Below, piece after piece: positions 1-64,000 of a stretch of DNA of 64,000 bases. The notes below the pieces were generated by a model, which worked only from the letters and a program-made list of their open reading frames with translations, was not told the DNA's origin and did no database searches. The stretch's first letter is position 1; the number at the start of each line of letters is the position of its first letter. Source of the DNA: Candidatus Poseidoniaceae archaeon (GTDB lineage Archaea > Thermoplasmatota > Poseidoniia > Poseidoniales > Poseidoniaceae); NCBI GenBank assembly GCA_949372655.1, contig CASIAI010000002.1, positions 124,001 through 188,000 on the forward strand, given 5' to 3'. Made by a program: the position numbers and the translations under genes.

Positions 1-2
1 GT

Positions 3-3000
3 CGAATAAACGGAGTTTGGCAAAACCAGACCATTACAGAGTGTGCAAGCATTGGCTGGGCGAACAATCCTGACATGGCCATTGATTCACAGGGACAAAT
101 TCACGTAGCATACAATGGTAAGCTCAATCAAGGAAAGACTCTATATCATGGAGTACTAACAAGTGTTAACCCAAGCAGCAGTTTGGTTTCAACCCAAATA
201 GATCTCATAGGATTATATCCAGCTTTGGCCATTGATTCAAACGACAATCTGCACCTTTCCTATCACACTGCTGGTTCTGCCAAGAATCAAAATTACACAA
301 CAAATACCTCTGATTCTTGGAGTACACCAATCGAAACGAGCGCCACTGCCGGCGGCATTCATGGGGCTTATTTCGCTGAAATGACCACGGATTCCAATGA
401 TGATGTGTTTATCCTTGCCTTCGGGGAAGTAGTTCCCAGTTGCAAAAGTTGTGACATTCGATTAACTAGAATTCAAGGGTTAGGACCAAGTCTTGCGACC
501 AATCCGATTTTCGAGGTATCACCACCACTCCCAGACGGACTGAACATGAACTGGCACAACGGTACAATTTCTGGAACACCGACTGAAGCCCATGCCAATA
601 CCACACATACGGTCACAGTGACTGCCTTTGGCGCAACCACAACTGAAACATTCACACTTATGGTCATTGAAGCACCTTCATCGATTAGTTACCCAGGTTC
701 ACCGTATACTTTCACTAAGAACAGTCCGGTCAGTGGAGCAACTCCAAACAATGCTGGTGGCGTACCTACTTCATGGACTATCACTGCTGGAGTAATACCA
801 TCTGGTCTGTCTATCAATCCAACAACTGGAGAAATAATCGGTACACCAACTACAGTTACGCCATCAACGGTCACTTTGACCATTGATGCAACTAACTCTG
901 CAGGAACTACTTCGACAACCGTCGATATCAACGTTCAGGATGAAGCACCAGCATCAATTTCATACCCAGGTTCACCGTATACTTTCACTAAGAACAGTCC
1001 GGCCAGCGGAGCAACTCCAACTTACACTGCCGGTACTCCAACTTCTTGGGCAATTGCCGCTGGAGTAATACCACCTGGTCTATCTATCAATCCAACAACT
1101 GGAGAAATAATCGGTACACCAACTACAGTCACACCTTCAACTATCACTTTGACTATTGAGGCGACTAATTCAGCAGGAACCACTTCGACAACCGTCGATA
1201 TCAACGTTCAGGATGAACAACCAAACATTACCTATCCTGGTTCAGCATTCACCTTTACCAAGAACGCTCCAGTCACTGGAGCAACTCCAAACAATGCTGG
1301 TGGCGTACCTACTTCATGGACTATCACTGCTGGAGTAATTCCATCTGGTCTGTCTGTTGACCCTTCAACTGGAGAAATAACCGGTACACCAACTACAGTT
1401 ACGCCATCAACGGTCACGATTACGATCAAAGCCAGCAACCCAGCAGGTGATGATTCAACAACTGTCGATATCAATGTTCAGGATGAAGCACCAGCATCAA
1501 TTTCGTACCCAGGTTCACCGTATACTTTCACTAAGAACAGTCCGGCCAGCGGAGCAACTCCAACTTATACTGCTGGTACTCCAACTTCTTGGGCAATTAC
1601 CGCTGGTTCAATGCCAGCAGGTCTTTCTGTTGACTCTTCAACTGGAGAGATAACCGGTACACCAACTACAGTTACGCCATCAACGGTCACTTTGACGATC
1701 GAGGCGACTAACTCAGCAGGAACCACTTCGACAACTGTCGACATCAATGTTCAGGATGAAGCACCAGCATCAATTTCGTACCCAGGTTCACCGTATACTT
1801 TCACTAAGAACAGTCCGGCCAGCGGAGCAACTCCAACTTACACTGCTGGTACTCCAACTTCTTGGGCAATTACCGCTGGTTCAATGCCAGCAGGTCTTTC
1901 TGTTGACTCTTCAACTGGTGAGATTACTGGTACACCAACTACAGTTACGCCATCAACGGTCACTTTGACCATCGAGGCGACTAACTCAGCAGGAACCACT
2001 TCGACAACTGTCGACATCAATGTTCAGGATGAAGCACCAGCATCAATTTCGTACCCAGGTTCACCGTATACTTTCACTAAGAACAGTCCGGCCAGTGGAG
2101 CAACTCCAACTTATACTGCTGGTACTCCAACTTCTTGGGCAATTACCGCTGGTTCAATGCCAGCAGGTCTTTCTGTTGACTCTTCAACTGGTGAGATTAC
2201 TGGTACACCAACTACAGTTACGCCATCAACGGTCACTTTGACCATCGAGGCGACTAACTCAGCAGGAACCACTTCGACAACTGTCGACATCAATGTTCAG
2301 GATGAAGCACCAGCATCAATTTCGTACCCAGGTTCACCGTATACTTTCACTAAGAACAGTCCGGCCAGTGGAGCAACTCCAACTTATACTGCTGGTACCC
2401 CAACTTCTTGGGCAATTACCGCTGGTTCAATGCCAGCAGGTCTTTCTGTTGACTCTTCAACTGGTGAGATTACTGGTACACCAACTACAGTTACGCCATC
2501 AACGGTCACTTTGACCATCGAGGCGACTAACTCAGCAGGAACCACTTCGACAACTGTAGACATCAATGTTCAGGATGAAGCACCAGCATCAATTTCGTAC
2601 CCAGGTTCACCGTATACTTTCACTAAGAACAGTCCGGCCAGCGGAGCAACTCCAACTTACACTGCTGGTACTCCAACTTCTTGGGCAATTACCGCTGGTT
2701 CAATGCCAGCAGGTCTTTCTGTTGACTCTTCAACTGGTGAGATTACTGGTACACCAACTACAGTTACGCCATCAACGGTCACTTTGACTATCGAGGCGAC
2801 TAACTCAGCAGGAACCACTTCGACAACTGTAGACATCAATGTTCAGGATGAAGCACCAGCATCAATTTCGTACCCAGGTTCACCGTATACTTTCACTAAG
2901 AACAGTCCGGCCAGCGGAGCAACTCCAACTTACACTGCTGGTACTCCAACTTCTTGGGCAATTACCGCTGGTTCAATGCCAGCAGGTCTTTCTGTTGACT

Positions 3001-6000
3001 CTTCAACTGGTGAGATTACTGGTACACCAACTACAGTCACGCCTTCAACTATCACTTTGACCATCGAGGCGACTAATTCAGCAGGAACCACTTCGACAAC
3101 TGTAGACATCAATGTTCAGGATGAAGCACCAGCATCAATTTCGTACCCAGGTTCACCGTATACTTTCACTAAGAACAGTCCGGCCAGCGGAGCAACTCCA
3201 ACTTACACTGCTGGTACTCCAACTTCTTGGGCAATTACCGCTGGTTCAATGCCAGCAGGTCTTTCTGTTGACTCTTCAACTGGTGAGATTACTGGTACTC
3301 CAACTACAGTTACGCCATCAACGGTCACTTTGACCATCGAGGCGACTAACTCAGCAGGAACCACTTCGACAACTGTCGACATCAATGTTCAGGATGAAGC
3401 ACCATCATCAATTGCGTACCCAGGTTCACCGTATACTTTCACTAAGAACAGTATCGTTAACGCAGCGGCTCCAACATATACTGACGGAGCCCCGACTTCA
3501 TGGTCTATTGATTCATATGATGATTTGCCAGCAGGCATCGACTTTGATAATGCAACTGGTGCGATCACTGGCACACCAACTGCAGTGACTGCTACAGTTT
3601 CATTCACAGTTTGGGGGAACAACTCTGCTGGTGATATTTCAACTACTATCGAGATGACCGTTAATGATATTGCGCCAGTATTCACCTACCTATCACTCGA
3701 AGTTGAATTAACCAACAACTCGGCGACATCATTCTCACCAATCAGTACTGGTGGTACTATCACATCGTGGGTATTCGTGGGAACTGAACCAAACGGTTTG
3801 ACTTTCGGTCCAGGGAATGGAACAATTTGGGGTACACCAATTGACGTTCAAAGTAAGACTCAGTATCGGATTTGGGGTAATAATTCAGGTGGCGAACTTT
3901 TGGTTTATCTGAACATCACAATCTCTGATGTGCCAGTCGTCTTCAGTTACTCAGCAGACAATTTCAATCTGACACGCGCTGAACCGATGGCCACATCAAT
4001 CAATCCAGTTTCCAACGGCATTGTTGATACTTGGGAAATTGAACCTGAACTTACAGGGACTGGTCTTACCTTTGACCCGGCAACCGGTGAAATTTCAGGT
4101 ACTCCAATAATCAACATGACTCGAACACAATACACCGTATGGGCCAACAATACCGGTGGAAATATGAGTCACAGTTTCAATATCACAATCAATGAGCCAC
4201 GAGTGGGCTTAGATTACAGTCGAGAGAATGAAATATTTGTTACTGGAACGACAATCTCGCCGTTACATCCAACTGTAACTGGAGGAATGGTCGAGACGTG
4301 GGAGTATGAAGGCATCCTGCCAAATGGACTCTCCTTCACTAATGGTGTATTCACAGGAACGCCTATTGATGTCACCTCTCAAACTATGCTAACTGTATGG
4401 GCCAACAATACTGGTGGTGCAAGAAATCACACATTGAACTTCACAGTTAATGCGCCTGGAGTTGAACTCGATTACAATCCAGATAGTACAGTCATTACCA
4501 TTGGTGAGCCAATGGCCGCATTGACTCCAATTATCACTAACGGTACTATTGCTGATGTTGAGATATGGAGCATCTATCCGGAACTGGATAATGGATTATC
4601 TTTTGGAACCAGCAACGGTACGATTTGGGGAACGCCAACAGCTATTCAACCAACACAACTCTACAAGATTTGGGCCAACAACACAGGTGGTAATTCCTAT
4701 CATGACATCAACATCACAATTCTTGACATTGTTCCTGAAATCTCTTACAGTCTTGTAAGTGTTCAGATGACAAATGATACGGTTAGCAGTGATTTACCAC
4801 TTAATCCGACAAACCTTGGTGGACCAGTAGTGACTTGGTCGATTACGCCACAACTCAGTTCTGGTTTGATGTTCGACGCGTTAACTGGAGAGATTTCAGG
4901 TACACCAGACGAAGTCAAGGCATCTGAAATCTACACCGTATCTGCCACCAATACTGGTGGAACGGATACGACACAAATTGAAATCACCGTTCTTGACCAA
5001 GTACCAATGATTGGATATTTGCCTTTGGATGAAATTCTGCTAAACAATTCGAGTGTCTTGAACATGGCACCTGATTCCACTGGTGGAGCAATTACTCAAT
5101 GGTCAATTACACCAGAACTATCTGCTGGTTTGTTCTTTGATACATCTAATGGAATACTCAGTGGTACGGCTACAGAAATTAAGGTGCGTACGGAGTACGA
5201 AATTACCGCAACTAATGATGTTGGTTCAATGAGTGTTAAGGTGAATCTCACCGTTGAAGATTTCGACTACGACCTCTCGATTGGTCCAATCTACCTGCTT
5301 GTGAATGATGAAATGTTGAGTGTTGAACCAATATCAACTCTCTCTAACTCAGTCTATGCGATTAGTCCAGACCTGCCTGATGGCATGTTCATTGGAGAAA
5401 GCAATGGGACAATTTGGGGAACACCAACTGATGATATGTTGTTGACGAACTTCACCATTTATGCTAACAACAGTTTGTTCAATGATGTGATGGTAATCCA
5501 AATAGGCGTACTTGATGATTCAGACTCGGATGGAATGCCAAATCAACTACCACTGGATTACAATCAATTAGGTGGCCTTGCAGAAGATTTGGATGATGAT
5601 GGAGACGGCTTTAGCGATGCTGAAGAAGTCAATTGTGCAACCGACCCACTTGATGCTAATTCATTGATAACTGATATTGATGGTGATTCCATCTGTGATG
5701 AACTCGATGATGACATTGATGGTGATGGACTACTCAATGATATGGAAACCAACTCATCAACTTATGTTGACCAAAACAATACTGGAACCGACTCATCGAA
5801 CGCTGATAGCGATGGTGATGGCATTTGTGATGGACCTGAAGTCCCTGCCAATGGCGGTTGTTCTGTTGGACCAGATGCCTTCCCGTTCGACTCTGCAGGT
5901 TCCATTGACAGCGATGGCGACGGAATGCCAGACACTTTGAACGGAGAATCCACTAGTATGCCACCTCTTGTTGAGGACCTTGATGATGACAATGACACTT

Positions 6001-7403
6001 GGTTAGACACAATGGAATCAACTTGTGGAACAGACATAACCGATCAAAACAGTGTTCCAGGCGATGAGGATGGCGATGGAATCTGTGACGCACTTGATAC
6101 AATCCTTGACTTACCATTTAACATGACATATCCTTCAGACACATTGACCCTTACCTTAAGCGAAGAAATAGCCGTGCAATTACCGACCATTTCTGGTCTA
6201 GGTGATGTTGCAACTTGGGAGATTAGTAGCGAACTACCTGCAGGTCTAATCTTTGGATGGAGTCCAGCTAGAGACGCACACCTTGATGGAAGTATAACAG
6301 GTACACCAACTGAAGCAATGGATGCTACACAGTTCACCATTTGGGCGAATAATTCTGCTCATAGCCAATCGTTTAACATCACGATTAGTGTCATTGAAGA
6401 CGTTATAGATTCAGAAGATGAAGACGAAGATGAAGGCGATAGTCAATCTAACTTGGGTTACATATGTTTCCCGATTATCATTCTTTTATTATTATTGATA
6501 TTTATACTGGTTTTCCCGAGCGATAAAGAAGTAATTCTTGATGCAGAACCAGAAAATACCACTTCAAAGCCTAAGTTTGCTGAAGGTGAAGGGACAAAGG
6601 ACAATCCTTTCGTCCTCAAACCAGCCAATGAAGTCAACCCTGGTGATAAAATCTACAGCGAGGAATTGATTACCGTTACCAACATCACTCCAGGTTTAAA
6701 AATACAATCAGTTGATTACTCAGTGCAACAAGGCGAGCGCAAGTTTACGACAGAAGACCTGACATACGGAAATGAAGAAGTAAGAATGTTTGAAGCCGAT
6801 GAGGAAGGGGTGATTAAGTTCCAACTAATCTTTGATGATAGTTTAGAGCCAACTCTTGCTGGTGGTGAATTCCAAGGTGCTGTCAAGATTGGTAGAAACT
6901 CAGTTTACTTGATCTGGGATGTTAAGGTAAAGCCGGACCCTGGATATGTTAAGCAACAGGAGAATCTCGAATCTGAAAGTAAGAAAACCAATGCTGAAGT
7001 AGAGGCAAAAGCCAAATCAATGACAGAAGCAAAAGCAGAAGCAAAAGCAAAAGCAGAAGCAGAAGCAGAAGCAAAAGCAAAAACAGAAGCAGAGACAGAT
7101 AAGTTGAGAGCCAAGAAGTTAGAAGAATTAGAACGTGTTAGAGCTCGAGCCAAGTCAATTGACTTTGCTACGCTTGGAATTGCCACTATTGATGAACAAG
7201 ACGACTTGCAAGAAATCAAAGGAATAGGACCATTTATTGCTGAAAAACTGAACGCTTTAGGAATTTATACATTTGTTCAAGTAGGTAACATGACGCCTAA
7301 AATCGAAGAAGAAGTCAACAAAGCAATCGAGTTCTTCCCAGGTCGTGTCAAGCGTGATGAGTGGGCTAAGCAAGCCAGAGAATCACATGATAACAAAAAG
7401 TGA
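3..7403 (+). CDS. Giant Ig-like (He_PIG) repeat surface protein with cytoplasmic HhH tail, 5' partial
   Basis: The frame is open from base 3 with no stop, so the ATG at 75 is probably internal and the gene starts upstream of the window. Counting residues from that ATG, the first 130 or so resemble beta-propeller repeats (AIDSNDNLHLSYH-like). About twenty putative Ig/He_PIG modules follow, marked by LPxGLxxDxxTGxIxGTPT, and seven of them are almost identical. Residues about 1813-2008 hold Asp-rich DxDxDG calcium-binding (thrombospondin type 3-like) repeats, followed by one more Ig module. A single membrane segment lies at about 2127-2148 (IIILLLLLIFILVF). The inner part has a beta-rich region, an Ala/Glu/Lys coiled coil (about 2310-2350) and a helix-hairpin-helix module (about 2374-2430, LQEIKGIGPFIAEKL). 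It is likely an adhesin or cell-surface filament anchored at its C-terminus. The domain reading is solid; the function is inference. Confidence 0.85.
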   Translation, partial: RINGVWQNQTITECASIGWANNPDMAIDSQGQIHVAYNGKLNQGKTLYHGVLTSVNPSSSLVSTQIDLIGLYPALAIDSNDNLHLSYHTAGSAKNQNYTTNTSDSWSTPIETSATAGGIHGAYFAEMTTDSNDDVFILAFGEVVPSCKSCDIRLTRIQGLGPSLATNPIFEVSPPLPDGLNMNWHNGTISGTPTEAHANTTHTVTVTAFGATTTETFTLMVIEAPSSISYPGSPYTFTKNSPVSGATPNNAGGVPTSWTITAGVIPSGLSINPTTGEIIGTPTTVTPSTVTLTIDATNSAGTTSTTVDINVQDEAPASISYPGSPYTFTKNSPASGATPTYTAGTPTSWAIAAGVIPPGLSINPTTGEIIGTPTTVTPSTITLTIEATNSAGTTSTTVDINVQDEQPNITYPGSAFTFTKNAPVTGATPNNAGGVPTSWTITAGVIPSGLSVDPSTGEITGTPTTVTPSTVTITIKASNPAGDDSTTVDINVQDEAPASISYPGSPYTFTKNSPASGATPTYTAGTPTSWAITAGSMPAGLSVDSSTGEITGTPTTVTPSTVTLTIEATNSAGTTSTTVDINVQDEAPASISYPGSPYTFTKNSPASGATPTYTAGTPTSWAITAGSMPAGLSVDSSTGEITGTPTTVTPSTVTLTIEATNSAGTTSTTVDINVQDEAPASISYPGSPYTFTKNSPASGATPTYTAGTPTSWAITAGSMPAGLSVDSSTGEITGTPTTVTPSTVTLTIEATNSAGTTSTTVDINVQDEAPASISYPGSPYTFTKNSPASGATPTYTAGTPTSWAITAGSMPAGLSVDSSTGEITGTPTTVTPSTVTLTIEATNSAGTTSTTVDINVQDEAPASISYPGSPYTFTKNSPASGATPTYTAGTPTSWAITAGSMPAGLSVDSSTGEITGTPTTVTPSTVTLTIEATNSAGTTSTTVDINVQDEAPASISYPGSPYTFTKNSPASGATPTYTAGTPTSWAITAGSMPAGLSVDSSTGEITGTPTTVTPSTITLTIEATNSAGTTSTTVDINVQDEAPASISYPGSPYTFTKNSPASGATPTYTAGTPTSWAITAGSMPAGLSVDSSTGEITGTPTTVTPSTVTLTIEATNSAGTTSTTVDINVQDEAPSSIAYPGSPYTFTKNSIVNAAAPTYTDGAPTSWSIDSYDDLPAGIDFDNATGAITGTPTAVTATVSFTVWGNNSAGDISTTIEMTVNDIAPVFTYLSLEVELTNNSATSFSPISTGGTITSWVFVGTEPNGLTFGPGNGTIWGTPIDVQSKTQYRIWGNNSGGELLVYLNITISDVPVVFSYSADNFNLTRAEPMATSINPVSNGIVDTWEIEPELTGTGLTFDPATGEISGTPIINMTRTQYTVWANNTGGNMSHSFNITINEPRVGLDYSRENEIFVTGTTISPLHPTVTGGMVETWEYEGILPNGLSFTNGVFTGTPIDVTSQTMLTVWANNTGGARNHTLNFTVNAPGVELDYNPDSTVITIGEPMAALTPIITNGTIADVEIWSIYPELDNGLSFGTSNGTIWGTPTAIQPTQLYKIWANNTGGNSYHDINITILDIVPEISYSLVSVQMTNDTVSSDLPLNPTNLGGPVVTWSITPQLSSGLMFDALTGEISGTPDEVKASEIYTVSATNTGGTDTTQIEITVLDQVPMIGYLPLDEILLNNSSVLNMAPDSTGGAITQWSITPELSAGLFFDTSNGILSGTATEIKVRTEYEITATNDVGSMSVKVNLTVEDFDYDLSIGPIYLLVNDEMLSVEPISTLSNSVYAISPDLPDGMFIGESNGTIWGTPTDDMLLTNFTIYANNSLFNDVMVIQIGVLDDSDSDGMPNQLPLDYNQLGGLAEDLDDDGDGFSDAEEVNCATDPLDANSLITDIDGDSICDELDDDIDGDGLLNDMETNSSTYVDQNNTGTDSSNADSDGDGICDGPEVPANGGCSVGPDAFPFDSAGSIDSDGDGMPDTLNGESTSMPPLVEDLDDDNDTWLDTMESTCGTDITDQNSVPGDEDGDGICDALDTILDLPFNMTYPSDTLTLTLSEEIAVQLPTISGLGDVATWEISSELPAGLIFGWSPARDAHLDGSITGTPTEAMDATQFTIWANNSAHSQSFNITISVIEDVIDSEDEDEDEGDSQSNLGYICFPIIILLLLLIFILVFPSDKEVILDAEPENTTSKPKFAEGEGTKDNPFVLKPANEVNPGDKIYSEELITVTNITPGLKIQSVDYSVQQGERKFTTEDLTYGNEEVRMFEADEEGVIKFQLIFDDSLEPTLAGGEFQGAVKIGRNSVYLIWDVKVKPDPGYVKQQENLESESKKTNAEVEAKAKSMTEAKAEAKAKAEAEAEAKAKTEAETDKLRAKKLEELERVRARAKSIDFATLGIATIDEQDDLQEIKGIGPFIAEKLNALGIYTFVQVGNMTPKIEEEVNKAIEFFPGRVKRDEWAKQARESHDNKK
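669..3395 (+). repeat. Tandem 273-bp coding repeats (ten units, seven near-identical)
   Basis: Units begin at the codons for E-A-P at 669, 942, 1215 (270 bp long), 1485, 1758, 2031, 2304, 2577, 2850 and 3123. Each encodes one 91-residue Ig-like module. The seven units from 1485 to 3395 differ from one another at only a few, mostly synonymous, positions, whereas the units on either side are clearly diverged. This points to recent unequal recombination or gene conversion that homogenised the array. The units have no spacers and the array is not a CRISPR. Confidence 0.95.
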
Positions 7404-7490
7404 GTACTACATTTCTGCAGAAATGGTTGCTTCTTGAGAGTTACGATAGTGTAACCTAAGTCTTATACGATGCTTTCACGACCAGTGTGT

Positions 7491-10400
7491 ATGAGAGTAG
7501 CAGTAATTACCATCTTGCTTTTGACAGCTATGTATCCTTTGGTCACATCAACATCACTTGATGATAGTCCATTTGAACCACAATTCACGGGTGCATCGGG
7601 AGTCGATGTAATCAGTGAAGTAGAACCGAATAATGTCAATACTTCTGGACAAGAAACCTATCCTGGAGACGTTGTTAGAGGTACAGTCGATATGTGGGAT
7701 GATAAGCATGACTGGTTCAAAGTTTGGCTAGAACCAGGCCAAACATTACTGCTAACCTTGTCTCATGCATCTGGCGATGGAGTCTCTATGTCGGTTTGGG
7801 ATGAAGAGAATACTCACTTAGGAGTCAGTAATCCAAGTAAAACTCGTGATACAATATTCCTTGGTGAAGAGCAAACAGACATGGGTGGGGTTTACTTTGT
7901 TTCAATCAATGCTACAATGACTGAAGTAGGTGGAGGTGCATATGTTTTGGAAATTGATGCCGGTTATGCAGTTCAGTGGTATTCTCCAGAAGTTGGATGG
8001 TATGCTGCATCTGAGCAATACAATGCCAAAGGTGAATTAATGTACACTTCTAGTATCTCTTCATATCAATTCGCTAACGCAAATACCACAGATAAGCAAT
8101 CAGCGCCAGTTTGGTCTAATGGAGATTTTTGGAACCTTTCAGTCACTATGCCGGCAATCTTTGGTACTACTTATGATGAGTATCATCAAATGACAGTAAC
8201 AGGTTCTGATACAGTTTCTGGCAAAGAATGCTATCGTGTCGGTATAGTTGGGAATTCAACATTCACCTCTAGTTTTGCAGGTATGACAACTACAATTACC
8301 GATGAACAATCCGGTGTTGCTTGCTACGCTAAAGATACTCTTTCAATGGTTCATGAGAATCTCACCTTTACCTCTTCAATGGAAACTTCTGGTGGATTTG
8401 GTATGATGAGTACCTCAGGAAGAGAATGTACAACCTTTTTCGATGAACCTGACGAAGATTGTGATGATGTTGGAGATGATGATGATTTCTGTCCTGGCAC
8501 AGCACCAGGTGTTGAAGTCGATGGTTTTGGTTGCTCTGATGCACAAAACGATGACGGTGGCCCTGGAAGTGATGATACCGATGGTGATGGTATTCCCGAT
8601 TCAAACGATACTTGTCCTAACGAAGCCTCAACAGCAGAAAACGATGCTGATAGTGACGGTTGCCCCGACGATAACGGTGGCGGCGGAGACGGCGGTGATG
8701 GCTCTGGCAGCGGTACGGCTGATGCAGACAATGACGGTGTAAGCGACGACGAGGATGATTGCCCTAACACGCCTGCTGGTGAATCCGCAGACTTCTTTGG
8801 TTGTAGTGACAGTCAAAACGGCGGTGGAAACAACGGCGGCGGTAACAATGGTGGCGGAGATAACGGCGGCGGCGGATTTGGTGGACTTGACGATATTTGT
8901 ATTCCTTCAGGAACAGATATGAGCCAAAAAACTGTAATCAATTCCGACTTAACTTATGCTAACGGAATGAATAACTTCAATTTCCCACTGACAGAAGGAA
9001 AGGTTTGGAGTGAAGCAGCAGTTGGTAGTGGCACAATTTCTCTATCGATCGAGATGGGTGGATGTACAATCTCGACAATGGATATACAAGATTCAGGGGC
9101 TTTACCATTGAATTATCGTCATTTGGGCGACCAATCATTTACTATTGGTCAATCTTCAGTCACTGCTACAGGAATCCAAGTATTTGCTGGGCGTCAAGGA
9201 AACGATGACTGGGCAACTCCAGATTTCACACTTCTACCAAGCGTTCCTGATGATGTAGCAAAAATGGGTCTTCCATTTGCTGCATGGATTAATGTCGTTG
9301 GATTCAATGAATTCGCATCAATAGTTAATCTAAGTGCCAGTATCAATCCGTCAAATGCTCCATTGACATTTAATTCAACACAATTAACTGTTGATGAATT
9401 AGGTGCAGTGATTGTTGATACTATGAATCTGGATAGTGGCGATTATATCATCACTATCACAGGAACTTCTAACGGCATGGACCGTTCAATTACAGTTCCA
9501 TTCACTGTAGACAATGACCCGGATTTCGATATTGTTACTCTTGACCCTTGGATTGTAATTCCTCAAGGAGTAGAGTGGGTAGTTCCAACACCAATTTTTA
9601 TTGAACCCATTAACGGTTTTTCGGGTGCTGATGTGACTATTGGAGTAACAGTACCTGATGGTGTAACAGCACAACTTGACTTTTCACAAGGCACTGCTCC
9701 ATTTTTGTCAGTTTTGACTTTGACCATTCCAAGTAACTTATCTGCTGGTGATTATACTGTTATCGTGACAGGTACAGCAGGTTCAACAGTTCACTCCGAT
9801 GAAATCACATTCACTCTAACTTCAATGCCTGAGTTTTCATTGGAGGTCGAGAACAGAGAACAGATTATCGAAGATGGCACAATGTCGATTAGTGGAGTTA
9901 TTGATGCTCACAACGGTTTAGACCTTGCTCTTGGTGGAGCATTAGATGTATTAATTGAGCCGTATAATCAAGAATTACTTGATTCTGCAGTTATCACTTG
10001 GGGCACGATTGATTCAAATGGTGACTTACCATTTACAGTTACATTTACTGTTGATGAATCAATTCCTCGTAATCAATATACCATTAATCTGAATGTTGTT
10101 TCTCTCGATGGTGGGCTTGCTCACAGTGCATCTGTGGCTTTTGTCACTGAATCCTCAACACTTGACGGAACAGCAGTTGCAGCAGATGCTTCTGCAGTAT
10201 CCTCAGGCAATACAAGTCAACATGATGGAACTGATGATTCAGCAACAAGTATTGCAAGTGGGGAAACCAATGATGACAGTAAGAATGATGATTCAGATTC
10301 AGATTCTAAGTCTTCGAACACAGCAATTATTGTTGGTTCAACGATCGGTGTGATAGGTATCATTGCAGGTGTCGCAGTAGTTGTATTACGCAGTAGAAAC

Positions 10401-10802
10401 GGCGGTACAAGCAAAGACTTCGGTCAACAAATGTGGAACGAACAGTCTGGAATGATGGAACAAATTCCAGTCGCAGGCTCTCCACAAATGATGCAACAAC
10501 AACCAGTACAACCTATGCAACAAATGCAACAAATTCAACAACAATCAGTACAACAAATGCCTCAACAATCTATGCAAGAAATGGCTCATCCAATGCAACA
10601 ACCAGTTCAACCAGTTGCTCCAGCGCCAGTTGCACAAATGGCTATAGCACCACCTCCACCTGCTCAACCAACTACTGTTGCAGATTATACAGGGCTGCCA
10701 GCAGGTGGTCAATACGATCAATCAACTGGACAAACCATTTACATCCAAACAGATGGAACAAAGTGGCAAATGATGGGCGATGGAAGTTTCAACAGACTAT
10801 GA
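7491..10802 (+). CDS. Surface protein: PPC-like domain, Ca-binding repeats, membrane anchor, Q/M/P-rich cytoplasmic tail
   Basis: A signal peptide (MRVAVITILLLTAMYPLVTS) opens the protein. ATG 7491 is preferred over ATG 7470 because TTATAC at 7463-7468 lies about 26 bases before it, which would fit a leaderless transcript; the longer form is still possible. Counting from 7470, residues about 45-165 resemble a pre-peptidase C-terminal (PPC) domain (SEVEPNN start, WFKVWLEPGQ). Residues about 327-450 are Asp-rich thrombospondin type 3-like calcium repeats, and a Gly/Asn linker (NGGGNNGGG) follows. Beta-sandwich domains then lead to one membrane segment at about 948-972. The cytoplasmic tail is rich in Gln, Met and Pro and closes with a 38-residue GLPAGGQYDQSTGQ...WQMMGDGSF motif. 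The gene lies 67 bases after the Ig-repeat gene on the same strand. The function is unknown; a structural or binding role at the cell surface is inferred. Confidence 0.85.
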   Translation: MRVAVITILLLTAMYPLVTSTSLDDSPFEPQFTGASGVDVISEVEPNNVNTSGQETYPGDVVRGTVDMWDDKHDWFKVWLEPGQTLLLTLSHASGDGVSMSVWDEENTHLGVSNPSKTRDTIFLGEEQTDMGGVYFVSINATMTEVGGGAYVLEIDAGYAVQWYSPEVGWYAASEQYNAKGELMYTSSISSYQFANANTTDKQSAPVWSNGDFWNLSVTMPAIFGTTYDEYHQMTVTGSDTVSGKECYRVGIVGNSTFTSSFAGMTTTITDEQSGVACYAKDTLSMVHENLTFTSSMETSGGFGMMSTSGRECTTFFDEPDEDCDDVGDDDDFCPGTAPGVEVDGFGCSDAQNDDGGPGSDDTDGDGIPDSNDTCPNEASTAENDADSDGCPDDNGGGGDGGDGSGSGTADADNDGVSDDEDDCPNTPAGESADFFGCSDSQNGGGNNGGGNNGGGDNGGGGFGGLDDICIPSGTDMSQKTVINSDLTYANGMNNFNFPLTEGKVWSEAAVGSGTISLSIEMGGCTISTMDIQDSGALPLNYRHLGDQSFTIGQSSVTATGIQVFAGRQGNDDWATPDFTLLPSVPDDVAKMGLPFAAWINVVGFNEFASIVNLSASINPSNAPLTFNSTQLTVDELGAVIVDTMNLDSGDYIITITGTSNGMDRSITVPFTVDNDPDFDIVTLDPWIVIPQGVEWVVPTPIFIEPINGFSGADVTIGVTVPDGVTAQLDFSQGTAPFLSVLTLTIPSNLSAGDYTVIVTGTAGSTVHSDEITFTLTSMPEFSLEVENREQIIEDGTMSISGVIDAHNGLDLALGGALDVLIEPYNQELLDSAVITWGTIDSNGDLPFTVTFTVDESIPRNQYTINLNVVSLDGGLAHSASVAFVTESSTLDGTAVAADASAVSSGNTSQHDGTDDSATSIASGETNDDSKNDDSDSDSKSSNTAIIVGSTIGVIGIIAGVAVVVLRSRNGGTSKDFGQQMWNEQSGMMEQIPVAGSPQMMQQQPVQPMQQMQQIQQQSVQQMPQQSMQEMAHPMQQPVQPVAPAPVAQMAIAPPPPAQPTTVADYTGLPAGGQYDQSTGQTIYIQTDGTKWQMMGDGSFNRL

Positions 10803-10828
10803 TTCAATTAATTAGGTCTTAGTAACTA

Positions 10829-11677
10829 CTATTTGCTAATCTTCTTGGCTCTTATCCACATGTCGATATCAGGATATTTTGGGAAGAATTGGAATGTTGC
10901 AACATGGCCTGGTAAAAAGAATCGCGCTATTTCCTTTAATAGTTCTAAGGCACTAAATACAGGATATTGACCCATACGGTATGTTTCTACTTGTAAGACT
11001 TCCATTCCTAGATTTTCTAATAATTCGACTAATAATTTTCTTGAAGTAAAGCTCAAGTGGTCTGGTAGAGAATATGGCTTATGATGAAACTCTGCCGTAA
11101 GTTCTGCTGAATCTCCGGTTTGGAGAAGGAGTTCTCCTCCTTCATTGAGCATGTCGCACCATTTTGCTATATCTTCAGGTGGGTTTGGTAAATGACTGTA
11201 TACGTTGAGCGCAGAAATAACATCATACTTGTCTTGATGAGTTGTTAGGTCAAAGAACTTGATATCCATTCCTCTTTCCCTGGCACCTTCGAGTTTCTTT
11301 ATGTTAGGTTCTAGTCCAATGATGTCAATATTTTTCCCACCAAAATTAGCCAAGGTTTCGACAAATTCTCCATGCCCACAACCAATATCTAACCATGAAA
11401 TCCTTTTGCCCTCGCTGAACATTACAGCATAACTGAAATCATTCAGTTTAGATAAATAGTCTATTTTGAGGTATTCTTTGAATTTACCAGTGACTTTTAG
11501 TAATTCATCACCTTTGTGCATTCCTGATTTGGATGCTTCATTTATTTCACTTTGTTCAGGTCGCGGATTTAGATAAAGAAGTCCACATTCCATACATTTG
11601 ACAATATTATGACCGTTCTCACTATCATAATGCTCTTTTTTGCTAGACTTGCAAATGTAGCAGTCTACTTCAATCAT
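10829..11677 (-). CDS. SAM-dependent methyltransferase with N-terminal zinc-binding motif
   Basis: The 282-residue protein starts with a four-cysteine knuckle (C6-x2-C9 and C28-x2-C31), a probable zinc site. A class I methyltransferase fold follows, with the SAM-binding motif WLDIGCGHGEF near residue 96, an acidic residue at the end of the next strand (IIGLEPN), and a later ALNVYSHLPNP stretch. This architecture matches the Methyltransf_23/UbiE-like group, members of which often modify sugars, lipids or small molecules; the substrate cannot be read from the sequence. The gene converges with the surface-protein gene ending at 10802 and stands alone on its strand apart from a small membrane protein upstream. 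Confidence 0.85.
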   Translation of the reverse strand: MIEVDCYICKSSKKEHYDSENGHNIVKCMECGLLYLNPRPEQSEINEASKSGMHKGDELLKVTGKFKEYLKIDYLSKLNDFSYAVMFSEGKRISWLDIGCGHGEFVETLANFGGKNIDIIGLEPNIKKLEGARERGMDIKFFDLTTHQDKYDVISALNVYSHLPNPPEDIAKWCDMLNEGGELLLQTGDSAELTAEFHHKPYSLPDHLSFTSRKLLVELLENLGMEVLQVETYRMGQYPVFSALELLKEIARFFLPGHVATFQFFPKYPDIDMWIRAKKISK

Positions 11678-11716
11678 ATACGGGGGGATGAGGGAGTTGA
11701 ATTAAACTCACCGATA

Positions 11717-11953
11717 TTATTCGGATTCAAACATATATTGCTTGACATCAGTTTTTGGTTTGGCCGGCAAAAAGAACCACATTACAGGAATTAGAAGTAG
11801 ATAGGGGAGATTCTTGCCATATTTTAATTCTAAAACAGACTCAAATTCGACAAAAGATTTCGCATCAGTCGAATTTTCCGATGGCGGTTCCTCTCTAACT
11901 TGAGAGTAATTTTCTGGTTCTACAAGACCAAGGTCATAACCGCTAAACATCAT
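11717..11953 (-). CDS. Small membrane protein, unknown
   Basis: A 78-residue ORF with an acidic, hydrophilic N-terminal half and one hydrophobic segment (LPYLLLIPVMWFFL) near residue 50, followed by a short charged tail. It lies between the methyltransferase start and tRNA-Glu on the same strand as both. No family is recognised. A single-pass small membrane protein is plausible, and the ORF fills an otherwise empty gap, but coding potential has not been tested. Confidence 0.45.
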   Translation of the reverse strand: MMFSGYDLGLVEPENYSQVREEPPSENSTDAKSFVEFESVLELKYGKNLPYLLLIPVMWFFLPAKPKTDVKQYMFESE

Positions 11954-12040
11954 TTCAAATTTTAGAGTAAAAACTCAGATGCACAATTTCCACTTTTGAA
12001 ATATGCAATACGCATCTTATGAGCCAAAAAAGCAACATGG

Positions 12041-12115
12041 TGCTCGTGCCGGGATTCGAACCCGGGTCGGCGGGATGAAAACCCACTATGATGGACCTAG
12101 CTACACCACACGAGC
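12041..12115 (-). tRNA. tRNA-Glu (anticodon TTC)
   Basis: The minus strand reads a full cloverleaf. The acceptor arms GCTCGTG and CACGAGC pair perfectly, the anticodon stem GTGGG/CCCGC encloses the loop TTTTCAT with anticodon TTC, and the T arm is CCGGG-TTCGAAT-CCCGG. The discriminator is A, and CCA is encoded at 12038-12040. No intron is present. Confidence 0.95.
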
Positions 12116-12175
12116 GACTGCTAAACCACCCGACTAACATCCTGTTGATAACAATTAGGTATGAATTATCTAATT

Positions 12176-12790
12176 TTATTCGCTTGATTCACGAATATCT
12201 TCTACCGATAAATTAGACCACCACTTCCATGAAAACCATAGGGCTGCGCAACCAGTAATCATTATTGCTCCAATCAATATTTCATTATCAAGGAAGGTAA
12301 ACATTGCATCTAAGGCTTTCTGGCCATAAATACCAACAAGTATTGCTTCAAGACCAAATCTTAGGCTTCGTCCAAATAAACCTGCGACCAAGAATGCTTT
12401 TTTATTCATCTCGCCCATACCAGCAACCCATCCAAATACTTTGTATGGAATTGGAGAAAAAGCTGCGATGAAGATACCAAAGGTGCCATATTTTATTGTC
12501 AAAGCCTCTAATTTAGCAACATGCTTTGGCTTGGCGAATTTATCTAAAAGTTCTCTACCCCATCTCTGTCCAATCAAATAACCCACATATGAACCGGCAA
12601 CAGAAGATAGAGTTACTACTAGAAACAGCCAAGTGACTAATGGAATATCTCCCATCGCATCATAGAGCATCGGGAGATAAATCAAATCAGGCGGCACCGG
12701 TTGAATTATTGATTCAGTGAAAGAGACGACTGCAAGGGTTGCTGGACCAAAAACATCGAAGAAGTCCAAGATGGTCTCCTTCCACGACAT
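12176..12790 (-). CDS. DedA/SNARE-associated (VTT-domain) membrane protein, YqaA-like
   Basis: A 204-residue polytopic membrane protein. The N-terminal re-entrant region with Glu and double Pro (FTESIIQPVPPDLIYLP), the SYVGYLIGQRWG segment and the later FSPIPYKVFGW and GRSLRFGLEAILVG segments match the DedA/YqaA superfamily. Members act as lipid scramblases or flippases, or support envelope homeostasis. The protein is a normal length for the YqaA-type branch. It is transcribed away from nob1, and the 79-base gap between them must hold both promoters. The substrate is unknown. Confidence 0.85.
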   Translation of the reverse strand: MSWKETILDFFDVFGPATLAVVSFTESIIQPVPPDLIYLPMLYDAMGDIPLVTWLFLVVTLSSVAGSYVGYLIGQRWGRELLDKFAKPKHVAKLEALTIKYGTFGIFIAAFSPIPYKVFGWVAGMGEMNKKAFLVAGLFGRSLRFGLEAILVGIYGQKALDAMFTFLDNEILIGAIMITGCAALWFSWKWWSNLSVEDIRESSE

Positions 12791-12869
12791 ATCTCTCGCT
12801 TTGGGGCTTTAGTCTTGAATGTGCGCATAATCGGTGGGTTGATGGGGGGCTTTACGGGGTGTGCTACTG

Positions 12870-13361
12870 ATGCGAGTACTCGATACGGCGGCCTTGCTAC
12901 ACTGGCCAGTTGCCAAATTGGCTGACGGAATCTGTGCTGAGAGCCAACGTCAAGAGATTGAGCGCTTGAGCCCCCAGCGTGCTATGTTGGTTTTTGCAAT
13001 CGACCTTGAATGGCGGCAAGTGCCTGAAAAATGGCTCGCTATTGCACGAGATATTGCTGCTAAAACAGGTGATTTACCTAGGCTTTCCGATGTCGACCTT
13101 GATGTATTGGCACTTGCGGTAGGGCTTGATATGCCGCTATTTACTGATGATTATCGCCTTCAAAATGTCATGCAAAGTGCTGGCAAGGTGACTTCTTCAG
13201 TAGAATCTAAAGGTGCTAAGCAAGTTTGGCGCTGGGAACTAAGGTGTACTGGTTGTCGAGTCAAGACTGAAGTTCCAAGTGATGTTGATCGTTCAAAAAA
13301 AGGAGCGGTCAAAGATTGCGATATTTGTGGTTCGCCAATGATGCTTAAAAAAGTTAGATGA
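12870..13361 (+). CDS. nob1: Endoribonuclease Nob1 (PIN domain plus zinc ribbon), rRNA maturation
   Basis: Nob1 cleaves the 3' end of precursor 16S rRNA during small-subunit assembly. The N-terminal MRVLDTAALL carries the first PIN Asp, and the acidic SDVDLDVLALA and FTDDY segments supply the others. A C-terminal zinc ribbon has two Cys pairs (CTGC near residue 126 and CDIC near 151). The ATG at 12870 is chosen because Nob1 proteins begin just before the VLDT strand; an in-frame GTG at 12861 would add three residues. The protein is 163 residues, typical for archaeal Nob1. The stop abuts the convergent tatA stop. Confidence 0.9.
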   Translation: MRVLDTAALLHWPVAKLADGICAESQRQEIERLSPQRAMLVFAIDLEWRQVPEKWLAIARDIAAKTGDLPRLSDVDLDVLALAVGLDMPLFTDDYRLQNVMQSAGKVTSSVESKGAKQVWRWELRCTGCRVKTEVPSDVDRSKKGAVKDCDICGSPMMLKKVR

Positions 13362-13676
13362 TTATTCTTCTGAGTTCATTGCTTCTAATGCAGTAACTTT
13401 CTTCTCAACTTCTTCTACTTCCATACCCGTTGGGTCGATTCCAACTGCTTTGGCTCTTGCTGCAAGTGCTTGACTTGGTGTCCTACCATCGGCTTCTAGA
13501 TCGGCCTTAGTTTCTTCAAGTTTCATTGCATTTGTAGTATGTTCCAGGCCTTTTTGGAATTCTCCTTTCGACCTTCCCAGTGCATTTGCCATCTTTGGCA
13601 ATCGCTCCGCTCCAAATAATACGAAAAATATGACAAGCAGTACGATGATTTCAAGGGGTCCTAGTCCTCCAAACAT
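13362..13676 (-). CDS. tatA: Twin-arginine translocase subunit TatA/TatB-like
   Basis: TatA forms the transport element of the Tat system, which exports folded proteins. The 104-residue protein has one N-terminal membrane helix (LEIIVLLVIFFVLFG), the conserved FG-x-ERLP hinge and a basic amphipathic helix (ALGRSKGEFQKGL). A charged, mostly helical tail follows. No tatC is visible in this window. Its stop directly abuts the stop of nob1 on the other strand. Confidence 0.9.
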   Translation of the reverse strand: MFGGLGPLEIIVLLVIFFVLFGAERLPKMANALGRSKGEFQKGLEHTTNAMKLEETKADLEADGRTPSQALAARAKAVGIDPTGMEVEEVEKKVTALEAMNSEE

Positions 13677-13748
13677 TACTCTTCCTCGACTTGGGGTGTT
13701 GGTTGGGTGTGTTAAGGCTTCGCTGAATGTTAAGTGAAAAGTATCATT

Positions 13749-14000
13749 TTAACCGCCTGAAACAGGAGGCAAAAGTGCAATCTCATCTCCTTGTATAAGG
13801 ATATGATTTACCTCACATCGGTCTCCATTTATGGCAATAGTAAGTCCGTTTTCTAACCACTTTTGGATATTCATCGTGCTGATTAAATCCGAAATAGTAG
13901 AATCTTTCTCGATTACGATATCTTGGCGACGTGGAATTTCTTCACTCAATGGGCCAAACGCAACTACAGATACAGTGATGCTGTTGTCCTGTTCGGCCAT
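13749..14000 (-). CDS. MoaD/ThiS-family ubiquitin-like protein (SAMP-like)
   Basis: The protein is a beta-grasp fold of about 83 residues that ends in the diagnostic Gly-Gly (LLPPVSGG), the site adenylated by MoeB/UbaA-type enzymes. Such proteins carry sulfur for molybdopterin or tRNA thiolation, or act as small archaeal modifier proteins conjugated to targets; the sequence does not decide between these roles. The start MAEQDN at 14000 is chosen because the longer frame, from 14054, would overlap the start codon of the divergent ABC gene and add an atypical leader. Confidence 0.85.
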   Translation of the reverse strand: MAEQDNSITVSVVAFGPLSEEIPRRQDIVIEKDSTISDLISTMNIQKWLENGLTIAINGDRCEVNHILIQGDEIALLPPVSGG

Positions 14001-14052
14001 GATGATGCTTTGAAGCGGTAGTTTATCAACGCAGTTCCTTTGTACTGAATTC

Positions 14053-14751
14053 ATGCGACCTGTTATGCAAGCAACTGCATTATGGAAAATCTATGCTTCT
14101 GGGGAATCTACTGTTCAGGCTGTTAGGGGAGTGGATGTAGAGATTAAAGAGGGTGAAATGATTGCTATCATGGGTCCTTCGGGATGTGGAAAGACAACTC
14201 TGCTCAATGTTTTGTCTGGAATTGATGAGCCTAATTCAGGAGAGGTATTGATTTCTGGAAGCCCAATGTATTCTGTTTCTGATGACCAAAGAACCTGGAT
14301 GCGAGCCCAGAACTTAGGTTTTATTTTCCAAGATTTCAACTTATTACCAGTTCTTTCAGCGGTTGAAAACGTAGAACTGCCACTTCTTCTTCTCGGTAAA
14401 TCAGCCAGTGAATCAAGAAAATCAGCACTCGAGGCTCTCGATTCAGTTGGCCTAGCAGACCGTAGCGAACATAGACCAACAGAACTCTCGGGCGGTCAAC
14501 AGCAAAGAGTCGCTATCGCCCGTGCCATCGTTCATCACCCCAAGGTGATTCTTTGTGATGAACCGACTGGTAATCTAGACTCTACTACTTCTGACACTGT
14601 CATGAACTTACTCAAAGATATCAACAAAAAACTTGGAACTACTTTTCTTCTTGTTACTCATGACAAGGATGTCGCCTCACAGTGCAGTAGAATCCTACTT
14701 ATGGATGACGGATTGATAGTAGATACTGGAAGGGGCGAAGAGGAGGAGTAA
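14053..14751 (+). CDS. ABC transporter ATP-binding protein, LolD/MacB type
   Basis: A 232-residue ATPase with Walker A GPSGCGKTT at residues 41-49, a Q loop (FIFQDFNLLP), signature LSGGQQQRVAIARA, Walker B ILCDEPTGNLD and the H loop (LLVTHD). The DEPTGNLD sequence and its size place it in the LolD/MacB/FtsE-like group that works with FtsX-domain permeases. The permease gene follows after 14 bases, so the two are almost certainly one operon. Its start codon lies in the divergent gap with the MoaD-like gene. Confidence 0.95.
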   Translation: MRPVMQATALWKIYASGESTVQAVRGVDVEIKEGEMIAIMGPSGCGKTTLLNVLSGIDEPNSGEVLISGSPMYSVSDDQRTWMRAQNLGFIFQDFNLLPVLSAVENVELPLLLLGKSASESRKSALEALDSVGLADRSEHRPTELSGGQQQRVAIARAIVHHPKVILCDEPTGNLDSTTSDTVMNLLKDINKKLGTTFLLVTHDKDVASQCSRILLMDDGLIVDTGRGEEEE

Positions 14752-14765
14752 TTCTGCTTGTTGAG

Positions 14766-17700
14766 ATGCTCGTCCTATTGGTCGTAGTTGCTATTCCCTC
14801 GGGGATTTCGACTCTATTCACAGGGCGTAGCAGGAATCTCTCATTTATGGTAATCACACTTTTGACCTTAGGTCCTGCTGCCGATGCCATTATCGCATAC
14901 TGGATATTTGACTGGATGTCCATCGAGGGTATGACTCTCTGGGCTGGCGCTCTAAGCATAGCTATAATCAGTCATGTTCTATTACAACCCGTACTTGTTC
15001 CCCAGAGGCTTGTCGTATGGCGTCTAGCCAAAGAGAATGTCATGCGTAGAAAGCGGCAAGCAGGCTTATTGATGGCAGGTTTAGTAATCGCTTCAGCAAT
15101 AATTACCTCTTCATTGGTAGTTGGGGATTCACTTGATGCAACTGTAAGGTATGAAATTGAAGCATCTTGGGGTGAAACAGATGTTACGCTTTCAGGTTTT
15201 GATCTAAGTACCGGCGAGCGAGTGAGGATTTCGGAATTAGTCGCTCACCAATTATGGAATGATATTCAGCAAGATTCAGATTTGGTCGATGATGTAAAAG
15301 GCCAACAACATGGTATAATTTCTGGAGCAAGTATCCAAGGACCAAGTGGTAAATCTCTACCTTCAGTAACATGGGCAAGTATGAATTCAACAATTGACGC
15401 ACTTGAGGTCTGGCCAAACCTTGGTTCACAGACCAACGGAATAAGGTATGTTGATATTGAAGAGCAAAATAATCTCAATGTTCAAACTCAAATTGCAGTT
15501 AATAGAATCCTTGCTGAGGAACTCGAACTTGAAATCGGTAATGAAGTCGAGATAGGGTGGTATGTTAGCGATGATGGGGCTAGGAAACGAATTGAACAAA
15601 ATGCAACAATTTTCAAGATTGTCGAAAATGACGGAATGGCCAACTTAGCTGGGACCAAATCACCAGCGATGTTTACCGATTTATCAACCGCTCAAGAACT
15701 GCAAAGGTTCGATGGAGAACTAAATACAGTCTACTATGCACTTGCAGGTGATGTTGATGATTTAGGAACCATTGAGCCTGTAATCGAACAACTTGGTATT
15801 TTACTAAATGCCACATTAACTGCTGAAGATGTTGGTTTTAATTTAGACTTTCAGCAACAATCATCATCACTTTCTTTATCCACTGATAAGGGTCTTGGGC
15901 GATTACAAGGTGAAGATGTTGTATCTCTTAGAGAGAACCTTACAAGTCTAATTCCTGAAAGTACTATGATGGAAGTTCTTCAAGTTCCATTGGTCGAAAT
16001 GGAGTATGATTTCGAACAATTGCTCACTCTATCATCTCCTTCTATCTCTGAAATTAGGGAGGGTGAAAGAGCCTTGTGGCATGTTTCAGATTCTGGTTTT
16101 GGGTATCAGATTGAAGGTTCTGGTTCTGCATGGCTCTGGCAGGTGAAAGACTCTGAAAGGACATATGACTTTGCTTTGAATCAAACAGGTCAGCTCGGAG
16201 CAATCGCTCATTCAAGTGGAATTATCATCGGTAATGAATCAAATTATGATGATGATAGGTGGGCTAGCGAAAAGACATCCGGTATTATGCATTCAATTGT
16301 ATCTCATAATGATTCGTGGTGGGCTGTAGAATTAGATTCTCAAGAACTTAAACTACATCGTTATAGTCAAGATTTATCTCAAGATGAATATATCTCATTG
16401 TCCATTACTTTACCCTCAACGGTTCGCTCAGTGGATCTTATCATTGAAGATGTAGTCTATGTTGAAGTTGAAGGGTTACTAAGTGTCGAGCGATATATTT
16501 CTAATTCCGTTGATTTGACAGACAACTTTTCAATATGGCCGCAAGGTCAGTATTGGCCGGTGGAAGACCAGGCGCAAAGTAGTGTGGTGCTAAATCCAAA
16601 TTGCAACTCAGTGACATCGTTAACTTCGGAAGTATTAGGTGGTAATTGGTGTAGTTATGATGATGGCTTAATGCGTTGGAATGATACAGGAGTAGAATCC
16701 ATACGCCTTCCAATATTGTCAAGTGCTGGTGGCTTTGGAGAACTTCCTCAGTTATTTTTAGCATTTGGAGGCTCACAATCTCCAGTAACGGTTGAAGATG
16801 GAGATGTTTCGATAAGTCAACGTCTTTCACCATTAGGGATGGTTGATAATCAAAGCGAGTTATGGGTCAAAGGATTGATTCCATACGCCTTTGGAAACGA
16901 TAGTTCCCTCGGTTTGGTAAATACTGGTATATACAGTCAACAGGATGGTTTAGAATCACTTGAAGACTTAGATGGTGTAGTTTTAGGTTTCATTTCATTG
17001 CCATATGCAGAGCAACTATCCGCTGCGGCTATCGATGAACGTTCAATTGTGATTATTGGTGGGGGTGGACTGGAGTCGGATGATTCAAGCATTACCGCTC
17101 AATCGATTACAACATTTACCAATTGGCTAGATAATAATTCGAATAGCGATGACCTTGGGGCCTCATTTACTGCGGTAAAAGTCGAGGCTACAGAGGCTGC
17201 GGCACAATCATCCGGAATCATAGCAGGGATGTTCCTTGTGTTTGGAACCTTTACTATTGCAGCGGGAGTTCTTCTGGTACTGACAATAATATTGATGCTT
17301 GCAGAATCACGCAGAACTGAACTGGGAGTTCTTAGAGCAATAGGGATTAGTCGCTCAGATGCTCGGGCTTTGGCGGTACAAGAAGGGGTCATCATTGCTT
17401 CCATGGCAGGGGTGATAGGCGCTTTTGTAGGTCTTGGTTTGGCATGGTTGATCAGTGTGGCCTTTGATAATATATTTGCAGCAGCAGGCTCAGATTTATT
17501 CACCTTTGCTTGGGATTGGTCTTCGGTATTTGCTGGATGGTCATGGGGATTCTTAATCGCTATCATCACCTTGTGGGGTTCTGCCTTATGGACTTCTAAA
17601 TTGAATATAGTTTCAGCATTAAAGGGTGGCGTAGTGAGATTACAAGAAGGAATTCCTTGGGTTTTACTTTTAGTTCAAATCGCCACTTTTGGCGCTACAG

Positions 17701-19382
17701 CGGTATTCATGCTGCTATTGTTAGTGTTTGGATTTGATTCTGGTCTTGCCTACTTACTGTGGACCATTGGAGGGATACTAGGTCTGATATCAATAGTACC
17801 AATATTTACTTGGGAGTTGCCAGTTCTTTTGAAGTCTAAAAGTTCCAAATGGAAAAATAGAGCAAGGAATAGTGGTCGTAATACATTAGCCTGGCTTGGT
17901 GGACTTATTCTTTTGTGGACAATAGCCTTTGAGCCATTTGACCCTGTGAGAAATAATATGACTCCAGATGAGTTCTCATTTATTTTACTCGGTCTGTTTG
18001 AAGTATTTGCTGGTGTCTTGCTATTGACTAGTGCTGCGCCGATGCTGGTTTCTAAAGTTGGACGTTCACAATTTTTCACCAAGCGTTGGGGCCCAGTCTT
18101 ACCAGTTGCTCTAGCACACCCTCTTTCAACACCGGTACGTACAGCAGTAGTGATGGGAATGTTTTCTATCACAGTATTTTCAGTCATTGTCCTAAGTGGT
18201 TATACCGAGCAGTTTGATAATTACTCAAGTTCCTTTGTTGAGGATACGGAGGGTGAGTTTGAGTTGATGCTTACAGCTTCTCGTTCACGACCTCTCGAAC
18301 TTTCGAGTGATCCTTTGGAATGGAACCTAACCACTCCTCTTCAAGATGAAATTGATGCAGTGGGTAAAGTGTATCGTTCAGAAGTATTCTTAGAGGATAG
18401 TTCGGGGGAAAGAATGCCGTATATTCTTCGCGGTTTTGATGATGGCTTTGCTAATCACGGGGGTCTCCCTCTTCACCTCTGGGATGAGTCTCTGGGGGAT
18501 ACTGCTGAAGAAGCATGGATTTCAATTGGAAATCGTGACGATATAGTCGTAGTTGACGCCTCTTTTGGACTTGAATTGAGCACTGATGGAACTGGTATCT
18601 CAAGGATGAGTTTTTCAATTGGAGATTCAATTTCTTTAATTGATTTATCTAACCCCGGGAACACCAGAACTGTAGTGGTTGGCGGCTTCCTAGAACAGTC
18701 GTCATACCTGTTCTCACCTGGTGTGTGGATAAGTGGTGAAATTTCCCAAGAACAATTCGATTCTAGGCTGACTCGAATGTATGTTAGTTTGTCCGATGAG
18801 GCCAAGCCAAGTTCCTCTTTTGATTCCTCTGAAATACAGACCTTTTCTGCTGCGGGTAAATCAGCAGAACTTAGGATTGCATCTGCGGAACTGGCAGAGC
18901 AATTAGAGGAGAAGTTGAATGATGAAGGTGCATCTGTTTCGGTTATTTCAGAAGATGTAATGTTGATTCAATCATTAGTTATCGCTTTACTTGGTATCTT
19001 TGAAGGATACCTTGCTCTAGGGTTGATTGTTGGAATTGCTGGAATAGGTGTTGTTACCGTACGCTCAGTATCTGAGAGGCGAAAGACGATAGGTATACTT
19101 CGCGCTTTAGGATATAGGAAAAGAATGGTCACTGCTACCTTTTTGGTAGAGGTTTCTTGGGTTGGTTTACTTGGAATCTTAAATGGAGTATTGGTTGCAA
19201 TAGGCTTCCATAGGTCATTGTACAAATCTTTCTGGGAAGGGCAAGGGGCGGACTTTGCTCTGCCTTGGGCGTCTATCATTACGGTCTTAGTCGGAGGGTG
19301 GTTGCTGATTATTGTAGCGACTATCCTGCCAATTAGAGCAGCATCAAAGATCCCTCCTTCTGCTGCTTTAAGGGATATTTAA
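14766..19382 (+). CDS. Very large FtsX-domain ABC transporter permease
   Basis: A 1538-residue permease with two FtsX cores. The first lies at residues about 814-905 (LRAIGISRSDARALAVQEG), the second at about 1398-1537 (LRALGYRKRMVTATFLVE). Other membrane helices sit at the N-terminus (three or four in the first 125 residues) and between the cores (about 965-1155). Usual two-core permeases are about 800 residues. The extra length is an extracytoplasmic region of about 680 residues after the N-terminal helices; its middle, about 420-680, is Trp-rich with short strands, reminiscent of a beta-propeller. It pairs with the ATPase just upstream. The likely role is mechanotransmission or extraction and export of lipoproteins or surface molecules rather than solute uptake. 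The start is provisional. Confidence 0.9.
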   Translation: MLVLLVVVAIPSGISTLFTGRSRNLSFMVITLLTLGPAADAIIAYWIFDWMSIEGMTLWAGALSIAIISHVLLQPVLVPQRLVVWRLAKENVMRRKRQAGLLMAGLVIASAIITSSLVVGDSLDATVRYEIEASWGETDVTLSGFDLSTGERVRISELVAHQLWNDIQQDSDLVDDVKGQQHGIISGASIQGPSGKSLPSVTWASMNSTIDALEVWPNLGSQTNGIRYVDIEEQNNLNVQTQIAVNRILAEELELEIGNEVEIGWYVSDDGARKRIEQNATIFKIVENDGMANLAGTKSPAMFTDLSTAQELQRFDGELNTVYYALAGDVDDLGTIEPVIEQLGILLNATLTAEDVGFNLDFQQQSSSLSLSTDKGLGRLQGEDVVSLRENLTSLIPESTMMEVLQVPLVEMEYDFEQLLTLSSPSISEIREGERALWHVSDSGFGYQIEGSGSAWLWQVKDSERTYDFALNQTGQLGAIAHSSGIIIGNESNYDDDRWASEKTSGIMHSIVSHNDSWWAVELDSQELKLHRYSQDLSQDEYISLSITLPSTVRSVDLIIEDVVYVEVEGLLSVERYISNSVDLTDNFSIWPQGQYWPVEDQAQSSVVLNPNCNSVTSLTSEVLGGNWCSYDDGLMRWNDTGVESIRLPILSSAGGFGELPQLFLAFGGSQSPVTVEDGDVSISQRLSPLGMVDNQSELWVKGLIPYAFGNDSSLGLVNTGIYSQQDGLESLEDLDGVVLGFISLPYAEQLSAAAIDERSIVIIGGGGLESDDSSITAQSITTFTNWLDNNSNSDDLGASFTAVKVEATEAAAQSSGIIAGMFLVFGTFTIAAGVLLVLTIILMLAESRRTELGVLRAIGISRSDARALAVQEGVIIASMAGVIGAFVGLGLAWLISVAFDNIFAAAGSDLFTFAWDWSSVFAGWSWGFLIAIITLWGSALWTSKLNIVSALKGGVVRLQEGIPWVLLLVQIATFGATAVFMLLLLVFGFDSGLAYLLWTIGGILGLISIVPIFTWELPVLLKSKSSKWKNRARNSGRNTLAWLGGLILLWTIAFEPFDPVRNNMTPDEFSFILLGLFEVFAGVLLLTSAAPMLVSKVGRSQFFTKRWGPVLPVALAHPLSTPVRTAVVMGMFSITVFSVIVLSGYTEQFDNYSSSFVEDTEGEFELMLTASRSRPLELSSDPLEWNLTTPLQDEIDAVGKVYRSEVFLEDSSGERMPYILRGFDDGFANHGGLPLHLWDESLGDTAEEAWISIGNRDDIVVVDASFGLELSTDGTGISRMSFSIGDSISLIDLSNPGNTRTVVVGGFLEQSSYLFSPGVWISGEISQEQFDSRLTRMYVSLSDEAKPSSSFDSSEIQTFSAAGKSAELRIASAELAEQLEEKLNDEGASVSVISEDVMLIQSLVIALLGIFEGYLALGLIVGIAGIGVVTVRSVSERRKTIGILRALGYRKRMVTATFLVEVSWVGLLGILNGVLVAIGFHRSLYKSFWEGQGADFALPWASIITVLVGGWLLIIVATILPIRAASKIPPSAALRDI

Positions 19383-19557
19383 TCACAATAAATGTTATTT
19401 TCTCATAATTTAGATGATATAGGTGCATAAATTTAATATTTTTCTATCTGTCAAGTTTTCACAAACAAATTACTCCAGTCACCGCTACTAAAGTGCCACT
19501 AAGAGTCTAAATCTGGTTCATTTCGCTGGTTCTCCCCTATTCTAAACCTTCCCATAG

Positions 19558-19604
19558 TATAAATACGGCATTTAGCGTGGAGCAGAATACCGAACCGTCG
19601 GAGG
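19558..19604 (+). promoter_or_regulatory. TATA box and Shine-Dalgarno site of the 19.6-kb surface-protein gene
   Basis: TATAAATA at 19558-19565 is a good archaeal TATA box and would place the transcript start near 19587. GGAGG at 19600-19604 lies seven bases before the ATG at 19612 and fixes that start. The predicted leader is only about 25 bases. The bases from 19383 to 19557 show nothing else recognisable. Confidence 0.7.
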
Positions 19605-19611
19605 TATAGAT

Positions 19612-21255
19612 ATGAAAAAAATGACCCCAATGATCCTCGTCATGTTAATGCTGACTAGTGTACTAGCCAGCATCGACTTCGCCGAGCTACAAGAAATGAA
19701 AGAAATAGAAGACACAAGTGGCCGTGCAAGTGCCGATCCAGAAGTTGTAGTAATTACATCTCCTAGAGAAACTACTTGTGACACATCAGGCGACTGTCTT
19801 GACGAACTACTCGCAGGTGAACCTGTAAATTTCCGTGCGTACTTGCGCAATAGCGGAGATGCTGATTTAGATAACATGCAGTATTCTGTTGATATTTATA
19901 TTGATAACAACGGTAACCGTGGCGATCTTGCTAAAGATTCTGCAGGTAATGAGTTGTCTTGGACAAATTATAATGCTGTTTGTACTGCTCCATCTTGCCA
20001 AGACAGTGTTTTGGGTCAAGGTTTATTCCTTACTGGTGGAGAGGCTTTGTTGAAGAACTTTGATGGAACTACTCTATCTTGGACTCCTTCATCTGGTAGT
20101 TACATGGTAGTAGTTTCGGTAACTTCCTCAGTATTGGGAGACCCCGGGAATAATGAGTTGTCAGTTCCTGTAACAGTACGTGACTACTTTGATGTTGAAG
20201 TTGACCTAACTTGGTTAGACGGCTCAGGCGCTCCTGTTGCAGGTAGCGTTGATGGTTCTGGTGCTAAAGACTTCCAAGTCTCTGTTTCACTAAATTCTCC
20301 GAGTAACCCTTCGATGACTATTCGTAATGCTTCCGTAGAAATGACTTATACTGGCGTGGCTACATCGGATGCAGCATCATTTACCGTTGGGCATTCTAGC
20401 ATTGTTAACACACAAGAGACCCTTGGCGGTACAACTCCTGCTCAAACAGGAACTCGTTTGATAGTCGGTTCTGACGGCGCTAATGGGACTCATGTAGGTG
20501 TTGCAACTGGTTCGATAACACCTCCAGCCGTTGCTGCAGGGCAATATTCCGTAACAGCTATACTTACTCAGTATGTAGTCTATGGTGCACATGGAACAAG
20601 CGTTTGTGGTGGAACTGGCCTTGACACAATTTACTGTGAAAAGACAGTTACTAGTTCTGATTGGGCAGATGAATATTCTGGCTCCAATGAAGCAACAATC
20701 GATGGTTCGATTGAAACATTCCAAGATATCACATTGACGCAATTCCAAATTTGGAGAGGGCTTGATGGAGAGGACCCTGAAGTATTCGGTTCTTTAGGTC
20801 TAGACATCACTTCTACTTTGTCTCCAGGTGATTACGAACTCTATGCAGAGGTAGGTCATGTTTCCAGTAATAGTGCAATCCTGTACAATTGGTCAGTCGA
20901 CTTTACAATCACAGGCTCAAGCGGAGCTCCAACTGTCATTAGCGCAAACTCATGTGACTCAAAGGTTACTTATGCTAATTCACAACTTGGAACTGCATCG
21001 CTAAAAACTCCTGATGCACAGATGCTAGTTTATGCATGTGCATCAGTTTCTATGGATGAAGGTAACTTCAATGTTAAGGCTGAAGCAAATTTACTCGGAC
21101 AATGGGATGAAGACCAATTAACACTTAACGACAAGGTTGACGATATGTCTCTGTCTAACAATAGATATGACTTCGATGTAGAAGTTACTAACTTCGCTCC
21201 ACAAATTTTGTCTCTAAATCTCGATACTGATAGTATTGGTTGCAGGTACAGATAG
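19612..21255 (+). CDS. Secreted surface protein, N-terminal part (gene split by frameshift)
   Basis: The protein begins with a signal peptide (MKKMTPMILVMLMLTSVLAS). A CARDB-like beta-sandwich (EPVNFRAYLRNSGDADLDN) and further Ig-like domains rich in small and polar residues follow. The frame ends abruptly at 21255 after SIGCRYR. If one T of the pair at 21240-21241 is removed, the reading continues as SIGAGTDRTQFAATASVFDVEGDD, which joins the next ORF after a second one-base correction at 21309. The intact gene would run 19612-22682, about 1,022 residues. It has its own promoter and is followed by a terminator, so it is probably a single-gene transcript. The specific function is unknown; binding or structure at the surface is inferred. 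Confidence 0.8.
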   Translation: MKKMTPMILVMLMLTSVLASIDFAELQEMKEIEDTSGRASADPEVVVITSPRETTCDTSGDCLDELLAGEPVNFRAYLRNSGDADLDNMQYSVDIYIDNNGNRGDLAKDSAGNELSWTNYNAVCTAPSCQDSVLGQGLFLTGGEALLKNFDGTTLSWTPSSGSYMVVVSVTSSVLGDPGNNELSVPVTVRDYFDVEVDLTWLDGSGAPVAGSVDGSGAKDFQVSVSLNSPSNPSMTIRNASVEMTYTGVATSDAASFTVGHSSIVNTQETLGGTTPAQTGTRLIVGSDGANGTHVGVATGSITPPAVAAGQYSVTAILTQYVVYGAHGTSVCGGTGLDTIYCEKTVTSSDWADEYSGSNEATIDGSIETFQDITLTQFQIWRGLDGEDPEVFGSLGLDITSTLSPGDYELYAEVGHVSSNSAILYNWSVDFTITGSSGAPTVISANSCDSKVTYANSQLGTASLKTPDAQMLVYACASVSMDEGNFNVKAEANLLGQWDEDQLTLNDKVDDMSLSNNRYDFDVEVTNFAPQILSLNLDTDSIGCRYR

Positions 21256-22682
21256 AACTCAATTCGCTGCCACTGCTAGTGTATTCGACGTCGAGGGTGA
21301 TGACATTATCTTACGCCTGGTCAGATACTAGCGGTGAAGAGATTGATTGCGATAGCAACGTTTGTGTGATTTCCGTAGACGAGTCAATGGTACCAACTTT
21401 CAGATTTAACTTGGCTGTCACAGATTCATATGGTGCTATGGACAACACTCAAGGAGAAGTCACTGTTTGGAACTTTGATAACTTTACTTCTTCGGATGTC
21501 GAAACTGGAATAACACTTGATTATGAAATCACCTACAAGGGTACGGGACTATCAATGTCATACGGAAATGCATCTGATGCAACCGATATAGAACTTCCAG
21601 GATTTGATGGAACTTATTCGTCCGTTGGGGGGGTAGCAATTATTCCAGGTACAACTTTTGATACCAAAGATGTCTTGGAACAGTCGGTAAAGTTCACCTT
21701 TGCAGATTCAGTTGATGCAACCTCTATGTGGGTCAAGGCTGGTAACCTATGGCAATTGCTTGCATCCGGTACTCCTTCTGAAAGCGGCAATTCTGCCAGT
21801 TCTTTCACATACATGTGGGGAGAAGGAGAATCAATGTTCATTCCAGGAACCGAATTCCACCTATTTGGTGGAGTATTATCACAAGATCAAGCACCAGTAG
21901 CTAACATTAGCGGATTCACAGCAACGCCATCAATGTCTGGCGGAATCTCCATTAATTGGGCTGTCGATGGAACAATGCTAACTGATGATAGAGTTGTTAT
22001 TAGCATCTGTGACACCGATCCTAACTGCGCCAATGCAGGCGAGTCTAGTTATACTTCTGATGTTACCACAATGCTTTACTCTGGGCAAAACACAGTCCAT
22101 GGTAATACCTACTATGTCACAGCATCAGTATGTGATGGTGCGTTGTGTAGTAATGAAGCATCCGCAACAGTCGTTGCAGACAAAGAAGTTGCTTCAGTTA
22201 CCGCAACAGGTCTTACTATCGTAGAATCTGGAGAAACATGGGTCTTAGATTGGAATGCATCTTCCGAAGATTCTGATATCAATTCTTGGTTAGTTTGTTA
22301 CTTGAAAGCATCGTTTACTGCTTCAGAAATGTCTGACTTAGTTGGAACCTCTGCATGTGTAGCATCAGATACAACCAATGTGACTATTGACAAGTTCACT
22401 ACATCGGGTACTTACAATGTATACTTTGCAGTAGCGCCAGTAGATGTAGTTGGGAATATCGCTTTGACTGCTAGTAGTGACTTTATCGAATACATGAGGG
22501 TAGACGATACATCCAATCCTGATGACGGTTCTCAAACTACAGATTCAGAGGCATCTTCAGGAGTCCCTACGTGGACTTGGGGAGTAATCGGTATCGTAGT
22601 GGTAGTTGCCTTTGTAGCTGGTGCTTTCATACTCTCTCGTGGAGATGATGGCGACGATGAAAACAAAGACTGGGACTATTGA
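21240..22682 (+). CDS. Secreted surface protein, C-terminal part (same gene as 19612-21255)
   Basis: This is the downstream half of the gene that starts at 19612; the ATG at 21240 is probably not used. With a single T removed at 21309 the junction reads VEGDDITYAWSDTSGEEID, a typical PKD/Ig-like strand pattern, which strongly supports one original frame. Later regions include a domain of about 120 residues with Cys pairs and two fibronectin type III-like modules (PVANISGFTATPS and DKEVASVTATGLTI). A single membrane segment (WGVIGIVVVVAFVAGAFIL) and an acidic cytoplasmic tail end the protein. The topology is the same as in the other surface proteins of the window. Confidence 0.8.
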   Translation: MQVQIELNSLPLLVYSTSRVMTLSYAWSDTSGEEIDCDSNVCVISVDESMVPTFRFNLAVTDSYGAMDNTQGEVTVWNFDNFTSSDVETGITLDYEITYKGTGLSMSYGNASDATDIELPGFDGTYSSVGGVAIIPGTTFDTKDVLEQSVKFTFADSVDATSMWVKAGNLWQLLASGTPSESGNSASSFTYMWGEGESMFIPGTEFHLFGGVLSQDQAPVANISGFTATPSMSGGISINWAVDGTMLTDDRVVISICDTDPNCANAGESSYTSDVTTMLYSGQNTVHGNTYYVTASVCDGALCSNEASATVVADKEVASVTATGLTIVESGETWVLDWNASSEDSDINSWLVCYLKASFTASEMSDLVGTSACVASDTTNVTIDKFTTSGTYNVYFAVAPVDVVGNIALTASSDFIEYMRVDDTSNPDDGSQTTDSEASSGVPTWTWGVIGIVVVVAFVAGAFILSRGDDGDDENKDWDY

Positions 22683-22729
22683 TCCTAGCCTTTGAGAGCA
22701 CGTTGATTCTGCGGAATTAGCATACAATT

Positions 22730-22768
22730 GCCGGAGAGAGTACTTAGGTGCTCTTTCCGGCTTTTTTT
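22730..22768 (+). terminator. Hairpin plus T-run terminator
   Basis: A 14-bp stem (GCCGGAGAGAGTAC pairing with GTGCTCTTTCCGGC, with two G-T pairs) encloses a TTAG loop and is followed at once by seven T and a longer T-rich tract. It lies 48 bases after the stop of the upstream surface-protein gene and separates it from the giant gene. The structure is strong enough to act on its own, and the T tract fits archaeal termination. Confidence 0.85.
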
Positions 22769-22899
22769 AATTTGTTTTTTAGTGTTATTTTTATATTTTT
22801 TTATGTTCAACCCGTGCGTAGATAGGAATTGTAAAAAGATCATTTTCTTCATTCCTAAATGGCTTTTCAAAGATAATGCACCCCAATGCTCATAAGGGG

Positions 22900-22940
22900 T
22901 ATAAGTCGTGAGTCGTTATACATGCGGTGACGCGTGGAGG
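22900..22940 (+). promoter_or_regulatory. TATA-like box and Shine-Dalgarno site of the giant gene
   Basis: TATAAG at 22900-22905 would start transcription near 22926-22930. GGAGG at 22936-22940 lies eight bases before the ATG at 22949 and decides between that codon and the out-of-frame ATG at 22942. The short leader resembles that of the gene at 19612. Confidence 0.6.
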
Positions 22941-22948
22941 AATGACAG

Positions 22949-25900
22949 ATGAAAGAAATGAAAAATAAAAGAGGAAAAACAATATTTGGCGGAGTAGGAA
23001 TTGCGCTTCTGTTGTGCTTATTGATGGTAATGATGCCTTTTGCATCAACTGTTTCAAACGGTGATACAACTGAAGAAATTTCAACAGAAACAAATTCAGA
23101 AAAAATATACAGCGAAGAATCGACGTTACTAGGTAGCGCCGATGCTAGCTTTGATGCCGAAGATTATGGTTACGATGCCGACTATGAAATGTTAGGCATG
23201 CGTGAACTAAATTCCAAGGTATTCATCGGAGATGATGGTGGCATGGATATGATATATTCATCCGATCCACTTCATTATCTCGATGTAGAAAACAATCTAC
23301 AAGAGATTGACTTAACTATTGATGCATCAGAAGATGGCTATCAAGTGACAGAAACAAGTTCTCCTGTATACTTCGAAAGCGAAGTTGAAAATGGTTATTC
23401 AACCCTTTTCGGTGGAGATTTTGAAATTACATCTGGTGTAGATTCAATGATTGTTGCAATCAAGTCTCCTTCGGATACCGAGCAAATGGTAACTATCGGT
23501 GAAGCCAGTAATGGTCTAACCGACGATAAGATGGCTTCAGATAATACTAACTTTGAGATCACACCTCTATATTTTGAAACATCAAGTAATGTCCTGACCG
23601 GGGGTAACAAAATTAGTTACCCATTGTCCGATACAATCGATATGGTTTACACCGTAAAGCAAGATAAGGTCAAGCAAGATGTTGTAATCAATGCTCTCCC
23701 TCACATGTATGCTGAGTTGCCCGAGTTCCAAGATTCACAATATTTTGGACTATATGAGCGATTCGAAATACCAGTAGGCCATCATCTAGTCTCCTATGAT
23801 GGTTTAGATCTTTCAGGCGTCGAACTATTCGAAACCGACAAACATCTTTCCATAATCAATACCGATACTGGTCAAGAAGTTGTCAGAATAGAAGCCCCTG
23901 TGTCTCATCACTCTTCTCTAACTGATGGCGAATCTCAAATCGAGTCAATATATTTCCTCTCTGTTGACGAATTTGGTACATCTGGTTCAATAATTACAGC
24001 AATACCGATGTCTTCTCTTCTGTCTAAAGACATCAGTTTCCCAGTTACTATTGATCCAACATTTACATATGTCGCAACAGGTCAAAACAGTTACCAGGTA
24101 TGTGACATAAGTGCTAATGATTGCCATTCAAAGACCGATGGCCGTTACGAGTACGGAACATACGGAAAAATGCTTGACTCGCCAACATTCCCATTCCAAT
24201 TTGGTACAACATTACCGGATGCAAGCCCACTTTCACCTGTTGAAAGTGTAACTGCAAAGGTATACTATGATGCTGACTATGATGCAGGATATGCAGATAT
24301 CATCATCTTAGAAGACTGCGGTCTTTCATCAGCAGGCGCTCCTACAGGTGACGAGCAACTTGGACAATTCGCTAATCCAAGCGGTTGTACCGGAAATGCA
24401 CTTCAAGCATACACTCCACCAGCTAACACTGGTAATCCACTTTACACATACGATGTTCCTACTAGCAGTAGTAGACACCAATGTACAGTGACAGGTGGTG
24501 GCGGATGGCAAGGTCCAACAGGCTACTGTATCCACTACTCTCACTTCGGATACAATTCCGGCAGTACAACTAACTTTGGCCGCTGGGTCACTGCAGATGA
24601 CAGTTCACCAGCAAATGGTGTGTTCGAAGAAGGGACATATGATTACGAAATCACAGACTCTTACGGAGACGGACTTAATGGCGCTTACTTTAGAATTTAC
24701 ACAAGAAGTGCAGGATGGACAGTATCCAACTCCCAAACAGGTTGGTCACTTCAATCACAATTCCCAACACCAACAGGATCCTTTAGCAGTTTCACAGGAA
24801 CAGTTGTAGTACCTGCAGGACAAGTTGCAACAATTAGATACTACTGTGGAGATTACGATCTAAGCAGTTGCTATACAGGTGAAACTCTATTCACTATACA
24901 AGCACAATCTGGCACTGTTTTGCCTTCATTGTCTAACGGCGGTAACAGTTTCGCTAGAGGCCCTGATGCATCTATTCAACTTGCTGGCGGTCAAGAAGCA
25001 CGAATGAAGTGGGTCTGCGGAACATGGTGTGGTGAAAACTCAGTATACTGGAGAGAAGCAGGAGGATCATGGACCAACACTCAGGTGTGGAGTCCAAACG
25101 GTGGTTCAGGTTCCAATGGAGCAACATATTACTCCAACAATGAAAATATTTTGATTCAAAATGCTGGTGGTTCAACAATGGACTTAGAATTCTTAGTTTA
25201 TGATTCATATGGAGACGGAACAAACGGTGGTTCAGGATCTGTCCAAGTTGGACCTCTAGGAACATGGGGTACAGTCCCATCGACTCCTTGGGGCCTTAGA
25301 CAAATCTCTATGGTCAGTTCAGAATCTCTTGGATACTTCTCAGTTCCATCAGGAACAGCAACAGGAACTCGAGATGTCGCTCTATGTACTACAGTAGTGG
25401 AATGCAGCGACAGTACAAGTTCAATTTCAATGTTGAATGATGCAATAGTTAATGCTGGATATATCGAATTCGGACTAGGATTTGCCAACTCAGCAGTTTC
25501 ATCTTCACCTCACCAAACAACTGGTTCAACTGCCAGTGTTGGTGGTGAGTTTTATATCGATAAGTTTGAATTGATTATTGACTTTGAAGAAGCAACAGAC
25601 GACACAACTCCTCCGGTAGATATGACTGAAGTTCACTACCAAGGTAATACCTACATCGACGGTCCACGTACATTGATTTTAGAGGTTGAAGATAGCGAAC
25701 ACGCTATTGATACTACTACCGCAAACGGTCCTAAACTTTGGTATAGCGTTGATAGTTCGAGTTATATTTCAGCATCAGCATCATTAGTCAGTTCAGTTTG
25801 TAACGCAAAAGAACAAACTTGTGCATTCATGGCACAAACAAGTCACCTTTCAAGTGGAAGCGTAGTAGATTATTATTGGACTTATCAAGATGCAGCCGGC

Positions 25901-28900
25901 CCTACAGCAACAAAGCCTAATCAGGGACCTAACCCTACTCAATCTTCAACAATGCAATTCACAATACTAGAAGCTTTGACAGCAGGAACTGCTCAGAAGA
26001 TTACAACACTTGTTGAAAATGTAAAGGCTAATTACGATGGTGGAGCAAAAACACCAGGAAATACAATTGACAGACAGATGACTTACTATACAGATACCAA
26101 TGAATACTTCTTTGAATTTGATACATCAGAATGTGAAACATATACTTCAGCAGGATATTCTTGCTTCAGTACTGACTCCAACAATGACTTCGGTCACTGG
26201 GATGTTCTCTGGCAAGACGTACTACCAATGCCTGTGACTCCTGGGCAAGTCAGCGGATGTACAGGAACAAGCGCTCACAGTCATAGCATTGGAATCATCT
26301 GCATATGGCGGCGACTTCGATATCACACGCCAACTCGGCGCAGGCTACTAATCTTGGCGTTCAAGTATGATGCTACGGCTGATGCATGGACGGTCGCTGG
26401 TGTAGGTGATGGCTCAAATGGTCTTAGAATCGGTGATAAACTCGACTCTAATGCACCAGACACTCAATCTGTTCAAGGAGTCGTATTGAGCGCAGTCACT
26501 GAATCAACACTAGTACCAGCATTCTCAACATCGAACAGCGGAGATTATTCTAACCCAGTGACACTTGTTGTGCCTGCTGGTAAAGAAGCAATCATAGGGT
26601 TTGTTTCAGGTTCATATGCTAGTGAAGCTGGAGTCAACGTCAATGATGGAACTACTGACTATCAATGGGGTAGAACAACTCACAGACTCGGTTCAGGTTA
26701 CTTACCTGCAAATGGTGTAATAACTTGTGCTGGGTCCTCTGGCTTCTCCAGTGGAACATATTGGTCCAACGACGCTAACGATGGAACTTCTAACAACTGT
26801 ATTCCAAATGGCGGAGTACTAGCTGCTGGAACCTATGAAGTAGTTCTCATGGATTGGTATAGTGATGGTTCAAATGGTGGCTATCTCAAGGTTAAGGTTC
26901 AAGATGCTGGCGGAAACTGGGGTGTAGATCCAAATGTGATACCTTACACTCAGGTCTCTTCAGGTTCAACTTACACTTGGGGGACTTCCGGATTCAGCAT
27001 TGACTTGTCACAATCTACAACACCTGCAGTTACATCTGGCTCTTTTGCCAGTCACAACTTCTGGGATAATACTGCTTCAACTCCTTCTGGCTTGAATATC
27101 ATCTGTGTTACAACTAACGGATTGGTATACTTCAAAGAAGATACCTCTACTAGTGCAGGAGACTGTCCAGCAGATGCTGATGATTCATCTAACGGTGGAA
27201 CATGGCAAGGGTTTGCTCTAGCAGGTTCAGTTCAAGGAGAACAACCAGCAGGAGAAGGAATGCTTTGGTCTATTAGGAACATAGCACCTGACCCTGATAT
27301 TACAGCACCTTTGATTCAGCATACAGGAATGGGTGACTCACACGCACGTTCAAGGACAGTTTCAGCAATAATTTCAGACCCAGGTTATCAACCAACGGGT
27401 CTAGAGGTTAGTTCAGTAGTCAATGTAGGTCCTACATTGCACTATGAAATTTATCAAACCTCTGGGGCACCTACAGGAACATTCACAGAAGTGCCTATGA
27501 ACCCTGAAGGTACCAGAACACTTTGTGCTGAGATGGAATGTACTTGGAGTGCAGACTTACCTGAATTAGGTAGTGACCGTGATCAGTCTGTTGTCTACAA
27601 GATAACTGCTCAAGACGTATCTACTGCAGGAGGAGCTGCCAACAATGCTGCAAATACTGCTACAACAACAACTGCAACATTCAAGGCTGATACACCTACA
27701 AACACTCTAGTGTTTGAGTGGCAAAACTATGCTTCTGATTTCGCAGCATCTGAGGTATGTTCATTCCAAGTTATTCTTTATGATGTAACTAATGAGTTTG
27801 AATTCCACTATGATGAATCATGTTCGACTGATGAAATGGTTGGTGTAATAGGTCACAGATTAGACCAAACTACAGCCACAACAATAGAAAACCTTGTTGA
27901 TTCAACACAATCAGGTAACCCTCATTCATACAATATCCGTGTGACAGATGGTGCCGATGGATATTCTTACGAATATTTCGATTTGGGAATCACCACACCT
28001 CTACCTCTTGCATCGTCGACTCTAGCAGTTGCTGCTGGAACTTCAGCAAGTTTCAGAACTGAAAACTGTGTACAACAATTCTGGACTCAACTAAGCAATT
28101 ACTGTGCTGGAAATGTCGACATACCTTCTGGATTTAGTTTCGACTTCCACGGAGTCACATTCGATGGTGATAACGGTCAAGATGATAGAATCCAAGTATC
28201 TGCAGCAGGTGTAATGAATCTATTATCAAACCAACCTGCAACATCTCACAATACAGTATCTCCAGTTCATGGAGTCTCATGGTCTGGTGCAATGTATGAC
28301 ATGAACTCAGCATCACCATTCTACAAGGACAATTCAATAGCTCCTTGGTGGTCTCCTGCAAGCAATGATTATTGTGCTCAATCCAGCGGATGTAATGGTG
28401 TTTGGTATAGAACAATTCCATTCGAAGGACAAGGGATTACGGAAACATCTGACATCAATACAGATAAAATTTGGTATCTTGTAGACAGTCCAATACGCGT
28501 CAACCCATCTGATCCATCTGGATATCTTTCAGTTAATGCTAATTTGGAAATTCAAGCAGGTGTTGAAGTAATAGTTGCTCCGGGTAAAGGTATCTCTTTT
28601 GACTCAGGAATTGTTAACGGTGCTTGTACTAAATTCACTGTAGGCAAAGCATCAGACACTGGAAGAGTTTCATTCAATGCAGATCAAACTACGGCAACCT
28701 CACCTTCTAACCCTGAAACTTGGTATGGCCTAGCATTCACTGATGAATGTCAAGGCGATACTACTGAAAGGCATATATTCGAGAATGTTGATATTAGTAA
28801 CACAGAATACGCAGCAATCACTGCAGGTAGCAGACCAGGAAGCCCGTCTGCTCAGTACTCCTGTGGAACATCCTCATCAGACTGTAACGTTGGTGATTTC

Positions 28901-31900
28901 CTAATGACTGGAATGACATTCACTAATGTCGAATCAGCCTTTTCTCATGGTAGCGGTCAAGGAACTGCAGTTACAATGTCGAATTTCGATATTAATACTG
29001 CGAGAAGTTCCTGTTTCAACTTTGCTGAAAATACAATGGCAACACTAAGTGGTACTCCTGCTGATAAAAGTACAATGGTAAACTGTAATTCTGACGGAAC
29101 CGCCAATGGTGGCGCTATTATCGACGTTCCTGGAAGTACAGGAGGTTCTTTGACAATGTCCAACATTGATATTACGGATTCTCTTAATACTTTGATTCGT
29201 GTTGATTTCAAGACAGTTGTAATTTCAAATGTTGCTGCAACAAATACAGTGGGTCAAACTCCTGTATCTGGTAACACTGTTAACTCTGGAGTAAGTCTCG
29301 GTTTAACTCATGCTAGTGGAGCATCTGTAGATATCAGTGATTTCTCAGCCCCTGGTTACCATCATGGATGGATTAACGCTGCAGGCTCTATCTCATTGGT
29401 TAATGTAGATCTTGGAAGTGGCTTGTCACCGGCACCTTCACTACCACAGTACTTCGATATCGAGCCATTTGGTAGTTCAGGTACAACTGCTGGAGCAACA
29501 GGCAGTGATGCAATTTTCGACAATTTCAACGTTGCTTCTCTGAATATGTACAGAACTTTCCCCGGAACTTTCAATGATATTACTACTGCCGGAAGTTTGA
29601 CTTTCTATGGATTGAGCACATTTGCCCAAGATGTGGAATTGACAGGAACATCGGTAATCGGTGGCTCTGTTGGAATTGATGGCTGTGGAAGTAATGTTAA
29701 GATTACTGGAGCGACTATAGGTCAACTATGGTCTTCTTGTCAATTCGGTAGCAAGAACGTTGTTGATATCTTGGGAACAACAATTCTTCACACCCCATTT
29801 AGTAGTACATACAGTAGTGCAATAGAACTATCTTTAACTAAGGCTACATTGATTGAAGTCGATGTCCAAAGTGATCTAATTGACGGTACAACTGCGTGGT
29901 ATGCTAACGTTGGTTCAGGCAGTGACCTGTACTTGGTTTCCTCAACTTATACTGATACAGGCACTCCTGCAGCAGCAGTGGACTGTGCAGATAATGCTGG
30001 GTCAACCACATTATGTTTGATCGACTTTAACTCAGGTGTCGGGCAATATGTTTCAGAGGTTTATTACGGCGGATATGCTAATGCTCTGGCCTACAGACTT
30101 GGTGTTGTAAATGGAGTCCCAGCGCAACAAATTCTACAATCTGATGTAACCATCACTACTCAAACACTCGATTCAACAAATACAGTTGTAGCCCAGATTG
30201 GTTCTGCAATTACTGGTTCAAGCCCATTGGGTAAGACAAGTAAAGTGGTTGTAATTACTGGAAACCAAGGTGGCGATATATTCACAGAACATATCGTACG
30301 TGCCACAGGCGCTGCTGGAATTGGTGATGTAAAACCTGGCGATTTAATCACGTTTTCTAATGAAGTATCCCAAACCCCTGGTACCGTATTTGGTGACTAT
30401 AATATCGGCTCATACGTGGATGTTAGACTGATTGCACCTCCGGTGACTTTTGATTCATCGAACATGGATTGCAATTGGATGATGAATACAAACTCTACAT
30501 TCATGAATGCTTATGACTCTGTAAAAGATTCCTTCGTATTCAAGGGTGCTGCTTTGACAATTGATGGAGATATGTTATTTGATGGATGTTCTATTGAACT
30601 AGAAGGTTCTAAGATGCTATTTAGATCTGGTACTGTGACCGTTGAGGGTGCTGGTATCAACCTTGGTTCAATTTTGATGACAATCGATGGTGACACAGGA
30701 GATGCTCCAGAAATTATTGGAGAAATTACAGGTTCAGAGGTGGTCGATGTGGCAATTGGATTAGGAGGTACTGTTAACATGCAAGCTGGAACAATTCAAG
30801 ACATGGTAGTCACTAATTCTAAGCCTGGACAATTGGTTGTAGAATCTGGTGGTACACTCATTATGGCAGGAGCAGCACAAATACTTGGTTCCGACTTGAC
30901 CGGAATGGGCCCTTTCTATCCAATCGTTTTCGCTAATGGTGGAACTGTTCAAGTTACAACAGGCCAAATCTCAGGAATGAGTAATACCGGTACAGGACTT
31001 TCCACAGTTAATGCTTTCGTGAATGCTAATGGACTAACAGTAACCAATGCATACGCTGGTGTTTGGGGAGAAGATTCTGCTCTAACACTTGATGGATTCA
31101 CATCAACCAACAATGCTTATGGAGTTATAGCAGAAGGTGCTATGACACTACCTAAGATTCATCGTAGTGCAACATTACAAGGAATTAACCAATATACTTC
31201 AATGGATGCTTGTATATACGGATGGTGGAATGCTTGTGGACATTGGCAGACATACTCGATAGATTTCTCAACCTACTTAGGTAGCCAAGATTATCTTCAA
31301 GCAGGTATGGATCTTCAATTCCAAGGTCACTTGTATGATGCATACTCCGGATATTATACTCCGTACATGACATTAGATAATCTTAAGATTACAATGTCTG
31401 ATAATATAGGACAAAGCTGGACAGTTGATTCTTCAAGCGACAAAGGATACTATCCTTATGGCGCTGCTGACCCTGCTTCTGGAACCACAGCTGCAACCTA
31501 CACGCCTGGTGCTATAGGTGGAGTACCTTCATGGGATTGTAGTTACAGAGGTCGTACATTCAGCCCTTACAATTCTTATGGAACCTATGGCTCTCAGAAC
31601 ATTGGTGGAGCAGGTACCATGGGTAACTTCTTCGGAGTTGGCGCATGGGGATACCCTGCAGAGTTCGGCTTTAGATGGACTGCTTCAGACAATGCAAATA
31701 TTGCTGCTGATGCATTTCCTCTATTCAACTGGGGTGACTCACATAGATATTTCTCACCGTATGCTAATTTCCCAGGTATGAACAATCTTTACCCACTACC
31801 AAGAGGTAGTGCATATGGTTCGAGCACTGTCGACGTTTGTGGTGCTCAAGCACAAACCAATTGGCAAGGCTCACTAACACAACTAGGAGCGAGCGCATTG

Positions 31901-34900
31901 CTTAACTTCCCAGTTGTTGATATTAGGGATACTTCTTTGACAAGTGTCAAAATGGAAGTTGATGTTTGGCATACTTACTACGGTCCTAATGCAGGATACT
32001 TCGACAACGGTAAGGCAGATAACGCACAAATAATGGCTCGTGGAAGCTCCAACCCAGCATCTATGGGTGATTGGTCAACAACTCTTCCAAACAACGGAAT
32101 TTCAATTATTAATTCTAATATCAACGATGCTAATTATGGTGTTTACTTGTTAGGTGACACAGTCGCAACATTTACCAATACTAATATTTCCAATCCAAGT
32201 TCTTACGGAGTATACACAGACGGAGAGAACTCAGTAACCTTTGACGACTTAAATGTGACAGATAACACAGCCTCAGGATTATTGAATTATGGATTCTATT
32301 CTGGTTCAACCAGTACAGGAGATATCACAATTAAGAATTCTAATTTCTCTGGACTATCCACTTCTTTGTACTTTAACAACGATGTTGGAACTACTGTTGA
32401 ATCGACAACTGTTTCATCTGGAGATACCGGATTAAAAATCGGTTCTTCAAGTGATGCAGATTACAATCTTGACGGTCTAGCAATCACTAACATGAATGTT
32501 GGAGTCGATGCTGCTGGTACTGGAAAACTAACAATTAAGGATTGTGTATTCGTATCAAGTAACAACTTCGATGTTGTTCTAGATGGTGCAAGAAATGCAG
32601 AATTTATCGACGGTTCTTTCACTGTGAAGCCTCTTATTGACAGTTCAAAGGTCAGTATTACTGGTTCAGGAACTTTGGAACGTTCAAGGTCATACTTCGC
32701 AGTATTAGATGCGGACTCATCTCCAGTAGTTGATGCAAATGTTATCCTTAGCAGCAGAGATGCGTCAGTATTCTCTGCTGGTACAACTGACGCAAGTGGT
32801 CTAGTCTCAGGACTTGCTTTCTCCGTATTTACTATGGATTCAGTAGGACCGATCAACGACCTAACTACCTTGTTCAACACCTACACACTTACTACAGTTG
32901 CACAAATTGGAACTTACTCTTACACAGATGTTAATACTAACAATGGTGACTTCCGCTACAAGATTACATCACCGACTTTGGCTGATGATCCGTATGACTC
33001 TGCAAATGCGATTAACTATGAATCTTACAGTTTGACTGATGTAGTGGATATTCGTATCTGTTCAAATGATAACTTACACACTGTAGTTGCTGGATGTGCA
33101 GGAACATTCGCTGATACTGATACAAGAACTTACACTTCTGGAATGGTAGAATATGGTTCTGAAGAATCTATTCAAGATATTTCAGGAACTGTAGACATGT
33201 CAAACAAGGTTATTATGTCTGATACTGGAAGTTATGAGATGAAAGATGGAACAACTTACAACCTTGATGGTTCGACTATATTGATGACAGGATATATGGG
33301 TCTTTACAACATAGGACAATGGACTGTTGAACAACCATATGGTACAACATTCAGTATGGATGGCGGAAGTGTTCTAGGAATCTATCCTGCTTCACCTTCT
33401 GGCGCTCCTGTTGGATACGCTCTTGGTGGACTTGGTGGATTTAGTGATGCACCATTATCCTTTAATGTCAACAATGTTGATTTCAATGGTATTGCAACAA
33501 TGTCAGCATTTGCTGGTGACTATGCTTCCTCCAGTTCTTGGAGTGGACTTTCCGCTTACAACGTGGGACAGTTCGAAATTACTGGAAGTAGTTTCTCTCA
33601 CTACAGAGGATTTAATTCACTGTATGCTAATGTTATTTACGATGTTGATACTTGTATTAGACTTGCAGGTGGAAATGGTGGACTTATTCAGAACAATATC
33701 TTCAGCGACTGTACTGCTGGAATAATGTTCAAGCAATCAGATTGGCTTGTCGATAGTTCTAATCCAAGCACTGGTTACGTTGACTCAAGAGCTACACAGA
33801 CTGACCATCCAGTAAATGGTTCCAAGCAATTCACAATTGATAACAATGAATTTACTGGTGGAGCTGGATTCAATATTTGGGTATACAACGATGCTAACGC
33901 AGATCAACTAACAATTACTAACAATGACATGAATTGTAATGCTTGTGAAGCACATATTGCTTTCTATGACGAGACATCCGTAGCACCAATCATTACTGGA
34001 AACACTATGAGAAACGGTGACTATGCAATTACTACCAAGGATACTCAACTAGCAACTATTGACTCTAACATAATATCCGATATTGAAGTCGCAGCAGTCT
34101 ATGTTGATGGTGGAGATGCAGATATTACAGGTAACACAATTACTGATTCAATGGGTGGAATTAGAGTAGAAGGATTAACCAAGCCTACTGAACAAGTAAC
34201 TTACTTAGTTGCTGGATTTAATACAGGAATGCCTCAATCATCTACTTCTCCTTTCAACTTTAAGAATTTCCTTTATGGTTCAGTATCTCAAGAGATCCAA
34301 TATACACTGGCTCCTGGTGATGAAATGATAATGGAATACAATTGTGGCAGTTGGTGTGGTGAATCAACTATTCAGTATAAGGCAGCAGGACAAGGATATC
34401 AAACATGGGATCCAGCAAACTTTGGAACTTCAAGTTCCCTTACAGACAGCATACTGTTCACAATCCCTGGTATTTACAAGTTTAAGTTACTTGACTCTTA
34501 CGGAGACGGCCCTAACGGTGGTTCTTTTGATGTGACTAAAGCAGCGTCTGGAACATGGACAACAGGTTCTACTAGCGGTCCAGCAACTGTTTTGGCTTGG
34601 ACTCACAACACACAACACTCACAATACGCAACTGGAACAGGTTCTAATGATGACGGAGTTGTCATTTCTAACCTCGGTTCTGCACCAACTACATGGGCAT
34701 TTAGAATGACCGATACTTACGGTGATGGAGCAAACGGTAACTCATACATCATCGAAGAAGCACCTGCAGGCACATGGAACGGTGCTACAGGTCCAGCTGG
34801 AGTTTATGTTGGTGGAATCAACGATGGAATTGGTCCATCCTTCACTAGCTCTGTAAACTCTGGAGATTACAGCGATTGGCTTGAAATTACTCTACAACCA

Positions 34901-34951
34901 AATAAAGAATTAAGAATGGTTTGGGATACTTGTTCCAGCTTGGTGTTATGA
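22949..34951 (+). CDS. Giant surface protein, N-terminal 4,000 residues (gene split by frameshift)
   Basis: A basic N-terminus and signal peptide (IFGGVGIALLLCLLMVMMPF) open the protein. Five (D)xYxDGxNG motifs occur near residues 571, 752, 1304, 3850 and 3925, several preceded by a Cys-rich GxWCGE motif (near 689 and 3799). A long region from about 1860 to 3745 consists of short repeated strands with Asn, Ser and Gly turns, typical of right-handed beta-helix (NosD/pectate lyase-like) folds. The ORF ends at 34951 because of one extra T at 34940-34941; removing it restores SSWCYES, matching the GxWCGES motif, and opens the frame to 39329. A stretch from 26276 to 26365 is also out of frame internally and gives an anomalous Arg-rich segment. 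The intact product is about 5,460 residues. The role is unknown; an adhesin or scaffold is likely. Confidence 0.85.
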   Translation: MKEMKNKRGKTIFGGVGIALLLCLLMVMMPFASTVSNGDTTEEISTETNSEKIYSEESTLLGSADASFDAEDYGYDADYEMLGMRELNSKVFIGDDGGMDMIYSSDPLHYLDVENNLQEIDLTIDASEDGYQVTETSSPVYFESEVENGYSTLFGGDFEITSGVDSMIVAIKSPSDTEQMVTIGEASNGLTDDKMASDNTNFEITPLYFETSSNVLTGGNKISYPLSDTIDMVYTVKQDKVKQDVVINALPHMYAELPEFQDSQYFGLYERFEIPVGHHLVSYDGLDLSGVELFETDKHLSIINTDTGQEVVRIEAPVSHHSSLTDGESQIESIYFLSVDEFGTSGSIITAIPMSSLLSKDISFPVTIDPTFTYVATGQNSYQVCDISANDCHSKTDGRYEYGTYGKMLDSPTFPFQFGTTLPDASPLSPVESVTAKVYYDADYDAGYADIIILEDCGLSSAGAPTGDEQLGQFANPSGCTGNALQAYTPPANTGNPLYTYDVPTSSSRHQCTVTGGGGWQGPTGYCIHYSHFGYNSGSTTNFGRWVTADDSSPANGVFEEGTYDYEITDSYGDGLNGAYFRIYTRSAGWTVSNSQTGWSLQSQFPTPTGSFSSFTGTVVVPAGQVATIRYYCGDYDLSSCYTGETLFTIQAQSGTVLPSLSNGGNSFARGPDASIQLAGGQEARMKWVCGTWCGENSVYWREAGGSWTNTQVWSPNGGSGSNGATYYSNNENILIQNAGGSTMDLEFLVYDSYGDGTNGGSGSVQVGPLGTWGTVPSTPWGLRQISMVSSESLGYFSVPSGTATGTRDVALCTTVVECSDSTSSISMLNDAIVNAGYIEFGLGFANSAVSSSPHQTTGSTASVGGEFYIDKFELIIDFEEATDDTTPPVDMTEVHYQGNTYIDGPRTLILEVEDSEHAIDTTTANGPKLWYSVDSSSYISASASLVSSVCNAKEQTCAFMAQTSHLSSGSVVDYYWTYQDAAGPTATKPNQGPNPTQSSTMQFTILEALTAGTAQKITTLVENVKANYDGGAKTPGNTIDRQMTYYTDTNEYFFEFDTSECETYTSAGYSCFSTDSNNDFGHWDVLWQDVLPMPVTPGQVSGCTGTSAHSHSIGIICIWRRLRYHTPTRRRLLILAFKYDATADAWTVAGVGDGSNGLRIGDKLDSNAPDTQSVQGVVLSAVTESTLVPAFSTSNSGDYSNPVTLVVPAGKEAIIGFVSGSYASEAGVNVNDGTTDYQWGRTTHRLGSGYLPANGVITCAGSSGFSSGTYWSNDANDGTSNNCIPNGGVLAAGTYEVVLMDWYSDGSNGGYLKVKVQDAGGNWGVDPNVIPYTQVSSGSTYTWGTSGFSIDLSQSTTPAVTSGSFASHNFWDNTASTPSGLNIICVTTNGLVYFKEDTSTSAGDCPADADDSSNGGTWQGFALAGSVQGEQPAGEGMLWSIRNIAPDPDITAPLIQHTGMGDSHARSRTVSAIISDPGYQPTGLEVSSVVNVGPTLHYEIYQTSGAPTGTFTEVPMNPEGTRTLCAEMECTWSADLPELGSDRDQSVVYKITAQDVSTAGGAANNAANTATTTTATFKADTPTNTLVFEWQNYASDFAASEVCSFQVILYDVTNEFEFHYDESCSTDEMVGVIGHRLDQTTATTIENLVDSTQSGNPHSYNIRVTDGADGYSYEYFDLGITTPLPLASSTLAVAAGTSASFRTENCVQQFWTQLSNYCAGNVDIPSGFSFDFHGVTFDGDNGQDDRIQVSAAGVMNLLSNQPATSHNTVSPVHGVSWSGAMYDMNSASPFYKDNSIAPWWSPASNDYCAQSSGCNGVWYRTIPFEGQGITETSDINTDKIWYLVDSPIRVNPSDPSGYLSVNANLEIQAGVEVIVAPGKGISFDSGIVNGACTKFTVGKASDTGRVSFNADQTTATSPSNPETWYGLAFTDECQGDTTERHIFENVDISNTEYAAITAGSRPGSPSAQYSCGTSSSDCNVGDFLMTGMTFTNVESAFSHGSGQGTAVTMSNFDINTARSSCFNFAENTMATLSGTPADKSTMVNCNSDGTANGGAIIDVPGSTGGSLTMSNIDITDSLNTLIRVDFKTVVISNVAATNTVGQTPVSGNTVNSGVSLGLTHASGASVDISDFSAPGYHHGWINAAGSISLVNVDLGSGLSPAPSLPQYFDIEPFGSSGTTAGATGSDAIFDNFNVASLNMYRTFPGTFNDITTAGSLTFYGLSTFAQDVELTGTSVIGGSVGIDGCGSNVKITGATIGQLWSSCQFGSKNVVDILGTTILHTPFSSTYSSAIELSLTKATLIEVDVQSDLIDGTTAWYANVGSGSDLYLVSSTYTDTGTPAAAVDCADNAGSTTLCLIDFNSGVGQYVSEVYYGGYANALAYRLGVVNGVPAQQILQSDVTITTQTLDSTNTVVAQIGSAITGSSPLGKTSKVVVITGNQGGDIFTEHIVRATGAAGIGDVKPGDLITFSNEVSQTPGTVFGDYNIGSYVDVRLIAPPVTFDSSNMDCNWMMNTNSTFMNAYDSVKDSFVFKGAALTIDGDMLFDGCSIELEGSKMLFRSGTVTVEGAGINLGSILMTIDGDTGDAPEIIGEITGSEVVDVAIGLGGTVNMQAGTIQDMVVTNSKPGQLVVESGGTLIMAGAAQILGSDLTGMGPFYPIVFANGGTVQVTTGQISGMSNTGTGLSTVNAFVNANGLTVTNAYAGVWGEDSALTLDGFTSTNNAYGVIAEGAMTLPKIHRSATLQGINQYTSMDACIYGWWNACGHWQTYSIDFSTYLGSQDYLQAGMDLQFQGHLYDAYSGYYTPYMTLDNLKITMSDNIGQSWTVDSSSDKGYYPYGAADPASGTTAATYTPGAIGGVPSWDCSYRGRTFSPYNSYGTYGSQNIGGAGTMGNFFGVGAWGYPAEFGFRWTASDNANIAADAFPLFNWGDSHRYFSPYANFPGMNNLYPLPRGSAYGSSTVDVCGAQAQTNWQGSLTQLGASALLNFPVVDIRDTSLTSVKMEVDVWHTYYGPNAGYFDNGKADNAQIMARGSSNPASMGDWSTTLPNNGISIINSNINDANYGVYLLGDTVATFTNTNISNPSSYGVYTDGENSVTFDDLNVTDNTASGLLNYGFYSGSTSTGDITIKNSNFSGLSTSLYFNNDVGTTVESTTVSSGDTGLKIGSSSDADYNLDGLAITNMNVGVDAAGTGKLTIKDCVFVSSNNFDVVLDGARNAEFIDGSFTVKPLIDSSKVSITGSGTLERSRSYFAVLDADSSPVVDANVILSSRDASVFSAGTTDASGLVSGLAFSVFTMDSVGPINDLTTLFNTYTLTTVAQIGTYSYTDVNTNNGDFRYKITSPTLADDPYDSANAINYESYSLTDVVDIRICSNDNLHTVVAGCAGTFADTDTRTYTSGMVEYGSEESIQDISGTVDMSNKVIMSDTGSYEMKDGTTYNLDGSTILMTGYMGLYNIGQWTVEQPYGTTFSMDGGSVLGIYPASPSGAPVGYALGGLGGFSDAPLSFNVNNVDFNGIATMSAFAGDYASSSSWSGLSAYNVGQFEITGSSFSHYRGFNSLYANVIYDVDTCIRLAGGNGGLIQNNIFSDCTAGIMFKQSDWLVDSSNPSTGYVDSRATQTDHPVNGSKQFTIDNNEFTGGAGFNIWVYNDANADQLTITNNDMNCNACEAHIAFYDETSVAPIITGNTMRNGDYAITTKDTQLATIDSNIISDIEVAAVYVDGGDADITGNTITDSMGGIRVEGLTKPTEQVTYLVAGFNTGMPQSSTSPFNFKNFLYGSVSQEIQYTLAPGDEMIMEYNCGSWCGESTIQYKAAGQGYQTWDPANFGTSSSLTDSILFTIPGIYKFKLLDSYGDGPNGGSFDVTKAASGTWTTGSTSGPATVLAWTHNTQHSQYATGTGSNDDGVVISNLGSAPTTWAFRMTDTYGDGANGNSYIIEEAPAGTWNGATGPAGVYVGGINDGIGPSFTSSVNSGDYSDWLEITLQPNKELRMVWDTCSSLVL

Positions 34952-34958
34952 ATCAGGA

Positions 34959-37900
34959 ATGGAATACGGAGAAATCGCTGTATCCACTGCACTAGCATGG
35001 GTTGGTCCAGATATTCACAACAATGTAATTACTAATACTGGATTTGAACCTACTGCATACGGTATTAGAATCGAGGCTTGTGATATGACTCAATATCATA
35101 TTTCGACTATATCAAATACTGTAAACATTGGACAAGATGCTTTGGTTGCAGACAGTTGTACATGGATAGACCAAGGTTCAACATTAACTGGAACTGATCT
35201 AGCAGGCTCTGTTGGATTCAATGATGATAATGCATATGGAGCATCAGTAGTCCTTTCAGGAACTACAATTTCTGGCTTCGAAACAGGAGCAAAGAAGACA
35301 TCTGGTGACTTGACTATCCTCAGTGGTTCTACAATTACTGCTGGTGCAAATGGTTTGGGTCTAATGACTCAAAACATCGATGTCATCCTTAAGGATTCAA
35401 CCTTCGATGGTGGCGCTACAGGTAAGGCTATTCAAATTGAAGACAGTTCTTCAGCAACATTGGATAATGTAAACACTGCTGGTACCGATGGTGCTACATT
35501 CATGATGAGTGAATTCACATGGACTGGCGGAGCATTGTCTAATACAGGAATTGCACTATCTGCAAATGGTTCTACTGGAGAACTAACTTCTCTAGTTTAC
35601 ACTGGCTCTGGAACTCAAATCGAAGCTTTGAATGAGACTTACATCAACTCAATTGATTACAGCCTTGACGGAACTATGAGCGTCGATGCAACATCAATTG
35701 TTGACGAATCAAATTGGTTGTCTATCTCAACTGACCACACTGGTGGAGACTCAGCATTATCTGCTTATCCTTCACCAGCACAGGAAGTTGGATTGATGAT
35801 AACAGATGCAACTGGTAACTACGGTGCATATGTTTCACCTACTTTCAACGCTGACTCCTTAGATAACACAATGGTTGTCAATGGTTCTAACGAAGACTGG
35901 ATTGGTGGTAACATACTAAACCCATCTGGATTTGTAATGCCTGGAGAAGTCAGTACTGATTTCTTCATTACAGCGTCTAGTACTAATCTTTACATGGCTT
36001 TCAACGGAATAACTTCTACAGATGATATATATGTATACTTCAATACTAACGATCTGGCTGGTTCAACTACTGACTTTAACAACGAACATACACTGCCATT
36101 TGGTGCTGAACAAGCACTTGTGATTGACTCTACTGGAGCCAAAGTTTACTCATCTGGTCTGACCGGATGGACACAAGCAACAGGTGCTGTACAACTTGAC
36201 CGCTCTACATCATTCGTAGAAATAGCAATGCCTCTATCATCACTGGGAAGTGGTTTCGATGCACTAGACATCGTAGCAACTGTTCAAGTAGGAACTGATG
36301 TTTCAGTAGCTCACCCTACTCAAACAATTCTTCAGACAGGACTTGAGACATTAACAGATAGTTACTCAATGAATCTAGGACTTCTTGATATGTCAGACGG
36401 TACAATTACTGACCAAGTAATGCTTTACCGCTCTTTCTTCAAGTCATCTACACCTACAACAGGACATACCTACGACATTATGGTCAAGACAGCAGCAACT
36501 GCTGGACAGACCTGTAAATATGACTGGGCTACATTGGCTACAGAAAGCTTGACACCAATTTTGATGGATCAATCTCAATCAGTATCTTTCGATATCTTGA
36601 GAGCTTGTCCAAAGATTACAAGTGCTCTTACAGATGTTGTTGTCTATGAAGATAGTGCAGCATTTGACTTCGCTCTTGCAACTTTGGTTGATGATGAGCA
36701 AGATGTTGAAGCGACCATGAAGTGGGATGTCTTAGGCGACAATTTAGTTGCTCATGATAATATTCTATCAGATTGGTCTGATGTGACCAATACTGATGGA
36801 ACTGTATCTATAACTCCAATTAATGACCAATTTGGTACTTTTGAACTGGAGTTCCAAGTAATTGACTCTCACGGACAAACTGATTCAGAAGTTATTACTT
36901 ATACAGTAACCAACGTTAACGATGCTCCATGGATATGTGACGCATTGGCTGATGTTGATCCAAATTGTGACAATGGAGATATTGCTTTGTACACAGACGG
37001 AGGATTAGTCAATACACGCTATGAAGGATTTACCTCTACAACTAAACCTCTAGGAGACGCTCATAACGATACAGGAAACTCATTCGTTCGTGATATGGAT
37101 AATGAAAATAATATCCCACTATCTCCTGCACAGGTTTACACATGGGCTGCAGCCGCTGATTGTGACCAATTTAGTGAAGTGAAAGTTGGATTAAATCAAT
37201 TTGGGTTACAAGTTGTGAATATTATTGAAAACCCCAACTGGGAAGAAGGTGGTATTTGTGATATTACTCTCGACCTTGATGATAACGGTGTTGAATTCTG
37301 TTTCGATTCTGCAACAAATACAGTTGTTACTGCTAAGCCTGCATCTGATTCACGAACAGATTGTGAAACCGCAGGATATGTTTGGATGGGCGAAAACTCA
37401 GCTCAATCAGTTGTCGTACCATTCTCAGTTGCACCGGTTAACGATGCACCTGTAATCGCTGATGATACAACCTACAACAACAACAATGGCGTCTTGGTAG
37501 ATTCTGTAGATGGTTCTGTTGATTGGGTAGCAGATGGTGTAGACTACAAGGTTACTTTGGTTGAAGATACTACAGAATCAGATACACTCACCTTCGACTT
37601 ATCATCTATCAAGTCTGATATAGACCATCTAGATGCAGACCTTTCTTGGACTCTTACTGACTCTGAAGATTGTGATTCATCAAGATACTATACCCACCAA
37701 ATCAATGGAGACTTGTTAGAGTTCACTCTAATTGAAGACGCTACAACCAATGCTCCAGACTGGGAGAAGGATATGTTATTCGATAACGGTATTCACCAAG
37801 AGAGACCTACTACTGCAGGTAACTGTCCAATGCACCTAAGATTGTATGATGACTATGATGACTACATACTGAATGAAGCTGCTATACTAGCAGGTACAAC

Positions 37901-39329
37901 TCACGTATCTTCTCACCCAAGATATACTAACTATACTTTGGTTAATCCAAGTTCATATGTACCATTGAGAGTGGAAGTTGATCTATACGTTACTGTCGAC
38001 AATGTTAAAGAAAGTGTTCCAGACTACGAATTTAGAGCAGACAGTGGATTTAACTTCAACAGTGTTACCAACATCATGCCAGGAACATTTGTACCTGTAG
38101 ACTTCACAATATTCTCCTCTACAACAACCGGAGATAGTGGACCATACAGATACCAAAGGCTACTGAAGGTTACAGTACACAGCGACGGTCATGAGGAAGT
38201 GGAACTACCAGTTTACTACACACCACCTGCATACGGTGAGTCACTATTTGTTGATGACTGGCAAGTCTACATTACTGGTGAAACCACTGAAGTTTGGGTT
38301 GAAATGGATGTTGTAACATGTATTCCTAACAGTAGTCCTTGTACTCCTGGAGATAAGGTGCTACAACTTGATGAACCAAGTTCTCACCTTTCAACCGGTA
38401 CAAACCCTAACCCTTGGTCGGAACCTGGTAAGTCAACATCTAACAGAGCACCAGCTTTCGAAGACCGAAACTGGTGTAATAACTTGATGTCCACTAACCC
38501 TGTAGCTACTGATACTCCACTATCTAGTGTTGTTCTGCAAAATAACTGTCAGCATACTTCTGACTCATATATTGGTGAAGAATCAGGATTTGCTGCTATG
38601 CAATGGCAGAACACTGGTCAAGAACTACCAAATGTTGTTAGAACGATCGGTGCACTTTCAGTAGCATCTTTCGCTCCGAGTTTGATTGCAGTTTGTCTAA
38701 CTGGACTCTTTGTAAGTGTTCTAGTATTCTCCAGCCGTCGTGAAGATGATGAAGAAGAATATGAAGCAGAAGTTCTATCAGATGATGAATCTGCAGTGAG
38801 CCCAGTAATTGCTACTATCTTGATGGTTGCAATTACAGTGGTACTATCTGGAGTTGTCTATGTTTGGGCTGCACAACTTGCTGATGCAGACACCAAGGGT
38901 GTCCCAAGAGTCACCTTTAATGCTGAGAATGTTGATTCAGGAAGCGCTGATACTGACCACTGGAAGATTGTAGTTGGACAAGCACAATCGCCTTTGGCAA
39001 CACAGGCTGTTGAAGTTACACTACTCTATGTAGACGCAGCTGGAGACCTTCAAACAATTATCATAAACCTTGGTTCACCAAATCAGGTGTATGGTTTCAC
39101 TCCATACAACAGCCCTGACTCTGCAGTCACTTTCAGTGATTTAGTAGATGATACTAACCCTGATGAACTTGTATCTTCGTTCAGCTCTGGTGATGAGATT
39201 TATGTTAGAACTCACGTAGATGGCCATCCTTTGGTTGATGCACAAATTTCTATCACATACAATCCTCCAGTAGGACAAGCACAATTGTTGAAGAAATACG
39301 TTGGTTTGAGTTGGAACGAACCTGTTTGA
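34959..39329 (+). CDS. Giant surface protein, C-terminal part ending in a type IV pilin-like module
   Basis: This continues the frame of the gene that starts at 22949; in the corrected frame it is open from 34941, and ATG 34959 is probably internal. More beta-helix-like sequence comes first, then a carbohydrate-binding-like sandwich (about 310-470) and cadherin-like domains (VVVYEDSAAFDF, NDAPWICD, NDAPVIADD). A membrane segment at about 1237-1257 (LIAVCLTGLFVSVLVF) leads into an acidic cytoplasmic linker (SSRREDDEEEYEAEV). ESAVSPVIATILMVAITVV at about 1276 then matches the hydrophobic N-terminal domain of archaeal type IV pilins and archaellin-like proteins (Pilin_N, PF07790). About 150 more residues of beta-rich sequence follow, a normal pilin size. 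The linker between the two helices should be cytoplasmic, where prepilin peptidase acts. Confidence 0.85.
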   Translation: MEYGEIAVSTALAWVGPDIHNNVITNTGFEPTAYGIRIEACDMTQYHISTISNTVNIGQDALVADSCTWIDQGSTLTGTDLAGSVGFNDDNAYGASVVLSGTTISGFETGAKKTSGDLTILSGSTITAGANGLGLMTQNIDVILKDSTFDGGATGKAIQIEDSSSATLDNVNTAGTDGATFMMSEFTWTGGALSNTGIALSANGSTGELTSLVYTGSGTQIEALNETYINSIDYSLDGTMSVDATSIVDESNWLSISTDHTGGDSALSAYPSPAQEVGLMITDATGNYGAYVSPTFNADSLDNTMVVNGSNEDWIGGNILNPSGFVMPGEVSTDFFITASSTNLYMAFNGITSTDDIYVYFNTNDLAGSTTDFNNEHTLPFGAEQALVIDSTGAKVYSSGLTGWTQATGAVQLDRSTSFVEIAMPLSSLGSGFDALDIVATVQVGTDVSVAHPTQTILQTGLETLTDSYSMNLGLLDMSDGTITDQVMLYRSFFKSSTPTTGHTYDIMVKTAATAGQTCKYDWATLATESLTPILMDQSQSVSFDILRACPKITSALTDVVVYEDSAAFDFALATLVDDEQDVEATMKWDVLGDNLVAHDNILSDWSDVTNTDGTVSITPINDQFGTFELEFQVIDSHGQTDSEVITYTVTNVNDAPWICDALADVDPNCDNGDIALYTDGGLVNTRYEGFTSTTKPLGDAHNDTGNSFVRDMDNENNIPLSPAQVYTWAAAADCDQFSEVKVGLNQFGLQVVNIIENPNWEEGGICDITLDLDDNGVEFCFDSATNTVVTAKPASDSRTDCETAGYVWMGENSAQSVVVPFSVAPVNDAPVIADDTTYNNNNGVLVDSVDGSVDWVADGVDYKVTLVEDTTESDTLTFDLSSIKSDIDHLDADLSWTLTDSEDCDSSRYYTHQINGDLLEFTLIEDATTNAPDWEKDMLFDNGIHQERPTTAGNCPMHLRLYDDYDDYILNEAAILAGTTHVSSHPRYTNYTLVNPSSYVPLRVEVDLYVTVDNVKESVPDYEFRADSGFNFNSVTNIMPGTFVPVDFTIFSSTTTGDSGPYRYQRLLKVTVHSDGHEEVELPVYYTPPAYGESLFVDDWQVYITGETTEVWVEMDVVTCIPNSSPCTPGDKVLQLDEPSSHLSTGTNPNPWSEPGKSTSNRAPAFEDRNWCNNLMSTNPVATDTPLSSVVLQNNCQHTSDSYIGEESGFAAMQWQNTGQELPNVVRTIGALSVASFAPSLIAVCLTGLFVSVLVFSSRREDDEEEYEAEVLSDDESAVSPVIATILMVAITVVLSGVVYVWAAQLADADTKGVPRVTFNAENVDSGSADTDHWKIVVGQAQSPLATQAVEVTLLYVDAAGDLQTIIINLGSPNQVYGFTPYNSPDSAVTFSDLVDDTNPDELVSSFSSGDEIYVRTHVDGHPLVDAQISITYNPPVGQAQLLKKYVGLSWNEPV

Positions 39330-39359
39330 AGTGTTTAACACTACACAGTGAAACGGACG

Positions 39360-39410
39360 CATTGGGGAGGACGAAGTCCTCTCCAGTGCCTTCTGTACCC
39401 TAAATAGGGT
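39360..39410 (+). other. Two hairpins in the 3' region of the giant gene
   Basis: A stem of 13 pairs at 39360-39388 (CATTGGGGAGGAC and GTCCTCTCCAGTG, loop GAA) is followed by a short perfect inverted repeat ACCCTA-AA-TAGGGT at 39397-39410. Neither has a T tract directly after it. They could be 3' UTR structure or part of a small RNA that ends at the terminator downstream. The region from 39330 to 39524 holds no convincing ORF. Confidence 0.5.
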
Positions 39411-39448
39411 GAACCGATACCTTTGGGTGTTGGGGTAATAATCCAGAT

Positions 39449-39485
39449 ACTGGGGGCTTTGCCCCCAGTGTCAAGGGTCTTTTTC
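39449..39485 (+). terminator. Probable terminator hairpin after the giant gene
   Basis: ACTGGGGGC and GCCCCCAGT form a perfect nine-pair stem around a TTT loop at 39449-39469, and five T follow at 39481-39485 after an eleven-base spacer. It lies 120 bases after the stop codon and 40 bases before the HAD gene. The spacer makes it a less canonical terminator than the one at 22730. Confidence 0.55.
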
Positions 39486-39524
39486 TAAACGAGGCTTTTT
39501 GTTCATTGACTTCGGCCGGTAACT

Positions 39525-40202
39525 ATGGGCCAGAACGTAAGTCTCGATATTAAGTGCGTAATTTTTGATTGCGATGGAGTTCTTGTTGATTCTGTAAGTT
39601 CTTGGAAGACGCTTCACGACCATTTTGGTACAGATAATTCTCTTAATCTTAATAGATTCATCAAGGGAGAATTAACCGATGTCGAATTTATGCGTTCTGA
39701 TATTCAGATGTGGAAAGAAAAGGGAACACCAATTTACAGAGATGACCTGTTCCGTGCTTATTCGGGTGTAAAACTGATGAAAGGTGCCCGAGAGTTAGTA
39801 GCTGAATTGAAAGAAAAGGATATCTTTGTTGCTATTGTTAGCGCTGGTGTCGATATATTTGTTTCATCGATTGCTGCCATGCTGAAGGCCGATGACTGGA
39901 TTGCCAATGGTTTTCTATTCAATGATGATGACAGTCTTTCCGATGAAGGTATATGCAGGCTCCATGCGAGTAAGAAGAATTTAATCATTGAGAAGATCAT
40001 AAACATGCACGGCTTTTCTCCACAAAATTGTGTATCGATTGGTGACTCGGAAATGGACTTGTCAATGCAGGTTGAAGGGAGTGGTTTTGTTGGATTCAAT
40101 CCTAGTCGGGAATCCTCTTACCAAGCATTCAATGATGCCGGAGTTCCAATAATTGAGGAAAAAGACCTCATGTTAATAAGGCCATACTTAGGTCTTGAAT
40201 AA
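39525..40202 (+). CDS. HAD-superfamily phosphatase (phosphoserine phosphatase-like)
   Basis: The 225-residue hydrolase has motif I FDCDGVLVD (nucleophile Asp15, general acid Asp17), motif II IVSAG near 106-110, a Lys motif III (ASKKN) and motif IV IGDSEMD near 172-178. The cap inserted after motif I (residues about 22-85) and the overall length fit the SerB-like branch. Members dephosphorylate phosphoserine or other small metabolites; the substrate is not determined. The gene stands alone between the giant gene and convergent dp1, whose stop abuts its own. Confidence 0.85.
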   Translation: MGQNVSLDIKCVIFDCDGVLVDSVSSWKTLHDHFGTDNSLNLNRFIKGELTDVEFMRSDIQMWKEKGTPIYRDDLFRAYSGVKLMKGARELVAELKEKDIFVAIVSAGVDIFVSSIAAMLKADDWIANGFLFNDDDSLSDEGICRLHASKKNLIIEKIINMHGFSPQNCVSIGDSEMDLSMQVEGSGFVGFNPSRESSYQAFNDAGVPIIEEKDLMLIRPYLGLE

Positions 40203-41813
40203 TCAGGCAAATGGAATCGCAGTAGTTGCGTGACTCTTCAAATTAACAATTGTTAGCATACAAGGTTTTGGTTGAAATCCCAACATTCGTTGGTATGAAG
40301 TTTGGTCTTGCCATGTACTTGAACAGATCAAAGTTGTTCCTTTGAAATCAACACATGCGTGGCCATGAACGTGGCCAGTAACAAAGATATCTGGAACTTC
40401 ACGAATTACTAAGCCATCTTCAGGTTCAGGAGAAAGAGGTGTTTTTCCTCCCCACTGAGGGGCTAAATGCCTTCTTCTCAGCATTTCTCGCATTGCCTCA
40501 ACTGGGTCAGAGTAAGTTACAGTTCTTAGGCCAGCCACAAAGTCGTCAATTGACTTTCCATGATATGAAAGTAATCTAACACCATTCAGTGAGAAATCAC
40601 AAGGATTTCCAACAAAAGTAGTTGTATTATAATCTTGCTGGATATCTTTTTCAAATGTAGGCTGAGGTTCTGCAGGCCTTACTGCATCGTGATTACCAGG
40701 CAGCATTATGCATTCGACCCAATCTGGAAGCAGTTCTAATAAACGAGCGAATTCACTGTACTGAGCGTAAAGGTCTGGAATTGCTAATTCTTTATCCTGA
40801 CCCGGATAGATACCTACTCCATCTACGCAATCTCCTGACAGAACGAGATACTTGATTGTCTTGGCCAGTGGGTCGCTGTGGAACCATCTCACCATCTTGT
40901 GCCATTGCGCTTCAAGGAAGGTTTTGGAGCCAACGTGAATGTCAGATAGAAATGCAACACTAACTCCATGCGAGGAGGAAACTTTCTCATGACGATTCTC
41001 CATGGGAAAGTGTAGGTCATCAACATAGAATAAATCTCCAGTTTGACTAAAGTTACCAGACACTCCAATCACATCATCAGGCATTAGTCCAGCTTCAATC
41101 ACTCTTTCCTGTGCTCTATCCCTCTCATCACCACGTTTCTTAGTCAATATACAAGTCATTTCACCTGTTTCATCTTCAAGATTCCACATTAGATGCCCAT
41201 TTTTGGTATACCTTGGTTCATTCACCAAGCCTATAGCAACAGCCATATTCTCATATCCCTGATAACGATTAGATTCTCTTTGTAGCCTGGCTACTTCAGA
41301 ATATTTACGTGGAAGTTTGGAATTCTTAACTATCATCTTTCGAATTTGTGTTAATCGGTCATTGAAACATGCAGAAATATCTCCCATTTTACCTTCAGTC
41401 ACGCTATGTCCTGTTATGTCATAGTGGACTAAAATATCTTGAGGAGCATCATTTGCAACTTCACTGAAATCACTTTCTTTCCAGTCTGGAAGGTTATTTC
41501 TAAAATGTATATCCAAAGGTTCAGGTGTCGACAAAGGTGCAATTACTCTACCAAGGTCACTGGGTGCTGGGTTTGAAGTCGGGACTGTATTATTTACAGC
41601 CTGAGTCGCTAGAGCATTTGAATTATCAAACAAAGAATTCAGCATCGAGAACTTCTCATCACTAAGCACTCCTCTATGAAAGTCGATTTGTGGACCTAAG
41701 TCTAATAGAGCATTTGGGTCTTTATGGTCTTGTAATAATTGTTGGATAGAATTACTTGCAAGAATTTTTCTTTGGCGCAACAAGTGGATTATCTCTTCCG
41801 AGGTCGCAGCCAT
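40203..41813 (-). CDS. dp1: DNA polymerase D small subunit DP1 (exonuclease subunit)
   Basis: DP1 is the Mre11-like 3'-5' exonuclease and assembly subunit of the archaeal replicative polymerase PolD. After a poorly conserved N-terminal region comes an OB fold (about 175-270), then a calcineurin-like phosphoesterase domain with FLSDIHVGS near 288, LSGDCVDG, MLPGNHDAVRP near 374 and TGHVHGH near 481. All the usual metal ligands are visible. The start at ATG 41813 (MAATSEE) is preferred; a GTG at 41846 would add eleven residues. It lies just downstream of pncC on the same strand. The large subunit DP2 is not in this window. Confidence 0.95.
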   Translation of the reverse strand: MAATSEEIIHLLRQRKILASNSIQQLLQDHKDPNALLDLGPQIDFHRGVLSDEKFSMLNSLFDNSNALATQAVNNTVPTSNPAPSDLGRVIAPLSTPEPLDIHFRNNLPDWKESDFSEVANDAPQDILVHYDITGHSVTEGKMGDISACFNDRLTQIRKMIVKNSKLPRKYSEVARLQRESNRYQGYENMAVAIGLVNEPRYTKNGHLMWNLEDETGEMTCILTKKRGDERDRAQERVIEAGLMPDDVIGVSGNFSQTGDLFYVDDLHFPMENRHEKVSSSHGVSVAFLSDIHVGSKTFLEAQWHKMVRWFHSDPLAKTIKYLVLSGDCVDGVGIYPGQDKELAIPDLYAQYSEFARLLELLPDWVECIMLPGNHDAVRPAEPQPTFEKDIQQDYNTTTFVGNPCDFSLNGVRLLSYHGKSIDDFVAGLRTVTYSDPVEAMREMLRRRHLAPQWGGKTPLSPEPEDGLVIREVPDIFVTGHVHGHACVDFKGTTLICSSTWQDQTSYQRMLGFQPKPCMLTIVNLKSHATTAIPFA

Positions 41814-41864
41814 GAAGCAAAGGTATCGCAACCCCTCCAAAAGCACACCGGTTGAAAGTAGACA

Positions 41865-42554
41865 TTACTCCCACTCGACTTGACTTCCAATACTCTCATC
41901 TGAGTCCTGAGTTTCATTCTTGCCGCTCCAAGATTCATCTTGCCATGGTGCTGATTGCTTAGCAGCAGCTTCTCTTTTTGACCTTTCCACTTCAAATCTT
42001 AAGCGGTTGACCTCATCTTGAGCTGCCATCGCTTCCAATTTCTTCCGATTTGCTTCTGCTTTGGCCATTGCATCATCCCAGCAACCAATCGCAGTAAGCA
42101 GAGCAAAATGAACAAAACCGATTTTATTTTCAGCACGATTACCACCTATTCTTGTCGAATGGGCATTTGCCCATGAGTTGGAAGCAATTCCTACGTATAC
42201 GGTTCCAACTTCTTTGTTGGTATTATCGCTGGCAGGACCTGCAATTCCAGTAATTGATATTGCAATATCCGCTTCAGCACCAACCAAAGCTCCTTTTGCC
42301 ATTTGTATTGCCACCTCTGCTGAAACTGCACCCTTTTTGACTAAAGTTTCTTCTTCCACGCCCAATTCTTTGATTTTAGCCTCATTAGAATAAGTAATCC
42401 AAGATTGATTGAACCAATTGCTAGCACCTGCAATATCGGTAAAAGCACTAGTCAGCAAGCCACCAGTACAAGATTCAGCAACTGTTATCGAGTGACCTCC
42501 TTCTTTTAGACGGCGAACAAGACGAGCAGCAGCGGCTTGAATATCTTCATCCAT
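41865..42554 (-). CDS. pncC: Nicotinamide-nucleotide amidohydrolase PncC / CinA C-terminal domain protein
   Basis: The first 160 residues match the stand-alone CinA C-terminal domain, which deamidates NMN to nicotinate mononucleotide in pyridine nucleotide salvage. Visible motifs are TVAESCTGGLL with the catalytic Ser, a GASNWFNQSWITYSN stretch, KGAVSAEVA and ITGIAGPAS. A charged, helical tail of about 70 residues rich in Ala, Glu and Ser is added at the C-terminus and is not part of the usual domain. ATG 42554 is chosen because GGGGAT lies just upstream; GTG 42575 is the alternative. Confidence 0.9.
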   Translation of the reverse strand: MDEDIQAAAARLVRRLKEGGHSITVAESCTGGLLTSAFTDIAGASNWFNQSWITYSNEAKIKELGVEEETLVKKGAVSAEVAIQMAKGALVGAEADIAISITGIAGPASDNTNKEVGTVYVGIASNSWANAHSTRIGGNRAENKIGFVHFALLTAIGCWDDAMAKAEANRKKLEAMAAQDEVNRLRFEVERSKREAAAKQSAPWQDESWSGKNETQDSDESIGSQVEWE

Positions 42555-42635
42555 ACAATTTATCCCCGTTGTCACTTGGTTTTGAGTTTAACCCTTAGGC
42601 GTTGGTTTCAATAACGGGTTCTTACAGGGGGGGTT

Positions 42636-42708
42636 GGGTCTGTGGTCTAGCGGTTATGACACCGCCCTTACACGGCGTTGATCGAGGGTTCAAATCCCTC
42701 CAGACCCA
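42636..42708 (+). tRNA. tRNA-Val (anticodon TAC)
   Basis: The acceptor arms GGGTCTG and CAGACCC pair perfectly, and the T arm is GAGGG-TTCAAAT-CCCTC. The anticodon loop CTTACAC gives TAC. The anticodon stem has four good pairs plus a C-T mismatch at its base. The discriminator is A and CCA is encoded at 42709-42711. No intron is present. The convergent gene's stop codon begins one base beyond the CCA. Confidence 0.93.
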
Positions 42709-42712
42709 CCAA

Positions 42713-43021
42713 CTACCAACAGTGGTGCTGTAAGTCGTTTTTGTCATCACTTACGACTTTTGTAATTCCTGTTTTTTTCTGAATTTGCTTTGCCTGTTCA
42801 TCACTTCCATCGATAATCATTAGGTGAACCGCTCTTTGCCATAGACCCGGACTTATTTCTTGACCGCGATGGTCAACTCCAACTAATATTCCATCGAGTT
42901 CGGTAAACATAAGAATCGATGTTGCCTTCACTATTTCACTATGGTGAAGTAGTAACCATCTGGCTCCTGAAAGTTCTTTCCGAGGATTATCACCTAATTC
43001 TGAGTAAGTTAAAATTCTCAT
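42713..43021 (-). CDS. Conserved-looking small protein downstream of pelA, unknown
   Basis: An ORF of 102 residues with mixed alpha/beta character (LLLHHSEIVKATSILMFTELDGILVGVDHRGQ and a Lys/Gln-rich helix near the end). It has no signal peptide or membrane segment and no recognised family. GAGGGG lies just before ATG 43021 (MRILTYSE), which supports this start over GTG 43033. Its leader overlaps the pelA stop, so translation is probably coupled to pelA. The stop nearly touches tRNA-Val. Confidence 0.65.
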   Translation of the reverse strand: MRILTYSELGDNPRKELSGARWLLLHHSEIVKATSILMFTELDGILVGVDHRGQEISPGLWQRAVHLMIIDGSDEQAKQIQKKTGITKVVSDDKNDLQHHCW

Positions 43022-43029
43022 ATTACCCC

Positions 43030-44094
43030 TCACATTACGTATCTAAGTAGGGCGATTGCTCCACCCATCCCGAGTAATTGCTGACCTGAATCGTGATCGA
43101 TTGAGCATTGAACCAATTCTGCTCCAATATCTTCCAGCCCTTCAGCCCATTTAGCCCATGTTATGTTTCCAATCTTTGCATCTTCATCGCGGAGCAGGTC
43201 AGCAGAAATCAACGCGGTTTCAATTGCGCCTTCATTAAGAGCCTTGAGCAATTCTTGATGACCATATGCGACCGCTCCTTTGGTTGATAATCTAGTCCAA
43301 GCTTGTTCTAGAAGATTGATTTCTTTAGTTATTGCATATTGATCCAAGAGATTACCTGCTAGACCCTCTCTTAGTACTTCATTGGCTCCAGAGCGTCCAG
43401 ACATCGAGGTTGATACCGATGTCATAAATCGAGTTTGCCCGGTTTGTCTTAATTCTTGTAATAGCGTATCTCTAGCGTGCCCAGGGCCGCATAATACTAA
43501 CGGAGTTTGTTCTCCAAGTGATTCGGTAAGTTCCTTGATGACCTTTGCTCTAAAGTTACTTGCTACCCCACTTGAGGATTTTGTATCGACTCTTTTGCCA
43601 CCACCACGCATAGTCCAAGTAGTGGATTCTTTGAGCCCTCTTGGAGTTACATAGAACAAAATTATCTCATCATTTTCAATTACAGCAAGAGCAACTTGCA
43701 CTTGATTTGAAGAATCAATCGCTTGTTGTAGAAGGGTTGAATCAGTACTCTGGAATGGAACATGAGATGTGATCTCTATATCATCTAAGATATTAATATT
43801 ATGAGTATGGTGACTGCCTACATCCATTTGGGATTCACTAATTATTCCATGGATACGTAGAATTTCGCTAAATGGCTGGTATTCAGTAGACTCTATCGAA
43901 AGTCTAATCCACATTTTTTTACGTTCAGCAGCCTTTGCTCTTCCGCCTTCTTCACCACCAGTAGTCTGGTCTCTTCTCTCTCCTAACATACCTATGTTCA
44001 TGCCTTTACGAGCGAGTCGTGCTAGGGTCCAAAGGTCATCTTCAGTTTCTACGCGAAGTCGCCAAAGCATTGGTTCGCGTTTCAAAACTCGCAT
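43030..44094 (-). CDS. pelA: Pelota (Dom34) ribosome-rescue protein
   Basis: Pelota binds the A site of stalled ribosomes together with aEF1A/aABCE1 and triggers subunit splitting. The 354-residue protein has the Sm-like N-terminal domain (EDDLWTLARLARKGMNIGM...), a central eRF1-2-like domain (QVALAVIENDEIILFYVTPRG, and VLCGPGHARDTLL) and the C-terminal eRF1-3-like domain (ALNEGAIETALISADLLR). As expected for Pelota, the GGQ motif of release factor 1 is absent. The gene follows fhs by five bases on the same strand. Confidence 0.95.
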   Translation of the reverse strand: MRVLKREPMLWRLRVETEDDLWTLARLARKGMNIGMLGERRDQTTGGEEGGRAKAAERKKMWIRLSIESTEYQPFSEILRIHGIISESQMDVGSHHTHNINILDDIEITSHVPFQSTDSTLLQQAIDSSNQVQVALAVIENDEIILFYVTPRGLKESTTWTMRGGGKRVDTKSSSGVASNFRAKVIKELTESLGEQTPLVLCGPGHARDTLLQELRQTGQTRFMTSVSTSMSGRSGANEVLREGLAGNLLDQYAITKEINLLEQAWTRLSTKGAVAYGHQELLKALNEGAIETALISADLLRDEDAKIGNITWAKWAEGLEDIGAELVQCSIDHDSGQQLLGMGGAIALLRYVM

Positions 44095-44099
44095 TCAGT

Positions 44100-45815
44100 T
44101 CACCCAAAGACACCGGTCTGACGTCCATCATCATCCATATCCATGTCCATTGCAGCAGGATGAACTGGTAGGCCAGGCATAGTCATCATGTTTCCAAGAA
44201 TTGCAACGATAAAACCTGCTCCTGCATTGAGTCTAAATTCTCTTACCGGTAGAGTAAATCCACTAGGGGCACCTAATTTCCCTGCATCATGTGAAAAGGA
44301 GTATTGCGTCTTTGCCATACATACGGGTAGTTCACCATAACCCCAAGATATGATCTTGTCAAGTTGTTTCTTTGCATTTGCTTCAAGATATACATCTTTG
44401 GCTTTGTACATTCTGGTTGCTATTGATTCAATCTTATCCATGATAGGTGCTTGATTGACAAATAATGGAGTAAATGGTCTGCCAGCTGCTACATGGTCTT
44501 GAACTGCCTTTACTACAGCATTAGCCAAATCTTCGCCACCTGCTCCACCTTTTGCATGAACTTCTGTGATAGTAACTGCCTTTGCTCCACTGGCATGAGC
44601 TGCATCTCTTAGAACTGAAATTTCAGAATCAGTATCTGCTGTAAATTTATTTATTGAAACAACTACTGGTATTCCAAACCCAGCCATATTCTTAATGTGG
44701 CGGTCAAGATTTGTCATTGCCCCTGCCTTGACTGCATCGACATTTTCAGTTTCTAATTCTTCTTTACTTGGTCGGTATCCTCCACGACTACCAAAGGCAC
44801 CACCATGTAATTTCATAGAACGAATTGTGACATTCATTACAACGCAATCTGGAGCCTTACCCGATGTTGCAGCCTTGATGTGCATAAATTTCTCAGCACC
44901 CATGTCTGATCCAAATCCAGCCTCAGTGACGACAATATCTGCAGCCCCTAATGCTAACTTATCAGCGATAATACTCGAATTTCCATGAGCTATATTGGCA
45001 AATGGTCCACCATGTATGAATGCTGGATTCCCTTCTAATGTTTGAACTAGGTTTGGAAGGAATGCATTCCTTAGTAATAGAGCCATTGCACCAGGTGCTC
45101 CAATCTCTTTAGCTTTGACTGGATAACCTTCCGTTGACTGACCAACCACTATTTCTCCCAGTCTATGACGTAAATCAGCATAATCTGATGCTAATACAAG
45201 AATTGCCATTACTTCACTGGCAGCCGTGATATCAAACCTATCTTGCCTTAGATGACCATTTGCTGGTCCACCCATACCGATGACAATATCTCTTAACGCC
45301 CGGTCGTTCATGTCCATGACACGAGGCCAGTCGATTTTTGTCGGGTCTAACTTGCTCGTATTGCCATGCTTGATATGATTATCAATCAATGCTGAGAGAA
45401 GGTTGTGAGCAGAGGTGACTGCATGCAGGTCTCCTGTGAAATGTAGATTGATATCTTCCATAGGTAAGACTTGAGAATATCCTCCACCAGCAGCACCGCC
45501 TTTGATACCAAATACAGGGCCCATCGATGGTTCACGAATTACGCATGTTGCTGATTGTCCAATTCTACATAGAGCCTGAGTAAGGCCGATTGTTGTGACA
45601 GTCTTACCTTCTCCAAATGGTGTTGGATTTACTGAGGTTACTAGAACAAGGCTTCCTTGGGGCTTGGAAAATCGTTGCTTTAGAGCTTCCCAAGTGATTT
45701 TTGCAACTCCATGCCCCATCGGCATAATTTCAGTCGATGAGATGCCTAATTTCCAAGCAATTGCTTCAATTGGCTCTAATGTTGCAGCGGTTGCAATCTC
45801 TAAATCACTAGCCAT
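44100..45815 (-). CDS. fhs: Formate-tetrahydrofolate ligase
   Basis: The enzyme makes 10-formyl-tetrahydrofolate from formate, ATP and tetrahydrofolate. The P-loop NPTPFGEGKTVTTIGLTQAL, the REPSMGPVFGIKGGAAGGGY segment, the FTGDLHAVTSAHNLLSA segment and the TEAGFGSDMGAEKF segment are all present, and the length (about 570 residues) is normal. ATG 45815 (MASDLEIA) best matches the family N-terminus; GTG 45851 is possible. It leads a cluster with pelA and a small unknown gene. The enzyme is common in bacteria and patchy in archaea, so it suggests folate-based one-carbon metabolism and possibly an ancient transfer. Confidence 0.95.
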   Translation of the reverse strand: MASDLEIATAATLEPIEAIAWKLGISSTEIMPMGHGVAKITWEALKQRFSKPQGSLVLVTSVNPTPFGEGKTVTTIGLTQALCRIGQSATCVIREPSMGPVFGIKGGAAGGGYSQVLPMEDINLHFTGDLHAVTSAHNLLSALIDNHIKHGNTSKLDPTKIDWPRVMDMNDRALRDIVIGMGGPANGHLRQDRFDITAASEVMAILVLASDYADLRHRLGEIVVGQSTEGYPVKAKEIGAPGAMALLLRNAFLPNLVQTLEGNPAFIHGGPFANIAHGNSSIIADKLALGAADIVVTEAGFGSDMGAEKFMHIKAATSGKAPDCVVMNVTIRSMKLHGGAFGSRGGYRPSKEELETENVDAVKAGAMTNLDRHIKNMAGFGIPVVVSINKFTADTDSEISVLRDAAHASGAKAVTITEVHAKGGAGGEDLANAVVKAVQDHVAAGRPFTPLFVNQAPIMDKIESIATRMYKAKDVYLEANAKKQLDKIISWGYGELPVCMAKTQYSFSHDAGKLGAPSGFTLPVREFRLNAGAGFIVAILGNMMTMPGLPVHPAAMDMDMDDDGRQTGVFG

Positions 45816-45912
45816 GACATACTTGCACATCGCTAAGCCTTTGAAACTCACGGTTGTAATACCTGATAAATCATCGATTAGACAACCTTTGGCAAATTGC
45901 CGTAGTAATCAA

Positions 45913-47364
45913 TCAGTTTACATCTTCGTTCATGCTTCCAAGATAATCTGGCAAATCAACACCGGCCATCTTGGCAACATCGTGAACAGGTGGTAGAGAC
46001 TTGATTAGAGATGAGATGAAGTTAGCTGTACTGCCACCTTCTCCACCATTTCCGGAATCCCAAACTGTAATCTTATCTATCTTCAAGTTAGCAATCGCTT
46101 CGGTTTGACGAGCAACTAACTCTTCGATCTTCTCGACCATCAACAGAGTCGCAGCAGCCTTCGGGTCTCCCCCAGCACTCTTTACTAGAGCTTGATAACC
46201 AGCGGCCTTTGCTTCAAGAACAGCCTGAGTACCTTCAGCCTCAGCATTATAACGTGCAAGGATAGCATCTGCTTCACCTCTTGCGATTCTTCTTTGGCGT
46301 TCTGCTTCTGCTTCAGCGGAAATCTCGATTTGTTGCTTTGCAACTTCTTCACGAGCGATTTCTTCAGCACGAAGTCTTTCGCCTTCCAAGCTATATTGTG
46401 CTTTTTCAACTTCAGCCTGAGCCTTACGTTCAGCAACTTGCGAACGTTGCATTGCTTCAGCTTCTCTCTCAGCCAAATCTGCGTTATATGATGCGATTTG
46501 AGCACGGGATTGGTTTTCACCTTCGACAGCTAATGCTTCTTGTTGTTGTATGAAAACACGTCTTCCAGCCTCAGCCGCTTTCTGTCCTTTGTCAGATTCA
46601 GCCTCATTATTTGCAACTTCAATTTCACGAGCACGGTCAGCAGCGGCCTTACCAACTGCTCCATCACGAGATGCTTCTGCACGGTCTACTACCGCATCAG
46701 CAATAGCAACTGCAGCAGCCTTTGCACCGATCGACTTGATATAATCAGCCTCATCGGTAATGTCAGTAATATTTACGTTTATCAAATAAAGACCAATCTT
46801 GTGCAATTCAGTATCTACGTTATTGGATACCATTCTCAGGAAAGCCTCTCTATCTTGGTTGATTTGCTCAATTGTTAGAGATGCAACTGTCAAACGTAGT
46901 TGACCAAAGATGATTTCTTTTGCCATGTCTTCAATCTGAGGTTGCTGGAGTCCAAGAAGACGCTCTGCAGCATTCGACATAATTGAAGGAGCGGTTGAAA
47001 TACCGATAGTGAACGTTGAAGGAACGTTTATACGGATATTTTGTTGTGAAAGTGCGTGTTCTAGATTGATACTTATTGTCATTGGCTTTAGGTCTAAGTA
47101 TGCAAAGTGTTGAATGAGCGGCCAGACAATTTTTCCACCACCGTGGTAACAAGCCGCAGCACCGCCTTCTTTGACGTTACCATATACGACCAGAATCTTA
47201 TCTGAAGGTGCAAGTTTATATCGACTTGTAGCCACATAAATCGTTACCACTACTGCGAAAACAAACAAAAATATTCCAATTAAACCCAAACTCTCTGCGA
47301 CGGCCATGCTAATTGGAGTGGGGCCTACTTTAAGAGGATTGACCCGACTGGAATTATCATTCAA
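45913..47364 (-). CDS. Flotillin-like SPFH/band 7 membrane protein
   Basis: The 483-residue protein has one N-terminal membrane segment (LGLIGIFLFVFAVVVTIYVA), an SPFH domain (about 50-230), a long Ala/Glu-rich coiled coil (about 230-400, repeated AEAEA and EREAEA patterns) and a short C-terminal region (LLMVEKIEELVARQTEAIANLKIDKITVWD) typical of the flotillin/YqiK branch. Flotillins oligomerise on the cytoplasmic face and organise membrane microdomains. The NfeD-like gene just upstream (five bases) is the classic partner. The start is provisional; MAVAESLGL at about 47307 is an alternative. Confidence 0.92.
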   Translation of the reverse strand: MNDNSSRVNPLKVGPTPISMAVAESLGLIGIFLFVFAVVVTIYVATSRYKLAPSDKILVVYGNVKEGGAAACYHGGGKIVWPLIQHFAYLDLKPMTISINLEHALSQQNIRINVPSTFTIGISTAPSIMSNAAERLLGLQQPQIEDMAKEIIFGQLRLTVASLTIEQINQDREAFLRMVSNNVDTELHKIGLYLINVNITDITDEADYIKSIGAKAAAVAIADAVVDRAEASRDGAVGKAAADRAREIEVANNEAESDKGQKAAEAGRRVFIQQQEALAVEGENQSRAQIASYNADLAEREAEAMQRSQVAERKAQAEVEKAQYSLEGERLRAEEIAREEVAKQQIEISAEAEAERQRRIARGEADAILARYNAEAEGTQAVLEAKAAGYQALVKSAGGDPKAAATLLMVEKIEELVARQTEAIANLKIDKITVWDSGNGGEGGSTANFISSLIKSLPPVHDVAKMAGVDLPDYLGSMNEDVN

Positions 47365-47369
47365 AGAGA

Positions 47370-48029
47370 TTATTCTTCTTCAGGCTTCACAGTAATATCC
47401 AAGGGTTTTACGATTAGAGTTTCTCCAATAGCGTGGATGACTTGAATGAATTTACCGGTTTTAATCACTAAATTTTCATCTTCTGCTACAGCATCTGAAG
47501 TCCTTAAAGCACCTTGATATTCCACTTGAACTTGACCATGCTCGCCTGCATTGATTGTACGGTAGACAGTGCCCTTGGCACCAATGGCTTCGGAAAACTT
47601 AACTGTATTATCCATTTCCAAACTTTTCATTAATTGGAATACCTTGCCGATAATATACATTGATATTGAACCAGCGACAGTACCAGCAACTATAGCTACA
47701 AATGCATTTTGATCCGTTTGAGAGACTGCAAGTCCAAAAATACCAAACATCATTACGAAACTGAGTAGTCCTTGAATTGTCAAAACATGAAATATTCCTT
47801 CAGCGCCAATATCCATATCGACATCACCAGGCAACATGTCCATTGCACCATCAGCGACTCCACCGATTAGAATTAGTATGAAATATATCAAAAATAGAAA
47901 TGTTCCAATTATTGCCATTGCGGCAAATAAAACATCTACTCCAGTGACCTCACCAAGTCCAATCAAATCCATAAAACTTCCAATCAAACCCATAACATCA
48001 CTAATCCTAGACAGAATGCTCGCACTCAT
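47370..48029 (-). CDS. NfeD/YuaF-like membrane protein, flotillin partner
   Basis: About 219 residues with membrane segments near 35-60, 80-105 and 108-130, then a soluble beta-rich domain (about 145-219, GAKGTVYRTINAGEHGQVQVEY) consistent with the OB fold of NfeD-like proteins. The start at ATG 48029 (MSASILSRI) is supported because it overlaps the stop of the upstream small gene by one base (TGATG), a translational-coupling arrangement. Together with the flotillin downstream it probably forms a membrane-organising pair. Confidence 0.82.
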   Translation of the reverse strand: MSASILSRISDVMGLIGSFMDLIGLGEVTGVDVLFAAMAIIGTFLFLIYFILILIGGVADGAMDMLPGDVDMDIGAEGIFHVLTIQGLLSFVMMFGIFGLAVSQTDQNAFVAIVAGTVAGSISMYIIGKVFQLMKSLEMDNTVKFSEAIGAKGTVYRTINAGEHGQVQVEYQGALRTSDAVAEDENLVIKTGKFIQVIHAIGETLIVKPLDITVKPEEE

Positions 48030-48274
48030 CAACCTTCCCGTTCTTTGAGGATGGGTCTGATGTAAATTAGATAATAATGGCCATATACGATAGGTCCCAA
48101 TGACAGTCCAACAAGTATGGCTATACCCCACATCGGCAAATTTAGTGCCAGTCCAATGGACATTATTATCAGTAATGATATCAGTATAGAGGCTTTTTCA
48201 AAAATTATGAAAAACACATTAGTACTATTATTAATTCTATCTCTCATCGTAAATAGGTCAAATAAACCTACCAC
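48029..48274 (-). CDS. Small two-helix membrane protein in the flotillin operon
   Basis: 81 residues with two hydrophobic helices (ASILISLLIIMSIGLAL and WGIAILVGLSLGPIVYG) and a basic C-terminus (RPILKEREG). No family is recognised. It lies nine bases after the preceding membrane-protein gene and its stop overlaps the start of the NfeD-like gene, so it belongs to the flotillin operon. This makes it a candidate accessory subunit of the complex. Confidence 0.65.
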   Translation of the reverse strand: MVGLFDLFTMRDRINNSTNVFFIIFEKASILISLLIIMSIGLALNLPMWGIAILVGLSLGPIVYGHYYLIYIRPILKEREG

Positions 48275-48283
48275 TTAATCACC

Positions 48284-48670
48284 CTAGAATAAAAGGTTAG
48301 ACCAAGAAACTTCGCTGATCAATATGATTAATCCATATAAGATAGACAAAAAGAAAACGGGATTTCGACCTTTCTCCATATTCGAATCAATTTGTTGCAT
48401 CCTACCGGATGAATCTCTCTGCATGGAGGTGCTTTCAGATGTAGTATAGTTGCCTCCACTAGTGAATTCACGTTCATTTTTCTTCGTCTGGTACAACAAG
48501 AACACGACCATACCAATTATAACTCCAATACTTGAGCCGACTAGGGCGCCTAATGCCTCATTAAATTCTACCCACATTGCTGCGGAAAGATATATCCCTA
48601 GGAGACCAGTTAGTGCTCCGATTACCCCCTTTCCGCTACGCTCGTTGCTGAACAGGTTGTTTGACTCCAT
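48284..48670 (-). CDS. Membrane protein, first gene of the flotillin operon, unknown
   Basis: 128 residues with two N-terminal helices (VIGALTGLLGIYLSAAMWV and LGALVGSSIGVIIGMVVFLLY), a hydrophilic Ser/Thr/Gln-rich loop and a third helix near the C-terminus (FFLSILYGLIILISEV). No family is recognised. It is transcribed away from aroE and leads the four-gene membrane operon that ends with the flotillin. Confidence 0.65.
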   Translation of the reverse strand: MESNNLFSNERSGKGVIGALTGLLGIYLSAAMWVEFNEALGALVGSSIGVIIGMVVFLLYQTKKNEREFTSGGNYTTSESTSMQRDSSGRMQQIDSNMEKGRNPVFFLSILYGLIILISEVSWSNLLF

Positions 48671-48761
48671 GACAGGCCTTAGGCGGCTTCTCTTTCAAAC
48701 CTATCTCTTGTGTGCATACTCTAATAGTTTGATTGAAAAAGTAGGACCTTACCCAAAAGTC

Positions 48762-49775
48762 ATGGCCGAGGTTTATTATGGGATTGCCGGAAACCCGGTT
48801 TCTCATTCAATTTCACCACTTTTGGTCTCGATTGTTGCTCAGCACCTCGAACAAAATAATAAAACGAAACAAAACTTAGAAATTAAAAGTTTGAATTTGA
48901 TTGAGGCGGACTCGATTCAAGATGCACTGGCTTGGGGCTATGCAAAAGCCATACCAAATCCGATTAATTGGGATTATACTGGCGCTCCTTTTGGTAAATT
49001 TAGAAATCGTGCTTTGATACAAAAAGCACTTGAGATTACTAGTAAAGTTAAGCAAGAAGATGAAAGTTTAGTTCACGCCAGTTCCAATGTTAATCCAGCA
49101 CAATTTCCACACAGTGGAGATATCAAATTACCAACAAAAGCATTTAGAGAAGAGATTTGGTTAAACTTGACATCTCCTCTAAAACATCAACTAACTAGCC
49201 AGGCAGTTATGGACTTCAATGAATCTTCATTGATTGAATCTGTAAATGTGTTGAGATGGGACGGTCATGGTTGGTGGTCCTCAAATGTAGATGGATGTGG
49301 AGTGGTAAGGTGCGCGGAATTTTTTGGTATTGATGTTACTTCAGGAGCAACTTTAGCACTGATTGGAGGCGGTGGTGCTGCGCGTTCAACCGCTCATGCT
49401 TGGTCTAAGAGCGGGGGTAAAATAAAACTCATTTCAGGGCGAAGAAGTTTAGATGATGGGCCGTGGAGTGATGCTATTGTAGAATCTGAATCATATGATA
49501 TGCTAATCAATTTTGATTCCGAAGAAATACCAAAAAATTTAGACGAGAAAGCCATATTACTCTCACCTAGGTATCAATCGATGGAAGGTACTACTGAGCA
49601 GCGATTACAGAAATTAACGGCTGGAATGTATGATGGAAGATGGATGTTAGTAGCTCAGCATCTAGAATGCTGGCGTCAATTATGGGCTCCCCATCGTATA
49701 GATGAATTACCTTCAATTGCTATGTTGATGACTAAACTAATACATGCAGAAACTGTATTAGCATCTTATGCATAA
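48762..49775 (+). CDS. aroE: Shikimate dehydrogenase (variant, enlarged substrate domain)
   Basis: AroE reduces 3-dehydroshikimate with NADPH in aromatic amino acid synthesis. GNPVSHSISP (residues 11-20), the catalytic Lys in LTSPLK (near 139), VNVL and SNVDGCGVV (near 173) and the nucleotide loop GGGGAAR (near 201) are recognisable. At 337 residues it exceeds the usual 270; about 70 extra residues lie before the catalytic Lys. The usual NTD and NTL read NVD and NVL here, though the catalytic Lys and Asp are kept. The start MAEVYYGIAG is clear from the family N-terminus; the upstream open frame, back to 48450, is antisense to another gene. Confidence 0.85.
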   Translation: MAEVYYGIAGNPVSHSISPLLVSIVAQHLEQNNKTKQNLEIKSLNLIEADSIQDALAWGYAKAIPNPINWDYTGAPFGKFRNRALIQKALEITSKVKQEDESLVHASSNVNPAQFPHSGDIKLPTKAFREEIWLNLTSPLKHQLTSQAVMDFNESSLIESVNVLRWDGHGWWSSNVDGCGVVRCAEFFGIDVTSGATLALIGGGGAARSTAHAWSKSGGKIKLISGRRSLDDGPWSDAIVESESYDMLINFDSEEIPKNLDEKAILLSPRYQSMEGTTEQRLQKLTAGMYDGRWMLVAQHLECWRQLWAPHRIDELPSIAMLMTKLIHAETVLASYA

Positions 49776-49815
49776 TAGCCGAACTTCAAAATATGTAATG
49801 ATTAGAGGGATAGTT

Positions 49816-52632
49816 GTGCAAGTAAGTTCTGTTACCAAACATATCAAAGTGTTTGGAGTTTGTTTAATATTACTTTTTACCACTACTGCAAGTATTGTTA
49901 GTGCGCAGCAAATTCCAGAAGATCAGAACTTCCAACCTGTTCATACAGCAACAGACTTCCCAGTTGCTTGGGATGATACTACCTTGAGTGGCGATTCGGT
50001 TCGGATGGTTTACCCTGCTATGAATGACGGGGAGTCGAAACAGATGGCAGGTAATGGTCCATTTCCATGGGTGGTATTTTTTGGTGATATCGATGAAGAA
50101 GCATCCGATTACATGTTGCTTTCTACTGAACTTGTAAAGCGTGGTAATATTGTCATTGTAACACAAGGTATAGATGAAGATGATTCTGATAATCTCCAAA
50201 GTCACCTAGTTTTATTGGAGAAAATTATGCTTTTCATGGAAGAAAACAATAATTCCAGTACGAATGTCCAAGGTAGTATCGGCCAAATCGACTTGAAACA
50301 CTGGGGGATTGGAGGACATGGTACTGGCGCAGCAGCAGCATATTCAGTCTATCCATTTTGGCATCAATCCTCGCTTGCCGCCAGTACTCAACCACCAAGA
50401 GCTTTGTTTGGCCTTGGTACCGACTTTACTGGTTGGCAATCAGGTCAAGATTGGAATACATTGAGGCCTGTAGGGTGGACAATACAACCTGCATGGCCAC
50501 AAACCGCTCTTTTCATGACCGGTACAATCGATGAGGTGGCAAGAGGTCAAGATAACCTTCCCTACATCAATGGTACCGACTTATTAGGCTGGCAATGGAT
50601 GCATATCTTAGGGGCGAATCATTATCAATTTCAAGATGAAACCGATGATGGAATTTTCTTTGGAGACGATAGAAATGATGGCGAAGCATCACTTTCAAGG
50701 CAAGAACAAATAGAATATTCTGCACTTCACTTGAACCCCTATTTGGATGTCACATTAAGAGGTGACCACGCATCGTTTAGAGATGCTTTTAATCTCGAAC
50801 AAAATCTATTCAACGCAAGCGACCAAGATTCCTATGTTGAAGATGATTTAGATAATAGCCATATGTTACTATTGCTAAATGAGACAGTAGAGCCAACAAA
50901 TATCACGCAGTTTGGTAGATATGACACCTTCTCGATTCATTCAAACTGGACTCTAAGAGATGGCTCTAACTGGTCAGAAATACCTTCCACTTGGCAAGTT
51001 GATGTTGAGTGTGGTATCAATAACTTTCAGCAAAGTATTGGTTCAATCAACTCAAACGGAGTAGCGGTATGTGATTATCAGGTTGAAAACCTCGAACCAG
51101 GTTCACATGTGGCTTACATGAGAATATATGTTGAGGGTGCTCCATCAACTACCAAATTTGATTTTATCAGAGGAAATACTCCATTGGTGTTCATGACCCC
51201 ACTTCCAGAAATCTTAGTTCCAGAAAGAGGTAATGCACACCTTGATTCTAACCTCATAGCAATGGACCCAGATGGTCAAGAAATGTTTGTTATTAGCGCT
51301 GTAATAAGCGGTGGGAATGTCAATAACTTCACAGTTGAAGTCGATGCTGATGGTAGAGGAATCACGGTATTTCATATCGTTGAAGGTGAATATATTGGCG
51401 GTGCTGAAGTAGATGTAGTTGTCCGCTCTGGTGGTCAAGGAGTGGTAGATGAAAATCAAGTAACTTTGGAAATAATGGTTGTTCCCTTCAATGATAGAGT
51501 TGTATTGACTGGTACAGTGGCAATGCAAAACCTAGTAGAGGATGGTAATTCGATATTCGTCAACATTTCTCAGTATGCCTATGACCCTGAAGGAGAACCT
51601 TTGTTCGCCTCCATAAATGACGTTACTTCCGGACAGGCAGGACCAGTAAGTTTCGTTTTTGTTGATGGAATTCTTGAACTGACCCCATTACAAGATGCTA
51701 ATGGAGCAACAGTACTACACGTTAGAGTGACCGACGGAGATAGTGAACCGGTGGATGTCGATATTCCAGTTCAAGTAGCACCTATTGATGATGCTGTAAT
51801 TGGAAATCAAAGCATGTGGAACATTGAAATTTTAGAAGATGAAACCTTATCTTTTGATTTAACTCAATTTGCTTGGGATATCGATGGAGACCAATTGCAG
51901 TGGCAAACCAGTGTGATTACCTCTGACCCCTCACTCTCAGTAATAGTTTCAGGCAGTGAAATGATAGTATCTCCAGCAAATGATGTAAATGGATTAAATC
52001 AGCTCCATTGGCTCAATGTGAGTGATGCGAATTCTAATTTCTCCTTGCCACTTTTAGTAAATATAACTCCAGTCGCCGATGCTCCAGTTCTAACGCTTTA
52101 TGATGTCAACGTAATCGATGACTCTGCAGTTAGTTTGGCTTGGTGGGTTTTTGATGCTGATGGAACGGAGGCTCCCGACCCTGAAATTAAAGCCGATAAT
52201 ATTCTATTAGAGAATTTGACACATTCCTGTATAATTGACCAAAATGATGGTAAGTATCAGTGTGTTACAATGCTATTAATTCCAGATAACCATGATGAGA
52301 ATGTCACTCTTAGAGTTGCTATACAAGACTTAGAGTTCACATCGGAATTTGTATCTTATACCAATATCCTGTATAATCAGACATCGGTTGTCGAAACGGA
52401 AGATGAAGCCTCAGATTCAGAAGGGTCTTCTTCTGGACTGATAATTGGTGTCGTAGGGGCATTAGTAGTACTTATTTTGGTATTATTCCTATTCATTAGA
52501 ACCTCCACCAATTCACCAACAGCAATAGTTGGCTTGGATAATAAAAAAGAAGTTAGTGTTGTAGAACAAGAACTTGAAGTCGACTTAAGTCCAACAGGAC
52601 TTCTTTCAAGAATTCAAAAGAATAAAGATTAG
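49816..52632 (+). CDS. Secreted alpha/beta-hydrolase-like protein with cadherin-like repeats and membrane anchor
   Basis: A signal peptide (VFGVCLILLFTTTASIVSA) is followed by an alpha/beta-hydrolase-like domain of about 280 residues (PFPWVVFFGDIDEE, LVKRGNIVIVTQG, WGIGGHGTGAAAAY, TGTIDEVARG, GANHYQF). The nucleophile elbow reads GHGTG, with Gly where Ser is expected, though candidate Asp and His are present. Several cadherin/Ig-like domains follow (LVEDGNSIFVNISQYAYDPEG, IDDAVIGNQS, ILEDETLSFDL), then one membrane segment (LIIGVVGALVVLILVLFLFI). GTG 49816 is chosen because GAGGG precedes it by six bases; ATG 49798 and ATG 49768 (overlapping aroE) are alternatives. It may bind rather than hydrolyse its ligand. 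Confidence 0.8.
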   Translation: MQVSSVTKHIKVFGVCLILLFTTTASIVSAQQIPEDQNFQPVHTATDFPVAWDDTTLSGDSVRMVYPAMNDGESKQMAGNGPFPWVVFFGDIDEEASDYMLLSTELVKRGNIVIVTQGIDEDDSDNLQSHLVLLEKIMLFMEENNNSSTNVQGSIGQIDLKHWGIGGHGTGAAAAYSVYPFWHQSSLAASTQPPRALFGLGTDFTGWQSGQDWNTLRPVGWTIQPAWPQTALFMTGTIDEVARGQDNLPYINGTDLLGWQWMHILGANHYQFQDETDDGIFFGDDRNDGEASLSRQEQIEYSALHLNPYLDVTLRGDHASFRDAFNLEQNLFNASDQDSYVEDDLDNSHMLLLLNETVEPTNITQFGRYDTFSIHSNWTLRDGSNWSEIPSTWQVDVECGINNFQQSIGSINSNGVAVCDYQVENLEPGSHVAYMRIYVEGAPSTTKFDFIRGNTPLVFMTPLPEILVPERGNAHLDSNLIAMDPDGQEMFVISAVISGGNVNNFTVEVDADGRGITVFHIVEGEYIGGAEVDVVVRSGGQGVVDENQVTLEIMVVPFNDRVVLTGTVAMQNLVEDGNSIFVNISQYAYDPEGEPLFASINDVTSGQAGPVSFVFVDGILELTPLQDANGATVLHVRVTDGDSEPVDVDIPVQVAPIDDAVIGNQSMWNIEILEDETLSFDLTQFAWDIDGDQLQWQTSVITSDPSLSVIVSGSEMIVSPANDVNGLNQLHWLNVSDANSNFSLPLLVNITPVADAPVLTLYDVNVIDDSAVSLAWWVFDADGTEAPDPEIKADNILLENLTHSCIIDQNDGKYQCVTMLLIPDNHDENVTLRVAIQDLEFTSEFVSYTNILYNQTSVVETEDEASDSEGSSSGLIIGVVGALVVLILVLFLFIRTSTNSPTAIVGLDNKKEVSVVEQELEVDLSPTGLLSRIQKNKD

Positions 52633-54188
52633 AGTGGAATATTTCCATGCTTCTTAGGAGGACTCCATTCACGTTTCGAACGGAGTATGTTCAATGCTCT
52701 TCCAAGTCGCAGACGACTTTCATTTGGTTCTATGACATCATCTAGCCAGCCATTTCTTGCAGCCACATATGGGTCGCCAAATTTAGCTTTATATTCGCCA
52801 ACTAATCTCAATCTAACATTTTCTTTTTCTGAATCCTCTACAGCATTAATTTCTCTACGATGGATAATATTGACCGCTCCTTCAGCACCCATTACTGCTA
52901 ATTCGGCAGTTGGCCACGCGATGTTATAATCGCTTCTAAGGTGTTTACATGACATGGCAAGATAGGCTCCTCCGTAGGCTTTTCTGGTGACTAATGTCAA
53001 CTTTGGAACAGTTGCTTCAGCATAAGCAAATAGGAGTTTTGCACCATGTCGAATAATTCCACCCCATTCTTGTACAACACCAGGCAAGAATCCTGGGACG
53101 TCTTCAAATGTTACCAGAGGGATATTGAATGCATCACAAGTTCTAATGAATCGAGCAGCCTTGATTGAAGCATCGATATCCAAGCAACCGGCTAGTACCT
53201 TTGGTTGATTGCCCACAACTCCAATGCTTCTTCCATTTAGTCGTGCAAATCCAATGATTATATTATCTGCATATGCTTCGAATAGTTCAAGAAATATTCC
53301 ATCATCAACGATCTCTTCTACAACTTTGACCATATCATAGGGTCGATTTGGATTATCAGGTACCAATTCTTCAAGAATTGGATTTAATCTTTCCATAGGG
53401 TCTGCTGTTTCACAATATGGGGCATCAGCCATGTTATGATCGGGCAGGAACCCTAGTATTTCAGCGGCTAGCGAACAAGCATCTTCTTCATCATCTGCAA
53501 TTAAACAAGCAATTCCGGAACGCGAGGCATGAAGATTCGCCCCTCCGAGTCCTTGTGCATCTATTTCTCCTAGAATTACTTCAGGAGTTTCAAGAGGTGA
53601 TGATAGGAATAACTGGCCATGTTCTTCGCCAAGAATCGTAAAATCAGCAAGGCTTGCAGCTAATGCTGAGACGCCAACGACTGGTCCTAGAACCAAACTG
53701 ATCAAAGGTATTCTACCACTACATTGAACCAATCGGTCCAGTAGTTCTCCAGTTCCTGCAAGTCCAGAGACTCCATCATGAGCACGTTGGCCTCCTCCAT
53801 CCCACATTCCAATGATTGGTGCTTTTGCACGTTCAGCCATTTCCACGATTTTAGCAATTTTCTTAGCATGAACTTCTCCCATACTACCGCCATGGACACT
53901 AAAATCTTGGGCGAAACAGTATACTCTACGTCCTTCGATTGTACCATGGCCTGCCACAACTCCATCTCCTAGAGTATGGTGTAGGAACATAGCATGGTCG
54001 ACAGTTCTGTGGGTGACGAAGGAATCAATTTCGATGAAGGATTCTTCATCTAGAAGCATTGAGATTCTATCACGAGCAGTTCCTCTTCCCGACGTACGAA
54101 TTGCTTCTTGCTTCTTCAAGCCGCCCCCAATTCTTGCTTGTTCTCTTCTGTAGCGGAGTTCTTCGATGTTTTGTTGATTCTTTGACAT
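52629..54188 (-). CDS. Acyl-CoA (propionyl/acetyl-CoA) carboxylase carboxyltransferase subunit
   Basis: The 519-residue protein is the carboxyltransferase (beta) subunit that moves the carboxyl group from biotin to acetyl- or propionyl-CoA, or part of a decarboxylase. Both crotonase-like halves are visible: the N-terminal FAQDFSVHGGSMGEVHAKKI and GGGQRAHDGV, and the C-terminal FEDVPGFLPGVVQEWGGI and RKAYGGAYLAMSCK. AGGAGG overlaps the gatD stop seven bases before ATG 54188, so it is probably co-transcribed with gatD. The biotin carboxylase and biotin carrier genes are not in this window, so the exact acyl-CoA is undecided. Confidence 0.93.
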   Translation of the reverse strand: MSKNQQNIEELRYRREQARIGGGLKKQEAIRTSGRGTARDRISMLLDEESFIEIDSFVTHRTVDHAMFLHHTLGDGVVAGHGTIEGRRVYCFAQDFSVHGGSMGEVHAKKIAKIVEMAERAKAPIIGMWDGGGQRAHDGVSGLAGTGELLDRLVQCSGRIPLISLVLGPVVGVSALAASLADFTILGEEHGQLFLSSPLETPEVILGEIDAQGLGGANLHASRSGIACLIADDEEDACSLAAEILGFLPDHNMADAPYCETADPMERLNPILEELVPDNPNRPYDMVKVVEEIVDDGIFLELFEAYADNIIIGFARLNGRSIGVVGNQPKVLAGCLDIDASIKAARFIRTCDAFNIPLVTFEDVPGFLPGVVQEWGGIIRHGAKLLFAYAEATVPKLTLVTRKAYGGAYLAMSCKHLRSDYNIAWPTAELAVMGAEGAVNIIHRREINAVEDSEKENVRLRLVGEYKAKFGDPYVAARNGWLDDVIEPNESRLRLGRALNILRSKREWSPPKKHGNIPL

Positions 54189-54199
54189 CTATTAACCTC

Positions 54200-55555
54200 C
54201 TACTCCAATAATGATACATTATTTTCTCCACAAAGATTAGACTGCATTGCCTTATCCATTTCCATATCGGTTGATAATGCCCAGTGTGCTTTGACAGTCA
54301 CCGTATCGGGGGAACTAACACTTCCATGGCCAAGCATCCCCATAGCGATTTGCTTTCTTCCTTTTGAATATACATTCATATCAACAGGTCCATTGATACA
54401 CTGAGTGGTAACTATGATTGGGATATTTCGATTGATACACCTAGTTAGAGCACGCCATACTTTGGTGTTTTCTGGAGCATCTTTTTCAGGATCATCAATA
54501 GGAAGGTGGCCTAAGCCAGTGCCATGAATGATAATCGCTTGAGGCGATGTAAGGATTACTGCTTCAATCTCTTCTTCATGAAGCCACGGACTGGCGATGA
54601 ACTGGACAATTCGAACAGTGGTAGAATATTTTGTTGGTGTAATACAAATTTCACGGCTATTTTCATCAAGAAGTTTCTGATAGCCTTCAGTTAACTCCAT
54701 ACTAACATCTCCAGAATTAGCATTAATGAATCCCAAAGGTTGACTGTTAACAGGTTGGAAAGCATCTCTTCTTGTTGAATGTAACTTTCTTACACCAACA
54801 CCTGGGTGAATAGAACATTTACCATCATTCGAACTGGAGTGCATTACAACTACAGTTGAATCTCCCGCAGTTCCACAAGGCTTTGGTGCATTTGCAGCCC
54901 AGTAAACTGCAGCGATTAGGTTTTCAGCAGCATCGGAAGAACCTCGGTCTGAAGAGCGTTGCGAGCCAACTAATGCAATCGGGCCTGGTGGAGCTTGACC
55001 TTTACCTGCCCAAGCGAAATTTAGGGCAGCAGAAGTAATGTGTAAGGTATCGGTTCCATGAGTAATTACAACTCCATCACAACCATCATCAAATGCTTTC
55101 TTACTAGCATCAATCATCTTATTCCAATGTTGACAGCGGATATCATCACTAAACATGTTGCCTAGCTTTTCCGCTTCAATATTAGCAATTTCTGCTAACT
55201 CCGGTACGCTTGCTAACAGTTCATGGGGCTCGAATCTAGCGACAACAGCACCAGTCTTGTAATCAACCTTGGATGCGATTGTACCACCGGTATGGAGGAT
55301 TCTGATTCTTGGTAATTTAGAGTCAGATTCAATTCCTTGAGTTTCGACAGGTATTTGTTCAATCTTTAGAGAATCAATAATTTCAAGATTCAAAACCTCA
55401 TCGAGTAGATAACTTGCATTGTAGCCATTGACTAATTTAACAGTAAGGTGGCCCTTTGAGGCAGGATGAAGGACAGTGCCCTCAAAAGTGGTTGCTCCAT
55501 TATGGCTTTTGACTTCGATTCGAACCTTTAGTCCTACCTCGGGCATTTCAACCAT
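54200..55555 (-). CDS. gatD: Glutamyl-tRNA(Gln) amidotransferase subunit D
   Basis: GatD with GatE converts Glu-tRNA(Gln) to Gln-tRNA(Gln) in archaea; GatD is the asparaginase-type subunit that releases ammonia. An N-terminal SH3-like domain (about 1-75) precedes the asparaginase domain with HTGGTIASK near 88 and VITHGTDTLH near 165, followed by LVGSQRSSDRGSSDAAENL and the conserved C-terminal region. The length of 451 residues is normal. GGAGG stands just before the ATG. gatE is not in this window, so the heterodimer is encoded at two loci here. Confidence 0.95.
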   Translation of the reverse strand: MVEMPEVGLKVRIEVKSHNGATTFEGTVLHPASKGHLTVKLVNGYNASYLLDEVLNLEIIDSLKIEQIPVETQGIESDSKLPRIRILHTGGTIASKVDYKTGAVVARFEPHELLASVPELAEIANIEAEKLGNMFSDDIRCQHWNKMIDASKKAFDDGCDGVVITHGTDTLHITSAALNFAWAGKGQAPPGPIALVGSQRSSDRGSSDAAENLIAAVYWAANAPKPCGTAGDSTVVVMHSSSNDGKCSIHPGVGVRKLHSTRRDAFQPVNSQPLGFINANSGDVSMELTEGYQKLLDENSREICITPTKYSTTVRIVQFIASPWLHEEEIEAVILTSPQAIIIHGTGLGHLPIDDPEKDAPENTKVWRALTRCINRNIPIIVTTQCINGPVDMNVYSKGRKQIAMGMLGHGSVSSPDTVTVKAHWALSTDMEMDKAMQSNLCGENNVSLLE

Positions 55556-55591
55556 GAACCTCCATATATCGAAGGCTCATCAAGAGTTCGC

Positions 55592-55599
55592 TATAAATA
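55592..55599 (-). promoter_or_regulatory. TATA box for gatD
   Basis: The minus strand reads TATTTATA in a TTATTTATAGC context, 37-44 bases before the gatD ATG. Transcription would start near 55566-55570 and leave a short leader holding GGAGG. This indicates a promoter separate from the ABC permease gene upstream. Confidence 0.5.
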
Positions 55600-55631
55600 A
55601 GCAGAGATTCAGTCAATTGAAACACTAAGAA

Positions 55632-58121
55632 TCATTGAGAGAGGTCTTTGACTTTCTCGACTAAATCCATCTTTCGTAGTCTCCAGATACCTATAGGGGT
55701 CATTGCTATGGCAATTATGATAACACCACCCATCAATTGGAAAGCAATACTTGGAACAATTACAACTGGGAAATAGAATTGCCAAGAAGAGAATGAAGCA
55801 GCCAGTCCAACCGCACCGCCATATGCGAAAAGTACACCCACAATTCCACCGATTGTTCCAATCAGAATACTTTCAAACAGTAACATTGAGCCAAGTCTCT
55901 TAGTTGATGCTCCTAATACACGTAAAGTTGCGAGTTCGAAATCTCTTTCAGCGACATTCATGATCATTGTATTTAGCATTACAGCGATGGTAAATAATAG
56001 GCCAAGATACATTATCGCTTGGAAAACTTGAGTCTGCTTTTCCAGTAAACTATTGATTCCATCAATTAGAACTTGACGTTCAACAATTCCTGCGGAGATT
56101 TCACCAAGTTCCGTATCCACTTCAACGCCATCTGGTAATTGAAGGTATACTGATGTAGCATTTACTCCAGTCAAATCACTTAACTCACCGCGTAGGAAAT
56201 ACATAGTTCGAGCAAGTTCACCTCTCGAAGTTCCAACTAGCTTTACTTCTTGTTCATCACCATTGAGCGAAACAGTCTGCTTATCGCCAATACTCCAGCC
56301 CAAGAATTCCATTGCACCTTCGTCCATCATTACTTCAGTAACTGCAGTGTTTTCACTCGGCGCTTTGCCATCGATCACATTGACTACTCGCATACCATTA
56401 TCAAAATCATTCAAACCTACAAGAGTAAAAATACGTTCGATTCCATCTGAATCTTCGACACTTCCAAGCGGCATTTCAATTAGCAGTTCACTCTCTGCTG
56501 AATTATTTATTGACCACTGTAAGACCGCATTTTCTCCCTCTGGTGTGACATATACTTGAGCATCCCAAGACTGGTCATCTTCTAAACCGCTGATGAGTGT
56601 ATCTTCAAGTCCAGCAGACATCATTTGTATTGAACCAAAAAGCATCAAGGAAATACCGACTGCAAGGAATGTCATACCAAGTCTGATCGGTTTACGAATA
56701 CTCGAACGAATCGAAAGACCGAGTGTAGTTGGCATCCATGATGTTAATTTACGCAGAATATTTGACCCTACTCTCATTTCGCTTTGCCCACTAAGTACGC
56801 TCAAAGGGTCGAGTCTACTTGCTTTCCAAGCAGGGAAGGCCCCTGAAAGGAATACTACGAACATCGTTGGTAAAATTACGCTTGAATAAGTGGAAAGAGG
56901 AATGGAGCGCTCAGTAATTGGGACTCCGACGAGTTCTTGATAGAAATCGAGCATCCCATTCATGCCCCAAGGGCCAATAAGGATTCCAACAATACACCCT
57001 ATTGCGCCAATTGCTAATGGGGCGATTAGATAACCCTGCATCAGAGAGAGTCGTGAAACACCGAGTGTTCTTAGTACTGCAATTTCTTTGGCTTGACTCT
57101 GAACCAATCGCTGAAGGCTCAGTACGATAGTGATGGATGCTATGGCTGCAATCATAACAGTGAAAGGAATAGTTGCCTTTTTCGCTCCTTCAAGGTCTTG
57201 ACGCATCACTTCAACAGGTTCATTCTGGCCTCTATCACGAACTCGGGCATCTAATTCAGATATATTCAATGATTCATCTACAAGAGATTTGACAGCGTCT
57301 ATTTCATCACCTTCATAGGTTTCAGTATCTGGTAGGTCGAAGGATGGCGTACCCTCGATATCTAGGAGAATGGTATTACTAGAACCAATTTCATTACCAG
57401 TTAGTCTTGCCATTCCTGAATCAGAGAGGTATCCGACGACATATTGGCCATCTTCAGGTGGGAACAAAGAGCCTTCAGGAGCCATTAACACGTGTAGTGG
57501 ATGGTATCCTATACCCACTAATTCGAAAACCATACTTTCTGTTCCTGCTCCAATAGTGATGTTATCTCCAATACTCAAATCAAGAGCGTCGCTGACGTGA
57601 GCATCAATAACAATTTCATCGGCACCAGATGCAACTCTACCTTCACTATGACCTTCAGGCATCCAAATTCGGTCAGAGTTGGCGTCAGCAGGAATTCCAT
57701 GCCAAAGAGAATTAATTATGTGCTCTCCAGTACTATTATTATGAAACATGGCTCCTTGGATTATAGTTCTCCCTTCACATGAATCAAGTGCCTCAGGGGC
57801 TGTATTATTCCAAGAATCACTTAGATTTTGACAAAATTCATCAACTTGTTCTGCTGACCATATTGCGCTTCTATTATCTATCCATAGGTCTGCAAGGTTT
57901 GCACCGTCGTTATCATCACCATGCATAGTCTCATACATACCATCAAGATTATGGGAATAGCCACCAAAAGTTATCCCAGCAAAAACTCCGACAGAAACCA
58001 TGAATACTACTGCTAATAGTCGTAACTTGGTTCTCCAAAGACTCCTAGCGAGTCTTTTGTTGAGTAAACCTAGTTTGAAATAAAACTTCAAACCTGATAA
58101 TTCCTTCTCAGTCTCTGGCAT
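55632..58121 (-). CDS. FtsX-domain ABC transporter permease
   Basis: An 829-residue two-core permease of normal family size. A first helix near 30-50 is followed by an extracytoplasmic MacB-like periplasmic-core domain. The first FtsX core lies near 312-450 (KEIAVLRTLGVSRLSLMQGY), a second extracytoplasmic domain follows, and the second core lies near 690-825 (ELATLRVLGASTKRLGSML). It pairs with the ATPase nine bases upstream. A role in export or extraction of lipoproteins or surface molecules, or in mechanotransmission, is inferred from the family. It is the second such system in the window. Confidence 0.92.
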   Translation of the reverse strand: MPETEKELSGLKFYFKLGLLNKRLARSLWRTKLRLLAVVFMVSVGVFAGITFGGYSHNLDGMYETMHGDDNDGANLADLWIDNRSAIWSAEQVDEFCQNLSDSWNNTAPEALDSCEGRTIIQGAMFHNNSTGEHIINSLWHGIPADANSDRIWMPEGHSEGRVASGADEIVIDAHVSDALDLSIGDNITIGAGTESMVFELVGIGYHPLHVLMAPEGSLFPPEDGQYVVGYLSDSGMARLTGNEIGSSNTILLDIEGTPSFDLPDTETYEGDEIDAVKSLVDESLNISELDARVRDRGQNEPVEVMRQDLEGAKKATIPFTVMIAAIASITIVLSLQRLVQSQAKEIAVLRTLGVSRLSLMQGYLIAPLAIGAIGCIVGILIGPWGMNGMLDFYQELVGVPITERSIPLSTYSSVILPTMFVVFLSGAFPAWKASRLDPLSVLSGQSEMRVGSNILRKLTSWMPTTLGLSIRSSIRKPIRLGMTFLAVGISLMLFGSIQMMSAGLEDTLISGLEDDQSWDAQVYVTPEGENAVLQWSINNSAESELLIEMPLGSVEDSDGIERIFTLVGLNDFDNGMRVVNVIDGKAPSENTAVTEVMMDEGAMEFLGWSIGDKQTVSLNGDEQEVKLVGTSRGELARTMYFLRGELSDLTGVNATSVYLQLPDGVEVDTELGEISAGIVERQVLIDGINSLLEKQTQVFQAIMYLGLLFTIAVMLNTMIMNVAERDFELATLRVLGASTKRLGSMLLFESILIGTIGGIVGVLFAYGGAVGLAASFSSWQFYFPVVIVPSIAFQLMGGVIIIAIAMTPIGIWRLRKMDLVEKVKDLSQ

Positions 58122-58130
58122 AATTTAACC

Positions 58131-58817
58131 TCAGTTAGAGTTTACTGCTTCATCAGAAATAATCTTGCCACTATCAATTCTAATTACTCTTGTGGCATAT
58201 TTTACTAACCCTTCATCGTGAGTGACAAATACCGATGTGATATTTTCTTGCTCACAAGCAGTGACCAGGGCGGTCATCACTTTTTGTGATGTTTCAGTAT
58301 CTAAGTTTCCTGTCAATTCATCTCCCAGTAGTAGTGTAGGTCGCTTAGCAATGCTTCTAGCGATTGCGACTCTTTGCTGTTGTCCACCGCTAATCTCGCC
58401 AGGGAACCTGTCAACTTCTGCTTCCAGTCCGACAAGTTTGAGTAATTCTTTAGCACGAGCAGGGTCTTTTTTACCGGCCAGTTCTTGAATGAGAAGGATG
58501 TTTTCTAAAACTGATAAATCTTGTAGTAGGTTGAAGAACTGAAATACATATCCTATATTCTCTCTTCGGAAGGAAGTCATATTCTCAGAATGGTTTCTTG
58601 GAACATCATTACGCATGAAGGTATACGTTCCACCAGTTGGACTATCCAATGCTGAAAAGCAGTTCAAGAGAGTGGTTTTCCCTGACCCAGACGGTCCAAG
58701 TAATATTACTCGTTCACCTTCATTGATTTCGATATTAACACCATCTAGTGCTTTTACTACTCCAGCAGGAGTTTCATAATGTCGTTGAATATTTTCCATT
58801 TTTAATAGTAGTTTCAT
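58131..58817 (-). CDS. ABC transporter ATP-binding protein, LolD/MacB type
   Basis: The ATPase has Walker A GPSGSGKTT at 41-49, Q loop YVFQFFNLLQ, signature ISGGQQQRVAIARS, a Walker B/D-loop region GDELTGNLD, where Leu replaces the usual Pro of DEPTGNLD, and the H loop (VFVTHDEG). ATG 58817 (MKLLLKMENIQ) preceded by GGTGAT is chosen; the longer frame from 58886 adds an unrelated leader. It is the partner of the permease directly downstream. Confidence 0.93.
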   Translation of the reverse strand: MKLLLKMENIQRHYETPAGVVKALDGVNIEINEGERVILLGPSGSGKTTLLNCFSALDSPTGGTYTFMRNDVPRNHSENMTSFRRENIGYVFQFFNLLQDLSVLENILLIQELAGKKDPARAKELLKLVGLEAEVDRFPGEISGGQQQRVAIARSIAKRPTLLLGDELTGNLDTETSQKVMTALVTACEQENITSVFVTHDEGLVKYATRVIRIDSGKIISDEAVNSN

Positions 58818-58926
58818 CTTATCACCAATGCAGCATCGATTAACTATCAGTTGCTTGGTGATAGTTAACATTGTCAAGTATATCAATTCAACGAATTAAT
58901 TTTCTTACAGCAAGCATTGCTGAATG

Positions 58927-59101
58927 GTGATCTTGGTGCCGCAAGCGGAGGGTGAACAATCAAAGATTTGTGAAGAACAGACACAATTAGCAACAGTGCG
59001 CTGGAGCGGAGGGTGAACAAATCAAAGATTTGTGAAGAATAGATTTCAAACAATTCACCCAGCTCCACACCAATTGATGCAGACTAGTGATCTTGGTGCC
59101 G
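58927..59101 (-). repeat. Repeat cluster at the 3' end of tRNA-Met
   Basis: Two layers of repeats are visible. GTGATCTTGGTGCCG at 58927-58941 recurs at 59087-59101, where it covers the tRNA-Met CCA end; with the following bases 20 of 22 positions match. Between them a 37-38-base repeat (starting AGCGGAGGGTGAACAA, ending TTTGTGAAGAA) occurs at 58944-58980 and again at 59005-59042, and its core ACAAATC-AAA-GATTTGT can form a hairpin. The 210 bases between the ABC operon and the tRNA hold no ORF. Confidence 0.75.
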
Positions 59102-59222
59102 GGAGCGGGGCTCGAACCCGCGACCTTCGGATGTCTCAGACACCGCAAGGAGTTGCACGTCATACGAATGCCTTGAAGGCTGCCCTATGAGTCCGACGCG
59201 CTACCAACTACGCCACCCCGGC
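59097..59222 (-). tRNA. Elongator tRNA-Met (CAT) with 53-nt intron
   Basis: The minus strand gives acceptor arms GCCGGGG and TCCCGGC, an anticodon stem TCGGA/TCCGA and a loop CTCATA-A with anticodon CAT. The T arm is GCGGG-TTCGAGC-CCCGC, the discriminator is A, and CCA is encoded at 59094-59096. The intron sits at the canonical 37/38 site. The G1-C72 pair and the sequence fit the elongator rather than the initiator tRNA. Confidence 0.93.
59133..59185 (-). other. tRNA-Met intron with canonical bulge-helix-bulge
   Basis: The 53-base intron is bounded by a perfect BHB motif: central helix CTCA/TGAG, three-base bulges TAG and ACA, inner helix GGCA/TGTC and outer helix TCGGA/TCCGA. Cleavage within the bulges (TA^G and AC^A) yields a normal seven-base anticodon loop. 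The structure matches what the archaeal tRNA splicing endonuclease recognises. Confidence 0.9.
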
Positions 59223-59341
59223 TTGATTCGGCGTGTGGCACTTACTCTTTGAATAATGCGGAGGATTTTTTAGTTTAGAAACTTAAAATCATACACAAAA
59301 TCTTCCGTAGCCTTCATGCACTTACAGTCGTCCGACGGTTC

Positions 59342-60241
59342 ATGGTCGACCTCCAAACTGCCATGGCTGCGGCCGCGGCAGAACGTAAACAACGTTCTGG
59401 TGCAGCGAGTCAAGATAGAAAGGTACGTCGAAGTGGTTCCAATCTTGGAATCGAAGCATTTGACCCGATAAATTATGTCAAAAAAGAGAAGGCGGATACT
59501 GCTTCAATGTGGTTAGTATTCGTTTTTACAATATTGGTCTCACTTGCAATGAGGTTCATCTTGATGCCAAATACCTCTCGAGAGAAATCAGATATACTGT
59601 ATCTAATGCCCTTGAGTGCTGTTATTTTAATTCCACAGGTTCATAGAATGGTTATGCCAAAGTCATTTCAAGAATTCTATACCAAAGGAACTTGGTTCAA
59701 AGCAGGCTTTCTTCACACCTTCACTTTCTTAGCACTTGCATTTTTACTAGTAAATCCTCCATTTGGAGATATTGTGGCACCTAAACTGGCTAGTGAATGG
59801 GCTATTGTAACAGATGATGGCGAAAACTTACTGTTTAACGAAGATTCAAGCGGTGATGGAGAAATAACTTGGGTTGTCGACAAAGATGGCAATCTTACAG
59901 GTGAAGTCTGGTTGTTATTTGGCTTAGCAGACAATGTTAATTCTGATGGTGCCCAAGTAGTGGTTGAACTTACCCATCAAACCAATTCCGATGTAATTGA
60001 GAGTAATGCTACATTTTGGGATGAAAATAGAGAACGTATTGAATCTGCAAATACTACAGATAACAGTTCTGCACCCGACTTAGTTCCGCATGTAAAAGAT
60101 CAATCATTTGCTATTCTACTAGGCAGTGGATTAGAATCTGGCACTCACCAAATCAGTGTTACAATCACTGAAGAAGGTGACCCGTGGGTTAACACTAGAA
60201 GTTATGAGTGGACACTTGTTGTTATCGAATCACTTGAATGA
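59342..60241 (+). CDS. Membrane protein with C-terminal extracytoplasmic domain, unknown
   Basis: A 299-residue protein with a basic, Ala-rich cytoplasmic N-terminus, then three membrane helices (MWLVFVFTILVSLAMRFIL, ILYLMPLSAVILIP and FLHTFTFLALAFLLVNPPF). The C-terminal 150 residues are an acidic beta-sandwich-like domain. No family is recognised. It is preceded by tRNA-Met on the other strand and converges with a small ORF whose stop is one base away. Confidence 0.8.
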   Translation: MVDLQTAMAAAAAERKQRSGAASQDRKVRRSGSNLGIEAFDPINYVKKEKADTASMWLVFVFTILVSLAMRFILMPNTSREKSDILYLMPLSAVILIPQVHRMVMPKSFQEFYTKGTWFKAGFLHTFTFLALAFLLVNPPFGDIVAPKLASEWAIVTDDGENLLFNEDSSGDGEITWVVDKDGNLTGEVWLLFGLADNVNSDGAQVVVELTHQTNSDVIESNATFWDENRERIESANTTDNSSAPDLVPHVKDQSFAILLGSGLESGTHQISVTITEEGDPWVNTRSYEWTLVVIESLE

Positions 60242-60242
60242 T

Positions 60243-60416
60243 TCATGAAAGCATATCGCCATGTGCGACCATTATATTATTCAATAACTCACTAATTCTG
60301 CGTACATCATAGTCTTCCGGTGTTATTCTGTTGATACTTCTCTTTCGAGAGTATCTAATTACCTTGGCCAAAGGTGTCCAGCAAAGTGCATCCATTACGG
60401 TATTCTTAATCTTCAT
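60243..60416 (-). CDS. Small ORF of 57 codons downstream of rfcS, unknown
   Basis: Translation gives a basic, soluble small protein (MKIKNTVMDALCWTPLAKVI at its start, RSINRITPEDYDVRRISELL later). It fills most of the 241-base gap between two genes, lies 66 bases after the rfcS stop on the same strand, and its stop is one base from the convergent gene's stop. The RITPEDYDVRRISELL part is faintly like the last helices of histone-fold proteins, but the protein is too short for a full histone fold. Coding is likely but unproven. Confidence 0.5.
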   Translation of the reverse strand: MKIKNTVMDALCWTPLAKVIRYSRKRSINRITPEDYDVRRISELLNNIMVAHGDMLS

Positions 60417-60482
60417 CGACTAGCCCAATCAATAACCTATCTAGTCGATTTAGGAGACGCTTAAGGTGAAAGTGAAAGTGAA

Positions 60483-61439
60483 TCACTTACTCAGATGAGT
60501 GACAAGCCTAGCGGTTAATGCGTCTAATTGTATTTGTTCGCCTCCACCTTCAACAAGCCGATAATCAACTTCAGCCATCCATTCAGTTAAGTCGAGTTTA
60601 GCATCTTCTGAAAGGAAATCTGCGGTATATAATTCGCGATGAAGTTGATTGACAAAGTCAGTTCCAGCAAGTCCGTACTTATCGAGCAATTCTCTAAGCC
60701 TTCTTCTCGCAGAATGAAACCCATCATCTTTGCATGACATAAGATATTGATGTAAGCTTTCGGGAGGTGCAGTGGCTGAGGTTTCATAGATTAATTCACG
60801 TTTAACATCCATGCTTATTGCTGCAGCTACTTGCAGAGCAGTGAGGGCTTTTCTTAGGTCGCCTTGAGAAATACGTGTCAGCGCTTCAGCAGCATCATCA
60901 CTGAGTGTAACCTTCTCTTCTTTAGCAACATAATGCACTTGTGAAGCAACATCCGAATCAGAAAGGGGTCTAAATCTAAAAACAGCACATCTAGATTGTA
61001 TTGGTTCAATTATTTTAGATGAATAATTACAAGATAATATGAATCTACAGGTTTCAGCATATTGCTCCATAATTCTTCTTAATGCACCTTGTGCATCGTT
61101 TGTCAAAGCATCTGCTTCATCGAGAAAAATTATCTTGAAAGATGCTCCACCGTAGGGGCTGGTTCTAGCAAATTGCTTAACTTTAGTTCGAATACTCTCA
61201 AGTTTTCTTTCATCAGAGGCATTCATTTCCAATAGGTTTTGTCTAAAATCAGGACCGAATACGTCCTTGGTTAATGCCATTGCAGCGGTGGTTTTACCAG
61301 TGCCAGGTGGCCCTGCAAACAACAGGTGTGGGAATTCTTTTCTTTCAGCGTATATTTTCAGGCGTTGAACTACAGCAGGTTGCCCTCTAATTTCAGTGAC
61401 CGACTGGGGCCGATGTTTCTCAACCCAAAGTTCGCTCAT
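60483..61439 (-). CDS. rfcS: Replication factor C small subunit
   Basis: RFC-S loads the PCNA clamp at primer-template junctions. The 318-residue AAA+ protein has Walker A GPPGTGKTT at 43-51, Walker B with FLDEADALT near 108-116, the SRC motif (QSRCAVFRF) near 150 and the C-terminal collar domain. The length is normal. It is divergent from a large surface-protein gene and shares an intergenic region of about 134 bases with it. The large subunit rfcL is not in this window. Confidence 0.95.
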   Translation of the reverse strand: MSELWVEKHRPQSVTEIRGQPAVVQRLKIYAERKEFPHLLFAGPPGTGKTTAAMALTKDVFGPDFRQNLLEMNASDERKLESIRTKVKQFARTSPYGGASFKIIFLDEADALTNDAQGALRRIMEQYAETCRFILSCNYSSKIIEPIQSRCAVFRFRPLSDSDVASQVHYVAKEEKVTLSDDAAEALTRISQGDLRKALTALQVAAAISMDVKRELIYETSATAPPESLHQYLMSCKDDGFHSARRRLRELLDKYGLAGTDFVNQLHRELYTADFLSEDAKLDLTEWMAEVDYRLVEGGGEQIQLDALTARLVTHLSK

Positions 61440-61513
61440 GCCCCACTCTCAACGGCGAGCGCCCTTCAACATTCGCCTTGATACAATGACTCAATTATGC
61501 TATTTTTTCATAT

Positions 61514-61547
61514 TTTTCGCTCATCGAAGCGAAAAGACAGTATAAAG
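61514..61547 (+). promoter_or_regulatory. TATA box with upstream inverted repeat
   Basis: TATAAAG at 61541-61547 lies about 30 bases before ATG 61574 and would give a nearly leaderless transcript. A perfect eight-pair inverted repeat TTTTCGCT/AGCGAAAA with a six-base loop occupies 61514-61535, just upstream of the TATA box in the divergent intergenic region with rfcS. It could be a regulator site or part of a transcript; the TATA box is the stronger call. Confidence 0.5.
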
Positions 61548-61573
61548 GGGCATTAGTGAATGACTCGAGCCCC

Positions 61574-64000
61574 ATGATAAAAGAGTCAAATTCCCGCCGA
61601 ACCGCCGCAGCGATTTTGTTAGTAATTATGTTCCTTTCAGCGGATATACTTGTCACTCAGACTTCTTTTGAAACGCCTATTCTCGAAGATAGCGATAATG
61701 TTCAAAATAGTATACGTAACGTAGTGGCTTCATCTATGGTTCACATTTCGTCAGAAGATGTCAATACCAACTTTGCAGGCGGAGCATTCGTTCTTAACTC
61801 TCTTGTAGGTGTCAATGCCACTGATGAGGCGAGGAGTCTAATAAACTTCAACAATACTGTAAATTCAAATGATACTATTCAGTCTGCGATTCTTTCAATG
61901 CACTGTAACGATGTTTATGCACCTAACACAATTAGTGCGATAAATCTCTATGCCGCATCAGTTGAAAAATCTTGGAGATCTACAGAGTCAACATGGATTA
62001 ACTCCGACTCTACTACTTTTTGGCAAACTGCTGGTGGAGATGACGTTAGTTCTGATCGTTCAGGATGGGAAATCCCAGCATCTAAGACTCAAATTTCAAC
62101 ATCAGGGGTTTACAATTACTCATTCAATGTAACTAAACTTGTTCAACAAGATTCAATTGATAATAAAACTACCTTTGACTTTATTCTTTCAGCGGTTGGA
62201 GGAATGCTTCAATGTGTTCAAACAACTCAAATTTACCCACCGTACATTGCAATTGAAACTTCATCAGTCACCCCTGGAGACGGTGGAAGCGTTACCTCCG
62301 ATTTTGTTGCTGATGGTATGCCTTTGATGTCTAATGACTTCCTACTCACGGCTGAAACTAATCCAACACTTTCTTACAGTAACCTAAATGGCTCACATGT
62401 TGAATTTCAACTCTCATTAGGTGAAGATTTTAGAAATCGAACTGACTTAGATTGGGTTTATTCTACCTTGAACGACCCGTTTACTACAACTTTAAATTCA
62501 GGTAGTTTCACAATACCTCAAAGTGATTCTATTCAAAATGGTAGCATTATTCACTATAGGTCACGTTCTTTAGATTCATCAGGAATGATTAGCAATTGGT
62601 CCAGTGGGCATTTCCTATTACCCAATTTAGAGGTTACTGACAACAGAGATGGAACAGCGACAATTAATGCCAATGCCTCGAGTATTAATCTAGGAACTCT
62701 TGAGTTGATCGAAGATGTAGAGGTTGATAGCAGTACTCCTAATTCTCAACTAGGTCTTAGTGACACACTTACTGTTCAATCTGATACTACAACAGAATCA
62801 ATAGTTCATACTAGATTAAATACACAATACCTCGGGTTAAATTCGAGTTTAGCAATTATTTCAGCAGGTATCGAGTTCACTCGTACATCTCCTCCTCTGT
62901 CATCGTCTATGCTATCACTACATCATAATTCTGACATGGATTGGAATGAAGAAGAAGCGAATTGGAGGTATGCCAATAATAGCGCTGCATGGGATGATGG
63001 CGGTATTGATGAAGTCGGTATTGCTTCTACTACAATTCTGATGGGGGCGCAAACTTCACAACGATTCTCGTTTGCGATTGAAGACGTTATTCAAAGCAGT
63101 CTAAATAACCCAGCTCATGGTGGGTTGGAATTCACATTACTCAGCCGTCTTGGTGATGAATCATTTTCGACTTCAGTGAACGGTATTGATTTTGCTTCAA
63201 CAGAAAATTCCGATAATACCATTCAACCTCAGTTTCAATTAACATATATACAAAGTCCAAACAGTTTAGTTCCAAATCCGGAACTATTGACTCCTACCGA
63301 TGGTAGCCCCGTTTGGAACCTCACTGGTGATAATATTTCGGCTAATACTATTCCAACAATGACTTGGAATGCTACTTTATCTGGAAATTATGATATGTTA
63401 TTTCAGTTATCAGAGGATAAATTATTTAGGAATTTAATTTTTAATAATGATTCTACAGGTTCCAATCCTATCGCTTCCTCATCAGGACTTTTTGCAATCC
63501 CTCATAATATGGCACTTGATGAAGGTAAGATGTATTTTTGGCGAATGTTGAACACTGATAATACTGGACGCTTGAGTGAATGGCAATACTCTTCTTTCCT
63601 TGTCAGTTCCCTAAGCTCGACATGGTTGGGTGGAGATCGTTATGAGATGACATTAGAATTTGGAACCGAGGCACTTGAAGAATCAGTACCTAATTGTCAT
63701 GAGACTACCCTTAGTAGTCTATTTCCAAATTCAAACGATTTTGGCTCGCCAAGAATGAGAGTTGTTGATGACCAATTCCAAGGTGTTGGAACTTCACTGT
63801 TCCAGTGCGATGTTTCTAATTATTTACTTCCCAGCGGATATGCAGTAGAATCATCACAAATAGAACTTCAGTTAGATAGTTATTCCAATCCGATTGATAT
63901 CGGAGTCTGGGAAGCATTCCAGCATAACTGGACTGCTACAGGAGCAACTTGGGATTCATATGATGGCACAAATCTCTGGAACTCTTCTGGGGCATCTGGA
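61574..64000 (+). CDS. Large secreted surface protein with DNRLRE/CBM96-like repeats, 3' partial
   Basis: The frame from ATG 61574 is open to the end of the window (809 codons without a stop), so the gene continues to the right. A signal peptide with an Arg pair (ESNSRRTAAAILLVIMFLSA) is followed by DNRLRE/CBM96-like beta-sandwich modules. The first has ARSLINFNNTVNSNDTIQSA, then AILSMHCND and WRSTESTWINSD; the second is near residues 395-560 (MDWNEEEANWRYANNSAAW), and a third begins near 685 (HNWTATGATWDS). Between them are Ig-like stretches. In other proteins these modules bind polysaccharides or form stalks. A shared topology with the other surface proteins is expected but the C-terminus lies outside the window. 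Confidence 0.85.
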   Translation, partial: MIKESNSRRTAAAILLVIMFLSADILVTQTSFETPILEDSDNVQNSIRNVVASSMVHISSEDVNTNFAGGAFVLNSLVGVNATDEARSLINFNNTVNSNDTIQSAILSMHCNDVYAPNTISAINLYAASVEKSWRSTESTWINSDSTTFWQTAGGDDVSSDRSGWEIPASKTQISTSGVYNYSFNVTKLVQQDSIDNKTTFDFILSAVGGMLQCVQTTQIYPPYIAIETSSVTPGDGGSVTSDFVADGMPLMSNDFLLTAETNPTLSYSNLNGSHVEFQLSLGEDFRNRTDLDWVYSTLNDPFTTTLNSGSFTIPQSDSIQNGSIIHYRSRSLDSSGMISNWSSGHFLLPNLEVTDNRDGTATINANASSINLGTLELIEDVEVDSSTPNSQLGLSDTLTVQSDTTTESIVHTRLNTQYLGLNSSLAIISAGIEFTRTSPPLSSSMLSLHHNSDMDWNEEEANWRYANNSAAWDDGGIDEVGIASTTILMGAQTSQRFSFAIEDVIQSSLNNPAHGGLEFTLLSRLGDESFSTSVNGIDFASTENSDNTIQPQFQLTYIQSPNSLVPNPELLTPTDGSPVWNLTGDNISANTIPTMTWNATLSGNYDMLFQLSEDKLFRNLIFNNDSTGSNPIASSSGLFAIPHNMALDEGKMYFWRMLNTDNTGRLSEWQYSSFLVSSLSSTWLGGDRYEMTLEFGTEALEESVPNCHETTLSSLFPNSNDFGSPRMRVVDDQFQGVGTSLFQCDVSNYLLPSGYAVESSQIELQLDSYSNPIDIGVWEAFQHNWTATGATWDSYDGTNLWNSSGASG

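Follow-up and report, generated by a model that had tools for sequence, protein, structure and literature searches.

A conserved type IV pilin module at the C-terminus of a giant surface protein of the Poseidoniales

The question raised by this locus is what a type IV pilin module does at the far C-terminus of a giant, membrane-anchored surface protein. The window analysed is a 64,000-nucleotide stretch of a Candidatus Poseidoniaceae archaeon genome (contig CASIAI010000002.1), and all coordinates given below are those of the window.

The giant surface protein gene

The gene and its downstream neighbour are arranged as follows.

22949..34951, + strand: N-terminal 4000 aa of the giant surface protein (ORF, frame 2)
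34921..34962, + strand: frameshift, frame 2 to frame 3, by which the gene is divided in this assembly (alignment to the intact relatives L037, L038 and L041)
34959..39329, + strand: C-terminal 1456 aa of the giant surface protein, in an open frame of 1471 aa (ORF, frame 3)
39525..40202, + strand: HAD-family hydrolase gene, downstream neighbour (synteny marker in several genera of both families)

The protein begins with a secretion-like, signal-peptide-like sequence (MKEMKNKRGKTIFGGVGIALLLCLLMVMM). Repeats follow in the N-terminal 4000-aa part, including right-handed beta-helix/NosD-like modules, and the Pfam models Beta_helix and NosD both score above cut-off there. The original prediction described a single protein of about 5,460 residues. 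In this assembly two ORFs are present (4000 and 1456 aa), and the single chain can be upheld only by comparison: close relatives encode the giant protein as one ORF (5,404, 5,368 and 5,507 aa), as do more distant relatives (4,513-4,625 aa), and the window's protein is presumably the same. The close relatives continue MVWDNCNAWCYESGMEYGE across the break point in one frame and, because they do, a frameshift near 34,940 is taken to separate the two ORFs.

ORFs of 547 and 480 aa that lie in different frames at 19612-22682 apparently belong to a single surface protein, interrupted near 21,245, which ends in a plain C-terminal membrane anchor. Since this second, nearby surface gene looks split in the same way, assembly indels are the likely cause of both frame breaks. 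Two further large surface proteins are encoded at 75-10802; the first (2,442 aa) contains 18 He_PIG repeats, the second (1,110 aa) a weak thrombospondin-3-type repeat.

Architecture of the tail

A single open frame at 38667-39329 (+ strand) encodes a membrane helix, an acidic linker, AVSPVIATILMVAITVVL... and a beta-rich domain. The parts of this tail, and the ectodomain module ahead of it, are listed below.

38085..38321 (limits approximate), + strand: membrane-proximal beta module of the ectodomain (strands 90-168 of a 503-aa AlphaFold2 model; paralogues)
38667..38729, + strand: transmembrane helix 1, running from outside to inside, with RR directly behind it (sequence; predicted helix)
38730..38792, + strand: acidic cytoplasmic linker (sequence; predicted disordered)
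38793..38798, + strand: predicted prepilin peptidase site A/V (Ala codon 38793-38795; mature residue 1 is Val, 38796-38798)
38793..38885, + strand: pilin H-domain helix AVSPVIATILMVAITVVLSGVVYVWAAQLAD (profile matches; 26 of 31 columns invariant)
38910..39326, + strand: beta-rich, probably Ig-like head domain with eight predicted strands (AlphaFold2 models; Foldseek)

Translation of 38370-39332 (+ strand) gives ...SFAPSLIAVCLTGLFVSVLVF-SSRREDDEEEYEAEVLSDDES-AVSPVIATILMVAITVVLSGVVYVWAAQL..., with no stop between the helices and a stop codon at 39327-39329. The membrane helix SFAPSLIAVCLTGLFVSVLVF is therein followed by the linker SSRREDDEEEYEAEVLSDDES, the pilin helix AVSPVIATILMVAITVVLSGVVYVWAAQLAD, about 145 beta-rich residues and the stop. 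The anchor, acidic linker, pilin motif and beta-rich residues first noticed at this locus are thus read directly from one frame. The pilin and archaellin-type models suggested as a check both match the tail above their cut-offs: Pilin_N (PF07790) scores 38.9 and 32.8 bits in two profile searches (cut-off 25.2 bits) and NCBIfam TIGR02537 (archaellin/pilin N-terminus) scores 40.5 bits (cut-off 20). In the profile search, Pilin_N has three other places in the genome, two of them above cut-off.

Distribution of the fusion

Poseidoniales tails were collected from genome contigs as 80 records, labelled Candidatus Poseidoniales, Poseidoniaceae or Poseidonia, or just Euryarchaeota or Thermoplasmatota; AH-273-F07 (L135) among them appears from its name to be a single-cell genome. 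Both helices lie in one frame in all 80, and a stop between them, which would have separated anchor and pilin, is ruled out. The tail is present in most of 60 genomes of the same genus, and it also occurs in nine further first-family genera and four genera of the order's second family; the proposed survey of related genomes therefore finds the same fusion across genera of both Poseidoniales families. In intact relatives the pilin motif lies 4,334-5,327 residues from the N-terminus.

The same HAD gene lies downstream in genera of both families, although the motif search missed it beside the gene at several other loci; it is used as a synteny marker and no functional link is claimed. Because this neighbour is common to both families, the distribution fits a single old fusion that was vertically inherited. 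Chimeric assembly or binning is ruled out by the 80 records together with the shared downstream gene across genera of both families. Three giant proteins (G008, G029 and G038) lack the tail only in appearance, as their sequences stop at contig ends.

Class-mates (f3) have stand-alone pilins only. A 2,041-aa frame elsewhere in the phylum (G178, L187) was considered as the same fusion, but has a Met about 15 residues ahead of the pilin motif; the preferred reading is that an ordinary pilin happens to lie within a long open frame that arose by chance. In every other Pilin_N protein examined from Poseidoniales the domain is N-terminal. Two large proteins with an N-terminal Pilin_N, L042 (G024:C37; 1,429 aa) and L044 (G012:C36; 1,046 aa), are possibly large modular pilins of the usual order.

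The collected tails also bear on whether the pilin is translated separately, from an internal start in the linker, with the fusion a mere read-through arrangement. An in-frame ATG is present in 58 of 80 linkers, and in 22 of 77 tails it immediately precedes AVSPV. However, 16 of 80 linkers contain no ATG, GTG or TTG, ribosome-site-like sequences are rare (12/80), the resulting leader would be acidic and none of the 80 records has a stop ahead of the pilin module. Separate translation is accordingly considered highly improbable.

Constraint on the second helix

Among 77 tails (400 random pairs, uncorrected proportions), pN/pS is 0.246 for helix 1, 0.418 for the linker, 0.084 for the pilin helix and 0.406 for the head. 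Synonymous differences per site are 0.62-0.74 in all parts (0.62 for the pilin helix vs 0.68 for helix 1). Within the tail, constraint is strongest on the pilin helix, whose first 18 residues are those of stand-alone pilins of the same group. Its low pN/pS, its invariant columns and this 18-residue identity indicate that the second helix obeys the rules of a pilin and is constrained beyond what anchoring alone would require. Haloferax volcanii pilins whose H-domain is exchanged for a foreign one do not form pili (PMC4371748).

A pilin fragment acquired in the distant past and now serving only as a second anchor would be consistent with the rapid divergence of the head (pN/pS 0.41) and with two paralogues that manage without the hairpin. 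This is improbable, since the H-domain is under about three times tighter constraint than the true anchor helix 1 of the same chain and retains its residue-for-residue identity with stand-alone pilins.

Topology and predicted structure

The linkers of the 80 records contain 759 D/E and 24 K/R residues; in relatives they are 19-23 aa long with a net charge of -5 to -9. The linker had been predicted to lie inside, and this placement gains support from the RR just after helix 1 and from paralogues that miss the hairpin while their flanks are still joined. In these paralogues (G037 and G157), the ectodomain module joins a pilin-type head directly, without helix 1, linker or pilin helix. Because the two domains are joined there without a hairpin, head and ectodomain are placed on the same side of the membrane, and the arrangement suggests that head and ectodomain module belong together. 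A cytoplasmic linker, with the head outside beside the ectodomain, is the supported topology. The hairpin-less paralogues are L053/L191 (G037:C120) and L205 (G157:C26); in G037, TSP3-like repeats and a new anchor follow.

The AlphaFold2 model of the tail consists of a helix, a disordered linker, a second helix and eight strands (mean pLDDT 73.9, pTM 0.57). The pLDDT of the head is somewhat higher in the 503-aa model that includes the ectodomain module, which is at most a weak sign of packing between the two. Foldseek returns eight matches to the head with E < 0.001, all of them archaellins, a pilus filament (that of Cuniculiplasma) or FlaF, at TM-scores of only 0.24-0.45.

Pilus or archaellum

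The genome encodes an archaellum operon (FlaI 676 bits, cut-off 550), a Tad-like pilus locus composed of an ATPase, two T2SSF proteins and a Pilin_N pilin, and a FlaK-like peptidase gene. Of 40 genomes of the second family, 11 encode an ATPase closely homologous to that of the pilus (71-75% identity), all with Pilin_N. The tail occurs in nine of these 11 (one of the nine having no more than a head fragment, at the end of a contig) and in none of the 29 others, which lack Pilin_N and the Tad-like ATPase as well; because the genomes share ancestry and are mostly drafts, these counts are not phylogenetically independent and Fisher values are descriptive only. Against FlaI, the same 40 genomes divide into four with both, five with the tail only, six with FlaI only and 25 with neither. 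The genera with the Tad-like ATPase also encode a third secretion ATPase, of about 511-546 aa (G056 and genomes of the second family, f2), and there are therefore perhaps two pilus systems.

These observations bear on the idea that the tail is an archaellum part, an ArlF/ArlG-like stator domain within a surface protein that would link the rotary motor to the surface coat. FlaF (4p94) and archaellins are among the best Foldseek matches, and the archaellum operon lies on the same contig, about 29 kb upstream of the window. ArlF and ArlG resemble the fusion in having a pilin-like fold outside the membrane with a proposed surface-layer contact, but the fusion does not track the archaellum: second-family genera g7 and g12 (drafts) have the fusion without archaellum FlaI, and g4 and g11 have FlaI without the fusion or Pilin_N. 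The predicted pilin helix (residues 59-88 in the first AlphaFold2 model, 329-359 in the 503-aa model) is about 30 residues long, nearer to the approximately 35 residues of archaeal pili than to the approximately 50 of archaellins (PMC7347861). A role in the archaellum is very improbable, and the fusion appears to follow the Tad-like/Pilin_N pilus.

The predicted cut site

Ala occupies position -1 in all 77 tails, while position -2 is free. Pilin sites of H. volcanii PilA proteins are DAVS, DSAV and RAVS (PMC4371748). The filament chains of CdiP of Cuniculiplasma divulgatum (8rey) and of Iho670 (5kyh) begin in mature form at the V of VSP (VSPIIATILL.. and VSPVIATLLL..), the register of the predicted cut; unlike the fusion, both are ordinary small N-terminal prepilins. 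The leader of a prepilin is short, hydrophilic, usually basic and ends in Gly or Ala (PMC10191384). The fusion has the Ala at -1 of archaeal pilins but departs from the rest of this rule, with an acidic stretch behind a membrane helix, whereas stand-alone pilins here, like most prepilins, have basic leaders.

In the second family, the peptidase is found in 13 of 15 genomes with the archaellum or this pilus and in none of 25 with neither. Its AWMDHKDRRVGN and GGAD sequences fit two active-site Asp residues, and it matches distant models only (Arc_PepC_II at 27.9-30.3 bits, near the cut-off; FlaK at 31.5 bits against 330). Peptidase_A24 (PF01478) has no match in 100 genomes; PF06847 does match. 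A GxGD-bearing ORF in L071 was considered as a peptidase and is read instead as a FlaJ-like platform protein.

The main rival to cutting is an intact two-helix anchor whose H-domain packs sideways against pilins or the pilus platform and so fixes the adhesin at the pilus base. Such a docking helix would explain both the strict H-domain conservation and the co-occurrence with the pilus, it accommodates a linker unlike a normal leader, and membrane-held pilins of H. volcanii work through the H-domain while unassembled (PMC4371748). It has no need, however, for an invariant Ala at -1 beside a free -2, which is the pattern of a prepilin peptidase site, or for a full 18-residue match that starts at residue 1. 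An uncut anchor is therefore judged possible but rather unlikely.

Comparison with known systems

The module shares with haloarchaeal and euryarchaeal pilins of the PilA family (Pilin_N, PF07790; 8fj5 and Natrinema PilA2, 8gi2) the H-domain AVSPVI..ILMVAITV.L, the Ala before V at the predicted cut and a beta-rich head. Unlike in those pilins, it is C-terminal, behind more than 4,000 residues (more than 5,000 in the window) and a membrane anchor, and its 'leader' is the acidic linker. The modular pilins PilB and PilC of Streptococcus sanguinis likewise combine adhesive modules and a pilin in one chain (PMC8179133). There the pilin leads and the module follows (the most extreme case cited is 860 aa; PMC8179133), whereas in the Poseidoniales protein the pilin stands last, after a separately anchored module of about 5,200 aa. 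PilY1/PilC1 tip adhesins are also large and are proposed to cooperate with minor pilins at the pilus, although PilY1 itself is no pilin and is the proposed partner of separate minor pilins (PMC8179133), so that the likeness is functional only.

The defining feature of prepilins is a class III signal at the N-terminus (PMC10191384). The fusion protein has no such signal at its N-terminus, and for this reason it is not filed as a canonical type IV pilin; it is a protein that carries a pilin module in reversed order. In the literature searched (mostly papers outside subscription), no earlier report was found of a C-terminal or internal pilin, nor one of giant Poseidoniales surface proteins.

Proposed model

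The explanation preferred here, with moderate confidence, is that a giant anchored ectodomain and a C-terminal pilin module are cut apart and that the pilin becomes a minor pilus subunit. Starting from the fusion, its conservation, the supported topology and the co-occurrence with the pilus, cutting, assembly and coupling would proceed as follows. One chain would hold parts of two products, a giant ectodomain that is exported by its signal peptide and bears a transmembrane helix, and a complete type IV pilin module. The hairpin would insert after export of the ectodomain, with the second helix returning outward and placing the head beside the ectodomain. The FlaK-like prepilin peptidase would then cut A/VSPV at the cytoplasmic face, in the linker. 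The freed pilin end would enter the Tad-like/PilA-type pilus as a minor subunit while helix 1 keeps the ectodomain anchored, and the head, to judge from the paralogues, probably remains bound to the membrane-proximal ectodomain module. The giant adhesin would thus come to lie at one end of the filament, base or tip, with its own subunit supplied 1:1. It is a more tentative proposal that prepilin peptidase acts here as a polyprotein processor, cutting between two membrane helices and leaving a freed head that stays ectodomain-bound and couples adhesin to pilus.

Significance

In Poseidoniales, a giant protein of about 4,500-5,500 residues ends in a pilus-subunit module with an intact predicted cut site, which suggests that a single chain supplies both an adhesin and a pilus subunit, possibly separated by a later cut. 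If the cut is real, the substrate range of prepilin peptidase would be wider, and a pilin would be supplied from the C-terminus of another protein, for which no description was found among type IV filaments. Type IV pilins are searched for by their N-terminal signal, using FlaFind, SignalP and N-terminal InterPro entries; a C-terminal pilin therefore readily escapes such searches. Among the archaea of ocean surface waters, Poseidoniales are the most abundant. Their particle attachment was earlier credited to the archaellum operon (PMC6461757). As the fusion appears to track the pilus rather than the archaellum, the giant adhesin-plus-pilin is a testable candidate for particle attachment.
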